Assembly: GCA_017557525.1 (NCBI GenBank)
Contig: JAFYYN010000047.1
Span: forward strand, 1 to 55,734
Direction: 5' to 3'
Length of the DNA stretch: 55,734 nucleotides
From: Lachnospiraceae bacterium
GTDB lineage: Bacteria > Bacillota > Clostridia > Lachnospirales > Lachnospiraceae
The notes below the pieces were generated by a model that did not search any database, had not been told where the DNA came from, and saw only the letters and a program-made list of their open reading frames with translations. Of this stretch, positions 1 to 55,734 are shown piece by piece. The translations under genes were made by a program, and so were the position numbers. Position 1 is the first letter of the stretch, and each line of letters begins with the position of its first letter.

Positions 1-1
1 G

Positions 2-103
2 AATCTTTCATATATGGTTAATAAAGGTAGTTTAAAGCCGGTGAAAGAAGATGTGAAGGGAAATCTTTATCAAAAGGGGAATTTGTATAATCTTGATGAA
101 TGA
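2..103 (+). CDS. C-terminal fragment of an unidentified gene (cut by window edge)
   Basis: Frame 2 is open from the window edge to a TGA at 101-103 and encodes 33 residues ending NLDE. It is lysine- and asparagine-rich with no recognisable motif. Nothing upstream is visible, so this could be a genuine gene end or a chance open frame. The next gene starts about 150 bp later and no clear terminator lies between. Confidence 0.3.
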   Translation, partial: NLSYMVNKGSLKPVKEDVKGNLYQKGNLYNLDE

Positions 104-249
104 ATATAGAAATGGGAAGCGGATGGCTGATAAGGTTGTTTGATTCTTTAAAATTTGGGCTGAAATATGAATAGTTATACTTTTATCTAAAAAAATTTCC
201 AAAAATGTGTCACCTTTAGCGTCATTGCTTCGTTCTATATAATAGAGGG

Positions 250-996
250 GTGAAAGAGCAAATTCTCTTTGAACATCAGAATATCGAAAATTTCTATATT
301 TGGAAGAATGGAAAGTTAAGTGAACCTAAATCATTTAATGGAAGTCTTATACAGATTATTTATGATGCCTATAATTATAAAAACCATTATGGAACGATAT
401 CGGTTCCTGAAGCAAAAATGATAGGTTCATATAACGGGGATGGGACATTTACCGGTCAAGGAGGTGTTTTAGTACGGGGTGAGTTTGGAGCTTATAGGAT
501 GTATTCAAATAATATAACCTGGCGGATGGATGCGGATGGTAATATTGAAACTGTTGGAGATATTTTTGATGTGCCTGTGAACTTTGAAAACGAGAGAGAG
601 TTCATTAACAGTTTTTCAAATACAGGGTTAATAAAGTATTGGGAAGATACTTTTAACAATAATCCTGAAAACTTATACAGAGAAATATACATCAAGCTGG
701 AACTTGATCTGAATGTTTCCGCAGAACCATACGCTTCATCTCCTAAAACCCATATGCCTCCCGGATATGTCGTGATAGACAAAACCGATGCAAAAAGTAA
801 GATCCACATCAGATATATGACAGACGGAATGTGTGCAGTAGACGATGGTGAAAATGCAGGACTCTCCGGCTGGTTAGACCTGGCTGACATAGAATCGTAT
901 GTCTGTGATCAGGAAATTTTTGCAAAAGCAAAGAAAGAAAATCCGTATGGCACTGTAATAGATGCACTTTTCAGTAATCTGAACCATGCCGGATAA
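250..996 (+). CDS. Hypothetical protein, GTG start, possibly leaderless
   Basis: A 248-residue soluble-looking protein with no signal peptide or membrane segment; I do not recognise the family. It is rich in aromatic and acidic residues, with a Gly-rich stretch near residues 60-75 (NGDGTFTGQGG) and a C-terminal half containing PPGYVVIDKTDAK and a short Asp/Glu segment. The frame opens after a TAG at 217-219, and the first usable start is GTG at 250. No Shine-Dalgarno sequence precedes it, but a perfect TATAAT sits at 238-243, so transcription would begin almost on the start codon. An alternative is a gene whose 5' end has decayed, with translation from an internal ATG (418). It converges on the AAA ATPase downstream, with a hairpin between them. 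Confidence 0.6.
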   Translation: MKEQILFEHQNIENFYIWKNGKLSEPKSFNGSLIQIIYDAYNYKNHYGTISVPEAKMIGSYNGDGTFTGQGGVLVRGEFGAYRMYSNNITWRMDADGNIETVGDIFDVPVNFENEREFINSFSNTGLIKYWEDTFNNNPENLYREIYIKLELDLNVSAEPYASSPKTHMPPGYVVIDKTDAKSKIHIRYMTDGMCAVDDGENAGLSGWLDLADIESYVCDQEIFAKAKKENPYGTVIDALFSNLNHAG

Positions 997-1018
997 TTTA
1001 AAATTCTCATAGTTAGAG

Positions 1019-1071
1019 ACAGGGGACGGTATTGTATAGCTGAAATTTGGTGACACAGGACCGTCCCCTGT
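1019..1071. repeat. REP-like inverted repeat between convergent genes
   Basis: A 12-bp perfect inverted repeat, ACAGGGGACGGT at 1019-1030 and its complement at 1060-1071, encloses a 29-base loop. The GGGACGGT core recurs in the element at 54940-55010. Similar hairpins are associated in many genomes with REP-associated tyrosine transposases. Its position between convergent genes would let it act as a bidirectional transcript end, although U-tracts are poor. Confidence 0.6.
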
Positions 1072-1073
1072 TA

Positions 1074-2123
1074 TTATTCGTCATAGTTATCCAATACATA
1101 TTCTTCAAACAGCGGTAAGGTAAAACTGACATATCCACGATCTTCGCCATTTACTATACCGCGTTTTACCAAGCGTTTACGGTATGGATTGAACTCGTTA
1201 GTTTCCATATTAAGTTCTTTACGAATTTCAGAAACTTTTCCGGATTTAACTCTGGCGATACCGTAAGCCAGCCTTTTGTCGCCCTTTGATAAGCCGGACC
1301 AGATTTTCTCATATACATAATCTTCCAGGTATTGTCTGAAGTCACCTAAGGCATCTTTGTAATTTCCGTTATTGCTCCAAGTAAAGTAACCTAATACTTG
1401 GAATGCAAATGAATATCCTTTTGTTAGTTTAGCCATATACATAGCGGTTTGATCGTTTATTTTGAAGGCTTCTTTATAATTTTCTGCTATGGTTCTGATA
1501 TTTAATGGTTTGAGTTCTATCTTAGGTGCTCTATATAGAAAAGTCAGTGTTTTTTCATTCTGCAATAAATCTATATTTTCATATAGCCCTGTCATTATTA
1601 AAAATATCGGAAGATTCTTTCTGATAAAAATCTGAAATGAACCGGCGAATACCCGCATATTGGCGGTGTTAGCAACTTCATCAATTGTAATAAGCAGTTT
1701 CTTTTTGCTTTTTTTTATTGTTAAAAGCATTTTTTCCAGAGCTGTTTCTATATCCCTTATAGGAGCCACGCCATCTATTTCTACTCCAAAACCAAAGAAA
1801 GATAAATTGATCTTAGCACTTTTGAACATTTGGGCAAGTGCTGTTTCTCCGGATAATTTAGCCGCCAGCCCCTCTAACAGGTCCAGTTCAGGGTTTAGTT
1901 CAACAGTTATCCAGTCACCGGAGGCCTGGATTTTTTGAGATAACTCTGTCATATACACTGTTTTGCCACTGCCTCTTACTCCTGTAATCATATAGATTTG
2001 CTGTGAAGGATTATCATCGTTAAAAGTCTCAATGATATCATTCATGCTTGAATTTCGTGAAATAATCTGCTTGGGTGACTTGCCGAAACTCAGGGTGTAT
2101 GGGTTTTTAAGTGTTTGTGCCAT
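1074..2123 (-). CDS. AAA-type ATP-binding protein with C-terminal winged-helix-like region
   Basis: A 349-residue P-loop ATPase. Walker A is GVRGSGKT at about residues 48-55; Walker B is LLITIDEV near 143-150. The layout (ATPase core, alpha-helical lid, then a C-terminal part with KSGKVSEIRKELNMETNEFNPYRKRLVKRGIV) resembles ORC/Cdc6-like AAA ATPases with a winged helix, a type found in multiple copies in many Clostridia under the name 'ATP-binding protein'. The cellular role is not established. An AAGGAG site lies 7 bp upstream of the ATG. It is monocistronic, with its own strong promoter (2229-2257), and seven direct repeats fill its leader, suggesting autoregulation or binding by the product. 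Confidence 0.85.
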   Translation of the reverse strand: MAQTLKNPYTLSFGKSPKQIISRNSSMNDIIETFNDDNPSQQIYMITGVRGSGKTVYMTELSQKIQASGDWITVELNPELDLLEGLAAKLSGETALAQMFKSAKINLSFFGFGVEIDGVAPIRDIETALEKMLLTIKKSKKKLLITIDEVANTANMRVFAGSFQIFIRKNLPIFLIMTGLYENIDLLQNEKTLTFLYRAPKIELKPLNIRTIAENYKEAFKINDQTAMYMAKLTKGYSFAFQVLGYFTWSNNGNYKDALGDFRQYLEDYVYEKIWSGLSKGDKRLAYGIARVKSGKVSEIRKELNMETNEFNPYRKRLVKRGIVNGEDRGYVSFTLPLFEEYVLDNYDE

Positions 2124-2137
2124 ATCAATCTCCTTAA

Positions 2138-2226
2138 TTTACTGTCGTTTACTGTTTTGATTAATTTTTACTGTCGTTTACTGTTTCTAAAATCATTTAC
2201 TGTTTTTTACTGTCGTTTACTGTTTT
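2138..2226 (-). repeat. Seven ACAGTAAA iterons in the ATPase gene leader
   Basis: On the + strand the 8-mer TTTACTGT starts at 2138, 2148, 2167, 2177, 2196, 2206 and 2216, so spacings are 10, 19, 10, 19, 10 and 10 bp. The copies lie between the predicted transcription start and the ribosome site of the ATPase gene on the minus strand. The near-helical spacing suggests cooperative protein binding on one DNA face, or a repeated motif in the mRNA leader. Confidence 0.75.
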
Positions 2227-2228
2227 CG

Positions 2229-2257
2229 ATAGTAGCATTAAAATACCGCTTTGTCAA
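2229..2257 (-). promoter_or_regulatory. Promoter of the AAA ATPase gene
   Basis: Read on the minus strand: a perfect TTGACA (2257-2252), a 17-bp spacer and TACTAT (2234-2229) preceded by TGC, an extended -10. The iteron array begins immediately downstream. Confidence 0.65.
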
Positions 2258-2451
2258 TAGTAAATATTCATATTTTAAATATGCGTTTCGTACTATTGGA
2301 AATAGAGACAAAAGACATACCTGAGATTAAAGATATGGTTGCCATAATATCAGGTATAGACAGCAATTTATAATACTTTTCTCCTTAAAAAGCAGTCACT
2401 ATTTATAACGAATAATGCCAGACCTTATCCCAGGCCTGGTTCGAGAGATGG

Positions 2452-2480
2452 AGAGGTTTCCTACGGGAGGCCTCTTTTTT
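2452..2480 (+). terminator. Rho-independent terminator with UACG tetraloop
   Basis: AGAGGTTTCC and GGAGGCCTCT pair over 10 bp (two G-U pairs) around a C(UACG)G loop and run into six T residues. No annotated + strand gene lies just upstream, so it ends an unidentified short transcript; a TATAAT at 2369-2374 is a possible -10 for one. Confidence 0.7.
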
Positions 2481-2497
2481 GTAAGCTGTCGATACTT

Positions 2498-2534
2498 CCC
2501 TGTCTTATGACAATAACAATCAGGGCTTTTTTTT
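2498..2534 (+). terminator. Possible second terminator upstream of the MATE gene
   Basis: CCCTG (2498-2502) pairs with CAGGG (2521-2525), followed by a run of eight T residues after a C. The stem is short and the loop is long (18 bases), so this is weaker than the terminator just before it. Confidence 0.35.
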
Positions 2535-2549
2535 GAGCAATTTTTGTAG

Positions 2550-2578
2550 TTGACCTTTTGGACAGATTTTGCTACAAT
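2550..2578 (+). promoter_or_regulatory. Promoter of the MATE exporter gene
   Basis: TTGACC at 2550-2555, a 17-bp spacer and TACAAT at 2573-2578 with an upstream TGC extended -10. It leaves a leader of about 38 nt before the ATG at 2623. Confidence 0.7.
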
Positions 2579-2622
2579 GATAAATTGGTATTTTATGAAG
2601 ATATATGAAAGAGTAGGAAAAA

Positions 2623-4026
2623 ATGAAACTATATAAGAAAGATCCCGAGTTTTACAAGAGGGTGTTTAAGCTGGCACTGCCGATAGCTTTCCAGAGCCTG
2701 ATCACAACAGGCGTAAATATGCTGGACAACATCATGGTGGGTCAGCTGCAGGATGAGAAGATCACGGCGGTTGCTCAGGCAAACGTATTTATAGGTATAT
2801 ACCATATTCTTTGTATGGGTCTCGGTATGGGAGCATCCGTACTTGTTTCACGTTACTGGGGTATGAAAAACTCTGAGAACGGTAATAAGGAAGAAGCCGG
2901 ACATGCTTTAAAGCAGACGGTAACCCTGATGCTGAGGCTGACTATAGGGCTTGCAGCTGTTTTTGCAATTGTCACTGCTCTGGTTCCAAGGTTTATCATG
3001 TCTATATATACCGATAACCCGGTAGTTATGGAGTTTGGTGCCAATTATTTCCGGTATTCGATCCCCACCTATTTCTTCCTTGGTGTTTCGTTGGTTACAA
3101 CTATCGTGCTCAGAAGCGTAGGACAGGTTAAGCTGCCGATGTTTGTTTCCATAGGTGCTTTTTTCGTCAATATGGGTGCAAACTATACTTTTATCTTCGG
3201 TCATTTCGGTGCGCCGAGGATGGAAGAGTCAGGCGCGGCTCTCGGTACCCTTATTGCCAGAATTTTTGAGGCTTCCTGCATCATGATTTATTTCCTGTGC
3301 ATAGACAAAAAGATTGGCTATAAACTTAAGGACTTACTGCTTAAGACCAGAAATCTGATCGGGGAATATTTCAGGATATGTATCCCTGTACTTATAAGTG
3401 ACGGTATCCTTGCTATAGGTAACAGTACTGTAGCCAGCGTTATTGGTAAGCTGAGCGATCAGTTTGCTGCCGCAAATTCAATCACAGCTACTACTCAGCA
3501 GTTGAGCACCGTTATGATACAGGGTGTTTGCCAGGCTGGTGCTATAGTTACCGGTCAGACCTTAGGTAGTGGTGGAAAAGAGAAGACTCAGGAGCAGGGC
3601 TGGTTGTTCTTAGGCCTTGGTTTTGCTCTCGGTGCTGTTTCTGCCGGGATACTTATGATCATCTGTAATCCAATTATCAACAGTTATACAGGCGCCACCG
3701 AAGAGGTTAAGGATATTGCCAGAAGCCTGATGAATGCTATAAGTCTTATCATTATCTTCCAGGCAACCAACAGTATCATGACTAAGGGTGTGCTCCGTGG
3801 CGGCGGCGATACCAAGATGCTCATGATAGCTGACAATATTTTTCTATGGGCTCTGTCAATCCCGTTGGGGTATCTCGCAGGACATGTATTTCATCTTGAG
3901 GTGTTCTGGGTTTACTTTGCACTTAAGATCGATCAGGTAACGAAGACTATCTGGTGCGTGATAAGACTCAGGAGCGGGAAGTGGATTAAAAAGATTTCTA
4001 CCGGTAAGAGTGTGAAGAAGGCGTGA
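2623..4026 (+). CDS. MATE family multidrug/metabolite exporter
   Basis: A 467-residue polytopic membrane protein, close to the usual MATE length of 440-470. The N-terminal half has the family pattern: ALPIAFQSLITTGVNMLDNIMVGQL followed by QANVF and VLVSRYWG. Two homologous six-helix bundles are visible, the second starting near residue 240 (CIPVLISDGILAIGNSTVASVIG). The fold exports cationic compounds or metabolites in exchange for Na+ or H+; the substrate cannot be read from sequence. It appears monocistronic, with its own promoter and a strong hairpin (4039-4079) after the stop. Upstream regulatory RNA was sought but none could be recognised. Confidence 0.92.
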   Translation: MKLYKKDPEFYKRVFKLALPIAFQSLITTGVNMLDNIMVGQLQDEKITAVAQANVFIGIYHILCMGLGMGASVLVSRYWGMKNSENGNKEEAGHALKQTVTLMLRLTIGLAAVFAIVTALVPRFIMSIYTDNPVVMEFGANYFRYSIPTYFFLGVSLVTTIVLRSVGQVKLPMFVSIGAFFVNMGANYTFIFGHFGAPRMEESGAALGTLIARIFEASCIMIYFLCIDKKIGYKLKDLLLKTRNLIGEYFRICIPVLISDGILAIGNSTVASVIGKLSDQFAAANSITATTQQLSTVMIQGVCQAGAIVTGQTLGSGGKEKTQEQGWLFLGLGFALGAVSAGILMIICNPIINSYTGATEEVKDIARSLMNAISLIIIFQATNSIMTKGVLRGGGDTKMLMIADNIFLWALSIPLGYLAGHVFHLEVFWVYFALKIDQVTKTIWCVIRLRSGKWIKKISTGKSVKKA

Positions 4027-4038
4027 GTTTATATTGAC

Positions 4039-4079
4039 GGCGGAGTCCGTACGGATACATCACCAGTCCGGACTCCGCC
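4039..4079 (+). terminator. Long perfect hairpin after the MATE gene
   Basis: GGCGGAGTCCG at 4039-4049 pairs perfectly with CGGACTCCGCC at 4069-4079 around a 19-base loop. There is no T-run after it, so it may be an RNA-stabilising or REP-type hairpin rather than an intrinsic terminator. Confidence 0.55.
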
Positions 4080-4132
4080 TGTGCAAGTAATAATTTATGT
4101 TAAATTTTCATGATAAGAGAGGATACAAGATC

Positions 4133-6550
4133 ATGGATAAAAAGAATAAAGAAATTGATAACAAGAGTGATAATAAGAGAAAGTATATCGCGATTGCCTT
4201 GGCTGCGGTAGCTGTGCTTGCAATAGGGATTATCATAGGTATTGTTATCGGAAATTCGGGGAAGAAGGATAAAGATAAAACGCAGGTAGGTACAGTAGCA
4301 GAAAAAAATGGTAATGCTGATACTGCGAATACACAGAATGGAAAAACCGATAACTCTGCAGATTCACAGACAGGCAATATTAGTAACAATTCTGATAGTA
4401 CCAATATAGATAGTGAAGATAAATCTTCTGTTGAGGATAACAATTCATCAGTCGAGGATAACGAATCTTCATTCAATAATAGTTCATCGAATAATAACGA
4501 TAATAAGTCTGATAATAACAACTCCGATGGTAATGATAAGTCAGATAAGGGTGATGTAGAGAATAACGATAATACAAACAAGACGGATAATTCGGATAAG
4601 ACTAATAACTCAGGTAAGTCAGATAACACCGGTGAAGATATAATTGACAACACAGATAAATCTGATAATAATGATGAAATAACAGATAATGATAACACAG
4701 ATAACACCGGAAATATTGATGATGACGATAATGCATCAGATGTCGGAAATGATACCGGTAATACTGAAAAAACGGATAATGACAGTAAAGATGATAAGGC
4801 AGACGATAAGTCCGATGATAAGGGTGGAAATGATACCAAGGGCGGTTACGTACTGACATACACAGTTGATAACTCCTGGGCTGATGGCAGCACAAATATG
4901 TTTGGTGTGCAGATCGGCATTACAAATAATACCGACAGCGCTGTAAATGGCTGGAAGCTGGTACTTGATGTTGAGGGTCTGGCTTCGGTAAGCGGCTGGA
5001 ATGGTACTTTTTCACCGGATAAAAACTTCCTTACTGTAACTGACGCAGGCTACAACGGCGATATTTATGCCGGTGGGACAATTGTTATAGGATGTAACCT
5101 CGGTACTTCCGCAAGCAAGGTGAATATTAAAGCCGCCAAGCTCAACGGAAAGGCTATGACCGTTGTCAGCGGTAAGGTTGATCAGAATGATCCAGGATTA
5201 AAGAATGACAATAACGGTGGCAACGGAAACAATGGCGGAAATGGCAATGGAAACAACAGTGGTTCAGGAAACAGTGATTCCGACAAGCAGGGCCAGGACC
5301 TCATCAATGAGATAAAAGAAAATACTAAGGGTAAGAAGGGTGACGACTGGCTGCATACAGACGGCAAGAATATCCTCGACAAGGATGGCAAGAAGGTTTG
5401 GCTCACCGGTCTTAACTGGTTTGGATACAACACAGGTACAAATACGTTTGACGGTCTTTGGAACAGTCAGCTTAAACCTACAGTAAAGGCTATTGCAGAT
5501 CATGGCTTTAACCTGATAAGAGTGCCGATCTCTGCTGAACTTATCAACCAGTGGTCAAAGGGTGAGTACCCGAGAGCAAATTACAACAACGCATATAACA
5601 CAGAGCTTAACAGCATGAACAGCCTTGAGATATTTGATTATTTCCTGGCTCTTGCTGAAGAGAACGGTATCAAGGTTATGCCGGATATCCACTCTGCCGA
5701 AACAAATGCTTCGGGACATAACGTTAATCTCTGGTATACCGATAAGGTAAAGGTTAATGATTATTATCACGCATTGGAGTGGATGGCTGAGCGTTATAAG
5801 GATAATGATACGATCATTGCGTTTGACTTAAAGAATGAGCCTCACGGAAAGCCTTTTGAGGGTGACGGTGCTGCCATCTGGAATGATTCAAAGAAAGCAA
5901 ATAACTGGAAATATGTTGCAGAGACTGCTGCGGCTAAGGTGCTTGCTAAAAATCCTAATGTTCTGATAATGGTTGAGGGTATTGAAATTTACCCTGTTGA
6001 CATTAAGAAGAATTCGGATTATAGTTCTAAAAACGACAAAGATTACTACTTCAACTGGTGGGGTGGAAATTTACGAGGTGTAGCTGATTATCCTGTCAAC
6101 CTTGGAAAGTATCAGGATAAGCTGGTTTATTCACCTCATGATTATGGCCCTACAGTTTATGAGCAGCCTTGGTTTGAGGGTAAGTACACTTATGATTCAT
6201 TGATGAAGGACTGCTGGCATGATAACTGGTTCTACATCTACGAGAAAAATATAGCTCCTCTGCTCATCGGTGAGTGGGGCGGTTTCATGAGAGAACCCAA
6301 CCTTACATGGATGACATACATGAGGCAGTTGATCAAGAAGTATCATCTTAACCACACCTTCTGGTGCTTGAATGCCAACTCAGGCGACACCGGCGGACTG
6401 CTGCTTGATGATTTTACTACATGGGATACAGAGAAGTATAACTTTGTTAAGGAAGTCCTTTGGCAGGAAGGCGGCAAGTTCGTAGGACTTGACCATGAGA
6501 TAGCGCTAGGGAAAAATGGTATTTCGCTAAAGGATGCGAAGGGGCTTTAA
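4133..6550 (+). CDS. Membrane-anchored GH5 (subfamily 1-like) endoglucanase with CBM2
   Basis: An 805-residue cellulase. A Lys-rich cytoplasmic tail is followed by one membrane helix (about residues 18-40) with no cleavage site, giving an N-in anchor. Residues about 45-238 are a low-complexity Asp/Asn/Ser/Lys spacer. Residues about 240-342 match CBM2 (NGWKLVLDV, SGWNGTF, GDIYAGGTIVIG). A Gly/Asn linker leads to the GH5 domain (about 403-805) with LNWFGYNTGT, LIRVPIS, acid/base Glu in LKNEPHG (about 569), LVYSPHDYG and nucleophile Glu in GEWGG (about 714). The SGDTGGLL motif is typical of the subfamily of Acidothermus E1. It should cleave internal beta-1,4-glucosidic bonds at the cell surface. 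I chose ATG 4133 (GAGAGG upstream) over the in-frame ATG at 4097, which lacks a ribosome site. Confidence 0.9.
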   Translation: MDKKNKEIDNKSDNKRKYIAIALAAVAVLAIGIIIGIVIGNSGKKDKDKTQVGTVAEKNGNADTANTQNGKTDNSADSQTGNISNNSDSTNIDSEDKSSVEDNNSSVEDNESSFNNSSSNNNDNKSDNNNSDGNDKSDKGDVENNDNTNKTDNSDKTNNSGKSDNTGEDIIDNTDKSDNNDEITDNDNTDNTGNIDDDDNASDVGNDTGNTEKTDNDSKDDKADDKSDDKGGNDTKGGYVLTYTVDNSWADGSTNMFGVQIGITNNTDSAVNGWKLVLDVEGLASVSGWNGTFSPDKNFLTVTDAGYNGDIYAGGTIVIGCNLGTSASKVNIKAAKLNGKAMTVVSGKVDQNDPGLKNDNNGGNGNNGGNGNGNNSGSGNSDSDKQGQDLINEIKENTKGKKGDDWLHTDGKNILDKDGKKVWLTGLNWFGYNTGTNTFDGLWNSQLKPTVKAIADHGFNLIRVPISAELINQWSKGEYPRANYNNAYNTELNSMNSLEIFDYFLALAEENGIKVMPDIHSAETNASGHNVNLWYTDKVKVNDYYHALEWMAERYKDNDTIIAFDLKNEPHGKPFEGDGAAIWNDSKKANNWKYVAETAAAKVLAKNPNVLIMVEGIEIYPVDIKKNSDYSSKNDKDYYFNWWGGNLRGVADYPVNLGKYQDKLVYSPHDYGPTVYEQPWFEGKYTYDSLMKDCWHDNWFYIYEKNIAPLLIGEWGGFMREPNLTWMTYMRQLIKKYHLNHTFWCLNANSGDTGGLLLDDFTTWDTEKYNFVKEVLWQEGGKFVGLDHEIALGKNGISLKDAKGL

Positions 6551-6567
6551 TGATATTAATATCTTAA

Positions 6568-6600
6568 GGCTTCCCCTTGAGGGGAAGGCTGAGGTGTAGT
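6568..6600. repeat. Interspersed hairpin repeat fragment
   Basis: CTTCCCC (6570-6576) and GGGGAAG (6581-6587) form a hairpin with a TTGA loop, followed by GGCTGAGGTGT. Related pieces (CTGATGAGGTGTTT) occur near 15811 and 23429, and degenerate TTCCC/GGGGA hairpins near 25891 and 55071. This looks like a fragmentary dispersed repeat family at gene borders. Confidence 0.5.
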
Positions 6601-6651
6601 GGTAGGCAATAAGTATAGTGTTGCGAAGTTAAAAGTGAAAAGGAGTACAAG

Positions 6652-7854
6652 ATGAGATTAAATCCGATTATCGTATCATTACTTGATACGGATCTTTACA
6701 AATTTAACATGAACCAGGTTATGTTCCACAAGCATCCCGATTTGATCGGTGAGTATATGTTTAAATGTCGTAACGAGGATATAGTATTCACACGCGAGAT
6801 GTTTGACGAGATAAATGAGCAGATTGATTATCTGTGCACTCTGACATTCAGTAAGGAGGAGCTTGATTATCTGCGTTCAATACGTTTCATAAAGAGGGAC
6901 TACGTAGAGTTCTTAAGACTCTGGCATCCTATCAGGGACTATGTTTATACCGAGCTTAAGGATAACGGCGAGCTTATCTTAAAGGTGGATGGACCTCTGT
7001 TCTCAGCAATGCAGTTTGAGATTTATCTGCTTGAGATAGTAAACGAAGTTTATTTCCGTATGAGCTATGATTACATTAACTTAAGAAGGGCAGCAGAGGA
7101 AAGACTTGATCAGAAGATCAAGGACTTTAACAGCGGAAAATATACCTTCAGCTTTGCGGAATTCGGATGCCGCAGAAGGCTCTCAAGAGAGTGGGAGGAT
7201 GAAGCAGTAAGGCGCCTTTGCTCAGAAACAAAGCAGTGTGTGGGAACTTCAAATGTGTATCTTGCAATGAAGTACAAAGTAAAGCCTATCGGAACCTTCG
7301 CTCACGAATTTGTACAGATGTATCAGGGAATAGACAGCATACCGCTTGCATATACCAACCATTATGCAATGCAGGACTGGTATGATGAGTACAAGGGTGA
7401 TAACGGAACAGCCCTTACAGATACAGTAACTACAGATCTTTTCCTTATGGACTTTGACAGGTCAATGGTAAACAACTACACAGGCGTGCGCCATGACTCA
7501 GGGGACCCTTATGAGTGGGGAGAGAAGATAATAGCACATTATAAGAAATACGGTGTAGATCCTAAGACAAAAGTACTCCTCTTCAGTGACAGCCTTGATT
7601 TTGACAGGGCACAGGCACTTTATGAGTATTTTAAGGACAGAACCAAGGTATCATTCGGTATTGGAACCTTCGTATCAAATGACACAAACGAAGATGCTCT
7701 TAACATAGTTATTAAGCTTCAGTATGTTAACGGTCGTCCTGTAGCAAAAATAAGCGATTCGCCTGGAAAGGCTATGTGTTCGGATGAGGCATATTTAGAG
7801 TACTTGAAGAGTGCCGTGCAGTTCCGAATTGACAGAGAGAAGCAGAAAATTTAA
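6652..7854 (+). CDS. pncB: Nicotinate phosphoribosyltransferase
   Basis: A 400-residue enzyme of NAD salvage that joins nicotinate to PRPP, with ATP hydrolysis, to give nicotinate mononucleotide. The start, IVSLLDTDLYKFNMNQVMFHKHP, is the family signature; TNHYAMQDW holds the conserved histidine (about 237) that is phosphorylated in characterised enzymes; VRHDSGDP and LFSDSLDF match the phosphoribosyl-binding part. Length agrees with bacterial PncB of about 400 residues. AAGGAG lies 7 bp before the ATG. It stands alone between the cellulase and a convergent gene, with a hairpin after the stop. Confidence 0.95.
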   Translation: MRLNPIIVSLLDTDLYKFNMNQVMFHKHPDLIGEYMFKCRNEDIVFTREMFDEINEQIDYLCTLTFSKEELDYLRSIRFIKRDYVEFLRLWHPIRDYVYTELKDNGELILKVDGPLFSAMQFEIYLLEIVNEVYFRMSYDYINLRRAAEERLDQKIKDFNSGKYTFSFAEFGCRRRLSREWEDEAVRRLCSETKQCVGTSNVYLAMKYKVKPIGTFAHEFVQMYQGIDSIPLAYTNHYAMQDWYDEYKGDNGTALTDTVTTDLFLMDFDRSMVNNYTGVRHDSGDPYEWGEKIIAHYKKYGVDPKTKVLLFSDSLDFDRAQALYEYFKDRTKVSFGIGTFVSNDTNEDALNIVIKLQYVNGRPVAKISDSPGKAMCSDEAYLEYLKSAVQFRIDREKQKI

Positions 7855-7866
7855 AATCCTTAATAC

Positions 7867-7897
7867 GCAGGGAGAGGCTCTATATGTCTCTCCCTGC
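7867..7897. terminator. Bidirectional terminator between convergent genes
   Basis: GCAGGGAGAG (7867-7876) pairs perfectly with CTCTCCCTGC (7888-7897), loop GCTCTATATGT. A short T-rich stretch follows on the + strand. It separates pncB from the minus-strand secreted protein gene. Confidence 0.65.
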
Positions 7898-7911
7898 ATG
7901 CTTTTGCGCTA

Positions 7912-9537
7912 TTACTTTTTGAATTTAACGGTCACTATATTCGACCACTTCGAATATGTCTTCTTGCCCGTATCGTGATCCTTTGTAAAGGACCGTACAC
8001 GGAACTGATATTTCTTTTTGTTAGTACCATCTGTAAAATTGAATGAAAGAGTGGTGCCATACTTTATAGTCTTAATGGTTTTAAATTTGGTATCCTTAGG
8101 CCCCTTAACCTGTATCTGATAGCCTGAAAGCACCATCTCGAGCATCTCATCGGGCTGCCAAGTAAGAACTATCTTGCCTGATTTCTTTGTGCCCTTAAGA
8201 TCCACCTTGGAAGCCTTGACCATTGCATTTAGCTGCTCTTTGGTTAATCCGCCTGCTTCCTCTTCGGGAGTAGGTGTAGCAGTAGGAGTAGCCGTTACCT
8301 TAGGTACTTTGGTAGGCTTAGGAGTAGCCGTGGGTTCTGCGGTAGGAGCAACAGTGGGAGTCTTGGTGGGCTTAGGTGTTGCAGTAGGCTTAGGAGTTGC
8401 TGTAGGAGCAGGGGTAGCTGTGGGCTCAGGAGTAGGTGCAGCAGTGATTTCAGGAGTAGGAGTTGCCTGTGCAATATCGGCATCCTTTACAATAAGCACA
8501 CACTGTGAGGAGTTACCATACTTATCCTTTACGGTAATTATTGTAACGCCGGGGTTGATAACACAGAAACGGGCGAAGGTTGTAGTATATGTACCGCCTG
8601 CAAGGTAAGCAACATTCTTATCTGAAGAAAACCACTCAAAATTGTAAGCATATTCATACTCGTATTCGAAATACTTTAAGAACAGAGTGATATATCCGGG
8701 CTTGCCTGCTTTCTTCTCAACAACGTATTCAGTCTTCTCAAAATCAAGAGGACGGCAGTAAACGTTTACATTCCAGTTTTCAGTAAACTGTTCTGTTGAA
8801 TTATAGAAAGTAAGGGTTGCATTACCGGGCTTGTTAGCACGAGCCTCATACTGGGCATCAAATGAACCGGTTGCAAGTCTGGGCTCGTTGATAACTGAAG
8901 TATTGGATGAGGACTTTGAATGGTTCATAGCCTGCTGGGGCTTGATATGTGCGAGTCTTCCAACCTCAAGGTCTACATTAAAGCTTATCTGCTGAGGAGT
9001 CTTAACTTCAGGAGTAACATAGATATTTCCTGAAGGATCAGGTCTGGCCACTGTAGGTATAGGATTTACAGGGTTCTGATAAGGAGTGGGCTTTACCGTA
9101 GGATCAGGACTGCTTGTAGGATTCTGATAAGGTGTAGGACTTGTGGTAGGATCAGGGCTGTCCGTAGGGTTCTGATAAGGCGTAGGAGTTGCGGTAGGCT
9201 CGGGAGTTGCCACATAGTAAGCACTGGTCACTTCATCGTAGTTGTTGAAATCGTAGTAAGAGTTTGTAATCTCATCATAATCATTAACTACTATGTAGTT
9301 TACGTTTTCAACCGGCTTTCCACTTTCTCTTTTACCATCCGTATCGGTGGAATTAGTATCGGAAAGCTCATCGTTTGTAACCTGATTGTAGATGATCCTG
9401 GTGTCACCGGAGTTGATTACCTGCTGCCAGTAGACAATTTCTCCATCCTGGGGCTCATCTGTAGCCGCAATTACAGTTTTTGTGGGGATGAGCAGTGAGA
9501 TCACAAGCAGCATCGCCCAAAGCTTCTTTAATTTCAT
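7912..9537 (-). CDS. Secreted Ig/Fn3-like surface protein with Pro/Thr linkers
   Basis: A 541-residue exported protein: signal peptide MKLKKLWAMLLVISLLIP...VIAA, then an acidic region, three near-repeats of TPYQNPT-SPDPT (about residues 118-165), an Ig-like beta domain (about 180-350, ending GVTIITVKDKYGNSSQCVLIVKD, like bacterial Ig repeats), a second Pro/Thr linker of TPxPT units (about 358-425), and a C-terminal fibronectin type III-like domain (GYQIQVKG, KKYQFRVRSF, YSKWSNIVTVKFKK). No LPXTG or S-layer motif is visible, so how it is held on the wall is unclear. A GGAGGGAAAT ribosome site precedes the ATG. The role is probably adhesion or wall-associated binding; no catalytic motif was seen. 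Confidence 0.8.
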   Translation of the reverse strand: MKLKKLWAMLLVISLLIPTKTVIAATDEPQDGEIVYWQQVINSGDTRIIYNQVTNDELSDTNSTDTDGKRESGKPVENVNYIVVNDYDEITNSYYDFNNYDEVTSAYYVATPEPTATPTPYQNPTDSPDPTTSPTPYQNPTSSPDPTVKPTPYQNPVNPIPTVARPDPSGNIYVTPEVKTPQQISFNVDLEVGRLAHIKPQQAMNHSKSSSNTSVINEPRLATGSFDAQYEARANKPGNATLTFYNSTEQFTENWNVNVYCRPLDFEKTEYVVEKKAGKPGYITLFLKYFEYEYEYAYNFEWFSSDKNVAYLAGGTYTTTFARFCVINPGVTIITVKDKYGNSSQCVLIVKDADIAQATPTPEITAAPTPEPTATPAPTATPKPTATPKPTKTPTVAPTAEPTATPKPTKVPKVTATPTATPTPEEEAGGLTKEQLNAMVKASKVDLKGTKKSGKIVLTWQPDEMLEMVLSGYQIQVKGPKDTKFKTIKTIKYGTTLSFNFTDGTNKKKYQFRVRSFTKDHDTGKKTYSKWSNIVTVKFKK

Positions 9538-9765
9538 ATTTCCCTCCTGTTATTCTTAATGGCTCCTGATGTATATCAGGCAGCCGATTTGTGGGACATC
9601 CTGATCAGGCTTGTCGCGAGATGTATCTAGCATGTCCGGCACATTGTCATATTAGCATTTATATAGAGAAAATTCAAGGAAAAATGAAGCTTCTAGATGC
9701 ATTTTATTAATGTTATTAAATATATCTGAATGTAAATGTTTATAATTTCGTCACAGACTTTTAAC

Positions 9766-9794
9766 TTTACTAAATCTGAAATTTGTGTTATGAT
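9766..9794 (+). promoter_or_regulatory. Promoter of the cotH-like operon
   Basis: TTTACT (9766-9771), 17-bp spacer, TATGAT (9789-9794). It places the start about 30 nt before the ATG at 9831 and argues against the in-frame TTG at 9783 as a start codon. The rest of 9538-9765 holds two CCTGAT/ATCAGG palindromes (9565-9580, 9600-9609) that may be operators. Confidence 0.5.
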
Positions 9795-9830
9795 ATTAAT
9801 TTAGGGAATAGAAAGGGCTATATTCATACT

Positions 9831-11462
9831 ATGTTAACTAAAAGTAAAAGCATATTGATGGGACTGGAGTTGTTTATGGTGTTCCTGTTGGTGGCTTTAC
9901 TGCCTGCAGATAAAACCAATGCGGCGATTAAAGTGAATGCCAAGCCTCAGGCGGGGAGTATACAGATAGTGGCTGATCCCGACCAGAACGAGAAAAAAAC
10001 CGAAACTTCTACCTCAACTGATAAAAACGGACAGGGCACTAGCAGCAGTACAGCAAAAAGCCAGACAGAGACAAAAAGTACCGAAGGTCCTGTTTATACT
10101 GAAAAACAGATAAAGAAATATATGAAGAAGTTAGAGTCAGAGACTACCATCCCAACCGTACTCATATATACCGACGGGGGAGCAGAGGTAGTTTCAAGGA
10201 ATGATTATGTAAGCTGCTCGGTGTATACTGCAAACAGCATAAAAGCATATAAGATATTTGGCGACAGAGCAGGGATCAGGGTGCGCGGTAATTCCACGGC
10301 GTATGGCGGAAATGTAGCGATGATCCGTGCCAATCAGGTGCCTTACAAGATCAAGTTTGAGACCAAGACAAATATGTTTGGCCTGAACGATGAGGCAAAA
10401 TGTAAAAAGTGGGTACTGATCAAGGCTGAGGCGAGCCTGTTACCCAATGATATCGCTTTCAGACTTGGCAGGACAATACTTCATGAGGATAATTACTGTT
10501 CCGACGGCATACTCTGTCATGTATATTTAAACGGCAAGTTTAAGGGCATATATGAGCTCTGCGAGCAGAACCAGGTAAATAAGCACCGCATAAATATTTC
10601 CGAGCCTAAGGAAGGTTATACGGGCACGGATATAGGATATCTTGTGGAAATTGATAATTATGGTGAGACTCCATGCTTCAGGGTTAATTATGAAAATGCC
10701 AAAATTAAGGATGTAGAGGGTACTGAAAAGACCATCAAGGGTGCTTACTACTCCATAAAAAGCGATGTATATTCCGAAGAACAGAAAAAGTTTATAAAGA
10801 ATTATGTGACAAATGTCTTTAAGATAGTCTATTATGCCTGTGAGCAAAAGAAATATTATGTTTTTGATGAGAATTATAATCTTGTAAAAGCAGGAAAAAA
10901 GATCTTAAAGCAGAAGGATGAGAACGGAGAGCTGATGGATCCTGCCGAGATAGTTATTGACAGAGCCCTTAACCTAGAGTCCGTTGTCGATATGTATCTA
11001 GTGCATGAGATCACAAAAAGCGTTGATGTCGGAGAAGGCAGCTTTTTCATGTATGCCGATTTCTCCGAAGACAGCTTTGATGACAGACTTACCTTTACCA
11101 GTCCATGGGATTTTGAATGGGCATACGGCGGATCTACGAGCGGTCTGTATGCCGCCCTGTTTAATACAGAGGCTTTTGCTTCCGTTTACGAGGAAAGGTC
11201 AAATCCCTGGTACATTATCCTTATGAAGCAGGACTGGTTTGTTGAAAAAGTTAAGGCAAGATGGCAGGAATTAAGAACTGTTTCCTACGGCGAAGAAACT
11301 GATCCGATTTCCAAATGCATGAACGAAGAAAAGGGAATCCTTGAAAAATACGAAGCTGACTTAAGCAAAAACGGAAAAAATGCAATAAAAAATGCAAATA
11401 ATCTGATCACATGGGTTAATTCCAGACTTAAATTTTTGGACGGGTGGTTATTAGATGATTAA
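9831..11462 (+). CDS. CotH-family secreted protein kinase-like protein
   Basis: A 543-residue exported protein of the CotH family (spore-coat protein kinase fold; known members phosphorylate proteins or lipids). Signal peptide: MLTKSKSILMGLELFMVFLLVALL. A Ser/Thr/Lys-rich spacer follows, then the CotH domain: GIRVRGNSTA (the conserved RGNST loop), PYKIKFETKTNMFGLNDEAKCKKWVLIKAEAS, YLNGKFKGIYELCEQ, and LTFTSPWDFEWAYGGS, which carries the acidic metal-binding residues. All expected motifs are present, so it is probably active outside the membrane. ATG 9831 is chosen because it begins a full signal peptide; AAAGGG lies 13 bp upstream, slightly far. Its stop overlaps the next start by 8 bp, so the two are translationally coupled. 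Confidence 0.85.
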   Translation: MLTKSKSILMGLELFMVFLLVALLPADKTNAAIKVNAKPQAGSIQIVADPDQNEKKTETSTSTDKNGQGTSSSTAKSQTETKSTEGPVYTEKQIKKYMKKLESETTIPTVLIYTDGGAEVVSRNDYVSCSVYTANSIKAYKIFGDRAGIRVRGNSTAYGGNVAMIRANQVPYKIKFETKTNMFGLNDEAKCKKWVLIKAEASLLPNDIAFRLGRTILHEDNYCSDGILCHVYLNGKFKGIYELCEQNQVNKHRINISEPKEGYTGTDIGYLVEIDNYGETPCFRVNYENAKIKDVEGTEKTIKGAYYSIKSDVYSEEQKKFIKNYVTNVFKIVYYACEQKKYYVFDENYNLVKAGKKILKQKDENGELMDPAEIVIDRALNLESVVDMYLVHEITKSVDVGEGSFFMYADFSEDSFDDRLTFTSPWDFEWAYGGSTSGLYAALFNTEAFASVYEERSNPWYIILMKQDWFVEKVKARWQELRTVSYGEETDPISKCMNEEKGILEKYEADLSKNGKNAIKNANNLITWVNSRLKFLDGWLLDD

Positions 11463-13164
11463 TGCTGTGAGCCTAAATGAACCGAATAATCAGGTGAACA
11501 TCACCGGCAGGGAAGGGCAGGTTGCTCAGACGGAATCTGCCTCGGAGAGTGCTGCCGCAAGACAGGTTCAGCAGGGGACAGTATTAGAGGCACCTGACTC
11601 AAATGCGGGTATAAACGGCGGGATCAATACCACAATCCAGAGAGCTTTATCTGATGCGGGATTGCCCGTAAACGAAAGAAATGCCGGGATCGTCAGGAAT
11701 ATGCTGGAAAATCAGATGTCCATCGACAGGGATTCGCTCCACCGTGTTATGACTCAGGCAAATGTTTACAGGGAAGCTGATATTTCCACACTGCTCCTTA
11801 TGAACAAGAATAATATACCGGTTAATCATTTTACGGCCGCACAGTTGCAGGCATATATAAATAACGAGCAGAATCTGACACTGCAGATAGCTGACGCGGT
11901 GGATTCACTTATGCAGTATCTTGCATCGGAGGCTGACTCAGGGTCAGTAATGGTAAATCTTGGTGTCTTAGAGATGGTTACAGGTACCGGTGTGCCCGAG
12001 GATGCGGCGGTACAGCAGAATAATGCCGCGGCACAGAATCTGGCGGAAAACGCAGTACAGAACGCTGCCCAGAATGCAAATGCCGATATGACGCAGGGCG
12101 TTGTAAATATGCTGGCGAACGGTCAGGGCGGTATGGAGGCTGTTTACGCAGCAGGAGGCACAGCTATAGCAGAAGCTGCAAATGAGGCTGAGATCCTGAA
12201 TATGCAGCAGACCAACCCTGTCCAGAATATCATTGCCGAGCTTGGTACTGAGGCCGAGGGAAGCGGTGCAAACTGGATGAACGGTTTCGGTTCCGATGAG
12301 GACGGGACTTCATTTAATACAACTACCGAATTTTCAATGCAGTCGGATATGGCGTCCCTTACCGATAATAATCAGGGGAGTACTTTAGGTTCATTCCTTT
12401 CGGAAAATGAGCTTAAGGAACTAAATACCATGGCAGGCAGGCTCTTTGAAGGCGCGAACAATATAGATGCCAACCAGACTGCAGCCGAGGTTTTAAAGAA
12501 TATTTATGAAAATGCCTTGGGGGCTGATAATGCGAGACTCGAAGAGCTTTTCAGGTTCCCTGTATATCAGAAACTGATTGGTAAGGCTCTGGGAGACAAG
12601 TTTACTCTTAAGCCTTCGGATATTACTTCGGCTGACGATCTAAATGAGTTTTATAAGGAGACATATTCGGCATTAAACAAGCTGTCAGAGATAGCTGAAA
12701 AGGAAGGTTCCCTCGCAGAGAAGCTTTCTAAGCCTATGGACAACATAAAGTTCATGGATACGTTGAATGATGTATTTCCCTATATACAGCTGCCCTTAAA
12801 GCTATCCGAGGGCAATACCCGCGGGGAGCTTTATGTATTTAAAAACGGGCGTAAGAAGACCGACCCCGGTGATTCACAGAGTGTGCTATTACATCTTGAT
12901 ATGAAAAATCTGGGGCCCACAGATATACATATGGAGTTAAAGTCAGGCTTTTTAAAGCTGCGTTTTTACTGTGACAATGATGATGCAAAAGAGCTGCTTG
13001 AGAGTAGCTTCGGCGAGCTTGAGGCAGCGCTTACCGCTAAGAACTACCATTTAACATCCGAGTTCAGTGTCAGGGAAACCGAGACCAGCAACATAGTTGA
13101 GGCTCTTTCGGGCGGCGGAGAGAAGGTACCGGAATTTAAATATAATTTTGATATCCGGGCCTAA
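11455..13164 (+). CDS. FliK-like protein (flagellar hook-length control C-terminal domain-like)
   Basis: A 569-residue cytoplasmic-looking protein, Gln/Asn/Ala-rich for about 450 residues, then a compact C-terminal domain around residues 440-540 containing LLHLDMKNLGPTDIHMELKSGFLKLRFYCDNDDAKELLESSFGELEAAL. The pattern 'x-L-G-P-x-D-I...L..r f.....a..ll......L..aL' resembles the C-terminal domain of FliK. The N-terminal part contains LPVNERNAGIVRNMLENQ and IPVNHFTAAQLQAYI helix-pair segments seen in FliK-like clostridial proteins. It is not in a flagellar cluster here; its start overlaps cotH. Either it is a dispersed flagellar gene or a related length-control or export factor. The family call is by pattern only. 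Confidence 0.55.
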   Translation: MINAVSLNEPNNQVNITGREGQVAQTESASESAAARQVQQGTVLEAPDSNAGINGGINTTIQRALSDAGLPVNERNAGIVRNMLENQMSIDRDSLHRVMTQANVYREADISTLLLMNKNNIPVNHFTAAQLQAYINNEQNLTLQIADAVDSLMQYLASEADSGSVMVNLGVLEMVTGTGVPEDAAVQQNNAAAQNLAENAVQNAAQNANADMTQGVVNMLANGQGGMEAVYAAGGTAIAEAANEAEILNMQQTNPVQNIIAELGTEAEGSGANWMNGFGSDEDGTSFNTTTEFSMQSDMASLTDNNQGSTLGSFLSENELKELNTMAGRLFEGANNIDANQTAAEVLKNIYENALGADNARLEELFRFPVYQKLIGKALGDKFTLKPSDITSADDLNEFYKETYSALNKLSEIAEKEGSLAEKLSKPMDNIKFMDTLNDVFPYIQLPLKLSEGNTRGELYVFKNGRKKTDPGDSQSVLLHLDMKNLGPTDIHMELKSGFLKLRFYCDNDDAKELLESSFGELEAALTAKNYHLTSEFSVRETETSNIVEALSGGGEKVPEFKYNFDIRA

Positions 13165-13165
13165 T

Positions 13166-13224
13166 ACGTCGCAGGGAGGAACCCTTACGACACGGCTCCG
13201 TTCCGCAAAGCGGAATGGAGTATT
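13166..13224. repeat. Interspersed repeat, copy 1
   Basis: Shares the order ACGTCGCAGGGAGG, ACCC, TACGACA, GGCTCCGTTCCGC and GCGGAATGGAGTAT with a second copy at 35207-35293. The core is a hairpin (13196-13220), CTCCGTTCCGC pairing with GCGGAATGGAG around AAA. Confidence 0.75.
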
Positions 13225-13277
13225 ACTGCCGGTTTAAATGGTTGTGAAAAATAAAAAAGAATGAGAGCATTACATAT

Positions 13278-13979
13278 ATGAGCAGCATATACGATACAGA
13301 CACCTTCAGGTGGACGGACATCCTCCTAGGTGTATTCTACTTCCTGGCATTAGTGGGGCTGGGACTGGCTATAGCGGTCAATTTCCGGCCGTTGTATTAC
13401 GCCTGTATAGACTGGTTTGATATAGAAAAAAGCAGTGGTATCACAAGGAGTGAGATAATACTTAATTACGATACCCTTATAGATTACTGCTGTCCGTTTT
13501 ATTTCGGAGAGCTGATCTTCCCGACTTTAAGGTCATCGGTATCCGGTCTTTCGCATTTTGCGGAGTGCAAGGTACTGTTTAACATTTTTTATGTAACAGG
13601 ATTTATTTCAACGATCTTTGTTATATCAGGCTTTGTTTCGAGACACAGGGAAAAAGAGATAAGACACTTAAAGGTCTGTTCGATAGTATCGGTAGTCATA
13701 CCCATGATACTTGTTTTTATAACTATCATAGATTTTGACGGATTATTCATACTTTTCCATAAGATCGCGTTTAATAATGATGACTGGATGTTTGACTCGG
13801 ATCTCGATCCTGTAATAAAGATACTTCCCGAGGAGTTTTTCATGCTCTGCCTGGTGGTGATTGCAGGTACCGTGATAATAGGCTCTTGCATAACCATGGC
13901 AATATACCTCTATAAAAAGAGAAAGAAAAGGATGACAGGCAGCATGCTGCCAAAGCATCAGAATATCATATATCAGTGA
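13278..13979 (+). CDS. TIGR01906/DUF1461 family membrane protein
   Basis: A 233-residue membrane protein with about four or five hydrophobic helices. The extracellular segment 'FHKIAFNNDDWMFDSDLDPVIKILPEEFF' and the early 'NYDTLIDYC' match the TIGR01906 integral membrane family; some DUF1461 relatives modify lipids, but function in this branch is not established. The family is often found near DegV genes in Firmicutes, as here (67 bp spacing). The ribosome site is weak. The 113 bp upstream are mostly a dispersed repeat, so the promoter is unclear. Confidence 0.75.
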   Translation: MSSIYDTDTFRWTDILLGVFYFLALVGLGLAIAVNFRPLYYACIDWFDIEKSSGITRSEIILNYDTLIDYCCPFYFGELIFPTLRSSVSGLSHFAECKVLFNIFYVTGFISTIFVISGFVSRHREKEIRHLKVCSIVSVVIPMILVFITIIDFDGLFILFHKIAFNNDDWMFDSDLDPVIKILPEEFFMLCLVVIAGTVIIGSCITMAIYLYKKRKKRMTGSMLPKHQNIIYQ

Positions 13980-13992
13980 TTATGATAGCATA

Positions 13993-14013
13993 AAACCCAT
14001 AACCGGTGGGTTT
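13993..14013. terminator. Small hairpin between the TIGR01906 and degV genes
   Basis: AAACCCA (13993-13999) pairs with TGGGTTT (14007-14013) around TAACCGG. No T-run follows on the + strand, so termination is uncertain and partial read-through into degV is likely. Confidence 0.3.
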
Positions 14014-14045
14014 ACATAAAAAGGACTTAAAAGAGAGTGATAAAA

Positions 14046-14930
14046 ATGAATAATGAAGACTATATAGTTATTTCCGATGCCACGGTTGATCTGGATAAGG
14101 AAATACTCGACGCGCTAAATGTAAGGATTATTCCCATGATCTATATCATGGATGGGAAAGAATACTATTATAATCCTGCAGTTGAGACGATCGATCACGA
14201 TAAGTTTTACGAGCAGGTAAATGCAGGTATCCCAATATCAACTTCACAGAATCCGCCAACCGTTTTTACGGATTTTTATAAGGCTCTGATCCAAGAAGGT
14301 TATAAAAAGATCCTGTATCTGTGCTTTTCATCAGGCTTAAGCGGGAATTTTAATTCTGCTTTTGTCGGAGCAAGGGAGATAATGGAAAAAAATCCTGATA
14401 TAACGATCAGGGTCGTGGATACCCTATGTGCTTCGGTGGGTGAGGGCTATTACTTACAGGAAATATGCGCAAAAAGGGACACCGGCGCATCATTCGAAGA
14501 GCTTGTCAGTTATGCCGAAAAAATAAAAAGGCAGGTCTGCCACTGGTTTGTTGTAGGAAACCTTGAGCAGTTAAAGAGGGGCGGCAGGATAAATGCCGTA
14601 GAGGCAAAGCTTGGTGCAATATTAAACGTCCACCCGATACTTACTACCGACAGCGAAGGAAAACTAAAGGTTTCCGAGAAAGTAAGAGGTATGAAAAAGG
14701 CGTTAAGGGAGCTTAGGGAAAAGTTTATTAAGTATGCTCATAAGGATATAATGCACAGAGTAATGGTTGCCCATGCAGGCTGTCATGAACTTGCCGAAGA
14801 ATTAAAGGTACTCATGCTTGAGACCGGAAAAATAAAGGAATGTATCATCCAGAAGATCGGTCCGGTTATAGGAGCTCATACAGGCTCGCCCATGTGTGCC
14901 ATAGTATTTATGGGAGAGCAGGAGGAGTAA
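14046..14930 (+). CDS. DegV family fatty-acid-binding protein
   Basis: A 294-residue DegV protein, the usual length. The start YIVISDATVDLDKEILDALNVRIIPMIYIMDGKEYYYNP, then STSQNPP, LCFSSGLSGNFNSA, VVDTLCASVGEGY and LEQLKRGGRI are the typical blocks. Members bind a fatty acid; in FakA/FakB systems they present exogenous fatty acids for phosphorylation. No FakA partner is in the window. I prefer ATG 14046 (AAGAGAG 8 bp upstream) to the in-frame GTG at 14037. The 3' end is 2 bp from the next gene's ATG, with AGGAGG embedded in its last codons, so it is co-translated with the YhfC gene. Confidence 0.92.
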   Translation: MNNEDYIVISDATVDLDKEILDALNVRIIPMIYIMDGKEYYYNPAVETIDHDKFYEQVNAGIPISTSQNPPTVFTDFYKALIQEGYKKILYLCFSSGLSGNFNSAFVGAREIMEKNPDITIRVVDTLCASVGEGYYLQEICAKRDTGASFEELVSYAEKIKRQVCHWFVVGNLEQLKRGGRINAVEAKLGAILNVHPILTTDSEGKLKVSEKVRGMKKALRELREKFIKYAHKDIMHRVMVAHAGCHELAEELKVLMLETGKIKECIIQKIGPVIGAHTGSPMCAIVFMGEQEE

Positions 14931-14932
14931 AA

Positions 14933-15787
14933 ATGGTTAGTAATTCGGTTGTTATTTCATTTTATGCAATACTTGTGGCACTGGTCACAGTACCGATCAT
15001 GGTTGCTGTGCTGCTGAAGATCAAGACTAAGGTAAAATTTTCGCCATTCCTTTTAGGCATGCTTGCATATTTTACATTTGCAGTGGTATGTACCGCATTT
15101 GTAAATATAATCTTTGTAAATAAGGGGCGGCCCACAGCGGATCTTATAAACAGCAATGTGATAGTTTATTCACTTTACTTTGCAGTGGTTACAGGTATTT
15201 TAGAGGAACTAGGCATCTTTGTTGTATTTAAGAAAATCCTTGGTTCGCATGACGATAAGCGTACCTCGATAATGTATGCACTCGGACATGCAGGCCTTGA
15301 CGCATTTCTTATAGCAGGTCCGGTACTGTTTGTATATATCACATGCTCCACAGCCATAAACGAGCTGGGCATAGAGGGCTTTAAGACAGAGTGGGCCGAC
15401 ATTCAGAACTTTGACCTGCAGGAAGTTATAGATGTACTTACAGGCATGAGTATCGGCGATGTCCTTTTGATGGGACTTGAGAGAGTTATATACTTTGCAA
15501 TGCACATATTCTTAGCGATGATGGTATTTTACGGAGTAAAGCGCGAAGCAAAGGTTTATTTCTGGATAGCAGTGATCATACGAGGCTTATGTACCGTACC
15601 CGGCTCGTTAAGAAATTATGGATCATATACCGGCGGGGCTATGGAAACCATCATAATGCTTATTTATACAATGGTCATAGTGGGAGTACTCGGGTTTATG
15701 TCAATTAAACTGTATAAAAGCTATGACAGTGAGCAGATACTGATGCCGCGGGATCTTTTTACGCAGGGGAAGGGCGCGATGTTGTAA
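14933..15787 (+). CDS. YhfC family intramembrane protease-like protein
   Basis: A 284-residue membrane protein with about seven or eight helices. GILEELGIFVVFKKIL carries the Glu-Glu pair and ALGHAGLDAF the conserved Gly-His block of the YhfC (DUF2324) family, a relative of the CPBP glutamic intramembrane proteases; a third histidine lies in FAMHIFLAMMVFYG. Catalysis is plausible but not shown for this family. AGGAGG is 8 bp upstream of ATG 14933. It follows degV directly and the pair likely forms an operon. Confidence 0.8.
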   Translation: MVSNSVVISFYAILVALVTVPIMVAVLLKIKTKVKFSPFLLGMLAYFTFAVVCTAFVNIIFVNKGRPTADLINSNVIVYSLYFAVVTGILEELGIFVVFKKILGSHDDKRTSIMYALGHAGLDAFLIAGPVLFVYITCSTAINELGIEGFKTEWADIQNFDLQEVIDVLTGMSIGDVLLMGLERVIYFAMHIFLAMMVFYGVKREAKVYFWIAVIIRGLCTVPGSLRNYGSYTGGAMETIIMLIYTMVIVGVLGFMSIKLYKSYDSEQILMPRDLFTQGKGAML

Positions 15788-15844
15788 ATAAAGGTGATTG
15801 TATCTGACTGATGAGGTGTTTAGGCATGGGACAGTTATAAAAAT

Positions 15845-15879
15845 TTGTATAAAATTACAAAAAAATGTATAAAAATACA
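15845..15879. promoter_or_regulatory. Two tandem ARG boxes (ArgR operator) upstream of argG
   Basis: Two imperfect palindromes, TTGTATAAAATTACAA (15845-15860) and TGTATAAAAATACA (15866-15879), match the AT-rich ArgR/AhrC box pattern. Their centres are 20 bp apart, about two helical turns, and the second abuts the -35 hexamer. This suggests arginine-dependent repression of argG. Confidence 0.7.
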
Positions 15880-15880
15880 C

Positions 15881-15909
15881 TTGACAAATGGATTTTAAGG
15901 GTGTATATT
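15881..15909 (+). promoter_or_regulatory. argG promoter
   Basis: Perfect TTGACA (15881-15886), 17-bp spacer and TATATT (15904-15909). The predicted start near 15916 leaves a structured leader of about 155 nt before the argG ATG. Confidence 0.75.
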
Positions 15910-15913
15910 GATA

Positions 15914-16005
15914 TGCATGTATTACAAAGTAATGCATGCAGTCAGTCCGCGCGACGCCTGGCGCGGTAAAATCAAAGAAAAACCGTAGCAGAGCGGAGGT
16001 TTTTT
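15914..16005 (+). promoter_or_regulatory. Structured argG leader with terminator-like hairpin
   Basis: Three hairpins in series: TGCATGTATTAC with its near-complement at 15929-15940 (loop AAA); CCGCGC/GCGCGG at 15947-15966; and AAAAACC/GGTTTTT at 15978-16004, whose 3' arm is a U-tract. The last could act as an attenuator. No T-box or known riboswitch core was recognised. Confidence 0.45.
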
Positions 16006-16073
16006 ATCCTTAACAAGCGGTTACAATGTATATTTATAAAATATAAATGAATAAGTAAAGGAGAACAGGTAAC

Positions 16074-17300
16074 ATGAAAGAGAAAGTAATTTTAGCTTAC
16101 TCGGGCGGACTTGATACAACAGCTATCATTCCGTGGCTTAAGGAGAATTTTGACTACGATGTAGTTTGCTGCTGTATCGATGTAGGACAGGAGAGCGAGC
16201 TTGACGGCTTAGAGGAGAGAGCAAAGCTTTCTGGAGCTGAAAAGCTTTATATCGAGCATCTTACAGAAGAATTTGTAGTCGATTATATCATGCCCTGTGT
16301 AAAGGCAGGCGCAGTTTATGAGCATAAGTACTTACTTGGTACATCAATGGCAAGGCCTCTTATCGCTAAGAAGCTTGTTGAGATCGCCCGCAAGGAGGGC
16401 GCAACAGCTATCTGCCATGGCGCTACCGGTAAGGGTAACGATCAGGTACGTTTCGAGCTTGGTATCAAGGCACTTGCTCCCGATATCAAGATTATTGCTC
16501 CCTGGAGAATGACAGACAAGTGGGGCATGAGCTCACGTGAGGAAGAGATTGAGTACTGCAAGAAGCATGGCATTGACCTGCCTTTCTCAGCAGACAACAG
16601 CTACAGCCGTGACAGAAACCTCTGGCATATCAGCCATGAGGGCTTAGAGCTTGAGGATCCCGCAAACGCACCTAACTACGATCATCTGCTTGTGCTTGGT
16701 GTTTCTCCTGAGAAAGCACCCGAAGAGGGCGAGATCATCAGCATGACCTTTGAAAAGGGTATCCCTACAAGCCTTAACGGCGAGAAGTTAAGCGCTACAG
16801 AGATCATCAAGAAATTAAATAAGCTTGGCGGAAAGCACGGTATCGGTATTGTTGATATCGTTGAGAACCGTGTAGTAGGCATGAAGTCACGTGGCGTTTA
16901 CGAGACACCCGGCGGAACAATCCTTATGGCAGCTCATGAGCAGCTTGAAGAGCTTATTCTTGACAGAGCAACCATGACAGTTAAGAAAGAAATCGGCAAC
17001 AAGTTTGCTGATGTAGTATACGAGGGCAAGTGGTTTACACCTTTACGCGAGGCACTCCAGGCATTTGTTGAGAGCACCCAGCAGTATGTTACCGGTGAAG
17101 TTAAGATGAAGCTTTACAAAGGTAACATCATCAAGCAGGGCACCACATCACCTTATTCACTTTACAGCGAGTCACTTGCATCATTTACAACCGGTGAGTT
17201 ATATGACCACCATGACGCAGAGGGCTTCATCAACCTGTTCGGCCTTTCATTAAAGGTTAGGGCTATGAAGATGGCTGAAGCTGAGAAGAACAAGAAATGA
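16074..17300 (+). CDS. argG: Argininosuccinate synthase
   Basis: A 408-residue enzyme joining citrulline and aspartate with ATP to form argininosuccinate, the penultimate step of arginine synthesis. The PP-loop [15 protein letters not shown] is at residues 8-22; [31 protein letters not shown] and [14 protein letters not shown] match the family. Length is normal (about 400). AAAGGAGAA lies 9 bp before the ATG. argH and other arginine genes are not adjacent, so argG is regulated on its own, by ARG boxes and perhaps the leader. A strong terminator (17349-17389) follows. Confidence 0.96.
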
Positions 17301-17348
17301 TCCATGACGGATAGGTAATTATATCATATATAGAAATATGATGATTAA

Positions 17349-17389
17349 GTTGCACAAAAATCACTCTGGTTATTTGTGCAACTTTTTTT
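17349..17389 (+). terminator. Rho-independent terminator of argG
   Basis: GTTGCACAAA (17349-17358) pairs perfectly with TTTGTGCAAC (17373-17382), followed by seven T residues. Confidence 0.9.
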
Positions 17390-17425
17390 GTCCATTATTG
17401 AGAATAATAGGGTTTTTCATTTCAC

Positions 17426-17454
17426 TTTACAAAAAGCGGTTTTCGTGGTATCCT
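17426..17454 (+). promoter_or_regulatory. topB promoter
   Basis: TTTACA (17426-17431), 17-bp spacer, TATCCT (17449-17454). Its flanks (CACTTTACAAAAA, and the 17 bases from the -10 onwards) nearly repeat the promoter of the pilus-like operon at 40394-40422. Confidence 0.6.
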
Positions 17455-17488
17455 TTGTTTATCTTGTTGGAAAGGAAACAGCTTTAAC

Positions 17489-19726
17489 ATGGGTAAGTCC
17501 TTATTTATTGCAGAAAAACCCAGTGTGGCGCAGCAGTTTGCCGACGCCATTTCACATAATTCCAAACAGTCTTTTAAAAAGGGGGACGGCTTCATGGAGT
17601 CGGCCGACTGCGTGGTCACGTGGTGTGTCGGACATCTTGTCACCATGAGTTACCCCGAGGTCTATGACGCAGCGCTTAAGAAGTGGAGTCTTGATACAAT
17701 CCCTTTCATTCCCGAAACCTTTAAATATGAGGTTATTGATAATGTCAAAAAGCAGTTTAATATTGTAAAAGGCCTGCTTAACAGGGCGGATGTTGAAAGA
17801 ATATATGTCTGTACCGACTCAGGACGTGAGGGAGAGTATATCTACAGGCTGGTTGACTCAATGGCCGGAGTGCCTGCCACAAAGGACAAGCGCCGAGTGT
17901 GGATAGACTCTCAGACGGAAGAAGAGGTTATGCGTGGTATACGTGAGGCTAAGCCTCTTTCTGAGTATAATAACCTTTCAGATGCCGCATACTTAAGAGC
18001 CAAAGAGGACTACCTTATGGGTATTAATTTCTCCAGAGTGCTCACTTTAAAGTACGGTTATAATGTGCGTAAATTCTTAAACGAAGAAAAGGCCGGTGCC
18101 ATATCAGTAGGCAGGGTTATGACCTGTGTGCTCGGTATGGTCGTAAGGCGCGAAAGAGAGATCAGGGCTTTCAACAAGACTCCTTTTTACAGGGTTATAG
18201 CTGATGCACTGTTGCCGGAGGGGTCAAGCGTTAAGCTTAACTGCGAGTTCAGGGCAGTTGAGGGCTCTAAGTACTATAATACGCCCTTTATGTACAAGGA
18301 AAACGGCTTTAAGGAGCTGGATACCGCAAAGAAACTGATAGCGGGCGCTCTTAAGACGGAAGAGGATAAATTGCAGTTTGCAACCGTTTTCGGTAAGGGA
18401 AACCAGGCTGTAACGGTTCCTTTTGGTGACGAGGCCGGTTACAATGCCCAGACAGCCAATAATGTGCCGATATCCGCATATACGCTTGGGTGCCCTGAAG
18501 AGCTTACAGGCAAGGTCGTAAGCTGCGAGAAAAAGAAAGAAACAAAGAATCCTCCGTTACTCTTTAACTTAGCAGAGCTGCAGAATGAATGCAGTAAGCT
18601 TTTTAAGATAAGCCCTGATGAGACTCTGACTGTTACGCAGGAGCTTTACGAGAAAAAGCTTGTTACGTACCCAAGAACTGACGCGAGAGTGCTTTCTACA
18701 GCTGTAGCGAAAGAAATTGACAAGAATATATCGGGTCTTAAGAATTTTCCACCTATGAAGGAGTTTGCGGAAGAAGTATTAAACGGAAAGTCGTTTTTAG
18801 GACTTGAAAAGACAAAATATGTTAATGATAAGCAGATAACGGATCACTATGCCATTATCCCTACAGGTCAGGGCTTTGGGGCCTTAAACAGCTTAAAGCC
18901 TTTGAGCAGAAAGGTGTATGAGCTTATCTGCAGGCGTTTCTTAAGCATCTTTTACCCTGCTGCGGTATACAGAAAGATTACTCTCTGCATAGAGATGGAC
19001 GGTGAAAAGTATTTCGCGAATCTTAAAGCTTTAGAAACCGAGGGCTGGCTAAAGGTGGCTAAGCCGGTTAAGGATCAGCAGGCCAGCGGTCAGAACCAGA
19101 CTGGAAACGTCCAAGGTGATGATAACCAGACGGATGGTGATGGTCAGGGTGATAATAAGGAAGGCGAGGCTGAGGAAGAGGAGCTTGGAAAGGACCTGCT
19201 TGAGATTGTTGGAAAGCTTAAGAAAGGCTCAGAGTTAAAAGTTTCGGATTTCGCTATAAAGCTTGGCGAGACTGCTCCGCCTAAGCGTTACAGCTCGGGT
19301 TCGATGATACTGGCGATGGAAAACGCTGGTCAGCTGATCGAGGATGAGGAGCTCAGGGCTCAGATAAAGGGCAGCGGCATCGGTACCTCAGCTACCAGGG
19401 CGGAGATTTTAAATAAGCTGATAAGGATCGACTACATAGCTATAAACAAAAAGACACAGATACTTACGCCTACTTTAAAGGGTGAGGTCATATACGAGGT
19501 TGTAAACGCCTCTATAAGGGGGTTACTCAACCCTGAGCTTACAGCAAGCTGGGAAAAAGGGCTAACAGGCGTTGCCGACGGTAATATTGCAGAAAAGGAC
19601 TACATAGTTAAGCTTGAGCAGTATATCAGGAAAATGACTGATGGCGTAAAAGGATTAAATAACTCGGCACTTTTGGAAAATAATTTCAGGTACGCAAAAA
19701 CTTTTTACGGTAAGTCCAAAAAATAG
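17489..19726 (+). CDS. topB: DNA topoisomerase III (type IA)
   Basis: A 745-residue type IA topoisomerase that passes and decatenates single strands during replication and recombination. The Toprim domain starts SLFIAEKPSVAQQFA; CTDSGREGEYIYR holds the metal-binding acids; the active-site tyrosine is in LVTYPRTDARVLS (about residue 394). An unusual acidic, Gln/Asp/Gly-rich insert of about 35 residues (near 533-567) lies before the C-terminal part of the core. There is no zinc-finger tail. AAAGGA is about 12 bp upstream. The next gene starts 72 bp later and probably shares the transcript or has a weak promoter of its own. Confidence 0.95.
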   Translation: MGKSLFIAEKPSVAQQFADAISHNSKQSFKKGDGFMESADCVVTWCVGHLVTMSYPEVYDAALKKWSLDTIPFIPETFKYEVIDNVKKQFNIVKGLLNRADVERIYVCTDSGREGEYIYRLVDSMAGVPATKDKRRVWIDSQTEEEVMRGIREAKPLSEYNNLSDAAYLRAKEDYLMGINFSRVLTLKYGYNVRKFLNEEKAGAISVGRVMTCVLGMVVRREREIRAFNKTPFYRVIADALLPEGSSVKLNCEFRAVEGSKYYNTPFMYKENGFKELDTAKKLIAGALKTEEDKLQFATVFGKGNQAVTVPFGDEAGYNAQTANNVPISAYTLGCPEELTGKVVSCEKKKETKNPPLLFNLAELQNECSKLFKISPDETLTVTQELYEKKLVTYPRTDARVLSTAVAKEIDKNISGLKNFPPMKEFAEEVLNGKSFLGLEKTKYVNDKQITDHYAIIPTGQGFGALNSLKPLSRKVYELICRRFLSIFYPAAVYRKITLCIEMDGEKYFANLKALETEGWLKVAKPVKDQQASGQNQTGNVQGDDNQTDGDGQGDNKEGEAEEEELGKDLLEIVGKLKKGSELKVSDFAIKLGETAPPKRYSSGSMILAMENAGQLIEDEELRAQIKGSGIGTSATRAEILNKLIRIDYIAINKKTQILTPTLKGEVIYEVVNASIRGLLNPELTASWEKGLTGVADGNIAEKDYIVKLEQYIRKMTDGVKGLNNSALLENNFRYAKTFYGKSKK

Positions 19727-19798
19727 GACACACCATGCTGTATACTCCAAAATGTAAAAAGAAAATTTTTATAAACTTTTACATACGGAGGTGTCAGC

Positions 19799-19966
19799 AT
19801 GAACGGAAAGGGTTATTTTCTTAAGGCAAAAAGGATTATCAAAAGTGTGCTTCTCTCGGCATTTTTGCTGGCCTGGAGCGTTGGTATGATGGTCGGCGGA
19901 TTGTACGGTATGGCAGCCGTCATCGTAGGAGTTCCGGCTGTGATCGGCTTTACTGTTTTTCAATGA
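19799..19966 (+). CDS. Small hydrophobic membrane protein (55 residues)
   Basis: ATG at 19799, TGA at 19964-19966, with an excellent GGAGGTG ribosome site 6 bp upstream. A short basic N-terminus (MNGKGYFLKAKRIIK) precedes two hydrophobic stretches rich in Gly, Ala and Val, so it should span the membrane once or twice. The family is not recognised. The strong ribosome site and positive-inside start argue that it is a true gene. It sits between topB and the HD-GYP gene, which has its own promoter just after this stop codon. Confidence 0.7.
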   Translation: MNGKGYFLKAKRIIKSVLLSAFLLAWSVGMMVGGLYGMAAVIVGVPAVIGFTVFQ

Positions 19967-19971
19967 AAAAG

Positions 19972-20000
19972 TAGACATTTTCGTTAAAATGTGGTATTGT
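19972..20000 (+). promoter_or_regulatory. Promoter of the HD-GYP gene
   Basis: TAGACA (19972-19977), 17-bp spacer, TATTGT (19995-20000). Confidence 0.5.
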
Positions 20001-20024
20001 ATATTAGATATAGTAGTATCATTA

Positions 20025-20048
20025 GGGTAAATGTGTATGCATTTACCC
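20025..20048 (+). promoter_or_regulatory. Leader hairpin before the HD-GYP gene
   Basis: GGGTAAATG (20025-20033) pairs perfectly with CATTTACCC (20040-20048) around TGTATG in the 5' leader, followed by TTTGGGGCGTTTT. It may be a weak attenuator or mRNA stabiliser. It does not resemble known c-di-GMP riboswitches. Confidence 0.4.
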
Positions 20049-20105
20049 TTTGGGGCGTTTTAAAGGCTGCATTTTTTGCAGTTTTACATCTGTTTGGAGG
20101 AATGT

Positions 20106-21197
20106 ATGGGGATAATGCCGGGTTCAACACCTGACGACAGAAAGATAGAAAGAATATCTATAAGCCGTGCCGTACCGGGTATGGAGCTTGCAAAGGATAT
20201 TTATTCACGAAACGACCAGATGGTTTTGGGGCGTGGGTCTATTCTTGACGCCCAAAAAATCTCAAAGATCATGTTTTACTCTGTTGATACCATTACGGTA
20301 TACAAGCTTGAGGAGGAAACGGAGAAAACGCTTACCCAGCAGCTGAAGGAAAGCGTCGAGTTCAGGGAGTTTTCGCAGCGCTACGATAAGACGGTCAGTA
20401 CGTTTAAGGACTCAGTAAACAGGGTTATTACCGAAAATCATGAGATTGACGGCGAAGAGCTCATGGGTGAGATAGAGGACATCATAGAAAAGACCGGGAG
20501 CAATGCGCGTATTTTCAATATGCTTCACTGCATCAGGGACTATGATGAGATGACGTATGTCCACAGTGTAAATGTTTCGCTTATCTGCAACTGCTTTGCC
20601 AAATGGCTTGAGATGCCTGAGGAGGATAAGAGGATCATCACTCTGGGAGGTCTTTTGCATGATATAGGCAAGATCAGCATCCCGAGAGAGATACTTTTAA
20701 AGCCTGATTCACTTACTCCTGATGAGTATGAGGTCGTAAAGACGCATACTGTCAAGGGCTATGGGATACTTAAGGAAAAGAGGATCGACGACAGGATAAA
20801 GATGATAGCCCTTCAGCATCACGAGCGTGCCGATAAGACGGGCTACCCTTATGCCAAGAGCGGTGATGAGATAGAGCCCTTTGCCATGATAGTTGCCATT
20901 GCGGATGTTTATGACGCAATGACCAGCGACAGGGTTTACCGCCCGAGGATCTGTCCTTTCGATGTAGTACAGGCCTTAGAGGACGGTAATACAAAGTATA
21001 ATGCAGGCTATCTGGTGCCCCTGTTGGAACAGATCACCGAGGTTTACATTAATCATACCGTCAGGCTTTCAAACGACGCCATAGGACGTGTGGTAATGAT
21101 CAACAGAGGTGAGCTTTCAAAGCCTGTTATACAGGTTAAGAATGAGTTTGTGGACCTTACAAAGTTAAGGAAGATAAAGATAGAAGAAATACTTTAA
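20106..21197 (+). CDS. HD-GYP domain cyclic-di-GMP phosphodiesterase-like protein
   Basis: A 363-residue protein: an N-terminal region of about 110 residues (RISISRAVPGMELAKDIYSRNDQMVLGRG), then an HD-GYP domain. HD is in GGLLHDIGKISIPREILLKP (about residue 186), the HHE motif in LQHHERADKTGYPY (about 238-250) with the GYP triad, and IADVYDAMTSDRVYRPR follows. All metal ligands appear present, so it should hydrolyse c-di-GMP. ATG 20106 has TTTGGAGG 5 bp upstream; the in-frame TTG at 20076 has no such site. There is no sensor or membrane segment. The next gene follows 12 bp after the stop, so these membrane genes probably share its transcript. Confidence 0.88.
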   Translation: MGIMPGSTPDDRKIERISISRAVPGMELAKDIYSRNDQMVLGRGSILDAQKISKIMFYSVDTITVYKLEEETEKTLTQQLKESVEFREFSQRYDKTVSTFKDSVNRVITENHEIDGEELMGEIEDIIEKTGSNARIFNMLHCIRDYDEMTYVHSVNVSLICNCFAKWLEMPEEDKRIITLGGLLHDIGKISIPREILLKPDSLTPDEYEVVKTHTVKGYGILKEKRIDDRIKMIALQHHERADKTGYPYAKSGDEIEPFAMIVAIADVYDAMTSDRVYRPRICPFDVVQALEDGNTKYNAGYLVPLLEQITEVYINHTVRLSNDAIGRVVMINRGELSKPVIQVKNEFVDLTKLRKIKIEEIL

Positions 21198-21209
21198 AAG
21201 GATTTGGAC

Positions 21210-22637
21210 ATGGAAAACGGTAAAGTGATCAAGGAAAGAAGAAATGATAGTCCGTGGAAGAAATACGGCGGTTTTGGAATGACCGCCTTTCTTGTCATTG
21301 TCGGAGCGGTCCTGATCATTTTTATTTTGCTGAGATTTGACGAGTTTTCCGAGGTGCTGTCAAAGATTTTCAGAGCCATGTCTCCGGTTATTATCGGTAT
21401 AGTTTTTGCATATCTGATGAACCCGCTGATGAATGTCTTTGAAAATGGCATGAAACGTGTTTTCTATAAGCATGCACGAAAGATCACCAGGGCTAAGAAA
21501 ATCTGCAGGGTGCTTAGCCTGATACTGACCATGGTTATTCTTGTTTCGGTTATTACGGTTATCATATATATGCTGATCCCTGAGCTTACAGATACGGTCA
21601 TGGGTACCGAGACCACTGAAGGTCTTGTGGATATCCTGCCCAAGCAGAGTGAAAATTTAAGAGAGTGGCTGCAGGATGTACTTAACCGTGATTCAAAAAT
21701 TTCCCAGTTCGCAAGGGAAACCTTTGAAAAGGCGGCTGGCTATCTGGAGGATTTCGTAAATAACAGATTTATCCATTATACGTCCGATATCCTAAGCTAT
21801 ATCGCGAGCGGTGTATGGAGCGTATTCGGTATAGTTTATGATATCATCATCGGTATTGTTTTCTCCGTATATATTCTTCTTGCCAAAGAGACCTTTGCCG
21901 GTCATGCAAAGAAGATCATATACTCAGTTTTTAAAAGACGCAGGGCTAATGCGATCATAAGGATAGCAAAGCAGTGCCATAACAAGTTTACCGGAGCGAT
22001 CACCGGTAAGATCGTTGATTCGATAATTATCGGAGTTCTGTGCTTTATCGGCATGATGGTAATGGATATCCCTTACAGGATACTGGTGAGCGTTATCATT
22101 GCGGTTACAAATGTAATCCCGTTCTTTGGACCATACATAGGCGGAGTGCCCACAGCGTTCCTGATCCTTTGCGCAGATCCTTTGAAGGCTTTGTACTTTG
22201 TTATTTTCCTTGTAATCCTTCAGCAGTTTGACTGCAATTTCTTAGATCCCAAGATTGTGGGCGGTTCCATCGGACTTTCACCTTTCTGGGTATTGTTCTC
22301 GTGCGTTGTGTTTGGAGCTTTGTTTGGCTTACCGGGTCTGCTGCTCGGTGTACCGGGTATGGCCTGTGTTTATATGATCATAAAGGAAATTGTGGAATAC
22401 AGGCTTAAAAAGCGAGGTTTGCGGACGGATACGGATTATTATATAGATGCCGATCATGTGGATGAACAGGAGCTTGTGCTGGTTGACCCTAAGCTAGACC
22501 CTGTTAAGATAAGCCCCGATGAATATGAGCAGAGGATCCGTGAAGAAAATGAGGCGTTAGAAAAAGAGACGGATGAGAAGGCAGAAGAGGAATCCGGTAA
22601 GAAATCTGATAAGAAAATTTCCGATGATGATAAATGA
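21210..22637 (+). CDS. AI-2E family transporter
   Basis: A 475-residue membrane protein of the AI-2E/PerM family (PF01594) with about eight helices. Evidence: an N-terminal pair of helices around residues 20-75, the long soluble loop with SENLREWLQDVL, then PYRILVSVIIAVTNVIPFFGPYIGGVP and LDPKIVGGSIGLSPFWVLFSCVVFGALFGLPGLLLGVP, the most conserved blocks. Some members export autoinducer-2, others exchange Na+ and H+; the substrate is unknown here. The C-terminal 70 residues are highly acidic and lysine-rich, a cytoplasmic tail. ATG 21210 has AAAGGA upstream; the in-frame TTG at 21204 is less likely. Confidence 0.88.
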   Translation: MENGKVIKERRNDSPWKKYGGFGMTAFLVIVGAVLIIFILLRFDEFSEVLSKIFRAMSPVIIGIVFAYLMNPLMNVFENGMKRVFYKHARKITRAKKICRVLSLILTMVILVSVITVIIYMLIPELTDTVMGTETTEGLVDILPKQSENLREWLQDVLNRDSKISQFARETFEKAAGYLEDFVNNRFIHYTSDILSYIASGVWSVFGIVYDIIIGIVFSVYILLAKETFAGHAKKIIYSVFKRRRANAIIRIAKQCHNKFTGAITGKIVDSIIIGVLCFIGMMVMDIPYRILVSVIIAVTNVIPFFGPYIGGVPTAFLILCADPLKALYFVIFLVILQQFDCNFLDPKIVGGSIGLSPFWVLFSCVVFGALFGLPGLLLGVPGMACVYMIIKEIVEYRLKKRGLRTDTDYYIDADHVDEQELVLVDPKLDPVKISPDEYEQRIREENEALEKETDEKAEEESGKKSDKKISDDDK

Positions 22638-22659
22638 AAAATAAAAAGAGGCTTTCAAA

Positions 22660-23418
22660 ATGAGTAAATTTTTTAGTGTAGACAATAAGTTTTTTTCAAC
22701 TGTTAATAAGATCGTGGATCTGCTGTGGCTTAGTTTTCTTTGGTCGCTCATCAGTCTTCCGATGATCTTTGTTTTGGGCGTTTTCTTATTTGAGTATGAT
22801 AAGGTCGGCCTTATGATACTGTTTTTATTACCGGTCAGTGTGATCACTGTAGGGCCTGCATCGGCAGCTCTTTATTATGCGGTAGTTAAGTCGGTAAGAC
22901 GTGAGAGGAGCTATGCTACAAAGTGTTTCTTTCATGCTTTTAAGCAAAACTTTAAATACGGCGCTTTAAGTTCAATTATTTTCGGTGCTGTCAGCGCAAT
23001 GCTTATAATTGATTATTTCTGGGCTACTTATTCCGAAAGTGTCGATCCTAATATAGCAGGCCTTATGCGCGGCGCATTTATCGGGATAGCGATCTTTGTT
23101 TTGTTTACGCTTGTATGGGTAAATCCTTTGCTTTCACGTTTTGAGCTTAAATTAAAGGATCTTATCAAAAACGCCCTGATCTTAGCCATTAAAAATGTTT
23201 TTAGGACCCTGATCATGGCTGCTTTCTGGGTTGGACTCGGATATGCGTTCTGGACATTTTTAGATTATATTTACCAGTATATCATTCTTATCCCATTAAT
23301 CCTTCCGGGAGTTTCGGCTCTGCTTCGTTCCTTTGTTATTGAGCCTGTATTTAAGCGTATTACGGGCGATCCCAATGAGGATTCTGACACGGAAGTAGAT
23401 GCATGGTATGCGGAGTGA
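22660..23418 (+). CDS. YesL/DUF624 family membrane protein
   Basis: A 252-residue membrane protein with about five or six helices. The opening FFSTVNKIVDLLWLSFLWSLISLPMI and the following VGPASAALYYAVVKSVRRERSYATKCFFHAFKQNFKYG are typical of DUF624 (YesL). The family is often linked to carbohydrate uptake or polysaccharide loci; its biochemical role is unknown. AAAGAGG is 8 bp upstream. It lies 22 bp after the AI-2E gene and 77 bp before glgB, so it may be co-transcribed with either. Confidence 0.8.
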   Translation: MSKFFSVDNKFFSTVNKIVDLLWLSFLWSLISLPMIFVLGVFLFEYDKVGLMILFLLPVSVITVGPASAALYYAVVKSVRRERSYATKCFFHAFKQNFKYGALSSIIFGAVSAMLIIDYFWATYSESVDPNIAGLMRGAFIGIAIFVLFTLVWVNPLLSRFELKLKDLIKNALILAIKNVFRTLIMAAFWVGLGYAFWTFLDYIYQYIILIPLILPGVSALLRSFVIEPVFKRITGDPNEDSDTEVDAWYAE

Positions 23419-23495
23419 TCAAGGCTGACTGATGAGGTGTTTTAGAGTTAAGATATTTATGCGTTTAAAGAAATATTACAACATGGAGGTTAGGT
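23419..23495. repeat. Dispersed repeat fragment upstream of glgB
   Basis: Contains GGCTGACTGATGAGGTGTTTT (23425-23445 region), shared in part with 15808-15822 (CTGACTGATGAGGTGTTT) and 6588-6596. No hairpin partner is left here. Confidence 0.4.
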
Positions 23496-25781
23496 ATGGA
23501 AAAAGAACTGTATGAGGTTTTGAACTGGGGTGTAATGGAGGCTTTGGAGTATTCGGAGTGCGATGACCCGCACTCATGGCTTGGTGCCCACAAGACTAAA
23601 AATGGTGTTATATATAATGCCTTTAAGCCTACCGCTAAATCCGTAGAGGTAAAATTTAAGGACAAGACCTTGCAGATGGAAGCTACTGACGGAAAAGGCA
23701 ATTTCTCACTCTTAACTAAGGACAAAAAGGTTAAGGATTATAAGCTTGTGGTAACCTATGACAATGATACCGTTGCCGAGGAATATGATGCTTATTCCTT
23801 CCCTGTTATCTTTAATTCAGATGACGAAGCAAAGTTTCTTAAGGGTATCCATTATGATATTTATGAAAAGCTCGGTTCCCATATCATGACCATAAACGGG
23901 GTAAAGGGCGTATACTTTGCAGTATGGGCTCCTAATGCCGAAAGAGTCAGCGTAGTAGGCGATTTCGATATGTGGGACGGAAGACGTTACCCAATGAGAA
24001 AGCTCCGTGCTTCGGGCGTATTTGAGCTTTTTATCCCGGGGCTTAGTGAAGGAACAGTATATAAATACGAGATAAAGGGTAAGAACGGACTTGCATTCTT
24101 AAAGTCAGACCCTTACGGAAACCGTTTCGAGCTTAGACCTGATACCGCTGCCATCGTTACCGGTCTTGATTATGACTGGAAGGATGCTGAGTGGATCAAA
24201 AAGAGAAAAGCTCAGAATGTTGAAAAGATTCCGATGTCCATCTATGAGGTGCATTTAGGCTCATGGTTAAGAAAAGGCGAGGGCGATAATGATTTCTATA
24301 ACTACAGGGAAATAGCTGTTAAGCTTGCTAAATACGTTAAAAAGATGGGCTATACCCACCTGGAGCTGCTCCCTGTTATGGAGCATCCGTTTGACGGCTC
24401 CTGGGGCTACCAGGTAACAGGCTATTATGCAGCAACCTCAAGATACGGGACTCCTCAGGATTTCATGTATTTCATGGATTATATGCATAACGAGGGTATT
24501 GGCGTTATCCTTGACTGGGTACCTGCACACTTCCCTAAGGATGCATTTGCTCTTGCAAGATTTGACGGAGGCTGTCTGTATGAGCATAAGGACCCGAGGC
24601 TGGGAGAGCATCCTGACTGGGGCACACTTATATTTGACTTTGGACGTCCCGAGGTTTCCAACTTCCTTATCGCCAATGCGCTGTTCTGGGTAAAGAAGTA
24701 TCATGCGGACGGTATCAGAATGGATGCTGTTGCTTCGATGCTCTACCTTGATTACGGCAGACGTGACGGACAGTGGGTAGCCAATAAGTACGGCAGCAAT
24801 GAAAACCTTGAGGCAATAGAGCTGTTAAAGCACCTCAATTCTGTATTCCATAAAAATAATGACGGTGCTGTTATCATAGCCGAGGAATCAACAGCATGGC
24901 CAAGGATCACCGGCAAGGTTGAGAATGAGGGCTTAGGCTTTGACTTAAAGTGGAATATGGGCTGGATGAACGATTTCACCGGCTACATGAAGCAGGATCC
25001 TCTGTTCAGAAAGGGCTGCCATGGCATGCTTACCTTCAGTATGATGTATGCCTATAGTGAGCGCTTTGTACTGGTTCTTTCACATGATGAGGTTGTACAC
25101 GGAAAGTGCTCAATGCTCAATAAGATGCCGGGTTATACGGTTGATAAGTTTGCTAACCTGCGTGCAGCTTACGGCTTTATGATGGGACATCCCGGAAAGA
25201 AGCTGCTTTTCATGGGTCAGGAGTTTGCTCAGGAGCGTGAGTGGAGCGAGGCAAGGAGCCTTGACTGGGATGTGCTTGACGATGAGCTTCATCAGAAGAT
25301 GCAGAAGTTCTGCGCTGACTTAAATAAGCTGTATACTACAAGGTCAGCCTTTACTGAGCTTGACAATGACCCTAACGGCTTTAAGTGGATGAGCTGTCTT
25401 GACGCAGACCACAGCATTGTAAGCTTTATAAGATATGACGGAAAGAAGGAGAATACTCTGCTCTTTGTATTTAACTTTACTCCGGTGGTATATAATTACT
25501 TTATACAGGCAGTTCCTTATGCCGGAAACTACAAGGAAATACTTAACAGTGATGCTGAAAAGTACGGCGGATCGGGCAGGGTAAACAGCAAGGTAAGAAA
25601 GTCCCGTCCTATGCCTAAGGATGGTCAGAACAACTCTATAGAGATGGTTCTTCCTCCTCTGTCAGTATGTGTATTTGAGTATAAGCCTGCTCCTGTTAAG
25701 ACAGAGAGCGCCGACAAGGAAAAGGCACCGGCAGCTAAGAAAAAGACCAAGGGGACGCCTATCAAGCCTACATCTAAATAA
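23496..25781 (+). CDS. glgB: 1,4-alpha-glucan (glycogen) branching enzyme
   Basis: A 761-residue GH13 enzyme that makes alpha-1,6 branches in glycogen. N-terminal CBM48 modules (DDPHSWLGAHKTKNGVIYNAF, then VWAPNAERVSVVGDFDMWDGRRYPM) precede the barrel. The catalytic triad is visible: nucleophile Asp in DGIRMDAVASMLYLDYGR (about 410), acid Glu in VIIAEEST (about 462) and Asp in LSHDEVVHGK (about 530). It is about 30 residues longer than most, owing to a Lys/Ala/Pro-rich C-terminal tail (APVKTESADKEKAPAAKKK), an odd basic extension. A good GGAGGTTAGGT site precedes the ATG. A second GH13 protein in the window (29903-32116) may serve the same glycogen pool. Confidence 0.96.
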   Translation: MEKELYEVLNWGVMEALEYSECDDPHSWLGAHKTKNGVIYNAFKPTAKSVEVKFKDKTLQMEATDGKGNFSLLTKDKKVKDYKLVVTYDNDTVAEEYDAYSFPVIFNSDDEAKFLKGIHYDIYEKLGSHIMTINGVKGVYFAVWAPNAERVSVVGDFDMWDGRRYPMRKLRASGVFELFIPGLSEGTVYKYEIKGKNGLAFLKSDPYGNRFELRPDTAAIVTGLDYDWKDAEWIKKRKAQNVEKIPMSIYEVHLGSWLRKGEGDNDFYNYREIAVKLAKYVKKMGYTHLELLPVMEHPFDGSWGYQVTGYYAATSRYGTPQDFMYFMDYMHNEGIGVILDWVPAHFPKDAFALARFDGGCLYEHKDPRLGEHPDWGTLIFDFGRPEVSNFLIANALFWVKKYHADGIRMDAVASMLYLDYGRRDGQWVANKYGSNENLEAIELLKHLNSVFHKNNDGAVIIAEESTAWPRITGKVENEGLGFDLKWNMGWMNDFTGYMKQDPLFRKGCHGMLTFSMMYAYSERFVLVLSHDEVVHGKCSMLNKMPGYTVDKFANLRAAYGFMMGHPGKKLLFMGQEFAQEREWSEARSLDWDVLDDELHQKMQKFCADLNKLYTTRSAFTELDNDPNGFKWMSCLDADHSIVSFIRYDGKKENTLLFVFNFTPVVYNYFIQAVPYAGNYKEILNSDAEKYGGSGRVNSKVRKSRPMPKDGQNNSIEMVLPPLSVCVFEYKPAPVKTESADKEKAPAAKKKTKGTPIKPTSK

Positions 25782-25930
25782 TTGAATGAATATCGCATAA
25801 GTCAGTTACGCTGGCAGGCCTTCGCCAGATGGGAATCGTATGTTGAATGCTTTAGCGTTTGGCATGGCTCACGTTGCACGTAACGGTATATTCCCTTCTA
25901 GAGGGGAGACTTGGTATAGAATAAATTAAA
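25782..25930. repeat. Degenerate dispersed repeat between glgB and the glutamine synthetase
   Basis: About 150 bp without a gene. Visible structure: CTGGC/GCCAG hairpin (25811-25828), and TTCCCTTCTAGAGGGGA near 25890-25907, which resembles the CTTCCCC-GGGGAAG hairpin at 6570. No promoter is obvious. Confidence 0.35.
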
Positions 25931-25944
25931 AAAGGGGAAATGAA

Positions 25945-28056
25945 ATGGATTGTGATATGGATTTAACCCAGTATTTCGGGTGTAATACCTTTAATGATGC
26001 TGTTATGCGTGAGAGACTTCCGCTGCCCGCATATCAGGCGCTGAAGAATTCCATTGAGAACGGGGACGAGCTCTCCGGCGAGGTTGCGGATGTGGTGGCA
26101 AACGCCATGAAGCAGTGGGCTATGGAACGTGGAGCAACGCATTTTACACACTGGTTCCAGCCTATGACAGGAGTTACCGCTGAAAAGCATGATTCGTTCC
26201 TTGCAGTGGGGGACAACGGCCGAGTAATTATGGAGTTTTCCGGCAAGGAGCTTATAAAGGGTGAGCCCGATGCTTCATCATTTCCTTCGGGAGGACTCAG
26301 AGCTACCTTTGAGGCAAGGGGATATACAGCATGGGACTGCACATCGCCTGCTTTCTTAAGGGAAGACTCATCAGGTGTAACCTTATGCATTCCTACAGCT
26401 TTCTGCTCATATACGGGTGAGGCGCTCGACAAAAAGACTCCTTTGCTCCGTTCAATGGAGGCCATAAACAGGGAAGCTCAGAGAGTTTTAAAGCTTTTCG
26501 GTAAAAACGTAAAGCATGTAGATGTCTGTGTCGGCTCAGAGCAGGAATATTTCCTGATCGACAGGGAAAAATATTTAAAACGCGATGATCTTATCTTTTC
26601 AGGTCGTACACTTTTCGGGGCAAAGCCTCCGAAGGGTCAGGAGATGGATGACCATTATTTCGGTACCATCAAGGAAAGAGTATCTTCATTCATGCATGAG
26701 CTGAATGAGGAGCTTTGGAAACTTGGGATTTACGCAAAAACTCAGCACAATGAGGCAGCTCCCGCACAGCATGAGCTGGCTCCGATATACAGTACCGTTA
26801 ACATCGAGACCGACCACAACCAGCTGGTAATGGAATGCATGAAGAAGATCGCAGCTCGTCACGGACTTGCATGCCTTCTTCACGAAAAGCCATTTGCCGG
26901 CGTAAACGGTTCCGGTAAGCACAATAACTGGTCGCTGGTGACCAATGAGGGCGAAAACCTGATGAAGCCGGGTAAAAAGCCTCATGAAAACCTGCAGTTC
27001 CTGCTTTTCTTAGCAGCTGTTATCAAGGCCTGCGATGAGCATGCCGAGCTTATCAGGATGTCTGCATCCTGTCCCGGAAACGATTACAGACTGGGCGGAG
27101 CTGAGGCACCCCCTGCTATTTTCTCGGTATTTATCGGAGAGCAGCTTGAGGACATATTTGCACAGCTCCTTGCAAACGGCAAGGCTACAAGCTCTAAGGA
27201 AAGAGAGCTCTTAAAGATAGGCGTAAGCTCTATACCGTATATTAAAAAGGATGTAAGCGACAGAAACCGTACTTCGCCTTTTGCATTTACAGGAAATAAA
27301 TTTGAGCTCCGTATGGTCGGCTCTTCAATGTCAATCGCAGACGCAAATACAGTACTTAATTCCATCGTGGCAGACTCCTTAAGGGAGATTGCTAACGAGC
27401 TTGAAGGCAGTGTTGATTTTAACGATAAGGTTGTAAAGGTTATCTGTAAGATAATCAACGATCATAAGAGAGTTATATTTGACGGAAACGGTTACTCTAA
27501 GGAGTGGGTTGAAGAGGCTGCACGCCGCGGGCTTCCCAACAAGGAATCTTATGTTGATGCCATTGAGGCACTCACCTACGATAAGACTGTATCAATGTTT
27601 GAGAGACAGGGCGTATTCACAAGACCTGAGCTTGAGGCAAGGTCTGAGATTGCCTACGAGATCTACTCAAAGACCGTAAACATTGAGGCCAGGACCATGA
27701 TAGAGATGGCTTCAAGAAAGTTCATCCCTGCTGCTGTAAAGCATGCTAAGATCCTTGCAGATACTATCAATTCGGTATCTTCAGCGCTTGATGAGTCTGA
27801 GGCCGACAATATGCGCGAAATGCTCGGTGAGGCTCTGGAGCACATCGGAGAGGCAAGGCGTGCACTAAAGACCTTAGACGATAATGTTAATACCGCGTCA
27901 AGACTTGACGGCGAGGAGAAGAGGGCACGCTACTTCAGGGATTATGTCGTAAAGGCAATGAAGAACTTAAGAGAACCCGTTGACCAGTTGGAAACTCTGG
28001 TTGATGCCGAGCTATGGCCCGTACCTACTTATGGTGAGATGATCTTCGAGATATAG
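25945..28056 (+). CDS. glnN: Glutamine synthetase type III
   Basis: A 703-residue type III glutamine synthetase (ATP-dependent glutamine formation from glutamate and ammonia), the large dodecameric class common in Bacteroidetes, Clostridia and cyanobacteria. Diagnostic blocks: an N-terminal [93 protein letters not shown] and [12 protein letters not shown]. Type I/II enzymes are only about 450 residues, so the length fits type III. AAGGGGAAATG lies 5 bp before the ATG. The stop codon lies at the edge of a MITE-like inverted repeat (28056-28227). A separate ammonia-fixing enzyme, AsnA, is in the same window. Confidence 0.95.
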
Positions 28057-28227
28057 TTACTATTCACAGCAGAAATTCATAATATGCAAAATGCAAGCTT
28101 GCTTGCGATTTTGCATTTATGATTTTTGCTGGAAAGGCTGGGCTAAGACGAACGAGTAAACAATCAAAGCCCACAAAGGGCATTGATGACAAATGAGTGA
28201 GGGGTAGACCAGACTGTGAATAGTAAC
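28056..28227. mobile_element. MITE-like element with perfect 14-bp terminal inverted repeats
   Basis: GTTACTATTCACAG at 28056-28069 is perfectly complementary to CTGTGAATAGTAAC at 28214-28227. Inside is a strong hairpin (about 28083-28113), ATGCAAAATGCAAG pairing with CTTGC-GATTTTGCAT. No coding frame is present. The left terminus overlaps the last base of the glutamine synthetase stop codon. The size (172 bp) and ends suggest a non-autonomous element or a hairpin repeat; no target duplication could be confirmed. Confidence 0.6.
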
Positions 28228-28261
28228 GTAGATAATAAAAAATAAAAAGGAAACAGGAAAA

Positions 28262-29896
28262 ATGATTCAAGCAGTAAACGTAACCCTGAGGCTTGGCAAG
28301 CGAGCACTCTTTGAGGATGTAAACATCAAATTCACCGAAGGCAACTGTTATGGCTTAATAGGCGCAAACGGAGCCGGAAAATCCACCTTCTTAAAGGTCC
28401 TTACAGGAGAGATTGAACCTACCAAGGGTGATGTAGTGATCACACCCGGACAGCGTCTTTCCTTCTTAAAGCAGGATCACTTCCAGTATGATGCATTTCC
28501 CGTACTTGATACGGTCATTATGGGAAATCAGAGACTGTATGACATCATGAAAGAAAAAGAAGCAATCTATGCTAAAGAGGATTTCACTGACGAAGACGGA
28601 ATAAAGGCAAGCGAGCTCGAGGGTGAATTTGCCTCCATGAACGGATGGGAGGCTGAGTCCGACGCGGCCCAGCTGTTAAACGGACTTGGAGTTGATACCG
28701 AATATCACAGCAAGATGATGAGCGAGCTTAACGGTCCCTTAAAGGTAAAGGTACTGCTTGCTCAGGCACTTTTCGGAAACCCTGATATCCTGCTCCTCGA
28801 CGAGCCTACAAACCACCTTGACTTAGAGGCTATAAGGTGGCTTGACGAGTTTTTGATCAATTTTGATAATACTGTCATAGTTGTATCACATGACCGTTAT
28901 TTCTTAAATAAGGTCTGCACACAGATTGCGGACATTGATTATCAGAAGATTCAGCTCTATGCCGGAAACTATGATTTCTGGTATGAGTCAAGCCAGCTGA
29001 TGATCAAGCAGATGAAGGAAGCAAACAAGAAAAAGGAAGAGAAGATCAAAGAATTACAGGAGTTCATCCAGAGATTCTCTGCTAATGCTTCTAAATCAAA
29101 GCAGGCAACCTCACGTAAGAGAGCTTTGGAAAAGATTGAGCTTGACGATATCAAGCCTTCAAGCAGAAAGTATCCTTATATCGATTTCAGACCCAACCGT
29201 GAGATCGGAAATGAGGTACTTACCGTTACAAATCTTTCAAAGACTATTGACGGAGTTAAGGTACTTGACAATATTTCCTTCGTTATGGGTCATGATGACA
29301 AGATTGCATTTGTCGGAGCAAATACCTTGGCAGCAACCACGCTGTTTAAGATACTTATGGAGGAGATGGAGCCTGATGAGGGCAGCTTTAAGTGGGGTGT
29401 AACCACACAGCGTTCATACTTCCCCAAGGACAATACCGAGGAATTCAAGGGCAGCGAGACCATAGTTGATCACCTTATGCCTTTCTCACCCGTTGATGAC
29501 CAGCAGTATGTAAGAGGTTTCTTAGGACGTATGCTTTTTGCAGGTGAGGACGGAGTAAAGAAGGTTAATGTCCTGTCCGGAGGAGAGAGAGTACGTGTAA
29601 TGCTTTCCAAGATGATGATCTTGGGCTCAAATGTACTTATCATGGATGAGCCTACAAACCACCTTGACATGGAATCCATCACTGCGCTTAACAACGGACT
29701 TATCAAGTTCCCCGGCGTATGTCTGTTTACAGCACTTGACCATCAGTTTATACAGACCATCGCTAACCGTATCATGGAGATAACTCCTGACGGTAAGCTT
29801 ATAGATAAGATCTCAACATACGATGATTACCTTGAGAACGATGAGATGGCAAGACGTCGTCAGGTACTTAGCGTAAATAACGAGGACGAGGACTAA
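28262..29896 (+). CDS. ABC-F family ATPase (YbiT/EttA-like) with one degenerate ATP site
   Basis: A 544-residue twin-cassette protein without membrane segments; ABC-F proteins act on ribosomes as translation or antibiotic-resistance factors. Cassette 1 has a good Walker A (GANGAGKST, 34-42) and LLLDEPTNHLD, but its signature reads LNGPLKVKV (about 157) instead of LSGGE. Cassette 2 has LSGGERVRV (about 438) and IMDEPTNHLD, but its Walker A position reads GANTLAATT (about 351) without the catalytic lysine. So one composite site is intact and the other is lost on both faces. The linker between cassettes (about 240-300) is charged, as in ABC-F. AAAGGAAACAGG precedes the ATG. Confidence 0.9.
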   Translation: MIQAVNVTLRLGKRALFEDVNIKFTEGNCYGLIGANGAGKSTFLKVLTGEIEPTKGDVVITPGQRLSFLKQDHFQYDAFPVLDTVIMGNQRLYDIMKEKEAIYAKEDFTDEDGIKASELEGEFASMNGWEAESDAAQLLNGLGVDTEYHSKMMSELNGPLKVKVLLAQALFGNPDILLLDEPTNHLDLEAIRWLDEFLINFDNTVIVVSHDRYFLNKVCTQIADIDYQKIQLYAGNYDFWYESSQLMIKQMKEANKKKEEKIKELQEFIQRFSANASKSKQATSRKRALEKIELDDIKPSSRKYPYIDFRPNREIGNEVLTVTNLSKTIDGVKVLDNISFVMGHDDKIAFVGANTLAATTLFKILMEEMEPDEGSFKWGVTTQRSYFPKDNTEEFKGSETIVDHLMPFSPVDDQQYVRGFLGRMLFAGEDGVKKVNVLSGGERVRVMLSKMMILGSNVLIMDEPTNHLDMESITALNNGLIKFPGVCLFTALDHQFIQTIANRIMEITPDGKLIDKISTYDDYLENDEMARRRQVLSVNNEDED

Positions 29897-29902
29897 AAAT
29901 TA

Positions 29903-32116
29903 ATGCAGAGCGATTTTACATTGGGAGTTACTGTCAGGGATGGAAAGCTTCTGGCACGGGTTTCGGGAGAAAACTGTGAATGGATAAAGATATTGCTAAG
30001 AGAAAAGGGAGAAAAGTGGCAGGAATTTAGGTTGGAGCCCCATTCCCTTTATCCTTCCGTCTTTTCCGGAAGCTTTAGCTATGACAGTAAAAAACAATAT
30101 GAATATATCTTTGAAAGCGACAAGGGGTATTTCTTAGATGACCATGCCAAGCTCATAAAGAGCCCTGCAGGCTATGGGATACTGCCGGCCGGAAAAGAGA
30201 ATACAGGGGTACAGGAAAGAGCAGTCTTTTCGGATACCCTTGATAGAGTATGCTCTGTAGAAACTGAAAACTACGACTGGAAAAAAGATAAAAAGCCATT
30301 TGTTAAAGCAAGTGACATGATAATCTATAAGCTCCATGTAAGGGGCTTTACCGTACATGAATCTTCCAAGATCAAGCACCCGGGGACCTTTAAGGGTGTT
30401 ACGGAAAAAATACCTTATTTAAAGAGTCTTGGAGTTACAACACTTATACTTCAGCCCTGTTATGAGTTTAACGAGCTGATGGATTTCCATATCAATATAG
30501 GTGCTTCCTTTAATGGTGAGCTCCAGCGTTCACGCGTATTTGGACAGCCTGCGGAAACAGTTCCTAAGTCAAGGCTTAATTTCTGGGGTTACGGCGCGCA
30601 GGGAAATTATTATGCGCCTAAGGCTGCTTATGCAAGCGAACCTGACAAGGCTATCCGTGAGTTTAAGAACATGATAAGAAGCCTCCATACTGCAGGTATT
30701 GAGGTTATCTTAGAGATTGATTACGACAGGACTGTAAATGACAGCTTTATCCTTGAAAACCTTCGTTTCTGGGCTACGGAATACCATGTGGACGGTTTCA
30801 GGATCAATACCGGAAGGGTACAGTTTAAGCTTGCAAGTACCGATGCGGTACTGCGAAATGTCAAATTACTGTGCCGTGATCTTCAGGAGGATTACCCTGG
30901 CAGGGATAACGTAAGAAACAGGATATTTATTTCCAATTACGGCTTCCAGGACTGCATCAGACGTTTCCTTAAAGGCGATGAGGGGCAGCTTTTATCAGCT
31001 TCAAATCTTTTCAGGGACAATGGGGCAAACTTCGGAAAGATCAATTACATTGCTGACCATGACGGCTTTACATTAAATGATATTTTCAGCTACGATGAAC
31101 GTCACAATGAGGCAAACGGTGAGGGAAACCGTGACGGCAGGGAGGCAAATTACAGCTGGAACTGCGGAGCGGAAGGACCTACCAAGAAGCATAAGGTACT
31201 CGACCTTCGTAACAGGATGATAAAGAACGCATTAACGCTGCTTTTCTTAAGCCAGGGTATCCCTATGCTTATGGCAGGCGATGAGTTTGGAAACACACAT
31301 GAGGGAAATAATAACCCTTACTGCTGCGACAATGAACAGGGCTGGGTTATCTGGAACAAAACAAAGCGCGCGACGGAGCTTAAAAATTTCGTTATCCAGC
31401 TTATTAATATCAGAAAAGAGCATCCTGTTTTCAGAAATGACAAGGTACTTTCCGGAAATGATTTCGGGTTTACGGGCAGCCCCGATATCTCATATCATGG
31501 GACAAAGGCATGGTATCCTGATTTTGGGTATTACTCAAGGACATTAGGCATAATGCTTAATGGAGCTTATGCTAATACTACGGATACTGACAACAACCGT
31601 ACGCAAAAGGATCAAAGTTTCCTTATGCTCATAAATACTCACTGGGAAGCTCACGAGTTTAGCCTGCCAGTTGTTACCGATAATGAGTGGGAGTTTGTAT
31701 TTTCAACATATCCGAGGATAAGCGGTATGAGAGTCGGCAGGGAGCAGAAGGAACTTGTACTTCCGAGAACTATAACTCTCTTTGTACTTAAAAAACAGCA
31801 TAAATCAAAGAAAACGGAAACGCTTTCTTTAGAAAAGGAAGTAGCAAAGCCGGAAATTAACGGATCAGAAGCTGCGGAAGAGACCACTGATATAATTACT
31901 GATAATAATACTGGCAAAGTTATTGATAAGAATATTGATATGGATACAGATGTCAAAGCTGTCAATGAAATTTTACCTGATAACGATAATGAACTTAAAA
32001 AAGAAGCCGGTGATATCGGATCAGAATCTTTAGAAGACAATGGTATCGAAAACAGCAATGTAGCAAAAAAGAAATACAGAGGTATCCGTCCTGATATTGA
32101 TGAGGAACCGGCATGA
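29903..32116 (+). CDS. GlgX/isoamylase-like GH13 protein lacking catalytic residues
   Basis: A 737-residue homologue of glycogen debranching enzymes. It has the N-terminal beta domain, then MIIYKLHVRGFT, GVTEKIPYLKSLGVTTLILQP, ADHDGFTLNDIFSYDERHNEANGEGNRDG, LLFLSQGIPMLMAGDEFGN, all typical of GlgX. Yet region II reads VDGFRINTG, with Asn (about 302) where the nucleophile Asp belongs, and the region normally carrying the acid Glu reads FISNYGFQDC (about 343-352). It is thus probably catalytically dead, perhaps a glucan-binding or regulatory protein. A 100-residue acidic tail follows. Only 6 bp separate it from the ABC-F gene, and its stop overlaps the next start (ATGA), so it is translationally coupled to the C39-like gene. 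Confidence 0.85.
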   Translation: MQSDFTLGVTVRDGKLLARVSGENCEWIKILLREKGEKWQEFRLEPHSLYPSVFSGSFSYDSKKQYEYIFESDKGYFLDDHAKLIKSPAGYGILPAGKENTGVQERAVFSDTLDRVCSVETENYDWKKDKKPFVKASDMIIYKLHVRGFTVHESSKIKHPGTFKGVTEKIPYLKSLGVTTLILQPCYEFNELMDFHINIGASFNGELQRSRVFGQPAETVPKSRLNFWGYGAQGNYYAPKAAYASEPDKAIREFKNMIRSLHTAGIEVILEIDYDRTVNDSFILENLRFWATEYHVDGFRINTGRVQFKLASTDAVLRNVKLLCRDLQEDYPGRDNVRNRIFISNYGFQDCIRRFLKGDEGQLLSASNLFRDNGANFGKINYIADHDGFTLNDIFSYDERHNEANGEGNRDGREANYSWNCGAEGPTKKHKVLDLRNRMIKNALTLLFLSQGIPMLMAGDEFGNTHEGNNNPYCCDNEQGWVIWNKTKRATELKNFVIQLINIRKEHPVFRNDKVLSGNDFGFTGSPDISYHGTKAWYPDFGYYSRTLGIMLNGAYANTTDTDNNRTQKDQSFLMLINTHWEAHEFSLPVVTDNEWEFVFSTYPRISGMRVGREQKELVLPRTITLFVLKKQHKSKKTETLSLEKEVAKPEINGSEAAEETTDIITDNNTGKVIDKNIDMDTDVKAVNEILPDNDNELKKEAGDIGSESLEDNGIENSNVAKKKYRGIRPDIDEEPA

Positions 32117-32847
32117 AAGCCCTGTTCGGCGAAAAATATAAGTATTCAGCAGCGCTCTCTCAAGATCTGTTCACCATAGTTGACGGAAACATGAAATACT
32201 ATGGCGGTTCCCAAAATCTGTATAGTACCCAGAAAGAAAAATCCTGCGGATGCGGTATATCCGGAGCAGCGGATGTCGTAATGTATATCGAAGCTTTAAA
32301 AACACCGGGAAGTGCTGATCCGGAGACCGGACGGCATCACGGTATTGTCTATGATAAAGCGACATTCCTTTCTAAAAGTATGGAGCTGCGCAAAAAATAT
32401 ATACCGATCATACCGGGTAGGGGAGTTAATTCCTTTTTACTGGCATGGGGACTTAACAGGTATTTTAGAAAGCAGAAGATGGGTTACCGTTCCAGGTGGA
32501 AGTGGACATGGTTTAAAAAATGGCAGATCGTTGAAAGAATGCTTAAAGATGACATTCCCGTGATATTGGCCATAGGTAACAATTTTCCTTTGCTCTGGGG
32601 TAAAAAGGAGCTTAGCCTCTATGTAAAGGACGAAGCAGAGTCTACAGCAGAAGAGGCGGTTTACAAAAAACAGCAGAGTGTCTGTGGGCATTTTGTGGTT
32701 GTAACTGCCATTGAGGGAAACTGCCTTATGGTATCTTCCTGGGGAAAAAGATTTTATATAAGTATTGATGAATATGATCAATATGTAAAAAAGCACAGTA
32801 TAAATGTTTACAGTAATATTTTGGAGATAAAGAAAAAATTTTGTTAG
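32113..32847 (+). CDS. Papain/C39-like fold protein, putative cysteine peptidase
   Basis: A 244-residue protein without a signal peptide. The segment KSCGCGISGAADVVMYI (Cys45/Cys47) looks like the nucleophile helix of C39-like and papain-fold peptidases; SVCGHFVVVTAIEGNCLMVSSWGKRFYI supplies the histidine (about 194) and a downstream Ser/Trp/Gly strand typical of C39_2 domains ('gHfvvv...dp..g'). I infer a papain-like fold; the substrate is unknown. Other family readings are possible. The ATG overlaps the preceding stop by 4 bp, indicating coupling with the inactive GH13 protein. Its own stop codon lies inside the CIRCE element of htpG. Confidence 0.6.
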   Translation: MKALFGEKYKYSAALSQDLFTIVDGNMKYYGGSQNLYSTQKEKSCGCGISGAADVVMYIEALKTPGSADPETGRHHGIVYDKATFLSKSMELRKKYIPIIPGRGVNSFLLAWGLNRYFRKQKMGYRSRWKWTWFKKWQIVERMLKDDIPVILAIGNNFPLLWGKKELSLYVKDEAESTAEEAVYKKQQSVCGHFVVVTAIEGNCLMVSSWGKRFYISIDEYDQYVKKHSINVYSNILEIKKKFC

Positions 32848-32870
32848 CACTCAGCAAAAATGAGTGCTAA
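32844..32870. promoter_or_regulatory. CIRCE operator (HrcA binding site)
   Basis: TTAGCACTC-N9-GAGTGCTAA is a perfect match to the CIRCE consensus bound by the heat-shock repressor HrcA. It is followed by six T residues, so the same hairpin probably terminates the upstream operon. Confidence 0.95.
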
Positions 32871-32877
32871 TTTTTTC

Positions 32878-32906
32878 TTGACAATTGATTTCTTTTGTAT
32901 TATTAT
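32878..32906 (+). promoter_or_regulatory. htpG promoter
   Basis: TTGACA (32878-32883), 17-bp spacer, TATTAT (32901-32906), 8 bp downstream of CIRCE. Confidence 0.85.
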
Positions 32907-32995
32907 AGATGCAGTTGAGCTTGAGGTACCTTTTTGATAGTATTTAAAGGGGTGCCGGGCGAAAAAAGTAATATAAGAAAGGCAAGGTGTTTATA

Positions 32996-35119
32996 ATGAG
33001 CACAGAGAAAGGCAATTTATCCATTAATTCCGAGAATATTTTCCCGATTATCAAGAAATGGCTGTATTCAGACCATGACATATTTTACAGAGAGCTGATC
33101 TCAAACGGATGTGATGCGATCACTAAGCTTAAGAAACTTTCCATGATCGGTGAGTTTGAAGAGCCCGAAAACAACGAGTACAAGATTGAAGTAAGGGTTA
33201 ACCAGGAAGAAAAAACTATCAAGATTATTGATAACGGTATCGGTATGACAGCCGATGAGGTTAAGGAATATATTAACCAGATAGCGTTCTCAGGAGCTGC
33301 AGATTTCCTTGAGAAGTATAAGGATAAGGCTAACGAGGACCAGATCATCGGTCATTTCGGACTTGGTTTCTATTCTGCATTCATGGTAGCGCACAAGGTT
33401 ACAATTGATACCCTTTCTTATAAGAAGGATGCCAAGGCTGTACGCTGGGTATCTGAAGAGGGTATGCAGTTTGAGATGTCAGACGGTGACAGAACCGAGC
33501 GTGGTACCGAGATCACCCTGTATCTTAACGAGGACAGCTATGAGTTTTCAAATGAGTACAAGGCTAAGGAAGTACTTGAGAAATACTGTTCATTTATGCC
33601 TGTACCCATCTATTTTGTAAATGAGAATGCTAAGCCTGAAGAGCCAAAGCCTGAGGACAAAAAGGACAAGAAAGAGGGCGAAGAGGAAGAAAAGAAGGGA
33701 CCTAAGCCCATAAATGAAACTACTCCTCTTTGGACAAAGCATCCTAATGACTGTACTGAGGACGATTATAAGAATTTCTACCGTTCAGTATTCCATGACT
33801 ACAGGGAGCCTCTGTTCTGGATACACCTGAATATGGATTATCCGTTTAACTTAAAGGGTATCCTCTACTTCCCTAAATTAAACCTTGATTATGATAAATT
33901 AGAGGGCGTAATCAAGCTTTACAGCAACCAGGTATTTATCGCAGATAATATCAAGGAAGTTATCCCTGAGTTCCTGATGCTATTAAAGGGCGTTATTGAC
34001 TGTCCTGATCTGCCTTTGAATGTTTCAAGGTCCGCACTTCAGAATGACGGCTTTGTAAAGAAGATCTCTGATTACATCACCAAGAAGGTAGCTGACAAGC
34101 TTACCGGTATGTTCAATGTTGATCGTGAAAACTATGAAAAGTATTGGGATGACATCTCACCCTTCATCAAGTACGGCTGCCTGAAGGATAACAAGTTTAA
34201 GGATAAAGTAAAGGATACAATGCTCTTTAAGGACTTAAACGGCAAGTACCTCACCTTACAGGAGTACCTTGACGCTGAGTACGGCAAGAAGGATGAAACT
34301 AAGGAGACATCTGAGGGTGGCGACCAGGCTAAGACTGAGGAAGCATCTAAGGATGACAGCTTCTACGATCAGGCTGATGATAAGGCAGAGAAGTCCGATA
34401 AGCCTGAAAAGGTTGAGGGCGATATAGTTGATGCTGACGGCGAGGTTATAGACTCCAAGGAAGACGGCGATGATGCAGAGGAAGGCGATGACAAGAAAGA
34501 GCCTGAGAAGCAGAAGGTTTACTATGTAACCGATGAGAAGCAGCAGAGTCAGTATATCAAGATGTTTAAGGATGAGGGCATGAACGCAGTTCTCCTTACC
34601 CATAACATTGATAATCCCTTCATTTCACAGCTCGAGGCTGACAATGAGAAGATCGCGTTCTTAAGGGTTGATGCCGATGTGACCGATTCCTTAAAGGCCG
34701 ATGTTGACAAAAAAGAGCAGAAGACCATCGACAAGGAGCAGAAGGCTTTAGAGAAGCTCTTTAAGGATGTGCTCAAGAATGACAAGCTTGAGGTTAAGGT
34801 ACAGAAGCTTAAGAACGAGAAGGTTTCTTCTGTGATCACTCTTTCAGAAGAAAACCGCCGTATGAATGATATGATGAAGATGTACGGTATGGGCATGGAT
34901 ACCGATATGTACGGCGGAAATGTAACCCTTACGCTTAACAGTGAGAATGAGCTTGTTAAGTATGTATACGCAAATAAGAAGGGTAAGAATACAGAGCTCA
35001 TAATCCATCAGTTATACGATCTTGCAATGCTTAGCCATAAGCCTTTGGCACCTGAGGCTATGACCGCATTTATCGAGAGAAGCAACGAGATCATGCAGAT
35101 CCTCACCAAAGAGCAGTAA
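32996..35119 (+). CDS. htpG: Molecular chaperone HtpG (Hsp90) with charged inserts
   Basis: A 707-residue Hsp90-family ATP-dependent chaperone. N-terminal GHKL motifs: FYRELISNGCDAITKL, DNGIGMT, GHFGLGFYSAFMVA; the middle domain includes NFYRSVFHD and FNLKGILYFP, LPLNVSRSALQND. Bacterial HtpG is usually near 620-640 residues. The extra length comes from a Lys/Glu linker between the N and middle domains (about 212-240), like that of eukaryotic Hsp90, and an acidic 80-residue insert (about 428-508). ATG 32996 has AAGGTG 6 bp upstream. It is controlled by CIRCE/HrcA rather than by groESL or dnaK co-transcription, and is apparently monocistronic. Confidence 0.95.
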   Translation: MSTEKGNLSINSENIFPIIKKWLYSDHDIFYRELISNGCDAITKLKKLSMIGEFEEPENNEYKIEVRVNQEEKTIKIIDNGIGMTADEVKEYINQIAFSGAADFLEKYKDKANEDQIIGHFGLGFYSAFMVAHKVTIDTLSYKKDAKAVRWVSEEGMQFEMSDGDRTERGTEITLYLNEDSYEFSNEYKAKEVLEKYCSFMPVPIYFVNENAKPEEPKPEDKKDKKEGEEEEKKGPKPINETTPLWTKHPNDCTEDDYKNFYRSVFHDYREPLFWIHLNMDYPFNLKGILYFPKLNLDYDKLEGVIKLYSNQVFIADNIKEVIPEFLMLLKGVIDCPDLPLNVSRSALQNDGFVKKISDYITKKVADKLTGMFNVDRENYEKYWDDISPFIKYGCLKDNKFKDKVKDTMLFKDLNGKYLTLQEYLDAEYGKKDETKETSEGGDQAKTEEASKDDSFYDQADDKAEKSDKPEKVEGDIVDADGEVIDSKEDGDDAEEGDDKKEPEKQKVYYVTDEKQQSQYIKMFKDEGMNAVLLTHNIDNPFISQLEADNEKIAFLRVDADVTDSLKADVDKKEQKTIDKEQKALEKLFKDVLKNDKLEVKVQKLKNEKVSSVITLSEENRRMNDMMKMYGMGMDTDMYGGNVTLTLNSENELVKYVYANKKGKNTELIIHQLYDLAMLSHKPLAPEAMTAFIERSNEIMQILTKEQ

Positions 35120-35166
35120 AAATTTTTATAAAATGTTTATAAAATGAACTGATATAATGGTTTACA

Positions 35167-35200
35167 GCCGCCTTAAAATGTTATATAATTCTAAGGCGGC
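35167..35200 (+). terminator. Hairpin after htpG
   Basis: GCCGCCTTA (35167-35175) pairs perfectly with TAAGGCGGC (35192-35200), loop 16 bases, followed by TAATTT. The U-tract is weak. Confidence 0.5.
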
Positions 35201-35206
35201 TAATTT

Positions 35207-35293
35207 ACGTCGCAGGGAGGGACCCGTTCCGCAAAGCGGAATGGGAGGAACCCCTACGACATGGCTCCGTTCCGCAAAGCGGAATGGAGTATA
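35207..35293. repeat. Interspersed repeat, copy 2 with duplicated hairpin
   Basis: Matches 13166-13224 but carries the GTTCCGC-AAA-GCGGAAT hairpin twice (35225-35242 and 35266-35287 areas). It lies between the htpG hairpin and the start of the PAS-receiver gene, so any promoter of that gene must be in or before the repeat. Confidence 0.75.
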
Positions 35294-35312
35294 CAGAAGA
35301 TTTGGGGTTTAT

Positions 35313-36539
35313 ATGAATTCAAGAGAAGATCTGCTCATGCAGATATGGCGTGACTATTATGATGAGATACTTGATGTGAGCCTTGACAGGGGCACATTTG
35401 AGAGCCTGATGGATCCTTCGGGTATCAATACAAGAAAAGGGTTTATAGAGATTGAGGTAATGCTTACTGCCCAGAAGCTCGTTCATCCTGATGACAGGAC
35501 CGTGTTTACTCGTTTCTTTGATGTGAAATCTATCTTAGAGGACAGATTGAGCGGTATCTTTGTTAAAAAGCTTAATTTCAGGATGCACAGAGGGGACGGT
35601 AAGTATTTCTGGGTAAAGGTAAAGGGCATCATGCCTTCGGAGGGCAATGATGAGGAGAAGAAATACTTTGTCTGCTTCAGAATACTTGACAATGCTTCCG
35701 ATGAGGATATGAGCTACCGTAAGCTATTAAGTGTTTCTCTCATGCATGAAAAGGAGATTTCAAGCCAGCGTAAGGAGCTTTTCGAAAAATTTGCATTTCA
35801 GATGAAAAGCCCGTTAAATGATATTGCAGGATTGGCGGATATAGCGAGAAATACTGTTTCTGATGAAGAAAAAACAAAGGACAGGCTTAAATCTATAACG
35901 GAAAAGACAATAGAGATCAAGAATATCCTTGACAGCATGATAGAGGAAAGCGAAAAGAAAAATGAAGAAATAGCTCTTTATGACGATGAGAGCTATGTTG
36001 AGATGGTTGCAAAGACCAGAAAAAATATGCCGAATGAAGAGGTCTTTTCATTTAGTGATACTGCTAAGACAGAGGATAAAGCTTCGGAGGCACAGATTAA
36101 AAGTCAGGAGTCTGCCGAGAGCAACCCTTCGGTTATATCATTGGAGGATTTTGATTTTAGCGGCAAAAAGGTGCTGGTTGTATCAGACAGTGAATTATCC
36201 GGTGAGATAATGCAGGAGATGTTAAAGGGTAGAGGTGCAGAAGCAACCGTAGTCAGTGACGGTAAAGCTGCAGTTGCCGATTTCATAAAGAATCCCGCTG
36301 GGACATATGATCTGGTACTCGTAGATATCGGGTCACCTGAACTTGACGGGTATTCGGTAGCTCATTGTATAAGGCTTTCATGTAAGGATGATGCTGCAAG
36401 GATCCCGGTATTTGCCATCTCAAACAAGTCAGCAGCTCAGTCGGGAAGCATGCTCAAGGAAAATGGTATAGATCAGATCTTTTCTAAACCTGTAGAATAT
36501 GGTATGCTGTTCCTGAAGATGCATGAGGCCATGGCATGA
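35313..36539 (+). CDS. PAS - degenerate DHp - receiver signalling protein without kinase domain
   Basis: A 408-residue soluble protein. Residues about 40-130 form a PAS-like domain (VHPDDRTVFTRFF, RMHRGDGKYFWVKVKG). Residues about 150-210 resemble a histidine-kinase dimerisation helix, EKFAFQMKSPLNDIAGLADIA, but the phospho-accepting His is replaced by Phe (about 162) and no HATPase domain follows. Residues about 285-405 are a receiver: KKVLVVSDSE, phosphorylatable Asp in LVLVDIGSPELDGY (about 337), Ser and a Lys-Pro pair (FSKPVEY). It looks like a hybrid kinase that lost its catalytic core. ATG 35313 is used, with GGGG 5 bp upstream; frames open further 5' are inside the repeat. Its stop overlaps the TraX start (ATGA). 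Confidence 0.8.
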   Translation: MNSREDLLMQIWRDYYDEILDVSLDRGTFESLMDPSGINTRKGFIEIEVMLTAQKLVHPDDRTVFTRFFDVKSILEDRLSGIFVKKLNFRMHRGDGKYFWVKVKGIMPSEGNDEEKKYFVCFRILDNASDEDMSYRKLLSVSLMHEKEISSQRKELFEKFAFQMKSPLNDIAGLADIARNTVSDEEKTKDRLKSITEKTIEIKNILDSMIEESEKKNEEIALYDDESYVEMVAKTRKNMPNEEVFSFSDTAKTEDKASEAQIKSQESAESNPSVISLEDFDFSGKKVLVVSDSELSGEIMQEMLKGRGAEATVVSDGKAAVADFIKNPAGTYDLVLVDIGSPELDGYSVAHCIRLSCKDDAARIPVFAISNKSAAQSGSMLKENGIDQIFSKPVEYGMLFLKMHEAMA

Positions 36540-37276
36540 GATCCAAAGGTTTAAATTCTAATGTTTTAAAGATCATAGCATGTATCTGTATGCTGATCGA
36601 CCATATCACATATCTGTGGGTACCAAAGTATGATCCAAACGGCTGGATGAACGTAAGTGTCAAATTCCTGGTCGGAAGAAGTATCGGACGTTCGGCATTT
36701 ATGATATTCTCGTTCCTGCTTGTTGAGGGTTTTTTTAAGACAAAAAACAGGGCGAAGTATATCATAAGGATGCTGGTAGTGGCACTGATCACCGAACCAA
36801 TCTTTGACTATATGTGCGGAAGGCTGAACAGTGTCAGCTTCTATGTACTCCAGAATATCCTGTTCTCGTTTGTTCTGGCCCTGGCAGCAATGTATGTTCT
36901 GGAAATCATCAAGAAGAAATATTTTATCATTGCCAATTTAAAATATAACCTGTTTTCAGTCTTAGTCTGTATTGCGGCAGTTACCGCGGCGCATTTCTTA
37001 AGGCTTGACTACGGTGTAGTGGGAATAGCCCTGATCCTGATTTTTTATTTTATGAGGGATATGAAGAGAAGCTATCTGGTACTCATGGTCATTCTCTGGA
37101 CCATCGGATGCCTGTTCCTTGAATATCAGCTTGAGTGGGCAGGACTCATCGCTCTGATACCGATATCTATGTACAATGGCGAGCGAGGTTCTAAGAACCT
37201 TAAGTGGTTTTTCTATGTGTTTTATCCTTTGCACATGCTGATACTGGGGATCTTTAGATGGGAGATACTTAGATAA
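36536..37276 (+). CDS. TraX family membrane protein
   Basis: A 246-residue membrane protein with about seven or eight helices. KIIACICMLIDHITYLWVP, then VGRSIGRSAFMIFSFLLVEGFFKTKNRAKYIIRMLVVALITEPIFD, match TraX (PF05857); the IDH and GR...PIFxFLxxEG blocks are conserved. TraX of F plasmids acetylates pilin; chromosomal Firmicutes members are probably membrane acyltransferases with unknown targets. A link with the pilus-like locus 3 kb downstream is possible but speculative. It is translationally coupled with the PAS-receiver gene through a 4-bp overlap. Confidence 0.85.
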   Translation: MRSKGLNSNVLKIIACICMLIDHITYLWVPKYDPNGWMNVSVKFLVGRSIGRSAFMIFSFLLVEGFFKTKNRAKYIIRMLVVALITEPIFDYMCGRLNSVSFYVLQNILFSFVLALAAMYVLEIIKKKYFIIANLKYNLFSVLVCIAAVTAAHFLRLDYGVVGIALILIFYFMRDMKRSYLVLMVILWTIGCLFLEYQLEWAGLIALIPISMYNGERGSKNLKWFFYVFYPLHMLILGIFRWEILR

Positions 37277-37313
37277 AAATATACAGGTTAAAAGATTTCT
37301 TTAGGCTTTGACA

Positions 37314-37338
37314 ACAAAAAAACTGCCCTTAAAGCAGT
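37314..37338 (-). terminator. Terminator of the tRNA-Thr gene
   Basis: On the minus strand ACTGC pairs with GCAGT around TTTAAGG, followed by seven T residues. Confidence 0.8.
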
Positions 37339-37349
37339 CTAATCAGAAA

Positions 37350-37422
<73 letters not shown>

Positions 37423-37439
37423 TGATTAAGTACCATATA

Positions 37440-37468
37440 AATATACAGATTTTGTCGGTAAATGTCAA
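37440..37468 (-). promoter_or_regulatory. Promoter of the tRNA-Thr gene
   Basis: On the minus strand TTGACA (37468-37463), 17-bp spacer, TATATT (37445-37440), about 18 bp before the tRNA 5' end. Confidence 0.75.
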
Positions 37469-37511
37469 TGTTTTTTTGTAATAATAGTATAGAAAAAGGA
37501 CGTAAATTATA

Positions 37512-38363
37512 ATGAAGATCGCTTTAGGTGAAAAGGTTAATTACTATTCGGAGTGCCCATATTGCGGAACAAAACGGGCCGAAGGAAAGGAAAGCTGCGT
37601 AAAATGCGGGAAAAGCCTGATAAAGGATGTTGAAAAGGTTAACGAAGATGACCAGCAGGATGACGGTGAGGTTTCGCTTTACAAGGCAAGACAGGAAAGA
37701 TCCGCTTCCGAAACCTTTAAGTCACTTAAGGGTAAGAGCAAAGCGCGGTATTTTGTGGATTATTATCTGGGAAAGATCATAGTTATAGCTATAATACTGG
37801 CTATAGTCGGAAGTCTTGTATATACAACCTTAAAACCCAAGCAGGAGCCTGTACTCTATATAGCTATGGTAGTATCACCGTTTATGCCGTCTGCGCATGA
37901 GCAGTTTAAGCAGGATCTTACCGATATGTTTGTAAAGGACTCTGACCATGAGAATATAATGCTGGATACCAATTACAGCTCTCTGATAGCGGATTATAAC
38001 TCTATGATGAGCTTTACAATGCATATGTCTGCAGGTGAGATAGACATGATAATCTGTACCAAGGATGAGCTGAAATATCAGGTTAATAACGGTGTCATTA
38101 TACCGGTAAAGGAAGCCATTTCTGCGGAATTATATGACAAAATAGATTATGATGCAAAATATAAGGTTACACCTGCAAAGCTCCTCGATAACGGGGATGC
38201 CGAATATGGCGAGGAGGATGTATACGGCCTTAACCTTGAAAAGTTCCTGGAAAAGATAAACGGTTTTGAGACCTCAAACAAGTATGTAATTGCTTTTACG
38301 GCAATTGCACCGCACAAAGAGAAGTTTGATGATGTTACAAAATACATTTTTGATATAAATTAA
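37512..38363 (+). CDS. Zinc-ribbon membrane protein with extracytoplasmic domain
   Basis: A 283-residue protein. A zinc ribbon (CPYCGTKRAEGKESCVKCGK, residues 15-34) is followed by an acidic stretch, one membrane helix (about residues 90-112, IIVIAIILAIVGSLVYTTL) and a C-terminal domain of about 165 residues outside the cell. That part (TDMFVKDSDHENIMLD, MHMSAGEIDMIICTKDELKYQVNNGVIIPV) has the flavour of a solute-binding-protein lobe, but no ligand can be assigned. The family is common in Lachnospiraceae and uncharacterised. It is monocistronic, divergent from the tRNA gene, and followed by a terminator. Confidence 0.7.
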   Translation: MKIALGEKVNYYSECPYCGTKRAEGKESCVKCGKSLIKDVEKVNEDDQQDDGEVSLYKARQERSASETFKSLKGKSKARYFVDYYLGKIIVIAIILAIVGSLVYTTLKPKQEPVLYIAMVVSPFMPSAHEQFKQDLTDMFVKDSDHENIMLDTNYSSLIADYNSMMSFTMHMSAGEIDMIICTKDELKYQVNNGVIIPVKEAISAELYDKIDYDAKYKVTPAKLLDNGDAEYGEEDVYGLNLEKFLEKINGFETSNKYVIAFTAIAPHKEKFDDVTKYIFDIN

Positions 38364-38370
38364 ACCCATA

Positions 38371-38418
38371 AAACGCCTATGTTTCCCCGGGTAGATGGTG
38401 AAATACAGGCGTTTGTTT
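38371..38418 (+). terminator. Terminator of the zinc-ribbon protein gene
   Basis: AAACGCCT (38371-38378) pairs with AGGCGTTT near 38407-38414, with further pairing inside (GTTTC/GAAAT), followed by GTTTTG. Confidence 0.65.
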
Positions 38419-38502
38419 TGTAAAAGTATTACAAAAACAATGTATATTTATGTAACAAAATTGTAAAATATCCACAAAAATAAAAATTTTATTAAAAAAC
38501 TA

Positions 38503-38530
38503 TTGATATTTTAAGAAAAATGAGTATAAT
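38503..38530 (+). promoter_or_regulatory. Promoter of the CYTH gene
   Basis: TTGATA (38503-38508), 16-bp spacer, TATAAT (38525-38530). The 325 bp between the neighbouring genes also hold the upstream terminator and a leader of about 150 nt. Confidence 0.65.
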
Positions 38531-38536
38531 TGCTTT

Positions 38537-38688
38537 TGTGTTAAGGGCGTCGGACGAACACATTTGGGTGTCGGCTGATGTCTTTATTTTTTAACAAAAA
38601 TGAGATGCGTAGCATCAGTTTGTTACCGAGGAAACACTGAAAGCGTTTTCGAGGTGACATTGACAAATACAGGGTGAAGGTATACACA
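38537..38688 (+). promoter_or_regulatory. Long structured 5' leader of the CYTH gene
   Basis: About 150 nt with GATGC-GTA-GCATC (38602-38614), an outer AACAAA/TTTGTT pair, and CGAGGA/TTTTCG around 38626-38651. It does not match a riboswitch class that I recognise. A ligand- or protein-binding leader is possible. Confidence 0.35.
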
Positions 38689-39183
38689 ATGGAGATAGAA
38701 CACAAATACCTGATAAAGGAGCTCCCCACAGATCTTGACAAGTACAAAAAGAAAGAGATAGAGCAGGGATATCTTAACCGTTCTCCGGTCTTAAGGATCA
38801 GGAAAAGCAATGATAAGTACATATTCACCTATAAATCAAAAAGAGAGATAAGCGAGGAGGGTGCTCCCATATGCAACGATGAGATAGAGGCACCGCTCAC
38901 AAAGGAGGCTTACCTTCACCTTAAATCCAAGGTGGATGGAAACCTTATCGTAAAGACAAGATACATTATTCCCTATGATTATGACGGTAAAACCTACAAA
39001 ATAGAGCTTGACGTATTTCACGGAAAGCTTGAAGGCCTCGTATTTGCCGAGGTAGAGTTTGAGTCCGTTGAGGATGCTAACGCCTTTAAGGGGCCGGAGT
39101 GGTTTGGCAAAGAGGTTTCATCTGACAGAAGGTATAGAAACGGATTCCTTACCGAACAGGAAAATCTTGACTTTTTAAAGTAA
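38689..39183 (+). CDS. CYTH domain protein (triphosphate tunnel metalloenzyme)
   Basis: A 164-residue single CYTH domain. MEIEHKYLI is the diagnostic ExExK motif at the very N-terminus; LRIRKSNDKYIFTYKSKR, KTRYIIPYDYDGKTYKIELDVFHG and FAEVEFES supply the basic and acidic tunnel residues. Family members hydrolyse tripolyphosphate or thiamine triphosphate, or act as adenylate cyclases; a short bacterial form like this is most often an inorganic triphosphatase. The in-frame GTG at 38674 would add five residues before the ExExK motif and lacks a better ribosome site, so ATG 38689 is preferred. The last codons contain the -35 of the asnA promoter. Confidence 0.85.
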   Translation: MEIEHKYLIKELPTDLDKYKKKEIEQGYLNRSPVLRIRKSNDKYIFTYKSKREISEEGAPICNDEIEAPLTKEAYLHLKSKVDGNLIVKTRYIIPYDYDGKTYKIELDVFHGKLEGLVFAEVEFESVEDANAFKGPEWFGKEVSSDRRYRNGFLTEQENLDFLK

Positions 39184-39195
39184 AAGTGGCATAAT
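39167..39195 (+). promoter_or_regulatory. asnA promoter
   Basis: TTGACT (39167-39172, inside the end of the CYTH gene), 17-bp spacer, CATAAT (39190-39195). Confidence 0.6.
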
Positions 39196-39238
39196 CTATT
39201 TTGTTTTTAGATTTTTAAGAGAAAGGATGCTTATATCT

Positions 39239-40249
39239 ATGTCAAAACTTACTATCCCAAGCGGCTATGTTTCGGCACTCAGCATTAAAGAAACACAGCA
39301 TGCTATCAAGTACATTAAGGATCATTTTGAGCGTCAGCTCGCTAAGCAGCTGAACCTGACCAGAGTCAGTGCACCTTTATTTGTAAGACCTAATTCAGGC
39401 TTAAATGATAATCTTAATGGAGTTGAGCGTCCTGTTACTTTTGGTATAAAGGATCTGGGCGAGGAGCAGGTAGAAGTAGTTCATTCACTTGCCAAGTGGA
39501 AGAGAATGGCTCTTAAGGATTACGGCTTTGTATACGGTGAGGGACTTTACACCGATATGACAGCTATCAGAAGAGACGAGGAGCTTGATAATTTCCATTC
39601 GCTCTATGTAGATCAGTGGGACTGGGAAAAGGTCATCTTAAAGGACGAGAGAAATGTTGAAACCTTAAAGGGCGTTGTAAGATGCATTTACCAGGCTTTA
39701 AAGGATACGGAGCATTATATTGCCGACAAGTATTCTTATATAGAAGAGATCCTTCCTGAGGATATTTCGTTTGTTACTACCCAGGAGCTTGAGAATATGT
39801 GGCCCGATGCTACTCCTAAGGAGAGAGAGGACAATATCTGCCGCATGAAGAAAGCCGTATTTGTTATGCAGATCGGAAAGAAGCTCTTAGGCGGCGAAAA
39901 GCATGACGGACGTGCTCCCGACTATGATGACTGGGAGCTCAACGGAGATATCCTTGTTTACTATCCGGTTATGGACTGTGCACTTGAGATTTCATCAATG
40001 GGTATCAGAGTTGATGAGGATTCACTTGCAAGCCAGTTAAAAATAGCAGGCTGCGAGGAAAGAGCAGAGCTTCCTTTCCAGAAGGCAATACTTAACAAAG
40101 AGCTGCCATACACAATCGGCGGCGGTATCGGTCAGTCAAGAATGTGTATGTATTTCTTAAGGAAGGCACATATCGGAGAGGTTCATTCATCCGTATGGCC
40201 CGAGGAAATGAAGGACGCAGCATTAAAAGCAGGTATCCAGATACTTTAA
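39239..40249 (+). CDS. asnA: Aspartate-ammonia ligase (asparagine synthetase A)
   Basis: A 336-residue AsnA, which makes asparagine from aspartate, ammonia and ATP. ERQLAKQLNLTRVSAPLFVR, DNLNGVERPV, VVHSLAKWKR, GLYTDMTAIRRDEELDNFHSLYVDQWDWEK and TIGGGIGQSRMCM are the class II synthetase-like blocks of the family; the length agrees with the 330-residue E. coli protein. ATG 39239 has AAAGGA 11 bp upstream; the in-frame ATG at 39227 overlaps that site and is less likely. It is monocistronic, between its own promoter and a strong terminator. Together with the type III glutamine synthetase, it points to growth on free ammonia. Confidence 0.96.
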   Translation: MSKLTIPSGYVSALSIKETQHAIKYIKDHFERQLAKQLNLTRVSAPLFVRPNSGLNDNLNGVERPVTFGIKDLGEEQVEVVHSLAKWKRMALKDYGFVYGEGLYTDMTAIRRDEELDNFHSLYVDQWDWEKVILKDERNVETLKGVVRCIYQALKDTEHYIADKYSYIEEILPEDISFVTTQELENMWPDATPKEREDNICRMKKAVFVMQIGKKLLGGEKHDGRAPDYDDWELNGDILVYYPVMDCALEISSMGIRVDEDSLASQLKIAGCEERAELPFQKAILNKELPYTIGGGIGQSRMCMYFLRKAHIGEVHSSVWPEEMKDAALKAGIQIL

Positions 40250-40256
40250 AATTTTC

Positions 40257-40284
40257 GGCACGGGAACTCCCGTGCCATTTTTTT
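40257..40284 (+). terminator. Rho-independent terminator of asnA
   Basis: GGCACGGG-AACT-CCCGTGCC (40257-40276) followed by A and seven T residues. Confidence 0.92.
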
Positions 40285-40393
40285 GTTTTCGATTTTGGTG
40301 GCTTTTCTGTGCCGGGACTATGGATTGATTACAGAGATTTACATTACCTCGAAAGAAATTTATAAGAATTTTCGATAAAGTGAAAATTTCCAC

Positions 40394-40422
40394 TTTACAA
40401 AAAATGAATTATAGTGTATACT
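40394..40422 (+). promoter_or_regulatory. Promoter of the Tad-like operon
   Basis: TTTACA (40394-40399), 17-bp spacer, TATACT (40417-40422), nearly identical in flanks to the topB promoter. The leader to 40528 is about 100 nt; a TTTAAG/CTTAAA hairpin abuts the AAAGGAGG ribosome site and could affect its access. Confidence 0.65.
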
Positions 40423-40527
40423 TTGTTTATCTTAAGAGATTCGGTAACTCTTTAAAAACTTAATTCTTTGATATTTCATCATAATTTCCACAATTTAAGT
40501 TTAGCTTAAAGGAGGTTTTGCACCCTG

Positions 40528-41274
40528 ATGGTAAGAAGAGTCAGGAAAATGTCCGGAGGGCTTAAAGGAAAACTGGCTGTGGCTCTTTTTGTCGTAGCTT
40601 TATTAAGTGTTGCCTTTGGTCTGCTTTTATGGATGTTCATTAAGAAAAATACAAAAGAAAAACAATATATTGCGAAAATCAGCGAGCTCGAGGAGCTTTT
40701 AAGCAAAAATAGCGAACCGGCGGTTGATACATCTACACCTGAGTTTATTCCGGTAAAGGCAGAAAAAGTCCGCGAAACCGAGCTGGGCTTTATTTCCGTT
40801 GCTTCAAATATATCAGAGGGGGACTATACGGATATCAGGATACGCTATATTGACGGGTCTGACTATATAATAGCTTCACATAAACAGATAACATCAATTG
40901 ACAGGGAAAAAGGTGGGATAGTGATCCCTGTGTCAGAAGAAGAGCTTTTGCTGCTTAATTCGGCGGAAACCGATAAGGATCTGTTTGCAGGTACTAAGGT
41001 TTATCTTACAAGGTATGATCCTTTAGATGATAACATATCGGAGGTTAACTATTCACCTTCCTTTATCATTAAAGATCTTATAGAAATAAACCCCAATATT
41101 AATGAAATATCAGCAAGTTTTAATGCTAAAGAAAGAGAAACTATAGAGGAGAAACTCTCAAGGTTTAAGGGTGATTACGGCGACAGTATCAGAGATACTA
41201 TAGAGGAAACAGAGGACTACAAAGGTCCGGTTTCGGGGTTACCTAAAGAATACGGAGGGAGCATATGGGATTAA
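40528..41274 (+). CDS. CpaB-like (SAF-type) membrane-anchored protein, first gene of Tad-like operon
   Basis: A 248-residue protein with one N-terminal membrane helix (about residues 14-36) and a short coiled coil. The outer part, TELGFISVASNISEGDYTDIRIRYIDGSDYIIASHKQI...VIPVSEEELLLLNSA, has the beta-rich layout and the 'xxVasnIxeGdyvDIRi' phrase of CpaB/RcpC proteins, which brace the Tad pilus channel. No secretin is needed in a monoderm. AAAGGAGG lies 12 bp before the ATG, a little far; a second ATG at 40549 is the alternative start. The stop overlaps the next start by 10 bp. The call rests on position and pattern, not on a database match. Confidence 0.6.
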   Translation: MVRRVRKMSGGLKGKLAVALFVVALLSVAFGLLLWMFIKKNTKEKQYIAKISELEELLSKNSEPAVDTSTPEFIPVKAEKVRETELGFISVASNISEGDYTDIRIRYIDGSDYIIASHKQITSIDREKGGIVIPVSEEELLLLNSAETDKDLFAGTKVYLTRYDPLDDNISEVNYSPSFIIKDLIEINPNINEISASFNAKERETIEEKLSRFKGDYGDSIRDTIEETEDYKGPVSGLPKEYGGSIWD

Positions 41275-41891
41275 AGAGCATAAGCTTTCTTGGGGGAGGC
41301 TATGAGGATATAGTGCTGTATCTCTCGTATTGCTTAAAGCAGCTTGGAGTAAGCATTTTAATAAAGGACAAAACCGGGGAGCGTGTTCTATGCTCTTACA
41401 TCCCGGAAATTAAGGGTATTGACCCTGAAAATGAAGTACTTGATATAGGTGGTGCTCATTATACATCGGGCCCAGTAACAGGAGAGTATGATATTGTTTT
41501 CGAGTTGTTAGACTATAAGGGTAAACCGGAAAAGGAAACTTTTCTTATAATTGTTACCGATGAGCACAGGAGGCACGAAGAAGCACTGTTAAACAGCGGC
41601 ATTGAAAAAGGGGATGTACTGATCATCAGAAATTATACAGGTGCCATTAAAAGACAGTATGATGAGCTTGTAAAAAGGATGGGGTATGGGGAGATATATG
41701 CAATCCCGTTTTCAGAGAAGGATTTAAGAGCGGAATATCTTACGCAGTACCAAAGGAAAAAAGGGTTTGGCGGTTTGTCAAATGAGCTTGAAGAAGTGAT
41801 AAAGCAGGTCTTTTTCAGTATAGTGTCCGATTATCCTGTAAAAGAAATAAAAAATGCATTTAAAAAAGGGAAAAGGGGAAGTAAAAAGTGA
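41265..41891 (+). CDS. Pseudo-ATPase with MinD/CpaE-like fold (no P-loop)
   Basis: A 208-residue cytoplasmic protein that I do not recognise by name. The strand order looks like a MinD/CpaE domain: ISFLGGGYEDIVLYLSYCLKQLGVSILIKD stands where the P-loop and the 'nLA..La..G..vllvD' helix would be; YDIVFELLD, FLIIVTDEHRRHEEALL and DVLIIRNYTG resemble later strands; a basic tail ends it. The P-loop is replaced by GGGYED, so ATP binding is unlikely. It overlaps its upstream neighbour by 10 bp and the following CpaE-like gene by 4 bp (GTGA), so the three are made together. A partner or scaffold for the next protein is the simplest reading. Confidence 0.6.
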   Translation: MGLKSISFLGGGYEDIVLYLSYCLKQLGVSILIKDKTGERVLCSYIPEIKGIDPENEVLDIGGAHYTSGPVTGEYDIVFELLDYKGKPEKETFLIIVTDEHRRHEEALLNSGIEKGDVLIIRNYTGAIKRQYDELVKRMGYGEIYAIPFSEKDLRAEYLTQYQRKKGFGGLSNELEEVIKQVFFSIVSDYPVKEIKNAFKKGKRGSKK

Positions 41892-42700
41892 AGATAGCAT
41901 TCTGGAGCCCACTGCATGGGACTGGAGCATCATCAGGCCTGCTGGCTGTGGCGGTCGCATTATCAATATTGGATTCTAAAAAGATAGTGGTCTCACAGAC
42001 TCACTATAATCTGAATAATCTTGAAAGACCGCTATTAGGGAGTATCGGGAACGGGGATTTTTTCAGGGATACCGGGGTGGACGCACTGCTTAGGTTTTTT
42101 AAATCAGGAAATATTACAGAAGAGCATATAGAAAACTGCTCGATAAAGATGAGTGAAACGCTGTATCTCCTTGCAGGTACTAAAACAACCAACAGGGAGG
42201 GCTTTGAGAGCAGCATGCATAAGGGGATGCTTTTACATATTTTTTCGTGCCTGGAAAAATACTTTGATATGGTGCTCGTTGATACAAATTCCGGAAATAA
42301 TGAGCTTTCAATGAGGGTGGTAGAGGAATGTGACGCTGTGGTTGTCTCTTTAAGGCAGAACAGGGATATGCTTGACAGCTTTTTTGAAAGCGGTCTTTTT
42401 GAAGATAAACGAATTTTTTATCTGTTTCCGGATTTTGATCCGGAGAGCAGATACAGCATGCATAATTTAAGAACGCTGTATAAGAAAATGAATTCGGGTA
42501 ATTCATCGTTTCTGCCTCATAATACCGGTTATATGGATGCCATATGTGATGAAAAGGTACTGAAATTTATTTCGTCAAATATCGATGCAGATAAAACGGT
42601 GCAGGATTATGCTTTCTTTTGTTCTTTAAGGAAAACTACGTTAATGATTACGGAATTTCTTAAAATCAGGCTTTTAGACAAAACACAGGGAGAGGTTTAA
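41888..42700 (+). CDS. CpaE/MinD-like protein with deviant Walker A
   Basis: A 270-residue SIMIBI-fold protein, GTG start with AGGGGAAG upstream. The N-terminal segment AFWSPLHGTGASSGLLAVAVALSIL replaces the KGGxGKT loop by HGTGASSG, lacking both signature lysines; DMVLVDTNSGNNELSMRVVEECDAVVVSLRQNRDMLD has the switch II-like Asp and following strand of the family. TadZ/CpaE proteins localise Tad machines at the cell surface, and some lack ATPase activity. Its position before cpaF matches the order of Tad loci. The stop (TAA) shares its last base with the ATG of the CpaF gene. Confidence 0.72.
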   Translation: MKIAFWSPLHGTGASSGLLAVAVALSILDSKKIVVSQTHYNLNNLERPLLGSIGNGDFFRDTGVDALLRFFKSGNITEEHIENCSIKMSETLYLLAGTKTTNREGFESSMHKGMLLHIFSCLEKYFDMVLVDTNSGNNELSMRVVEECDAVVVSLRQNRDMLDSFFESGLFEDKRIFYLFPDFDPESRYSMHNLRTLYKKMNSGNSSFLPHNTGYMDAICDEKVLKFISSNIDADKTVQDYAFFCSLRKTTLMITEFLKIRLLDKTQGEV

Positions 42701-44493
42701 TGATCAATATCATCATTGCGATAATACTGCTGATCCTCCCGGTGATAATAATCCTCCTGTTTGACAGGGAGAGCTCCGCTAAAAAGACCCGTGTTTTAAG
42801 GGATGAGGCATATTTCAGGCCTGCAAATATCTTTGAGGAATGCAGAAGGATCATAGACGAGGTTTTAAATAGCGATTATTCAGAGCTTGGGTTAAACAGG
42901 GCTGAGACAGTTAAAAGAGAAAAACAGCAGAACAGGCTTAAAAATGCCATAAGGGAGGCAGGACTTGGAGATGCGGGAGACAGGGAATACCTTAAGGAAT
43001 ATTTAAAGGAGCTCCTGCAGACCCGGATAGGTATAAATGAAACCAATATCTGTAAATGCATACCCTTTGACAACCCTTCCTTTATGACTGCACAGGACAA
43101 ATTTGAATATATGTATGTCCTGTATTCTGAGAAATACGGTCCCGCATCGTTTGTGCGTATGGTTGAGGACCACTTATGGAATGAGCCTAAACAAAATGAA
43201 AAAGGGACGGCGTACTGTATTACCGAAGAGGATATAGAGGATGCTTTTTACAATTACGGACTGTATGGCAACTACAATGATAAGCTTGATATGCTGGTAC
43301 AGCGCTGTTATGAAACGCTGTATGGGCACGGCTGTGCAGATATACTGATCATGGACGAGTCGGTGGATGGTGTATCCGGAGGTGTGGGTGGAAAAAGCAG
43401 GGTTGAATATAATTATATGGATGTCTTAAGTGATACTAATACTGAGGAAGCAAGTATGAATTATGATACCCTGTACTGTGTCCTTCACGGTAAGCTGATC
43501 AGGATGAAATTCCTGTCTTTCGGAAGTGAGGAAAATCTGGAGCGGGTCGTAAAGAATATTTACAGGTATAATATCAGGACATCACTCTCAAGAAAGAATC
43601 CTGTGATCCACGGGACACTTAAAAACGGATCAAGAATAGTTGCAGCCCGACCTCCGGTTTCTGACGGCTGGACTTTTTACTTAAGGAAATTCAAATCCTC
43701 AAATGCAAAGGAAATAGAATCCCTGCTGGTCCATAAAAACAGCGGACAGGTAATAAACTTTTTAAAACTCATCACCATGGGCGAAATGAACTACTGTATC
43801 TCAGGTCCTATGGGAGGCGGAAAGACTACGCTTTTAAAATCCCTGGTAGGCTTTATGAATCCGGGCTATACAATCAGAGTGGCAGAAAGCTCCTTTGAGC
43901 TTAACTTAAACAATGTATATCCTGAAAGGGACATACATATGATGCAGGAGAGAGGCGAGTTTTCCATATACGATATTATAACGGGCACAAAGAAAATGGA
44001 CACCGATATCCTGATAGTGGGCGAGGTTAATGAGCCTAAGATTGCAGGCGCATATGTTCAGGTTGCCCAGTCAGGTTCGAGGATGGCGGTTACAACGCTG
44101 CATCATGAGACTACTGAAAAGCTGATAGAGTATTTAAGAAATGCGCTTGTTTCAGAGTTTGGCATCAGTGATGTTGGCATTGCCGAAAAACAGGTAGTAG
44201 ATATACTGAACTTTGATATACATATGGTTCATGATGTAGAGGGAAGGTTTTATATAGAAAGGATAACGGAGATCATACCTTATGAGGAGACAAGATATCC
44301 TGAAAAGTTTAGTGAAGCTGCCAGGGAGTTCTTTGTGCGCAGCACTGACAGAAAGCAGTACCGTCTGAATAACATATTCGAGTTTGACAGAGCGGAGGAA
44401 GTATACAGGAAATGCGGTGAAATATCTGAGTATTCAAGATCTCGTCTTGCCCTTAAGCTTGGGGAAGAAAAGGTAAAGGAGTTAACAGGATAA
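42700..44493 (+). CDS. CpaF/TadA-family secretion ATPase with N-terminal membrane helix
   Basis: A 597-residue ATPase powering Tad pilus assembly or type IV-like secretion. Walker A is GPMGGGKTT (about residue 369); Walker B region TDILIVGEVNEPKIAGAYVQVAQSG and the His box TTLHHETTEK match the CpaF/VirB11 class. Unusually it begins with a hydrophobic helix, IIIAIILLILPVIIILLF, that would tie it to the membrane; most CpaF proteins are soluble and about 450 residues long. The N-terminal domain of about 330 residues is also larger than usual. AGGGAGAGG precedes the ATG. Confidence 0.88.
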   Translation: MINIIIAIILLILPVIIILLFDRESSAKKTRVLRDEAYFRPANIFEECRRIIDEVLNSDYSELGLNRAETVKREKQQNRLKNAIREAGLGDAGDREYLKEYLKELLQTRIGINETNICKCIPFDNPSFMTAQDKFEYMYVLYSEKYGPASFVRMVEDHLWNEPKQNEKGTAYCITEEDIEDAFYNYGLYGNYNDKLDMLVQRCYETLYGHGCADILIMDESVDGVSGGVGGKSRVEYNYMDVLSDTNTEEASMNYDTLYCVLHGKLIRMKFLSFGSEENLERVVKNIYRYNIRTSLSRKNPVIHGTLKNGSRIVAARPPVSDGWTFYLRKFKSSNAKEIESLLVHKNSGQVINFLKLITMGEMNYCISGPMGGGKTTLLKSLVGFMNPGYTIRVAESSFELNLNNVYPERDIHMMQERGEFSIYDIITGTKKMDTDILIVGEVNEPKIAGAYVQVAQSGSRMAVTTLHHETTEKLIEYLRNALVSEFGISDVGIAEKQVVDILNFDIHMVHDVEGRFYIERITEIIPYEETRYPEKFSEAAREFFVRSTDRKQYRLNNIFEFDRAEEVYRKCGEISEYSRSRLALKLGEEKVKELTG

Positions 44494-44512
44494 AAGTGAA
44501 AGGGGGAAAGCT

Positions 44513-46450
44513 TTGAGTCACAAAGATAAGGAGCAGGGCCTTTTTGTCAGGAAACGGCTTACTCCTAAAGATTTAAAAGTTGGTCTGTATGATGTATTAG
44601 AGCATTTTAAGCCGCTTATCCCGTTTTTAAACAGGCTGCTTAAGTCATACCGCCTGTATTACCCATGGGATTCAAAGGAATGTGCAGGTCTTGCGGTTAC
44701 ATGTATTTTAAAGATTTACGGACTTAGCGCTATAGTTTTCTTAATCATATTTGGAACGAGTCCGTCTCTGTTTTCGGTTATACTTTCCGGGTATCTCATT
44801 TATGTATTTTCTTCCGAGATAATCAATTCTTCGCGTGTGAAATTAGAGATACAGTTCTTAAAAGCATTTGAAAATGTTTTAGGCAGTATAAGGCATCATT
44901 ATTATAAAAGCGGTTCGATAAGAAACGCTCTTGCGGATGCGGAAAATGACGCAGATCCGATCATAAAGGGGCATATAAAGGAAATGCTGAAAGTCCTTTC
45001 TGCGCCTGACTCGAGGCTTGCAGTAAATGAATATGTTAACTCAGGTTATCACAAGTATCTCAAGCTGTTTATCACACTTGCGAGGCTTGTGGATGAAAAT
45101 GGTGATGAAACCGAAAACGGTTGCTCGGTGTTCTTAAATTCATGCATGAGGATAAAATATGATGTCGAGGAGGACCTACGCTTTATTTCGGAAAGAAAGC
45201 ATCGTTTTTCAGGACTCGTACTGACCGCAACGCTTCCTGCCATATCCATTCCTTATATTGCTATGTGGGGCGTTTCCACAATACCGAGTCTTAATATGTT
45301 TTACTACGGGTATGTGGGGTCGGGAGTTAAGCTTCTGCTTATTTTTATATCACTGTTAAGCTTTAAAGCTCTTAACAGGCTTAAACGCGGAGACCCGTAT
45401 GAGGAGAGAAGCTTTTGGGCAGCAGAGAAAATCTCCAGGATAACGGTTTTTGACAGGATAACAGCCTTTTTGATGAGGAAACATAAGAAAAAGGTGCGCA
45501 CATATGAAGAAACGATAAGGAGATTGTGTGAGAGATATTCTGTAAAAAACTTTTATGTTAAGAAGGTGATGTTTTTTATAGTGTTTTTCTTTATAACTCT
45601 TGTTACACTGATTTTTGGGCACCTTGAATCAAGAAAAATATATAAAAATGATACATCAACAATAGAGGATATGCTCTCGGTCACGGATACAAGACAGCTT
45701 GCAGCATTAAAAAGGCTTATACCCGAGCTTACGGCATATTATTGTGAAACAGGGCAGGAGCCATCCACTGAGCTGCTAAAGGGGATACTTCTTGAGGACA
45801 GGGATATAAGGCTTTCGACTGTCGTGGAAAGTGCGGCAGAAGAAATAAGAAAAAGGATTGAAGGGTACAGATCCGAGGGCTTTGGTTATAAGGATATCAT
45901 TCTCTGTTTCATTTTGGCCTTTATAGCATATCAGATTCCCGGGGCAGCGCTTGCATTTAGAAAGGCACTTATAGAGAGCCGTATGCAGGATGAGGTAATG
46001 CAGTTTCAAAGCATTATACATATGCTTAAAAATATTCCCGGGATAACGGCAGTTTCGCTGTTAGAGGAAATGGAGCTTTTTTCTCAGATTTTTAAGCCTG
46101 CGATCAGGAAATGTATAAACGAATATAATATTTCCGATGAGAAAGCCTTAAGAAAAATGTACGAAACAGAAACGTACGCACCTTTCAGAAGGATAACGGA
46201 CTGTTTTCTTATGGCTGACGAGCTGGGGTTAGAGGATGCCTTTGAGGAGATATCTGCAGAAATTGAGAATTTTACGGAAAACAGAAAGCTTGAAAGAAAG
46301 ATACTGCTTGATTCGGAGGGAATGCTCGGGGCGGTAATATCAGTGCTGCCGGGAGGCATAATCCTTTTTGGGTATCTGCTCCTTCCGTTTATGGTCAGGT
46401 CAATGCAGATATTTAACGAGTATCAGACAGGGATAAGTATGATGGGGTGA
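44513..46450 (+). CDS. Fused TadB-TadC-like inner membrane platform protein
   Basis: A 645-residue protein with TTG start and an AGGGGG site 6 bp upstream. Two T2SSF-like halves can be seen: the first with helices near 60-100 and 225-285 flanking a cytosolic domain (EIQFLKAFENVLGSIRHHYYKSGSIRNAL), the second with helices near 345-365, 460-480 and 605-635 flanking RMQDEVMQFQSIIHMLKNIPGITAVSLLEEM. In most Tad loci TadB and TadC are two genes of about 300 residues each; here they seem to be one chain, with the halves joined by a basic and acidic linker. It should be the membrane platform on which CpaF acts. Confidence 0.75.
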   Translation: MSHKDKEQGLFVRKRLTPKDLKVGLYDVLEHFKPLIPFLNRLLKSYRLYYPWDSKECAGLAVTCILKIYGLSAIVFLIIFGTSPSLFSVILSGYLIYVFSSEIINSSRVKLEIQFLKAFENVLGSIRHHYYKSGSIRNALADAENDADPIIKGHIKEMLKVLSAPDSRLAVNEYVNSGYHKYLKLFITLARLVDENGDETENGCSVFLNSCMRIKYDVEEDLRFISERKHRFSGLVLTATLPAISIPYIAMWGVSTIPSLNMFYYGYVGSGVKLLLIFISLLSFKALNRLKRGDPYEERSFWAAEKISRITVFDRITAFLMRKHKKKVRTYEETIRRLCERYSVKNFYVKKVMFFIVFFFITLVTLIFGHLESRKIYKNDTSTIEDMLSVTDTRQLAALKRLIPELTAYYCETGQEPSTELLKGILLEDRDIRLSTVVESAAEEIRKRIEGYRSEGFGYKDIILCFILAFIAYQIPGAALAFRKALIESRMQDEVMQFQSIIHMLKNIPGITAVSLLEEMELFSQIFKPAIRKCINEYNISDEKALRKMYETETYAPFRRITDCFLMADELGLEDAFEEISAEIENFTENRKLERKILLDSEGMLGAVISVLPGGIILFGYLLLPFMVRSMQIFNEYQTGISMMG

Positions 46451-46453
46451 AAA

Positions 46454-46885
46454 ATGCAAAGAAACTGTATAGAAATAGCTCCGAGGGCGTTGCTTTTAGC
46501 AGCCGGAGTGGTACTAACCGTAGTATTGATATCGCTAATGATAACCCAGTTTAAGTCTGCGCAGGAGATGGTAAATATTTCCTCGGAAATGATCAGCGAA
46601 CGCACGGAAAGTATGAAAAACGGTGAGTTAGAGGAAATGGACGGAATGGAGGTAAGCGGTTCGGATGTCATCAATGTATGCAAAAAGTATCTTGGGAAAG
46701 GGATAGATATTACTTTAAAAAACGGTGACAACTCTAAAAAGTATTCTGATGAGGCTTCTCTTTCAAAACTAAAGGATTATGAAAGCAGTGAATATGTAAA
46801 GCCTTCAACAAAATGGAAATGTAAGACAGTAAAAAACAAAAACGGTATTTTAACAGATATTATTTTTACAAGAAAGGATGATTGA
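46454..46885 (+). CDS. Pilin-like protein A
   Basis: A 143-residue protein with one N-terminal helix (PRALLLAAGVVLTVVLISLMI) after a short basic head, then a hydrophilic domain. EEMDGMEVSGSDVINVCKKYL and the ending KCKTVKNKNGILTDIIFTRKDD correspond to YDGLDVSGSKVISVINEMC and KVYKNSNGLVVNIEFTQH in the next gene, so the two are diverged paralogues. No class III prepilin (G/E...) or Flp motif is obvious; the helix could remain as an anchor or be processed by the M50 protease encoded downstream. It starts 3 bp after the platform gene stop. Confidence 0.65.
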   Translation: MQRNCIEIAPRALLLAAGVVLTVVLISLMITQFKSAQEMVNISSEMISERTESMKNGELEEMDGMEVSGSDVINVCKKYLGKGIDITLKNGDNSKKYSDEASLSKLKDYESSEYVKPSTKWKCKTVKNKNGILTDIIFTRKDD

Positions 46886-46886
46886 T

Positions 46887-47387
46887 ATGTATAGCAGAAA
46901 CAAAGTGGAAATTGGTGTAAAGGGACTAGTACTCGCTGTGACCGTGATAATTGCCGTGGTGCTTTCGGCTCTGGCGTTATATATGGCGAACTCATCTAAG
47001 AGTACAATTAACGGAGGTACGACCCAGTATACGCAGCTGATGAGCGATTATTCGGAGATCAGCGCCACTATGTATGACGGATTGGATGTTTCCGGTTCAA
47101 AGGTAATCTCGGTAATTAATGAGATGTGCCAGACGGATTATGTATCGGTTACGGTCATTACTAAAGAGGACACGACCGGAACTAATTACAGTAACCCGTC
47201 AAACAAGACGGCTGTAACAACTGTTGACAATAAGACTATTACCCCCTCGGGAAATCAGTATGCAGGTTCAACCCAGGAATCTACAATAACCAATAAATCC
47301 CATATAAATGAAAATGCGTCATACAGGGGTAAGGTATATAAAAACAGTAACGGGCTTGTGGTTAATATTGAGTTTACACAGCATTAA
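46887..47387 (+). CDS. Pilin-like protein B
   Basis: A 166-residue paralogue of the preceding protein, with an N-terminal head MYSRNKVEIGVKG, one helix (LVLAVTVIIAVVLSALALYMA) and a Ser/Thr/Asn-rich outer domain. It contains the shared YDGLDVSGSKVISV motif near residue 50. A Thr/Ser-rich tract (about 95-140) looks like a surface-exposed, possibly glycosylated segment. I choose ATG 46887 (AAAGG 9 bp upstream) over the in-frame ATG at 46878, which overlaps the ribosome site. Its outer domain is longer than that of its partner, so it may be the major subunit. Confidence 0.65.
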   Translation: MYSRNKVEIGVKGLVLAVTVIIAVVLSALALYMANSSKSTINGGTTQYTQLMSDYSEISATMYDGLDVSGSKVISVINEMCQTDYVSVTVITKEDTTGTNYSNPSNKTAVTTVDNKTITPSGNQYAGSTQESTITNKSHINENASYRGKVYKNSNGLVVNIEFTQH

Positions 47388-47438
47388 TTAGGGCAAAGAG
47401 ATGTATTTAAAGGTAAAGGATTTTAGAAGGGAAACAAC

Positions 47439-47897
47439 ATGCTAGGCAGATTTACGGCATGCCTGCTCTGCATCCTTGTAACAGTGCTTTTTTCGCTCAA
47501 GCAGATGGGTGTAACTGAAGCAGAGAGAAATGAAAATCATATATGCTTTGCCCTTGAAAGCTTTATGTGTGATATGGAAAAAAGAGCAGTGATTACCTTG
47601 GAAGATATTAATGAGTTGCAAAAGAATATCTCTTTAGCAGGAATGGTCTGTGACCTTGAAATTGAAATAGGTACAGTGCTTTACGGAAGGGAAGAAAGTA
47701 CGATAGAGCTAGAGTATACCGGAGAAATACTGAAAGAGCTGAGCATACTGGGTAAAGAGATTGATCTTAAAAACCGTATGATAACTGTACGTGTGATACC
47801 TAAAACAGAATGTCTTGGAGCGGAGCTGGCAAATATGCTCTGGAAAACATATATGTCGCAAAAAGAATTTGTAACGGGGGGCTTTATACATGGATAG
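47439..47897 (+). CDS. Small membrane-anchored pseudopilin-like protein
   Basis: A 152-residue protein with an N-terminal hydrophobic helix (RFTACLLCILVTVLFSLKQM), then a helical stretch (EAERNENHICFALESFMCDMEKRAVITLEDINELQKN) and a beta-rich domain. The layout (short head, helix, small globular domain) is that of a minor pilin or TadE-like protein. No family is recognised. Three cysteines are found outside the helix. GAAGGGAAA precedes the ATG. The stop lies 8 bp inside the next small gene. Confidence 0.6.
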   Translation: MLGRFTACLLCILVTVLFSLKQMGVTEAERNENHICFALESFMCDMEKRAVITLEDINELQKNISLAGMVCDLEIEIGTVLYGREESTIELEYTGEILKELSILGKEIDLKNRMITVRVIPKTECLGAELANMLWKTYMSQKEFVTGGFIHG

Positions 47898-48051
47898 TAT
47901 TTTAGAGGCTGTGGAATTAAGCCTTGCAGCATTGATATTCTGTATTGCGGTATATTTCTTTATCACGCTTGCAGGAGATATTGACAGATATACCGAGGAA
48001 GCATTTGATTACGGAACGGAGATAGCGGATTGTTCATATTCGGAATTGTGA
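47890..48051 (+). CDS. 53-residue single-helix protein (Flp-like or pseudopilin)
   Basis: ATG at 47890 with GGGGGG 8 bp upstream, TGA at 48049-48051. The protein MDSILEAVELSLAALIFCIAVYFFITL... has one membrane helix and a short acidic tail (DIDRYTEEAFDYGTEIADCSYSEL). It overlaps the previous gene by 8 bp and the M50 gene by up to 22 bp. Flp pilins are of this size, but here the helix lacks the Gly-(Leu/Thr)-Glu-Tyr motif. It could also supply a missing first helix for the following protease. Confidence 0.6.
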   Translation: MDSILEAVELSLAALIFCIAVYFFITLAGDIDRYTEEAFDYGTEIADCSYSEL

Positions 48052-48713
48052 TGCATGAGCTGGGACATCTTATAGGTGGTGCTCTGGGAGGATATAGGCT
48101 TTATTATATCGAGGTTTTCGGGTTGTTTTTGATAAAAGGTGATAACGGGTATAAAGTAGGCAGGAGCAAAGGGGTTCCTGTAGGTCAGTGCATTATGTAC
48201 CATGAAGATTTAAATAAAAACCCGGTGTCACTTATAATCGGAGGGCTTGCTGCAAATTTTCTGCTGGTTGTGTCTGGGATTATCATGTTTATAGTCACTG
48301 ATGGAATCGTTATAAGGACGGTTTCCCTGATAGTATCTATATCAAATCTTTCGCTTGGGCTTATGAACATATTTGGCAGTACTTCATCTGATGGTATGAC
48401 ACTAAAGGAAGTGTGGGGCTCAAAAACTGCTTCAAGGGTGTATAACGAAATAATGGTCCTCTATTTTTTACTTGGGGATCCCCAAAACAGGTTATCTGTT
48501 TTTCCTGAATTGGAGGAAGCATATAACCTTGAGCAGATGCAGGCGGAAAACGAAAGTAAGATATTAAGAAAAATAGAAGAGCAGATAGCAGATGATCTAA
48601 AGAAAACAGATAATTGCGGTAGTCACAGGGGCAGCTTGCGGGAAGAACTGGAAATGCTTTTTGATGCGTTAAAGGAGCAGGAGAAAAATGGAGTCTTTAG
48701 GAAAGGTATTTGA
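48030..48713 (+). CDS. M50 family (site-2-protease-like) membrane metalloprotease
   Basis: A 227-residue protein with HELGHLIGGALGGYR near the N-terminus (HExxH zinc site), SLIIGGLAANFLLVVSG (the conserved G-x-x-x-N loop and helix) and NLSLGLMNIFGSTSSDGMTLKEV (an N...DG motif that supplies the third zinc ligand), so all three M50 elements are present. The C-terminal 80 residues are a charged coiled coil. I used TTG 48030, which has GGAG 8 bp upstream; ATG 48051 overlaps the previous stop as TGATG. Either way the first helix is very short. No A24 prepilin peptidase is present in the operon. Confidence 0.8.
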   Translation: MFIFGIVMHELGHLIGGALGGYRLYYIEVFGLFLIKGDNGYKVGRSKGVPVGQCIMYHEDLNKNPVSLIIGGLAANFLLVVSGIIMFIVTDGIVIRTVSLIVSISNLSLGLMNIFGSTSSDGMTLKEVWGSKTASRVYNEIMVLYFLLGDPQNRLSVFPELEEAYNLEQMQAENESKILRKIEEQIADDLKKTDNCGSHRGSLREELEMLFDALKEQEKNGVFRKGI

Positions 48714-49122
48714 TTTCCTTATACTGCTGACAGTGCTTTTTATATTTCCTGTTAACTGGGCATTCGGCAGGGCGGAAACAGTGGGAGATTATTCTTTGGA
48801 GAATAAGGTTGAGGAATTCTTGGATGCTACCATGACATTGAGGCAGATAGACGGTAAGGAATTAAATAGCTTTATTTTTGAATTGGATGCTCTGTTTAAG
48901 AATTATAAAGCAGAAATAACTGTAAAACGTGGGGTTGCAGAGGCGGAGGCGGATGGTATGGGATACCGGGCAGTCAGTTACAGCAGCGTCATTGAAATGC
49001 AGGCAATAGAGGATGATATTGAAAACAAGGGCTGTTTTGCACTATACAAAAATGATATTTTGGTAATAAAAGTGTCGGATAAAAACGGGGTATTTTTGTC
49101 GGGAGCCAGGCTGATCATATGA
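48688..49122 (+). CDS. Small membrane-anchored protein, pseudopilin-like
   Basis: A 144-residue protein: N-terminal helix (VFDFLILLTVLFIFPVNWAFG), helical stem, then a beta-rich domain (FKNYKAEITVKRGVAEAEADGMGYRAVSY, FALYKNDILVIKVSDKNGVFLSGARLII). It resembles the other short anchored proteins here in plan but not in detectable sequence. CAGGAG precedes the ATG, which lies within the end of the M50 gene; its stop overlaps the following start by 4 bp. No family name can be given. Confidence 0.6.
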   Translation: MESLGKVFDFLILLTVLFIFPVNWAFGRAETVGDYSLENKVEEFLDATMTLRQIDGKELNSFIFELDALFKNYKAEITVKRGVAEAEADGMGYRAVSYSSVIEMQAIEDDIENKGCFALYKNDILVIKVSDKNGVFLSGARLII

Positions 49123-49739
49123 GGATTTATCATTTTACGATCATATTTGTGATATTTGCACTTTCTGTGGTTATCATCAAGGATAGTGAGCTTGAAAGCA
49201 GGGTAGCAGAGGAAAGAGAAAAACTTGAGTACAGAAAGGTCATCGAAAAAGCAACGGAAGCTGCTGCATGGGAGCTTAGAGCGGCAGGTCTGTATTTTGA
49301 CGATGAGACAGGCAAAAGAACAATAGACGCTTTTTATTATTCGCTATATGCAGCCTTAGGGATAATGGGAAATGCTTATGAAAGAGATGCGATAAGGGAA
49401 AAGTTTCCATCCTTTACCGTTTTCGTAAATGACGGTTATTACATTTATGATATGGTATGGAAATATGATGGGACAAATGAAAAAAGAGCTTATGTGAGGT
49501 CCGAAAAACTGCCATATGATAAACCTGAAGATAGCAGGACAGGCTTTATGTGCTTTTGCGAAAACAGTTACTATTTCTCAGCCATGATTTCGGAGGGGGC
49601 AGTTTATATAGTTGATACTTTAGGCACATATCATGAGGAAGGCTGCAGCTTTATAGGTGAGACAGCACACATAGTATTTTCAAAAGAAGGATGCGCTATG
49701 CTCGGGGCGCACCCATGCAGGGAGTGTATTGACAGGTAA
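49119..49739 (+). CDS. Membrane-anchored Cys-containing protein, pseudopilin-like
   Basis: A 206-residue protein. A short head and helix (YHFTIIFVIFALSVVII) precede a charged helix (ESRVAEEREKLEYRKVIEKATEAAAWELRAAG), a mixed domain, and a C-terminal section with six cysteines, including MCFC, EEGCSF, EGCAML and HPCREC. These could form disulfides or a metal site outside the cell. The N-terminal plan is that of TadE/TadF-type minor pilins. The family is not recognised. It is the last gene of the overlapping run; the following gap of 138 bp has no terminator, and the two large secreted proteins follow. Confidence 0.6.
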   Translation: MRIYHFTIIFVIFALSVVIIKDSELESRVAEEREKLEYRKVIEKATEAAAWELRAAGLYFDDETGKRTIDAFYYSLYAALGIMGNAYERDAIREKFPSFTVFVNDGYYIYDMVWKYDGTNEKRAYVRSEKLPYDKPEDSRTGFMCFCENSYYFSAMISEGAVYIVDTLGTYHEEGCSFIGETAHIVFSKEGCAMLGAHPCRECIDR

Positions 49740-49877
49740 AATACGCCGGACGAATATTAAATATTTTAAGAAAAATATAGATAATTATGAATAAAGGGGA
49801 GTAAAAATAAGGATATGTAAAACAGGGTATAAAAATCTAAAAATCATCGGGTTAGAAAGGATTAAAAAGGTCGCGAT

Positions 49878-51323
49878 ATGCAATATCTTAGGAGAACTCT
49901 GGGAATACTTCTTATAAGTGTTATTATAACATCTGTATTACCTGTGCAGACTAAAATAAATGCAGCTAAGAGTGCTGAAAAAGGTTTCGATTTCGTTTTT
50001 AGCATTGTGGAGGCGTTGAAAACAAACGGAAGGATTTCTGCAGATGACAAGAAGGTGCCAGAAAAAACTGTTGAAAAATACATTAAGAATTACAAGCTCT
50101 CTAAAGAAAAGGCTGTTGATCTTTTAATAGCAGTAAATATCGGACTGATACAGGATAAAGTAAAGAATTATAAGAAAAGCATTACTCTGGCAAAGGCGCT
50201 GGGTCTCGTTTCAAAAGCGGACGAATTGATGTACGGAAAAAAGATTGACCCTGACAGCGTGCAATTCTGTATAAAGAACAGGATAAAGGATATAGGAAAG
50301 GTCAAAAAATCCGAAAGATACGGAGAAGCAGAGGGATACTTAAGAGGCTTTATAAAGGGAAGTGCTGCAGAGTATTCTCATACGAGGAGCCTGAAAGGAA
50401 ATAAAAAACTTACAAAATCCCAGGCGGAAAAGCTTTTAAAGCTCCTAAATAATGAAAATGAAAGGTATCTTTTATCTCCTGATCATCAGATCATACGGAC
50501 AAAGAAGCTTCCGAGGAATGCTGAAGTTTATGCGTATATTATAGATTCATTCCCTAACAGCTATTATGAAACCGGTTTTAATGGGATGAAAAACAAAAAT
50601 TTCTTTGATACGGGAGTGGGACTTGGAGCGGACACATTAGAGGAACGAATGAAGAGAACAAGCTTTACTTTCGTATTTCCATATGAAATCGAAAGGTTTA
50701 ACTCTCTTGAATATCCGAGTGATGCATTTTCATATTCCAATAATGTTTTTACCTTCACATACAGAAATAACATTGTTCCGAATGAACTGGTCTTAAGCTC
50801 GGAGGAATATTACAGGTATGCTTTAAATATTAATTACAGGACAATTGAGAATGACACTGAGTGGCAGCAGGTTATGGGAAAATACCTGTCAAAAAGCGAG
50901 ATAGAGGATTATATAAAGCACTGCAAGGAGAATAAGACGATCATTGAATGTGACCTTGTTGCCGCAGACAGGTCGTCGGTATACTGGTATAATGGTGAAT
51001 ATCAGTGCAAGGTATATGCTCATATGAGGATCATATCGGATATCCCTACCGAAATGGGCAAGACGATGGGTACGGATCAGGAAACATATGGATATCTCTA
51101 TCCGGTTAAAAAGGGCTATGAACCCGGCACCTGCTTTACAAGAAGTGTTTTGGGTCCGTTATATCTAGATTATCAAGTAGGAGAATGGCTGGACTATTAT
51201 GTAAATACAAGCGGGTGCGCAGACTTTTACGGGAGCCTTTGCTGCTCGAACACGGAAAGAGGTATAATGATTGACTATTCCGGTCTTTATCCTTGGCTGG
51301 TAAAATTTCCGTTTTTGAACTAG
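49878..51323 (+). CDS. Large secreted protein of the Tad-like locus (unknown)
   Basis: A 481-residue exported protein: signal peptide MQYLRRTLGILLISVIITSVLPVQTKINAA, then a helical, lysine-rich half (to about residue 200) with two repeats of a helix pair, and a second half rich in Tyr and Asn (NAEVYAYIIDSFPNSYYETGFNG, DTEWQQVMGKYLSKSEIEDYIKHCK). Four cysteines cluster near the C-terminus (TSGCADFYGSLCC). No catalytic motif or sorting signal is recognised. AAAAAGG lies 8 bp upstream. It follows the small anchored proteins on the same strand without a visible terminator, so it may be a substrate or a tip component of the machine. Confidence 0.65.
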   Translation: MQYLRRTLGILLISVIITSVLPVQTKINAAKSAEKGFDFVFSIVEALKTNGRISADDKKVPEKTVEKYIKNYKLSKEKAVDLLIAVNIGLIQDKVKNYKKSITLAKALGLVSKADELMYGKKIDPDSVQFCIKNRIKDIGKVKKSERYGEAEGYLRGFIKGSAAEYSHTRSLKGNKKLTKSQAEKLLKLLNNENERYLLSPDHQIIRTKKLPRNAEVYAYIIDSFPNSYYETGFNGMKNKNFFDTGVGLGADTLEERMKRTSFTFVFPYEIERFNSLEYPSDAFSYSNNVFTFTYRNNIVPNELVLSSEEYYRYALNINYRTIENDTEWQQVMGKYLSKSEIEDYIKHCKENKTIIECDLVAADRSSVYWYNGEYQCKVYAHMRIISDIPTEMGKTMGTDQETYGYLYPVKKGYEPGTCFTRSVLGPLYLDYQVGEWLDYYVNTSGCADFYGSLCCSNTERGIMIDYSGLYPWLVKFPFLN

Positions 51324-51347
51324 ATGCTAAAGAAAATATAGAAAAAT

Positions 51348-53564
51348 ATGAAAGAAAGAATACAGAACAGAATACAAAAATCAATAATTGGAAGATGTGT
51401 TGCCTTGCTATGCATTCTCTCATTATTTACAGGAATGTTATACATAAGAGAGGTACCGGTCAAGGCTGATTCAGAGATGATTTCATATAATCTGGGTGCA
51501 AATGCAGATATAAGCTATAAGAAAAGTGAGAATAAGGTTTATTATAACAGGTTACACTATTCTTCCGGCAGTGGTATCAAATATTATACCCAGTATTTTG
51601 TGATTTCATTAAAAGAGGCAGCAACTGAGGATGACCTGAGTATGCTTTCATCAAAATCCGGTGAATACAGCAAAATTATCCTGGTAAGTAGTGACGGGTC
51701 CGGGAAAGGTGAAAATGAGTCAGACAAAAACGGAGAATTTTACTGGTATGATTCAGAAATAAATGATGAGGGTTATGTACAGACAACCTATGTTATGGAT
51801 GGGAGCATATTCGAAAATCTATTGCTGGAATCGGGAGTAGAGGGGCAAAGCCAGATCTATATTCATCATGTATTTGCCGTAAACGGGGGAAGTGAGAGTG
51901 ATGACTGGCATAAAAAGTACAATGTTAGTAATAATGTCCCTTATTATAAATATTCTGATCTGATGAAGATAGGCTGGAATAACACGACGGCAACACACGA
52001 TTCTCAGAAAAGCTGTCTGAATATACCGGTGCCTTTTGAAAGACAGGTGGAAAAGGTAGCGGATATAAGGGTGGAAGACCCTTATGAAATAACGCAGAGT
52101 CCGACATATTATGAAGAAGAGATTTTTTATGTGACAAAACAACCGGAGCAGGGGAACGGTACTCCGACTCCGGAACCTTCAAACACACCATCATTTATTA
52201 TCTCGATAATTCCTCAGCTGATCCCGACCATTGTCATTCCATGGCTAGACCCGGTGGTCACACCTACACCGGAGCCTACACCAATATACGGACCAGCTCC
52301 AATATACGGACCAACACCGGTATCGAGCCCGACGCCGGTACCTTCACCAGCTATGTATCCAACTCCGGAGCCCACACCAGAGTCGACACCGGAGCCGACA
52401 CCGGAGCCTACACCCAGAGGGGATATAGAGCTGCATATCATTACGGATAATCTGAAATATGTGCAGCAACTGGATGCAGATGCGGGTAATGCACATGTTG
52501 TATTAGGAAGTGAAAAGACAGAGTCTTTAAGGATATCTGTAGATAATTTTGATAATGACATACGTATTTCATTTCCTTTTGATATCTATACAGGGGATGG
52601 AAACAGATTATCTGCTAATGCATGGAACATTTTATATCCGTCTTACCGGGTACCTGATAATACAAGTGTTGGAAAGTATACAGTAAGGGCAGCAGCGGTA
52701 ACGGATACAGGGAGCTTTGCCGCATATGATGAAGCGGTACTTGAGGTTTCAGGGAAACTGTATGGTTTAAGGTTAACAAATATCAATTCTGATGCACCGG
52801 ACTGGAAAGGTGTCTTTGAATCAGGAGTTTATTCGTGTTTCGCAGGATTAAGGGATGAACTGGGCGTAGACAGAGGAGATGGTCTTAAAACGGTACTTCC
52901 GCTTATAGATGGTGACAGCCCAAATGTTTCAACCGGCGGTATGCTTAAAAGCGGATATACCTGGACATTCGAAGTACGAACCTGTGGTAACGTCATGGCG
53001 GAGACGGGAGCACATTTAGTTGTTGCTCCAAGTTTCTACTATGTACCGGAAAGCCTTGATGATAGGCAGGCGGTAAGGCTGTATGGCATAGATTTAAAGG
53101 AAATGAACAGTACAGTTGAGGCTTTACAGGTTAGAAAAGATGGTAACGAAACAGTTTGGAGTTTTGAATACAGTCTACCGAATGAATGGTTCTGTACCGG
53201 TTATGAGAGTGATGTTGACAGTATGATAGAGAAAAAAGGTGGACTAACCTTTAAGGAAGAGTTCTGGAAGAAAAAAGGATTTCTTGCAGTAAACTTTGAA
53301 ATCGGAGCGTATAATGCTTCCGGAAAACTGATCATGACATACTCCAATACAAAGGACAACATAGCTCAGGGTATGTGTGATATGTGGCATATGGAAGGCA
53401 GTTTAACAAGCAAGAAAGACTATCTTGGCAGAAAGTATCTTTTAGAGGAAGGAGATGTGATACTGCTCAGACTTCCCGGCTCAACATATGACAAAAACGG
53501 TAATCCTTCCCCACCGACGAACGCAAAAGAGGATAAGAGCGTAATATATGGTGGCAACAAATAG
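51348..53564 (+). CDS. Large secreted protein with Pro/Thr/Glu repeat linker (unknown)
   Basis: A 738-residue exported protein: signal peptide KSIIGRCVALLCILSLFTGMLYI after a basic head, an N-terminal beta domain of about 220 residues (MISYNLGANADISYKKSENKVYYN...), a linker of TPEPTP, YGPTP and PSPTP units (about residues 268-360) and a C-terminal part with Ig-like strands (SLRISVDNFDNDIRISFPFDIYTGDG, VGKYTVRAAAVTDTG) and a mixed domain. It starts 25 bp after the previous gene, with a poor ribosome site. No wall-anchor motif is seen. It is the last gene of the locus, and a very strong terminator follows. Confidence 0.65.
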   Translation: MKERIQNRIQKSIIGRCVALLCILSLFTGMLYIREVPVKADSEMISYNLGANADISYKKSENKVYYNRLHYSSGSGIKYYTQYFVISLKEAATEDDLSMLSSKSGEYSKIILVSSDGSGKGENESDKNGEFYWYDSEINDEGYVQTTYVMDGSIFENLLLESGVEGQSQIYIHHVFAVNGGSESDDWHKKYNVSNNVPYYKYSDLMKIGWNNTTATHDSQKSCLNIPVPFERQVEKVADIRVEDPYEITQSPTYYEEEIFYVTKQPEQGNGTPTPEPSNTPSFIISIIPQLIPTIVIPWLDPVVTPTPEPTPIYGPAPIYGPTPVSSPTPVPSPAMYPTPEPTPESTPEPTPEPTPRGDIELHIITDNLKYVQQLDADAGNAHVVLGSEKTESLRISVDNFDNDIRISFPFDIYTGDGNRLSANAWNILYPSYRVPDNTSVGKYTVRAAAVTDTGSFAAYDEAVLEVSGKLYGLRLTNINSDAPDWKGVFESGVYSCFAGLRDELGVDRGDGLKTVLPLIDGDSPNVSTGGMLKSGYTWTFEVRTCGNVMAETGAHLVVAPSFYYVPESLDDRQAVRLYGIDLKEMNSTVEALQVRKDGNETVWSFEYSLPNEWFCTGYESDVDSMIEKKGGLTFKEEFWKKKGFLAVNFEIGAYNASGKLIMTYSNTKDNIAQGMCDMWHMEGSLTSKKDYLGRKYLLEEGDVILLRLPGSTYDKNGNPSPPTNAKEDKSVIYGGNK

Positions 53565-53588
53565 TTTTTAATATTTTGAAAAAAATTC

Positions 53589-53648
53589 TTGCCTTTAGAC
53601 AAAGAAAGTTGTATTATAAACTTTGAATTGTCTGAAGGCAATTTTTTT
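53589..53648 (+). terminator. Strong terminator ending the Tad-like operon
   Basis: TTGCCTTTAGACAA (53589-53602) pairs with TTGTCTGAAGGCAA (53628-53641) with one G-U pair, and AAAGTT/AACTTT extends it, followed by seven T residues. Confidence 0.92.
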
Positions 53649-53656
53649 GGTATGCT
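53628..53656 (+). promoter_or_regulatory. Possible aminotransferase promoter inside the terminator arm
   Basis: TTGTCT (53628-53633), 17-bp spacer, TATGCT (53651-53656). The -35 is part of the terminator's right arm. Weak match. Confidence 0.35.
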
Positions 53657-53719
53657 CTGATTAATGGAAACCACTGGTTACAAGCAGGTTTCTATCATTT
53701 ATAGAAAGGGAACAGAACT

Positions 53720-54916
53720 ATGACAGGATTATCTAAGAAAGCAATGGCGGTTAAGCCATCCTCAACACTGGCGATTTCTGATAAGGCTAAGCAGATGAAG
53801 GCGGCAGGAGTGGATGTAGTAAGCTTTGGAGCAGGAGAGCCCGACTTTCCTACACCTAAGAATGTATGTGATGCGGCAATTGATGCTATTAATGCAGGCT
53901 TTACTAAGTACACAGCAGCATCCGGCATCTTAGAGCTGAAACAGGCCATCTGCGACAAGTTTGCCCGCTTTAACAAGCTTCATTATGAAACAAACCAGAT
54001 AGTCATCAGTAACGGAGGAAAGCATTCCCTTACAAATATTTTTGAGGCAATACTTAACCCCGGGGATGAGGTTATCATACCTTCACCTTACTGGCTGAGT
54101 TACCCTGAGATGGTTAAGCTTGCAGGCGGTATTCCTATCTATGTACGCTGCGATAAGAATAACGGGTATAAGATCACTGCAGAGCAGCTGGCAGCAGCAT
54201 GTACTCCGGATACTAAGGCTTTTGTACTTAACTCACCTAATAATCCTACGGGTATGATATATACAAAGCAGGAGCTTGAGGCTCTTGCAAAGGTTGTTGT
54301 TGAAAAGGATATTTACTGCGTTTCCGATGAAATGTATGAAAATCTGGTTTATACAGATGAGGAAGTGGTAAGTATTGCATCCTTTAATGATGAGATTTAT
54401 AAGAGAACCATTACCTGTTCAGGTATGGCAAAGGCTTACGCCATGACCGGCTGGAGACTTGGTTATATCGGTGCTGCTCCTGAGATAGCAAAGGCTATAG
54501 GAAGCATTCAGAGCCACCAGACCTCTAACCCTAACTCAATAGCTCAGAAGGCGGGCGTTGAGGCTTTAAACGGTCCTCAGGATACCGTTGAGCTTATGCG
54601 CAAGGAATTTGCAAAGCGCTGTGACTATATGTATGACCGCATCAGCAATATGCCTCACGCATCAATCATCAAGCCCAGCGGTGCATTCTATGCTTTCGTG
54701 GATGTAAGTGAGGCATTTGGCCTTAAGTACAAGGGCGAGAAGGTCGGCGATGTATTTAAGATGGCAGATATCCTGCTTAATGACTATAATGTAGCAGTAA
54801 TCCCTTGCAAGGATTTCGGATTTGATACACATATCAGACTGAGCTACGCAACAAGCATGGAGAATATAACCAAGGGACTTGACAGGATCGAGAGCTTCCT
54901 GAAAACCCTTGAATGA
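53720..54916 (+). CDS. Pyridoxal-phosphate aspartate aminotransferase (class I/II)
   Basis: A 398-residue class I aminotransferase of the Bacillus/Thermus AspB type. VVSFGAGEPDFPTPKNVCDAA, KYTAASGILELKQAI, NSPNNPTGMIY, the PLP-binding lysine in CSGMAKAYAMTGWRLGYIG (about residue 236) and HIRLSYATS (substrate carboxylate Arg) are all present. It should interconvert aspartate and oxaloacetate with glutamate and 2-oxoglutarate, feeding asparagine, arginine and threonine families; AsnA and ArgG both use aspartate. GAAAGGGAAC precedes the ATG. Substrate choice beyond aspartate cannot be read from sequence. Confidence 0.93.
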   Translation: MTGLSKKAMAVKPSSTLAISDKAKQMKAAGVDVVSFGAGEPDFPTPKNVCDAAIDAINAGFTKYTAASGILELKQAICDKFARFNKLHYETNQIVISNGGKHSLTNIFEAILNPGDEVIIPSPYWLSYPEMVKLAGGIPIYVRCDKNNGYKITAEQLAAACTPDTKAFVLNSPNNPTGMIYTKQELEALAKVVVEKDIYCVSDEMYENLVYTDEEVVSIASFNDEIYKRTITCSGMAKAYAMTGWRLGYIGAAPEIAKAIGSIQSHQTSNPNSIAQKAGVEALNGPQDTVELMRKEFAKRCDYMYDRISNMPHASIIKPSGAFYAFVDVSEAFGLKYKGEKVGDVFKMADILLNDYNVAVIPCKDFGFDTHIRLSYATSMENITKGLDRIESFLKTLE

Positions 54917-54939
54917 CACCTTATATAAGTCTTACCCTT

Positions 54940-55010
54940 GAGTCAATCACAGGGACGGTTCTGTGATTGATGAAATGCTCAACCGCAGAACCGTCCCCCA
55001 TGATTGACTC
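54940..55010. repeat. 71-bp palindromic REP-like element
   Basis: GAGTCAATCA (54940-54949) pairs perfectly with TGATTGACTC (55001-55010); inside, CAGGGACGGTTCTGTG and CGCAGAACCGTCCC pair. The GGGACGGT core is shared with 1019-1071. The organisation is like REP elements mobilised by Y1 (RAYT) transposases. Confidence 0.7.
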
Positions 55011-55172
55011 GCAAAGTCGCAAGGCATCTTACCGCTTTGTGGGTCCTTCCTAGTGACGTACTTCGGGCACCTTCCCATCAAGGGGAGCCTTGATGTCGGG
55101 TAAGGAGGAAGTATTGAAAAAGGGGTTTACCCAAAAACGTAAGAAAAATACAACAGATGGAGAAATTGAGAA
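55011..55172. other. Leader region of alaS with hairpin; no gene
   Basis: CATCAAGG-GGAG-CCTTGATG (55076-55095) is a perfect hairpin beside TTCCC...GGGGA sequence that resembles the dispersed repeat at 6570. No T-box specifier stem or AGGGTGG-type core is seen. No ribosome site stronger than GATGGAGAA (about 55155-55163) precedes alaS. Confidence 0.45.
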
Positions 55173-55712
55173 ATGAAAAAATTCACTTCAAACGAGCTAA
55201 GACGAGCTTGGATAGATTTTTATAAGGCACGCGGACATGTTGACTGCGGCGCTGTATCACTTGTTTCGGACGGATCCACAGGTGTTCTGTTCAACGTAGC
55301 GGGTATGCAGCCTCTTATGCCTTACTTACTTGGACAGAAGCATCCGCTCGGTACCAGGCTCTGCAACGTACAGGGTTGTGTACGTACCAATGATATCGAT
55401 TCAGTAGGCGACAAGAGCCACGGTACCTTCTTTGAGATGATGGGCAGTTGGTCACTTGGAGATTATTTTAAGGAAGACCGCTGCAAGTGGAGCTTTGAGC
55501 TTTTAACTGAAGTTTTCGGCTTTGATGCGGATCATCTTGCTGCAACCGTATTTGCAGGAGATGAGAATGCGCCTCGTGATGAAGAGGGCGCTGCTTGCCG
55601 TGAAAAATCAGGCTTTAAGAAGGAAAACATATTCTATCTCCCGGCAGAGGATAACTGGTGGGGTCTTGAATTCGGACCCTGCGGTCCTGACAGCGAGATG
55701 TTCTATGTATAG
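55173..55712 (+). CDS. alaS: Alanine-tRNA ligase, N-terminal part, interrupted by in-frame TAG
   Basis: The first 179 residues of AlaRS: FTSNELRRAWIDFYKARGHVDCGAVSLV, VLFNVAGMQPLMPYLLGQKHPLGTRLCNVQGCVRTNDIDSVGDKSHGTFFEMMGSWSLGDYFKEDRCKWSFELLTEVFG and WWGLEFGPCGPDSEMFY, the class II motifs that bind ATP and alanine. A full enzyme is about 870 residues. Directly after MFYV the frame meets TAG (55710-55712), yet the same frame goes on as DDVPPCG, similar to the Asp/Pro/Cys/Gly stretch at this place in AlaRS proteins. Only 22 bases remain, so this may be a sequence error at a contig edge, a real truncation, or a pseudogene. Confidence 0.8.
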   Translation: MKKFTSNELRRAWIDFYKARGHVDCGAVSLVSDGSTGVLFNVAGMQPLMPYLLGQKHPLGTRLCNVQGCVRTNDIDSVGDKSHGTFFEMMGSWSLGDYFKEDRCKWSFELLTEVFGFDADHLAATVFAGDENAPRDEEGAACREKSGFKKENIFYLPAEDNWWGLEFGPCGPDSEMFYV

Positions 55713-55734
55713 GATGACGTACCCCCATGTGGTC

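What the first reader, a model, noticed from the sequence alone, without database searches (positions are those of the whole stretch)
40394..53648. Rewired Tad/Flp-like machine in a single 13-kb transcription unit
Fourteen genes run in one direction, mostly overlapping or within a few bp, from a single promoter to one strong terminator. CpaB-like, two CpaE-fold proteins, CpaF and a TadB-TadC fusion define a Tad-type core, but there is no A24 prepilin peptidase, no classical Flp pilin and no TadG. In their place are an M50 protease, paralogous pilin-like proteins, four other small anchored proteins and two large secreted proteins. This combination may be a distinct surface-filament or secretion system of Lachnospiraceae.
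Basis: partly seen in the sequence, partly recalled or inferred. Interest (0 to 1): 0.85.

Follow-up and report, generated by a model that had tools for sequence, protein, structure and literature searches.

The report
Divergent Tad-like filament machine
The 14 genes are one real, conserved operon for a pilus-type machine that is related to the known Tad pilus but forms its own branch with its own unnamed subunits, and relatives occur in other families and at least one further class of the same phylum.

Summary
In detail: fourteen co-directional genes (40528-53564) end at a strong terminator, and four named Lachnospiraceae MAG loci keep the order with small gaps. The ATPase is CpaF-type. Profiles free of canonical Tad sequences find CpaF, and in some loci CpaE, CpaB and TadB, near canonical pilus genes; this genome's own CpaE and TadB were not recovered. 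Pilin-like and small anchored proteins matched nothing there. 38 system ATPases form one side of a 99/98 branch, apart from 11 Tad-type ATPases. Most of the core recurs in 49 loci, window included, in Clostridia and another class.

Best reading: an unnamed, divergent Tad-type machine that builds a thin filament or pseudopilus through the cell wall.

The parts
40394..40422 (+). promoter-like site (TTTACA, 17 nt, TATACT)
   Evidence: 10 of 12 consensus matches, but the number of such sites equals that in shuffles
40528..41274 (+). g1, CpaB/RcpC-like single-pass protein with SAF-type domain
   Evidence: family profile A4: FlgA 3frn E 4.3e-6, RcpC 9gzr E 0.017; finds proteins beside A24 genes in three loci, best E 1.8e-9; 38 of 49 loci
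41265..41891 (+). g2, probable MinD/ParA-fold protein with degenerate P-loop
   Evidence: 40 of 49 loci; relative in L108 shows an intact P-loop by eye; no Pfam hit; fold is inference
41888..42700 (+). g3, CpaE/TadZ-like MinD/ParA-family protein (GTG start)
   Evidence: AAA_31 in 10 of 25 members, best E 8.9e-5; PDB ParA/MinD, best E 4.2e-4; profile finds CpaE-like proteins beside CpaF in three loci, best E 1.3e-9, but not this genome's own CpaE (E 12); 47 of 49 loci
42700..44493 (+). g4, CpaF/TadA-type assembly ATPase with N-terminal membrane segment
   Evidence: T2SSE E 6.5e-16; CpaF 8rkd E 5e-15; among NCBIfam models archaellum FlaI scores 57.1 bits, VirB11 54.3, TadA 52.8; motifs and tree
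44513..46450 (+). g5, TadB-TadC-like platform fusion (TTG start)
   Evidence: no T2SSF hit in 22 of 22 members; profile finds the protein next to CpaF in three loci, best E 6.7e-6; own TadB only E 0.13; its halves match two separate genes in L124 at 96.6% and 95.4% probability
46454..46885 (+). g6, pilin-like subunit
   Evidence: same family as g7; one hydrophobic segment at residues 12-30
46878..47387 (+). g7, main pilin-like subunit
   Evidence: 91-95% identical in L033, L035, L036; family in 49 of 49 loci, partly by selection; Lys-Gly before the hydrophobic segment, no Glu at +5
47439..47897 (+). g8, anchored small protein, same family as g11
47890..48051 (+). g9, 53-aa membrane mini-subunit
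   Evidence: profile members in 15 loci, 38-149 aa
48030..48713 (+). g10, M50-type membrane metalloprotease (accessory)
   Evidence: HExGH, N and DG invariant in 7 of 7; 7 of 49 loci
48688..49122 (+). g11, anchored small protein
   Evidence: family in 46 of 49 loci
49119..49739 (+). g12, anchored protein with C-terminal Ada-type zinc motif
   Evidence: PF02805 in 4 of 22 members, best E 1.8e-5; PDB Ada E 0.002; family in 43 of 49 loci
49878..51323 (+). g13, secreted protein, probably wall-bound
   Evidence: of four relatives scanned, SLH in L043 (E 1.8e-7) and L112 (E 1.6e-26), Cu_amine_oxidN1 in L124, no family over cut-off in L109; none in the window copy; 15 of 49 loci, perhaps more than one family
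51348..53564 (+). g14, large secreted protein with Pro/Thr-rich linker
   Evidence: of three relatives scanned, DUF5704 in L046 (E 4.7e-55) and L045 (E 2.3e-30), none in L035; none in the window copy; 14 of 49 loci
53589..53648 (+). intrinsic terminator
   Evidence: -24.7 kcal/mol, z -6.12

Best explanation
The operon encodes a divergent type IV filament machine of the Tad/VirB11-ATPase branch. SHOWN by sequence: a CpaF-type ATPase; a platform protein with profile-level kinship to TadB and, through a relative with split genes, to a second platform half; a CpaE-like and a CpaB/RcpC-like protein; and with them a separate family of single-pass pilin-like proteins (g6, g7) and further anchored small proteins (g8/g11, g9, g12). 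INFERRED: the ATPase turns the g5 platform and pulls g7 (g6 and g9 as minor subunits) out of the membrane into a thin helical filament; g2/g3 place the machine in the cell; g1 guides the fibre through the wall; g11 and g12 act as tip or priming subunits; g13 ties the apparatus to the wall and g14 is a surface or tip protein. Subunits are most likely cut after the conserved Lys/Arg-Gly/Ala by an A24 peptidase encoded elsewhere in the genome. Whether the fibre is long and adhesive or a short secretion piston is not decided.
For: Clean profiles, built without canonical Tad sequences, were searched against 746 ORFs of 71 loci around A24, T2SSE and M50 hits. For g4 the first 11 rows (10 distinct genes; L039 and L166 are one gene) are Tad-type CpaF, E 7e-39 to 9e-31; next come a contig-end fragment and, from 6e-12, other ATPases. 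g3, g1 and g5 each found their Tad counterpart in three loci (best E 1.3e-9, 1.8e-9, 6.7e-6). ATPase branch 99/98. In 7 loci fetched after the profiles were made (L179-L184, L186; found by the pilin profile) those profiles find g3, g4, g5, g11 in 7 of 7 and g1, g2, g12 in 6 of 7. In the 150-genome family sample the pilin profile hits 19 genomes: the 18 with g5 hits plus G096, where the machine is also present. Most A2 rows come from those same genomes or were found through them, so only G074 and G115 (2 of 2) and the rarity of pilin hits elsewhere are informative. 48 of 54 aligned pilins, chosen from 99 profile members, have [KR][GA] just before the hydrophobic segment.
Against: No structure of any part. 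The pilin family matches no solved pilin and no Pfam pilin over cut-off. g5 has no T2SSF hit; its N-half against this genome's own TadB reached 33.8% (two negative controls 0.2% and 0.4%). This genome's own CpaE and TadB were not found by the clean profiles (E 12 and 0.13). Among NCBIfam models the archaellum motor scores slightly above TadA for g4. The pilins lack Glu at +5, which matters for assembly in classical type IV pilins (recalled). The tree has long branches and warns of false joins among reference rows. No expression or filament data.
Confidence: 0.75

Rival explanations
1. An ordinary Tad/Flp pilus locus that has merely drifted and lost tadV and flp, not a separate lineage.
For: Machine proteins are recognisably Tad-type at profile level; one relative, L108, keeps an A24 gene and a protein with an FHA-like end (by eye) nearby.
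Against: ATPases form their own branch, 99/98, with different motifs; an ordinary Tad locus sits in the same genome (L039); the pilin, g8/g11 and g12 profiles found nothing in the canonical loci searched.
Confidence: 0.12
2. A short type II secretion-like pseudopilus that pushes g13/g14 or other proteins through the wall, instead of a long adhesive fibre.
For: g13/g14 are secreted and lie next to the machine in some loci; a Gram-positive wall needs no secretin (recalled).
Against: g13 and g14 are absent from most loci (found in 15 and 14 of 49); relatives have up to seven pilin-profile hits (L118), which suggests varied surface fibres.
Confidence: 0.25
3. A DNA-transfer or integrative-element machine (VirB11/T4SS kind).
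For: VirB11 and TrbB models hit g4 (1e-14 and 8.7e-10).
Against: CpaF structures score far better than VirB11-like ones (5e-15 against 4.8e-6); no relaxase or coupling gene was noticed in the ORF maps, though none was searched by profile; the flanks AsnA and an aminotransferase are housekeeping genes and recur beside some relatives.
Confidence: 0.04
4. The M50 protease replaces the prepilin peptidase in the window's part of the tree and trims the longer pilin leader.
For: Leaders (nearest Met) are 10-16 residues in 11 of 11 sampled pilins of M50 loci, but 6-7 in the 41 sampled pilins of other loci apart from L042 (the script scored L108 as 2, its first Met gives 6); M50 catalytic residues are invariant.
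Against: L042, same genus, has two pilins with 12-residue leaders and no M50 in the locus, only an M50 relative on another contig; M50 relatives also occur in genomes with short leaders (G127, G055); the window genome has A24 peptidases; the correlation may be shared descent.
Confidence: 0.12

Closest known systems
Tad/Flp (type IVc) pilus of monoderm bacteria
   Same: CpaF-type ATPase; profile-level kinship of platform, CpaE-like and CpaB-like proteins; operon layout
   Different: Own ATPase branch and motifs (mostly GEVA or GEVNEP in place of GEVR; a double His in the His box), platform in one fused protein, pilins of 127-192 aa without Glu +5, A24 gene nearly always elsewhere
'No Flp_2' tad-like loci of Imam et al. 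2011 (PMC3244431; passages and section 12 read)
   Same: Clostridial tad-like loci with no recognised prepilin motif and with genes of unknown function
   Different: Those are reported to carry tadV, and their tadA is excepted from the statement that their genes are only distantly related to other clostridial tad genes; the loci could not be compared here
Archaeal type IV pili / archaellum
   Same: VirB11-branch ATPase (FlaI model 57.1 bits for g4); weak archaeal pilin hits (PF07790 in 3 of 29 members, best E 0.018)
   Different: No pilin hit reaches a cut-off; a SAF-type protein is present; solved CpaF scores above solved FlaI (5e-15 against 2.2e-7)

Membership tests
Tad/Flp pilus | TadA/CpaF ATPase | tested here: met
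Tad/Flp pilus | ATPase falls inside the canonical Tad clade | tested here: not met
   38 system rows on one side of a 99/98 branch, 11 Tad-type rows outside it; limited sampling, long branches
Tad/Flp pilus | TadB and TadC platform proteins (T2SSF) | tested here: inconclusive
   no T2SSF hit; profile match to the protein next to CpaF in three loci, best E 6.7e-6, own TadB E 0.13; TadC half only by a relative's split gene
Tad/Flp pilus | CpaE/TadZ and CpaB/RcpC | tested here: met
   family profiles; not for the single window proteins and not for this genome's own CpaE
Tad/Flp pilus | small Flp pilin with G/A-x4-E processing motif | tested here: not met
   0 of 54 aligned pilins have Glu at +5; no match in the canonical loci searched. 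The Pfam Flp family was not searched in relatives
Tad/Flp pilus | TadE/TadF/TadG pseudopilins | tested here: not met
   g8/g11 and g12 profiles found no protein in the canonical loci; hhalign to a small TadE-like set (5 rows, 3 distinct) under 7%; by eye g12 and a TadE-like protein of L039 share a Cys-rich end
Tad/Flp pilus | TadV (A24) peptidase in the locus | tested here: not met
   absent here; 1 of 38 loci has one within 10 kb
type IV filament superfamily | ATPase, platform, pilin-like subunit and an A24 peptidase in the cell | tested here: inconclusive
   ATPase met; platform profile-level; subunit only by layout; A24 in genome met
'No Flp_2' tad loci | tadV present, TadA close to other Tad | not testable with these tools
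   named strains not retrieved; text only
type IV filament superfamily | polymer of subunits seen on or in the cell | not testable with these tools
   needs experiment

The most novel reading that the evidence does not exclude
A separate family of bacterial type IV filament, sister to Tad rather than derived from it, with Glu5-less subunits of an unnamed pilin family; in one Lachnospiraceae group an M50 membrane protease in the operon has taken over, or been added to, subunit maturation in place of an A24 prepilin peptidase.
Probability: 0.12. Interest if true: 0.82.

Novelty: new variant of a known kind. Interest (0 to 1): 0.6.

Why it matters
Standard profiles barely see this machine: no T2SSF hit in 22 g5 members, and PF00437 at E 1e-5 missed 9 of 15 known system copies in 12 genomes (my comparison with the loci). 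Yet the pilin profile hits 19 of 150 sampled genomes of the window's family and 39 of 391 of its class (20 of the 22 neighbourhoods then read hold the machine). It would be a surface organelle of common gut and rumen bacteria with no name found in the searches made. Its subunits without Glu +5 make assembly without that residue testable, and the M50-leader link gives a specific claim on prepilin maturation.

Tried and rejected
Genome-wide absence of A24 as proof of peptidase-free assembly: rejected. All 17 other genomes of the family found with the locus have A24, but so do 149 of 150 sampled genomes of the family, so co-occurrence says nothing. In the class sample 30 of 38 genomes with a pilin-profile hit had A24. 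Of the 8 without, G268 has a divergent A24, G362 a fragment at a contig end, and G437 and G490 lack the system (L187, L126); G222, G386, G469 and G504 remain, assemblies of 160-420 contigs, so inconclusive.

M50 as a core part: rejected (7 of 49 loci). Archaeal origin from weak Pilin_N and flagellin hits: none over cut-off, and the wider profile A2 no longer lists flagellin.

The hhalign results for g4-CpaF (100%) and g5-TadB (97.2%) are CIRCULAR: the iterated alignments had taken in those very proteins. The g1 hits there are one-column artefacts. I dropped them and tested again with clean profiles and with A5. The g4 profile had also taken in PilB and ABC ATPases, so the second g4 hit in L044, L048 and L053 is an ABC protein; the system ATPase of each locus was checked in the ORF lists. 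In one search the L053 row was such a wrong pick, replaced. In one search two loci of the system (L188, L196, both G039) were left in the 71 loci by mistake; their hits are not counted. Most 'Tad-type' reference ATPases are so named by score and tree place; only L039's gene neighbourhood was read in full. Phage and defence libraries gave nothing (7 and 8 of the 14 proteins). Nine literature searches listed no paper that I recognised as describing this system; only open-licence PMC papers are covered, and most were seen as listings.

Full report
OBSERVATION. Eleven of 13 junctions are overlaps or gaps of at most 24 bp; the others are 51 and 138 bp. The terminator at about 53589-53648 is strong. 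The promoter is no better than chance sites in the scan, so a single transcript is likely but not shown.

WHERE IT IS FROM. Its closest named relatives are Lachnospiraceae MAGs (g5 44-71% identical), so I take family f1 as Lachnospiraceae, class Clostridia, phylum Bacillota (lineage); this is inference.

CONSERVATION. Four named loci (L033, L035, L036, L037) carry the set in the same order. The crude gene picker missed some genes that later calls recovered; g9 was not recognised in L035, and the g14 slot of L037 holds a large ORF that the g14 profile does not recognise. A g5 search of 150 genomes of the family hit 18, a pilin-profile search of that sample hit 19, the same 18 and G096, which has the machine too; the profile was largely built from those genomes, so this is not independent. 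In the class, 39 of 391 genomes hit at E 1e-3. I read 22 of those neighbourhoods: 19 of 20 (all but L126), and L186 but not L187, hold the system ATPase; 16 remain unread. In the phylum, 7 of 398 hit at 1e-5: own, four genomes of family f108, outside the class, with five loci read (L179-L183), G666 with a smaller related locus (L185, not counted), and G773, not examined. In 49 loci, window included: g5 49, pilin 49, g4 48, g3 47, g8/g11 family 46, g12 43, g2 40, g1 38, g13 15, g14 14, M50 7, and a Ser/Thr kinase-like ORF in 11 (regular expression; Pkinase E 2.4e-45 for L119). g5 and pilin counts are inflated by how loci were chosen; L050 is cut by its contig end, and L124 and L127 lack several parts.

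WHAT THE PARTS ARE. g4 is a CpaF-type ATPase, although NCBIfam's archaellum motor model scores slightly higher than its TadA model. Clean profiles were searched against 746 ORFs of 71 loci: the g4 profile ranks Tad-type CpaF first (11 rows, 10 genes); g3, g1 and g5 each find a counterpart in three loci (best E 1.3e-9, 1.8e-9, 6.7e-6). They do not find this genome's own CpaE (E 12) or TadB (E 0.13). The pilin, g8/g11 and g12 profiles find nothing outside system loci. g1 also matches FlgA and, weakly, RcpC structures. g12 ends in an Ada-type zinc motif. Some g13 relatives carry SLH and some g14 relatives DUF5704.

LINEAGE. In the ATPase tree (65 rows) the 38 system rows are one side of a branch with 99/98 support, in 98% of bootstrap trees. 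Tad-type ATPases, with C. crescentus CpaF and this genome's own, lie outside. Most system ATPases share a changed Walker B end and a double His. Branches are long, so the exact place is open. L050, L115, L116 and L125 are not in the tree (ATPase ORF missing or split), nor are the later loci L179-L186.

PILIN MATURATION. Of 54 aligned pilins (from 99 profile members), 48 have Lys/Arg then Gly/Ala before the hydrophobic segment and 0 have Glu at +5. Short leaders ending in Lys-Gly resemble class I type IV prepilins (recalled). The window genome has two A24 peptidases, one in a type IVa-like locus (L038; gene names by eye) and one in an ordinary Tad locus (L039). So processing in trans is the simplest model. 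Longer leaders (10-16 residues) go with M50 loci, with L042 as a counter-example.

LITERATURE. Imam et al. 2011 (PMC3244431; passages and section 12) report clostridial tad-like loci without any prepilin motif ('no Flp_2'), with tadV. I could not test identity. Denise et al. 2019 (PMC6668835; passages) derive Tad from archaeal Epd-like systems and report many new Tad systems in Clostridia; whether these include this group I cannot say. Makarova et al. 2016 (PMC4858521; passages) treat archaeal systems, and the Bulleidia paper (PMC12786226; passages) a tad operon with tadV.

VERDICT. Real, conserved, unnamed in the libraries searched, and a new variant of the Tad-type filament machine. Function at the cell surface is inferred, not shown.

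Noticed in passing
G000 contig C24, locus L038: A separate type IVa-like pilus locus (PilB-, PilT-, PilC-like and pilin-like ORFs by eye; T2SSE hits) with a full-length A24 peptidase.
   Followed up: partly
G000 contig C69, locus L039: An ordinary Tad/Flp locus (CpaE, CpaF, TadB, Flp-like, TadE-like, A24 and an FHA-like protein; names by eye) in the same genome.
   Followed up: partly
L108, L114, L119-L124, L179, L182, L183: A Ser/Thr kinase-like ORF lies near the upstream end of the operon in 11 of 49 loci (regular expression; Pfam-confirmed only for L119), a hint of control by phosphorylation.
   Followed up: partly
L115, L116, L125 (family f59): The CpaF gene appears as two overlapping ORFs in different frames, and g5 ORFs are short in L115-L117; frameshift, assembly error or programmed event unknown.
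   Followed up: no
L109, L110, L111: g11-family proteins grow to 581, 510 and 1262 aa, perhaps carrying tip or adhesin domains.
   Followed up: no
window 38674-40249; L035-L037, L042, L054: An ORF like window 38674-39183 (CYTH-like by eye, no Pfam hit) and in some loci an AsnA-like gene sit next to the operon in several relatives.
   Followed up: no
G039 contigs C50, C17, C43, C9: One genome of the family carries three loci of the system (L040, L041, L054) and parts of a fourth (L196).
   Followed up: partly
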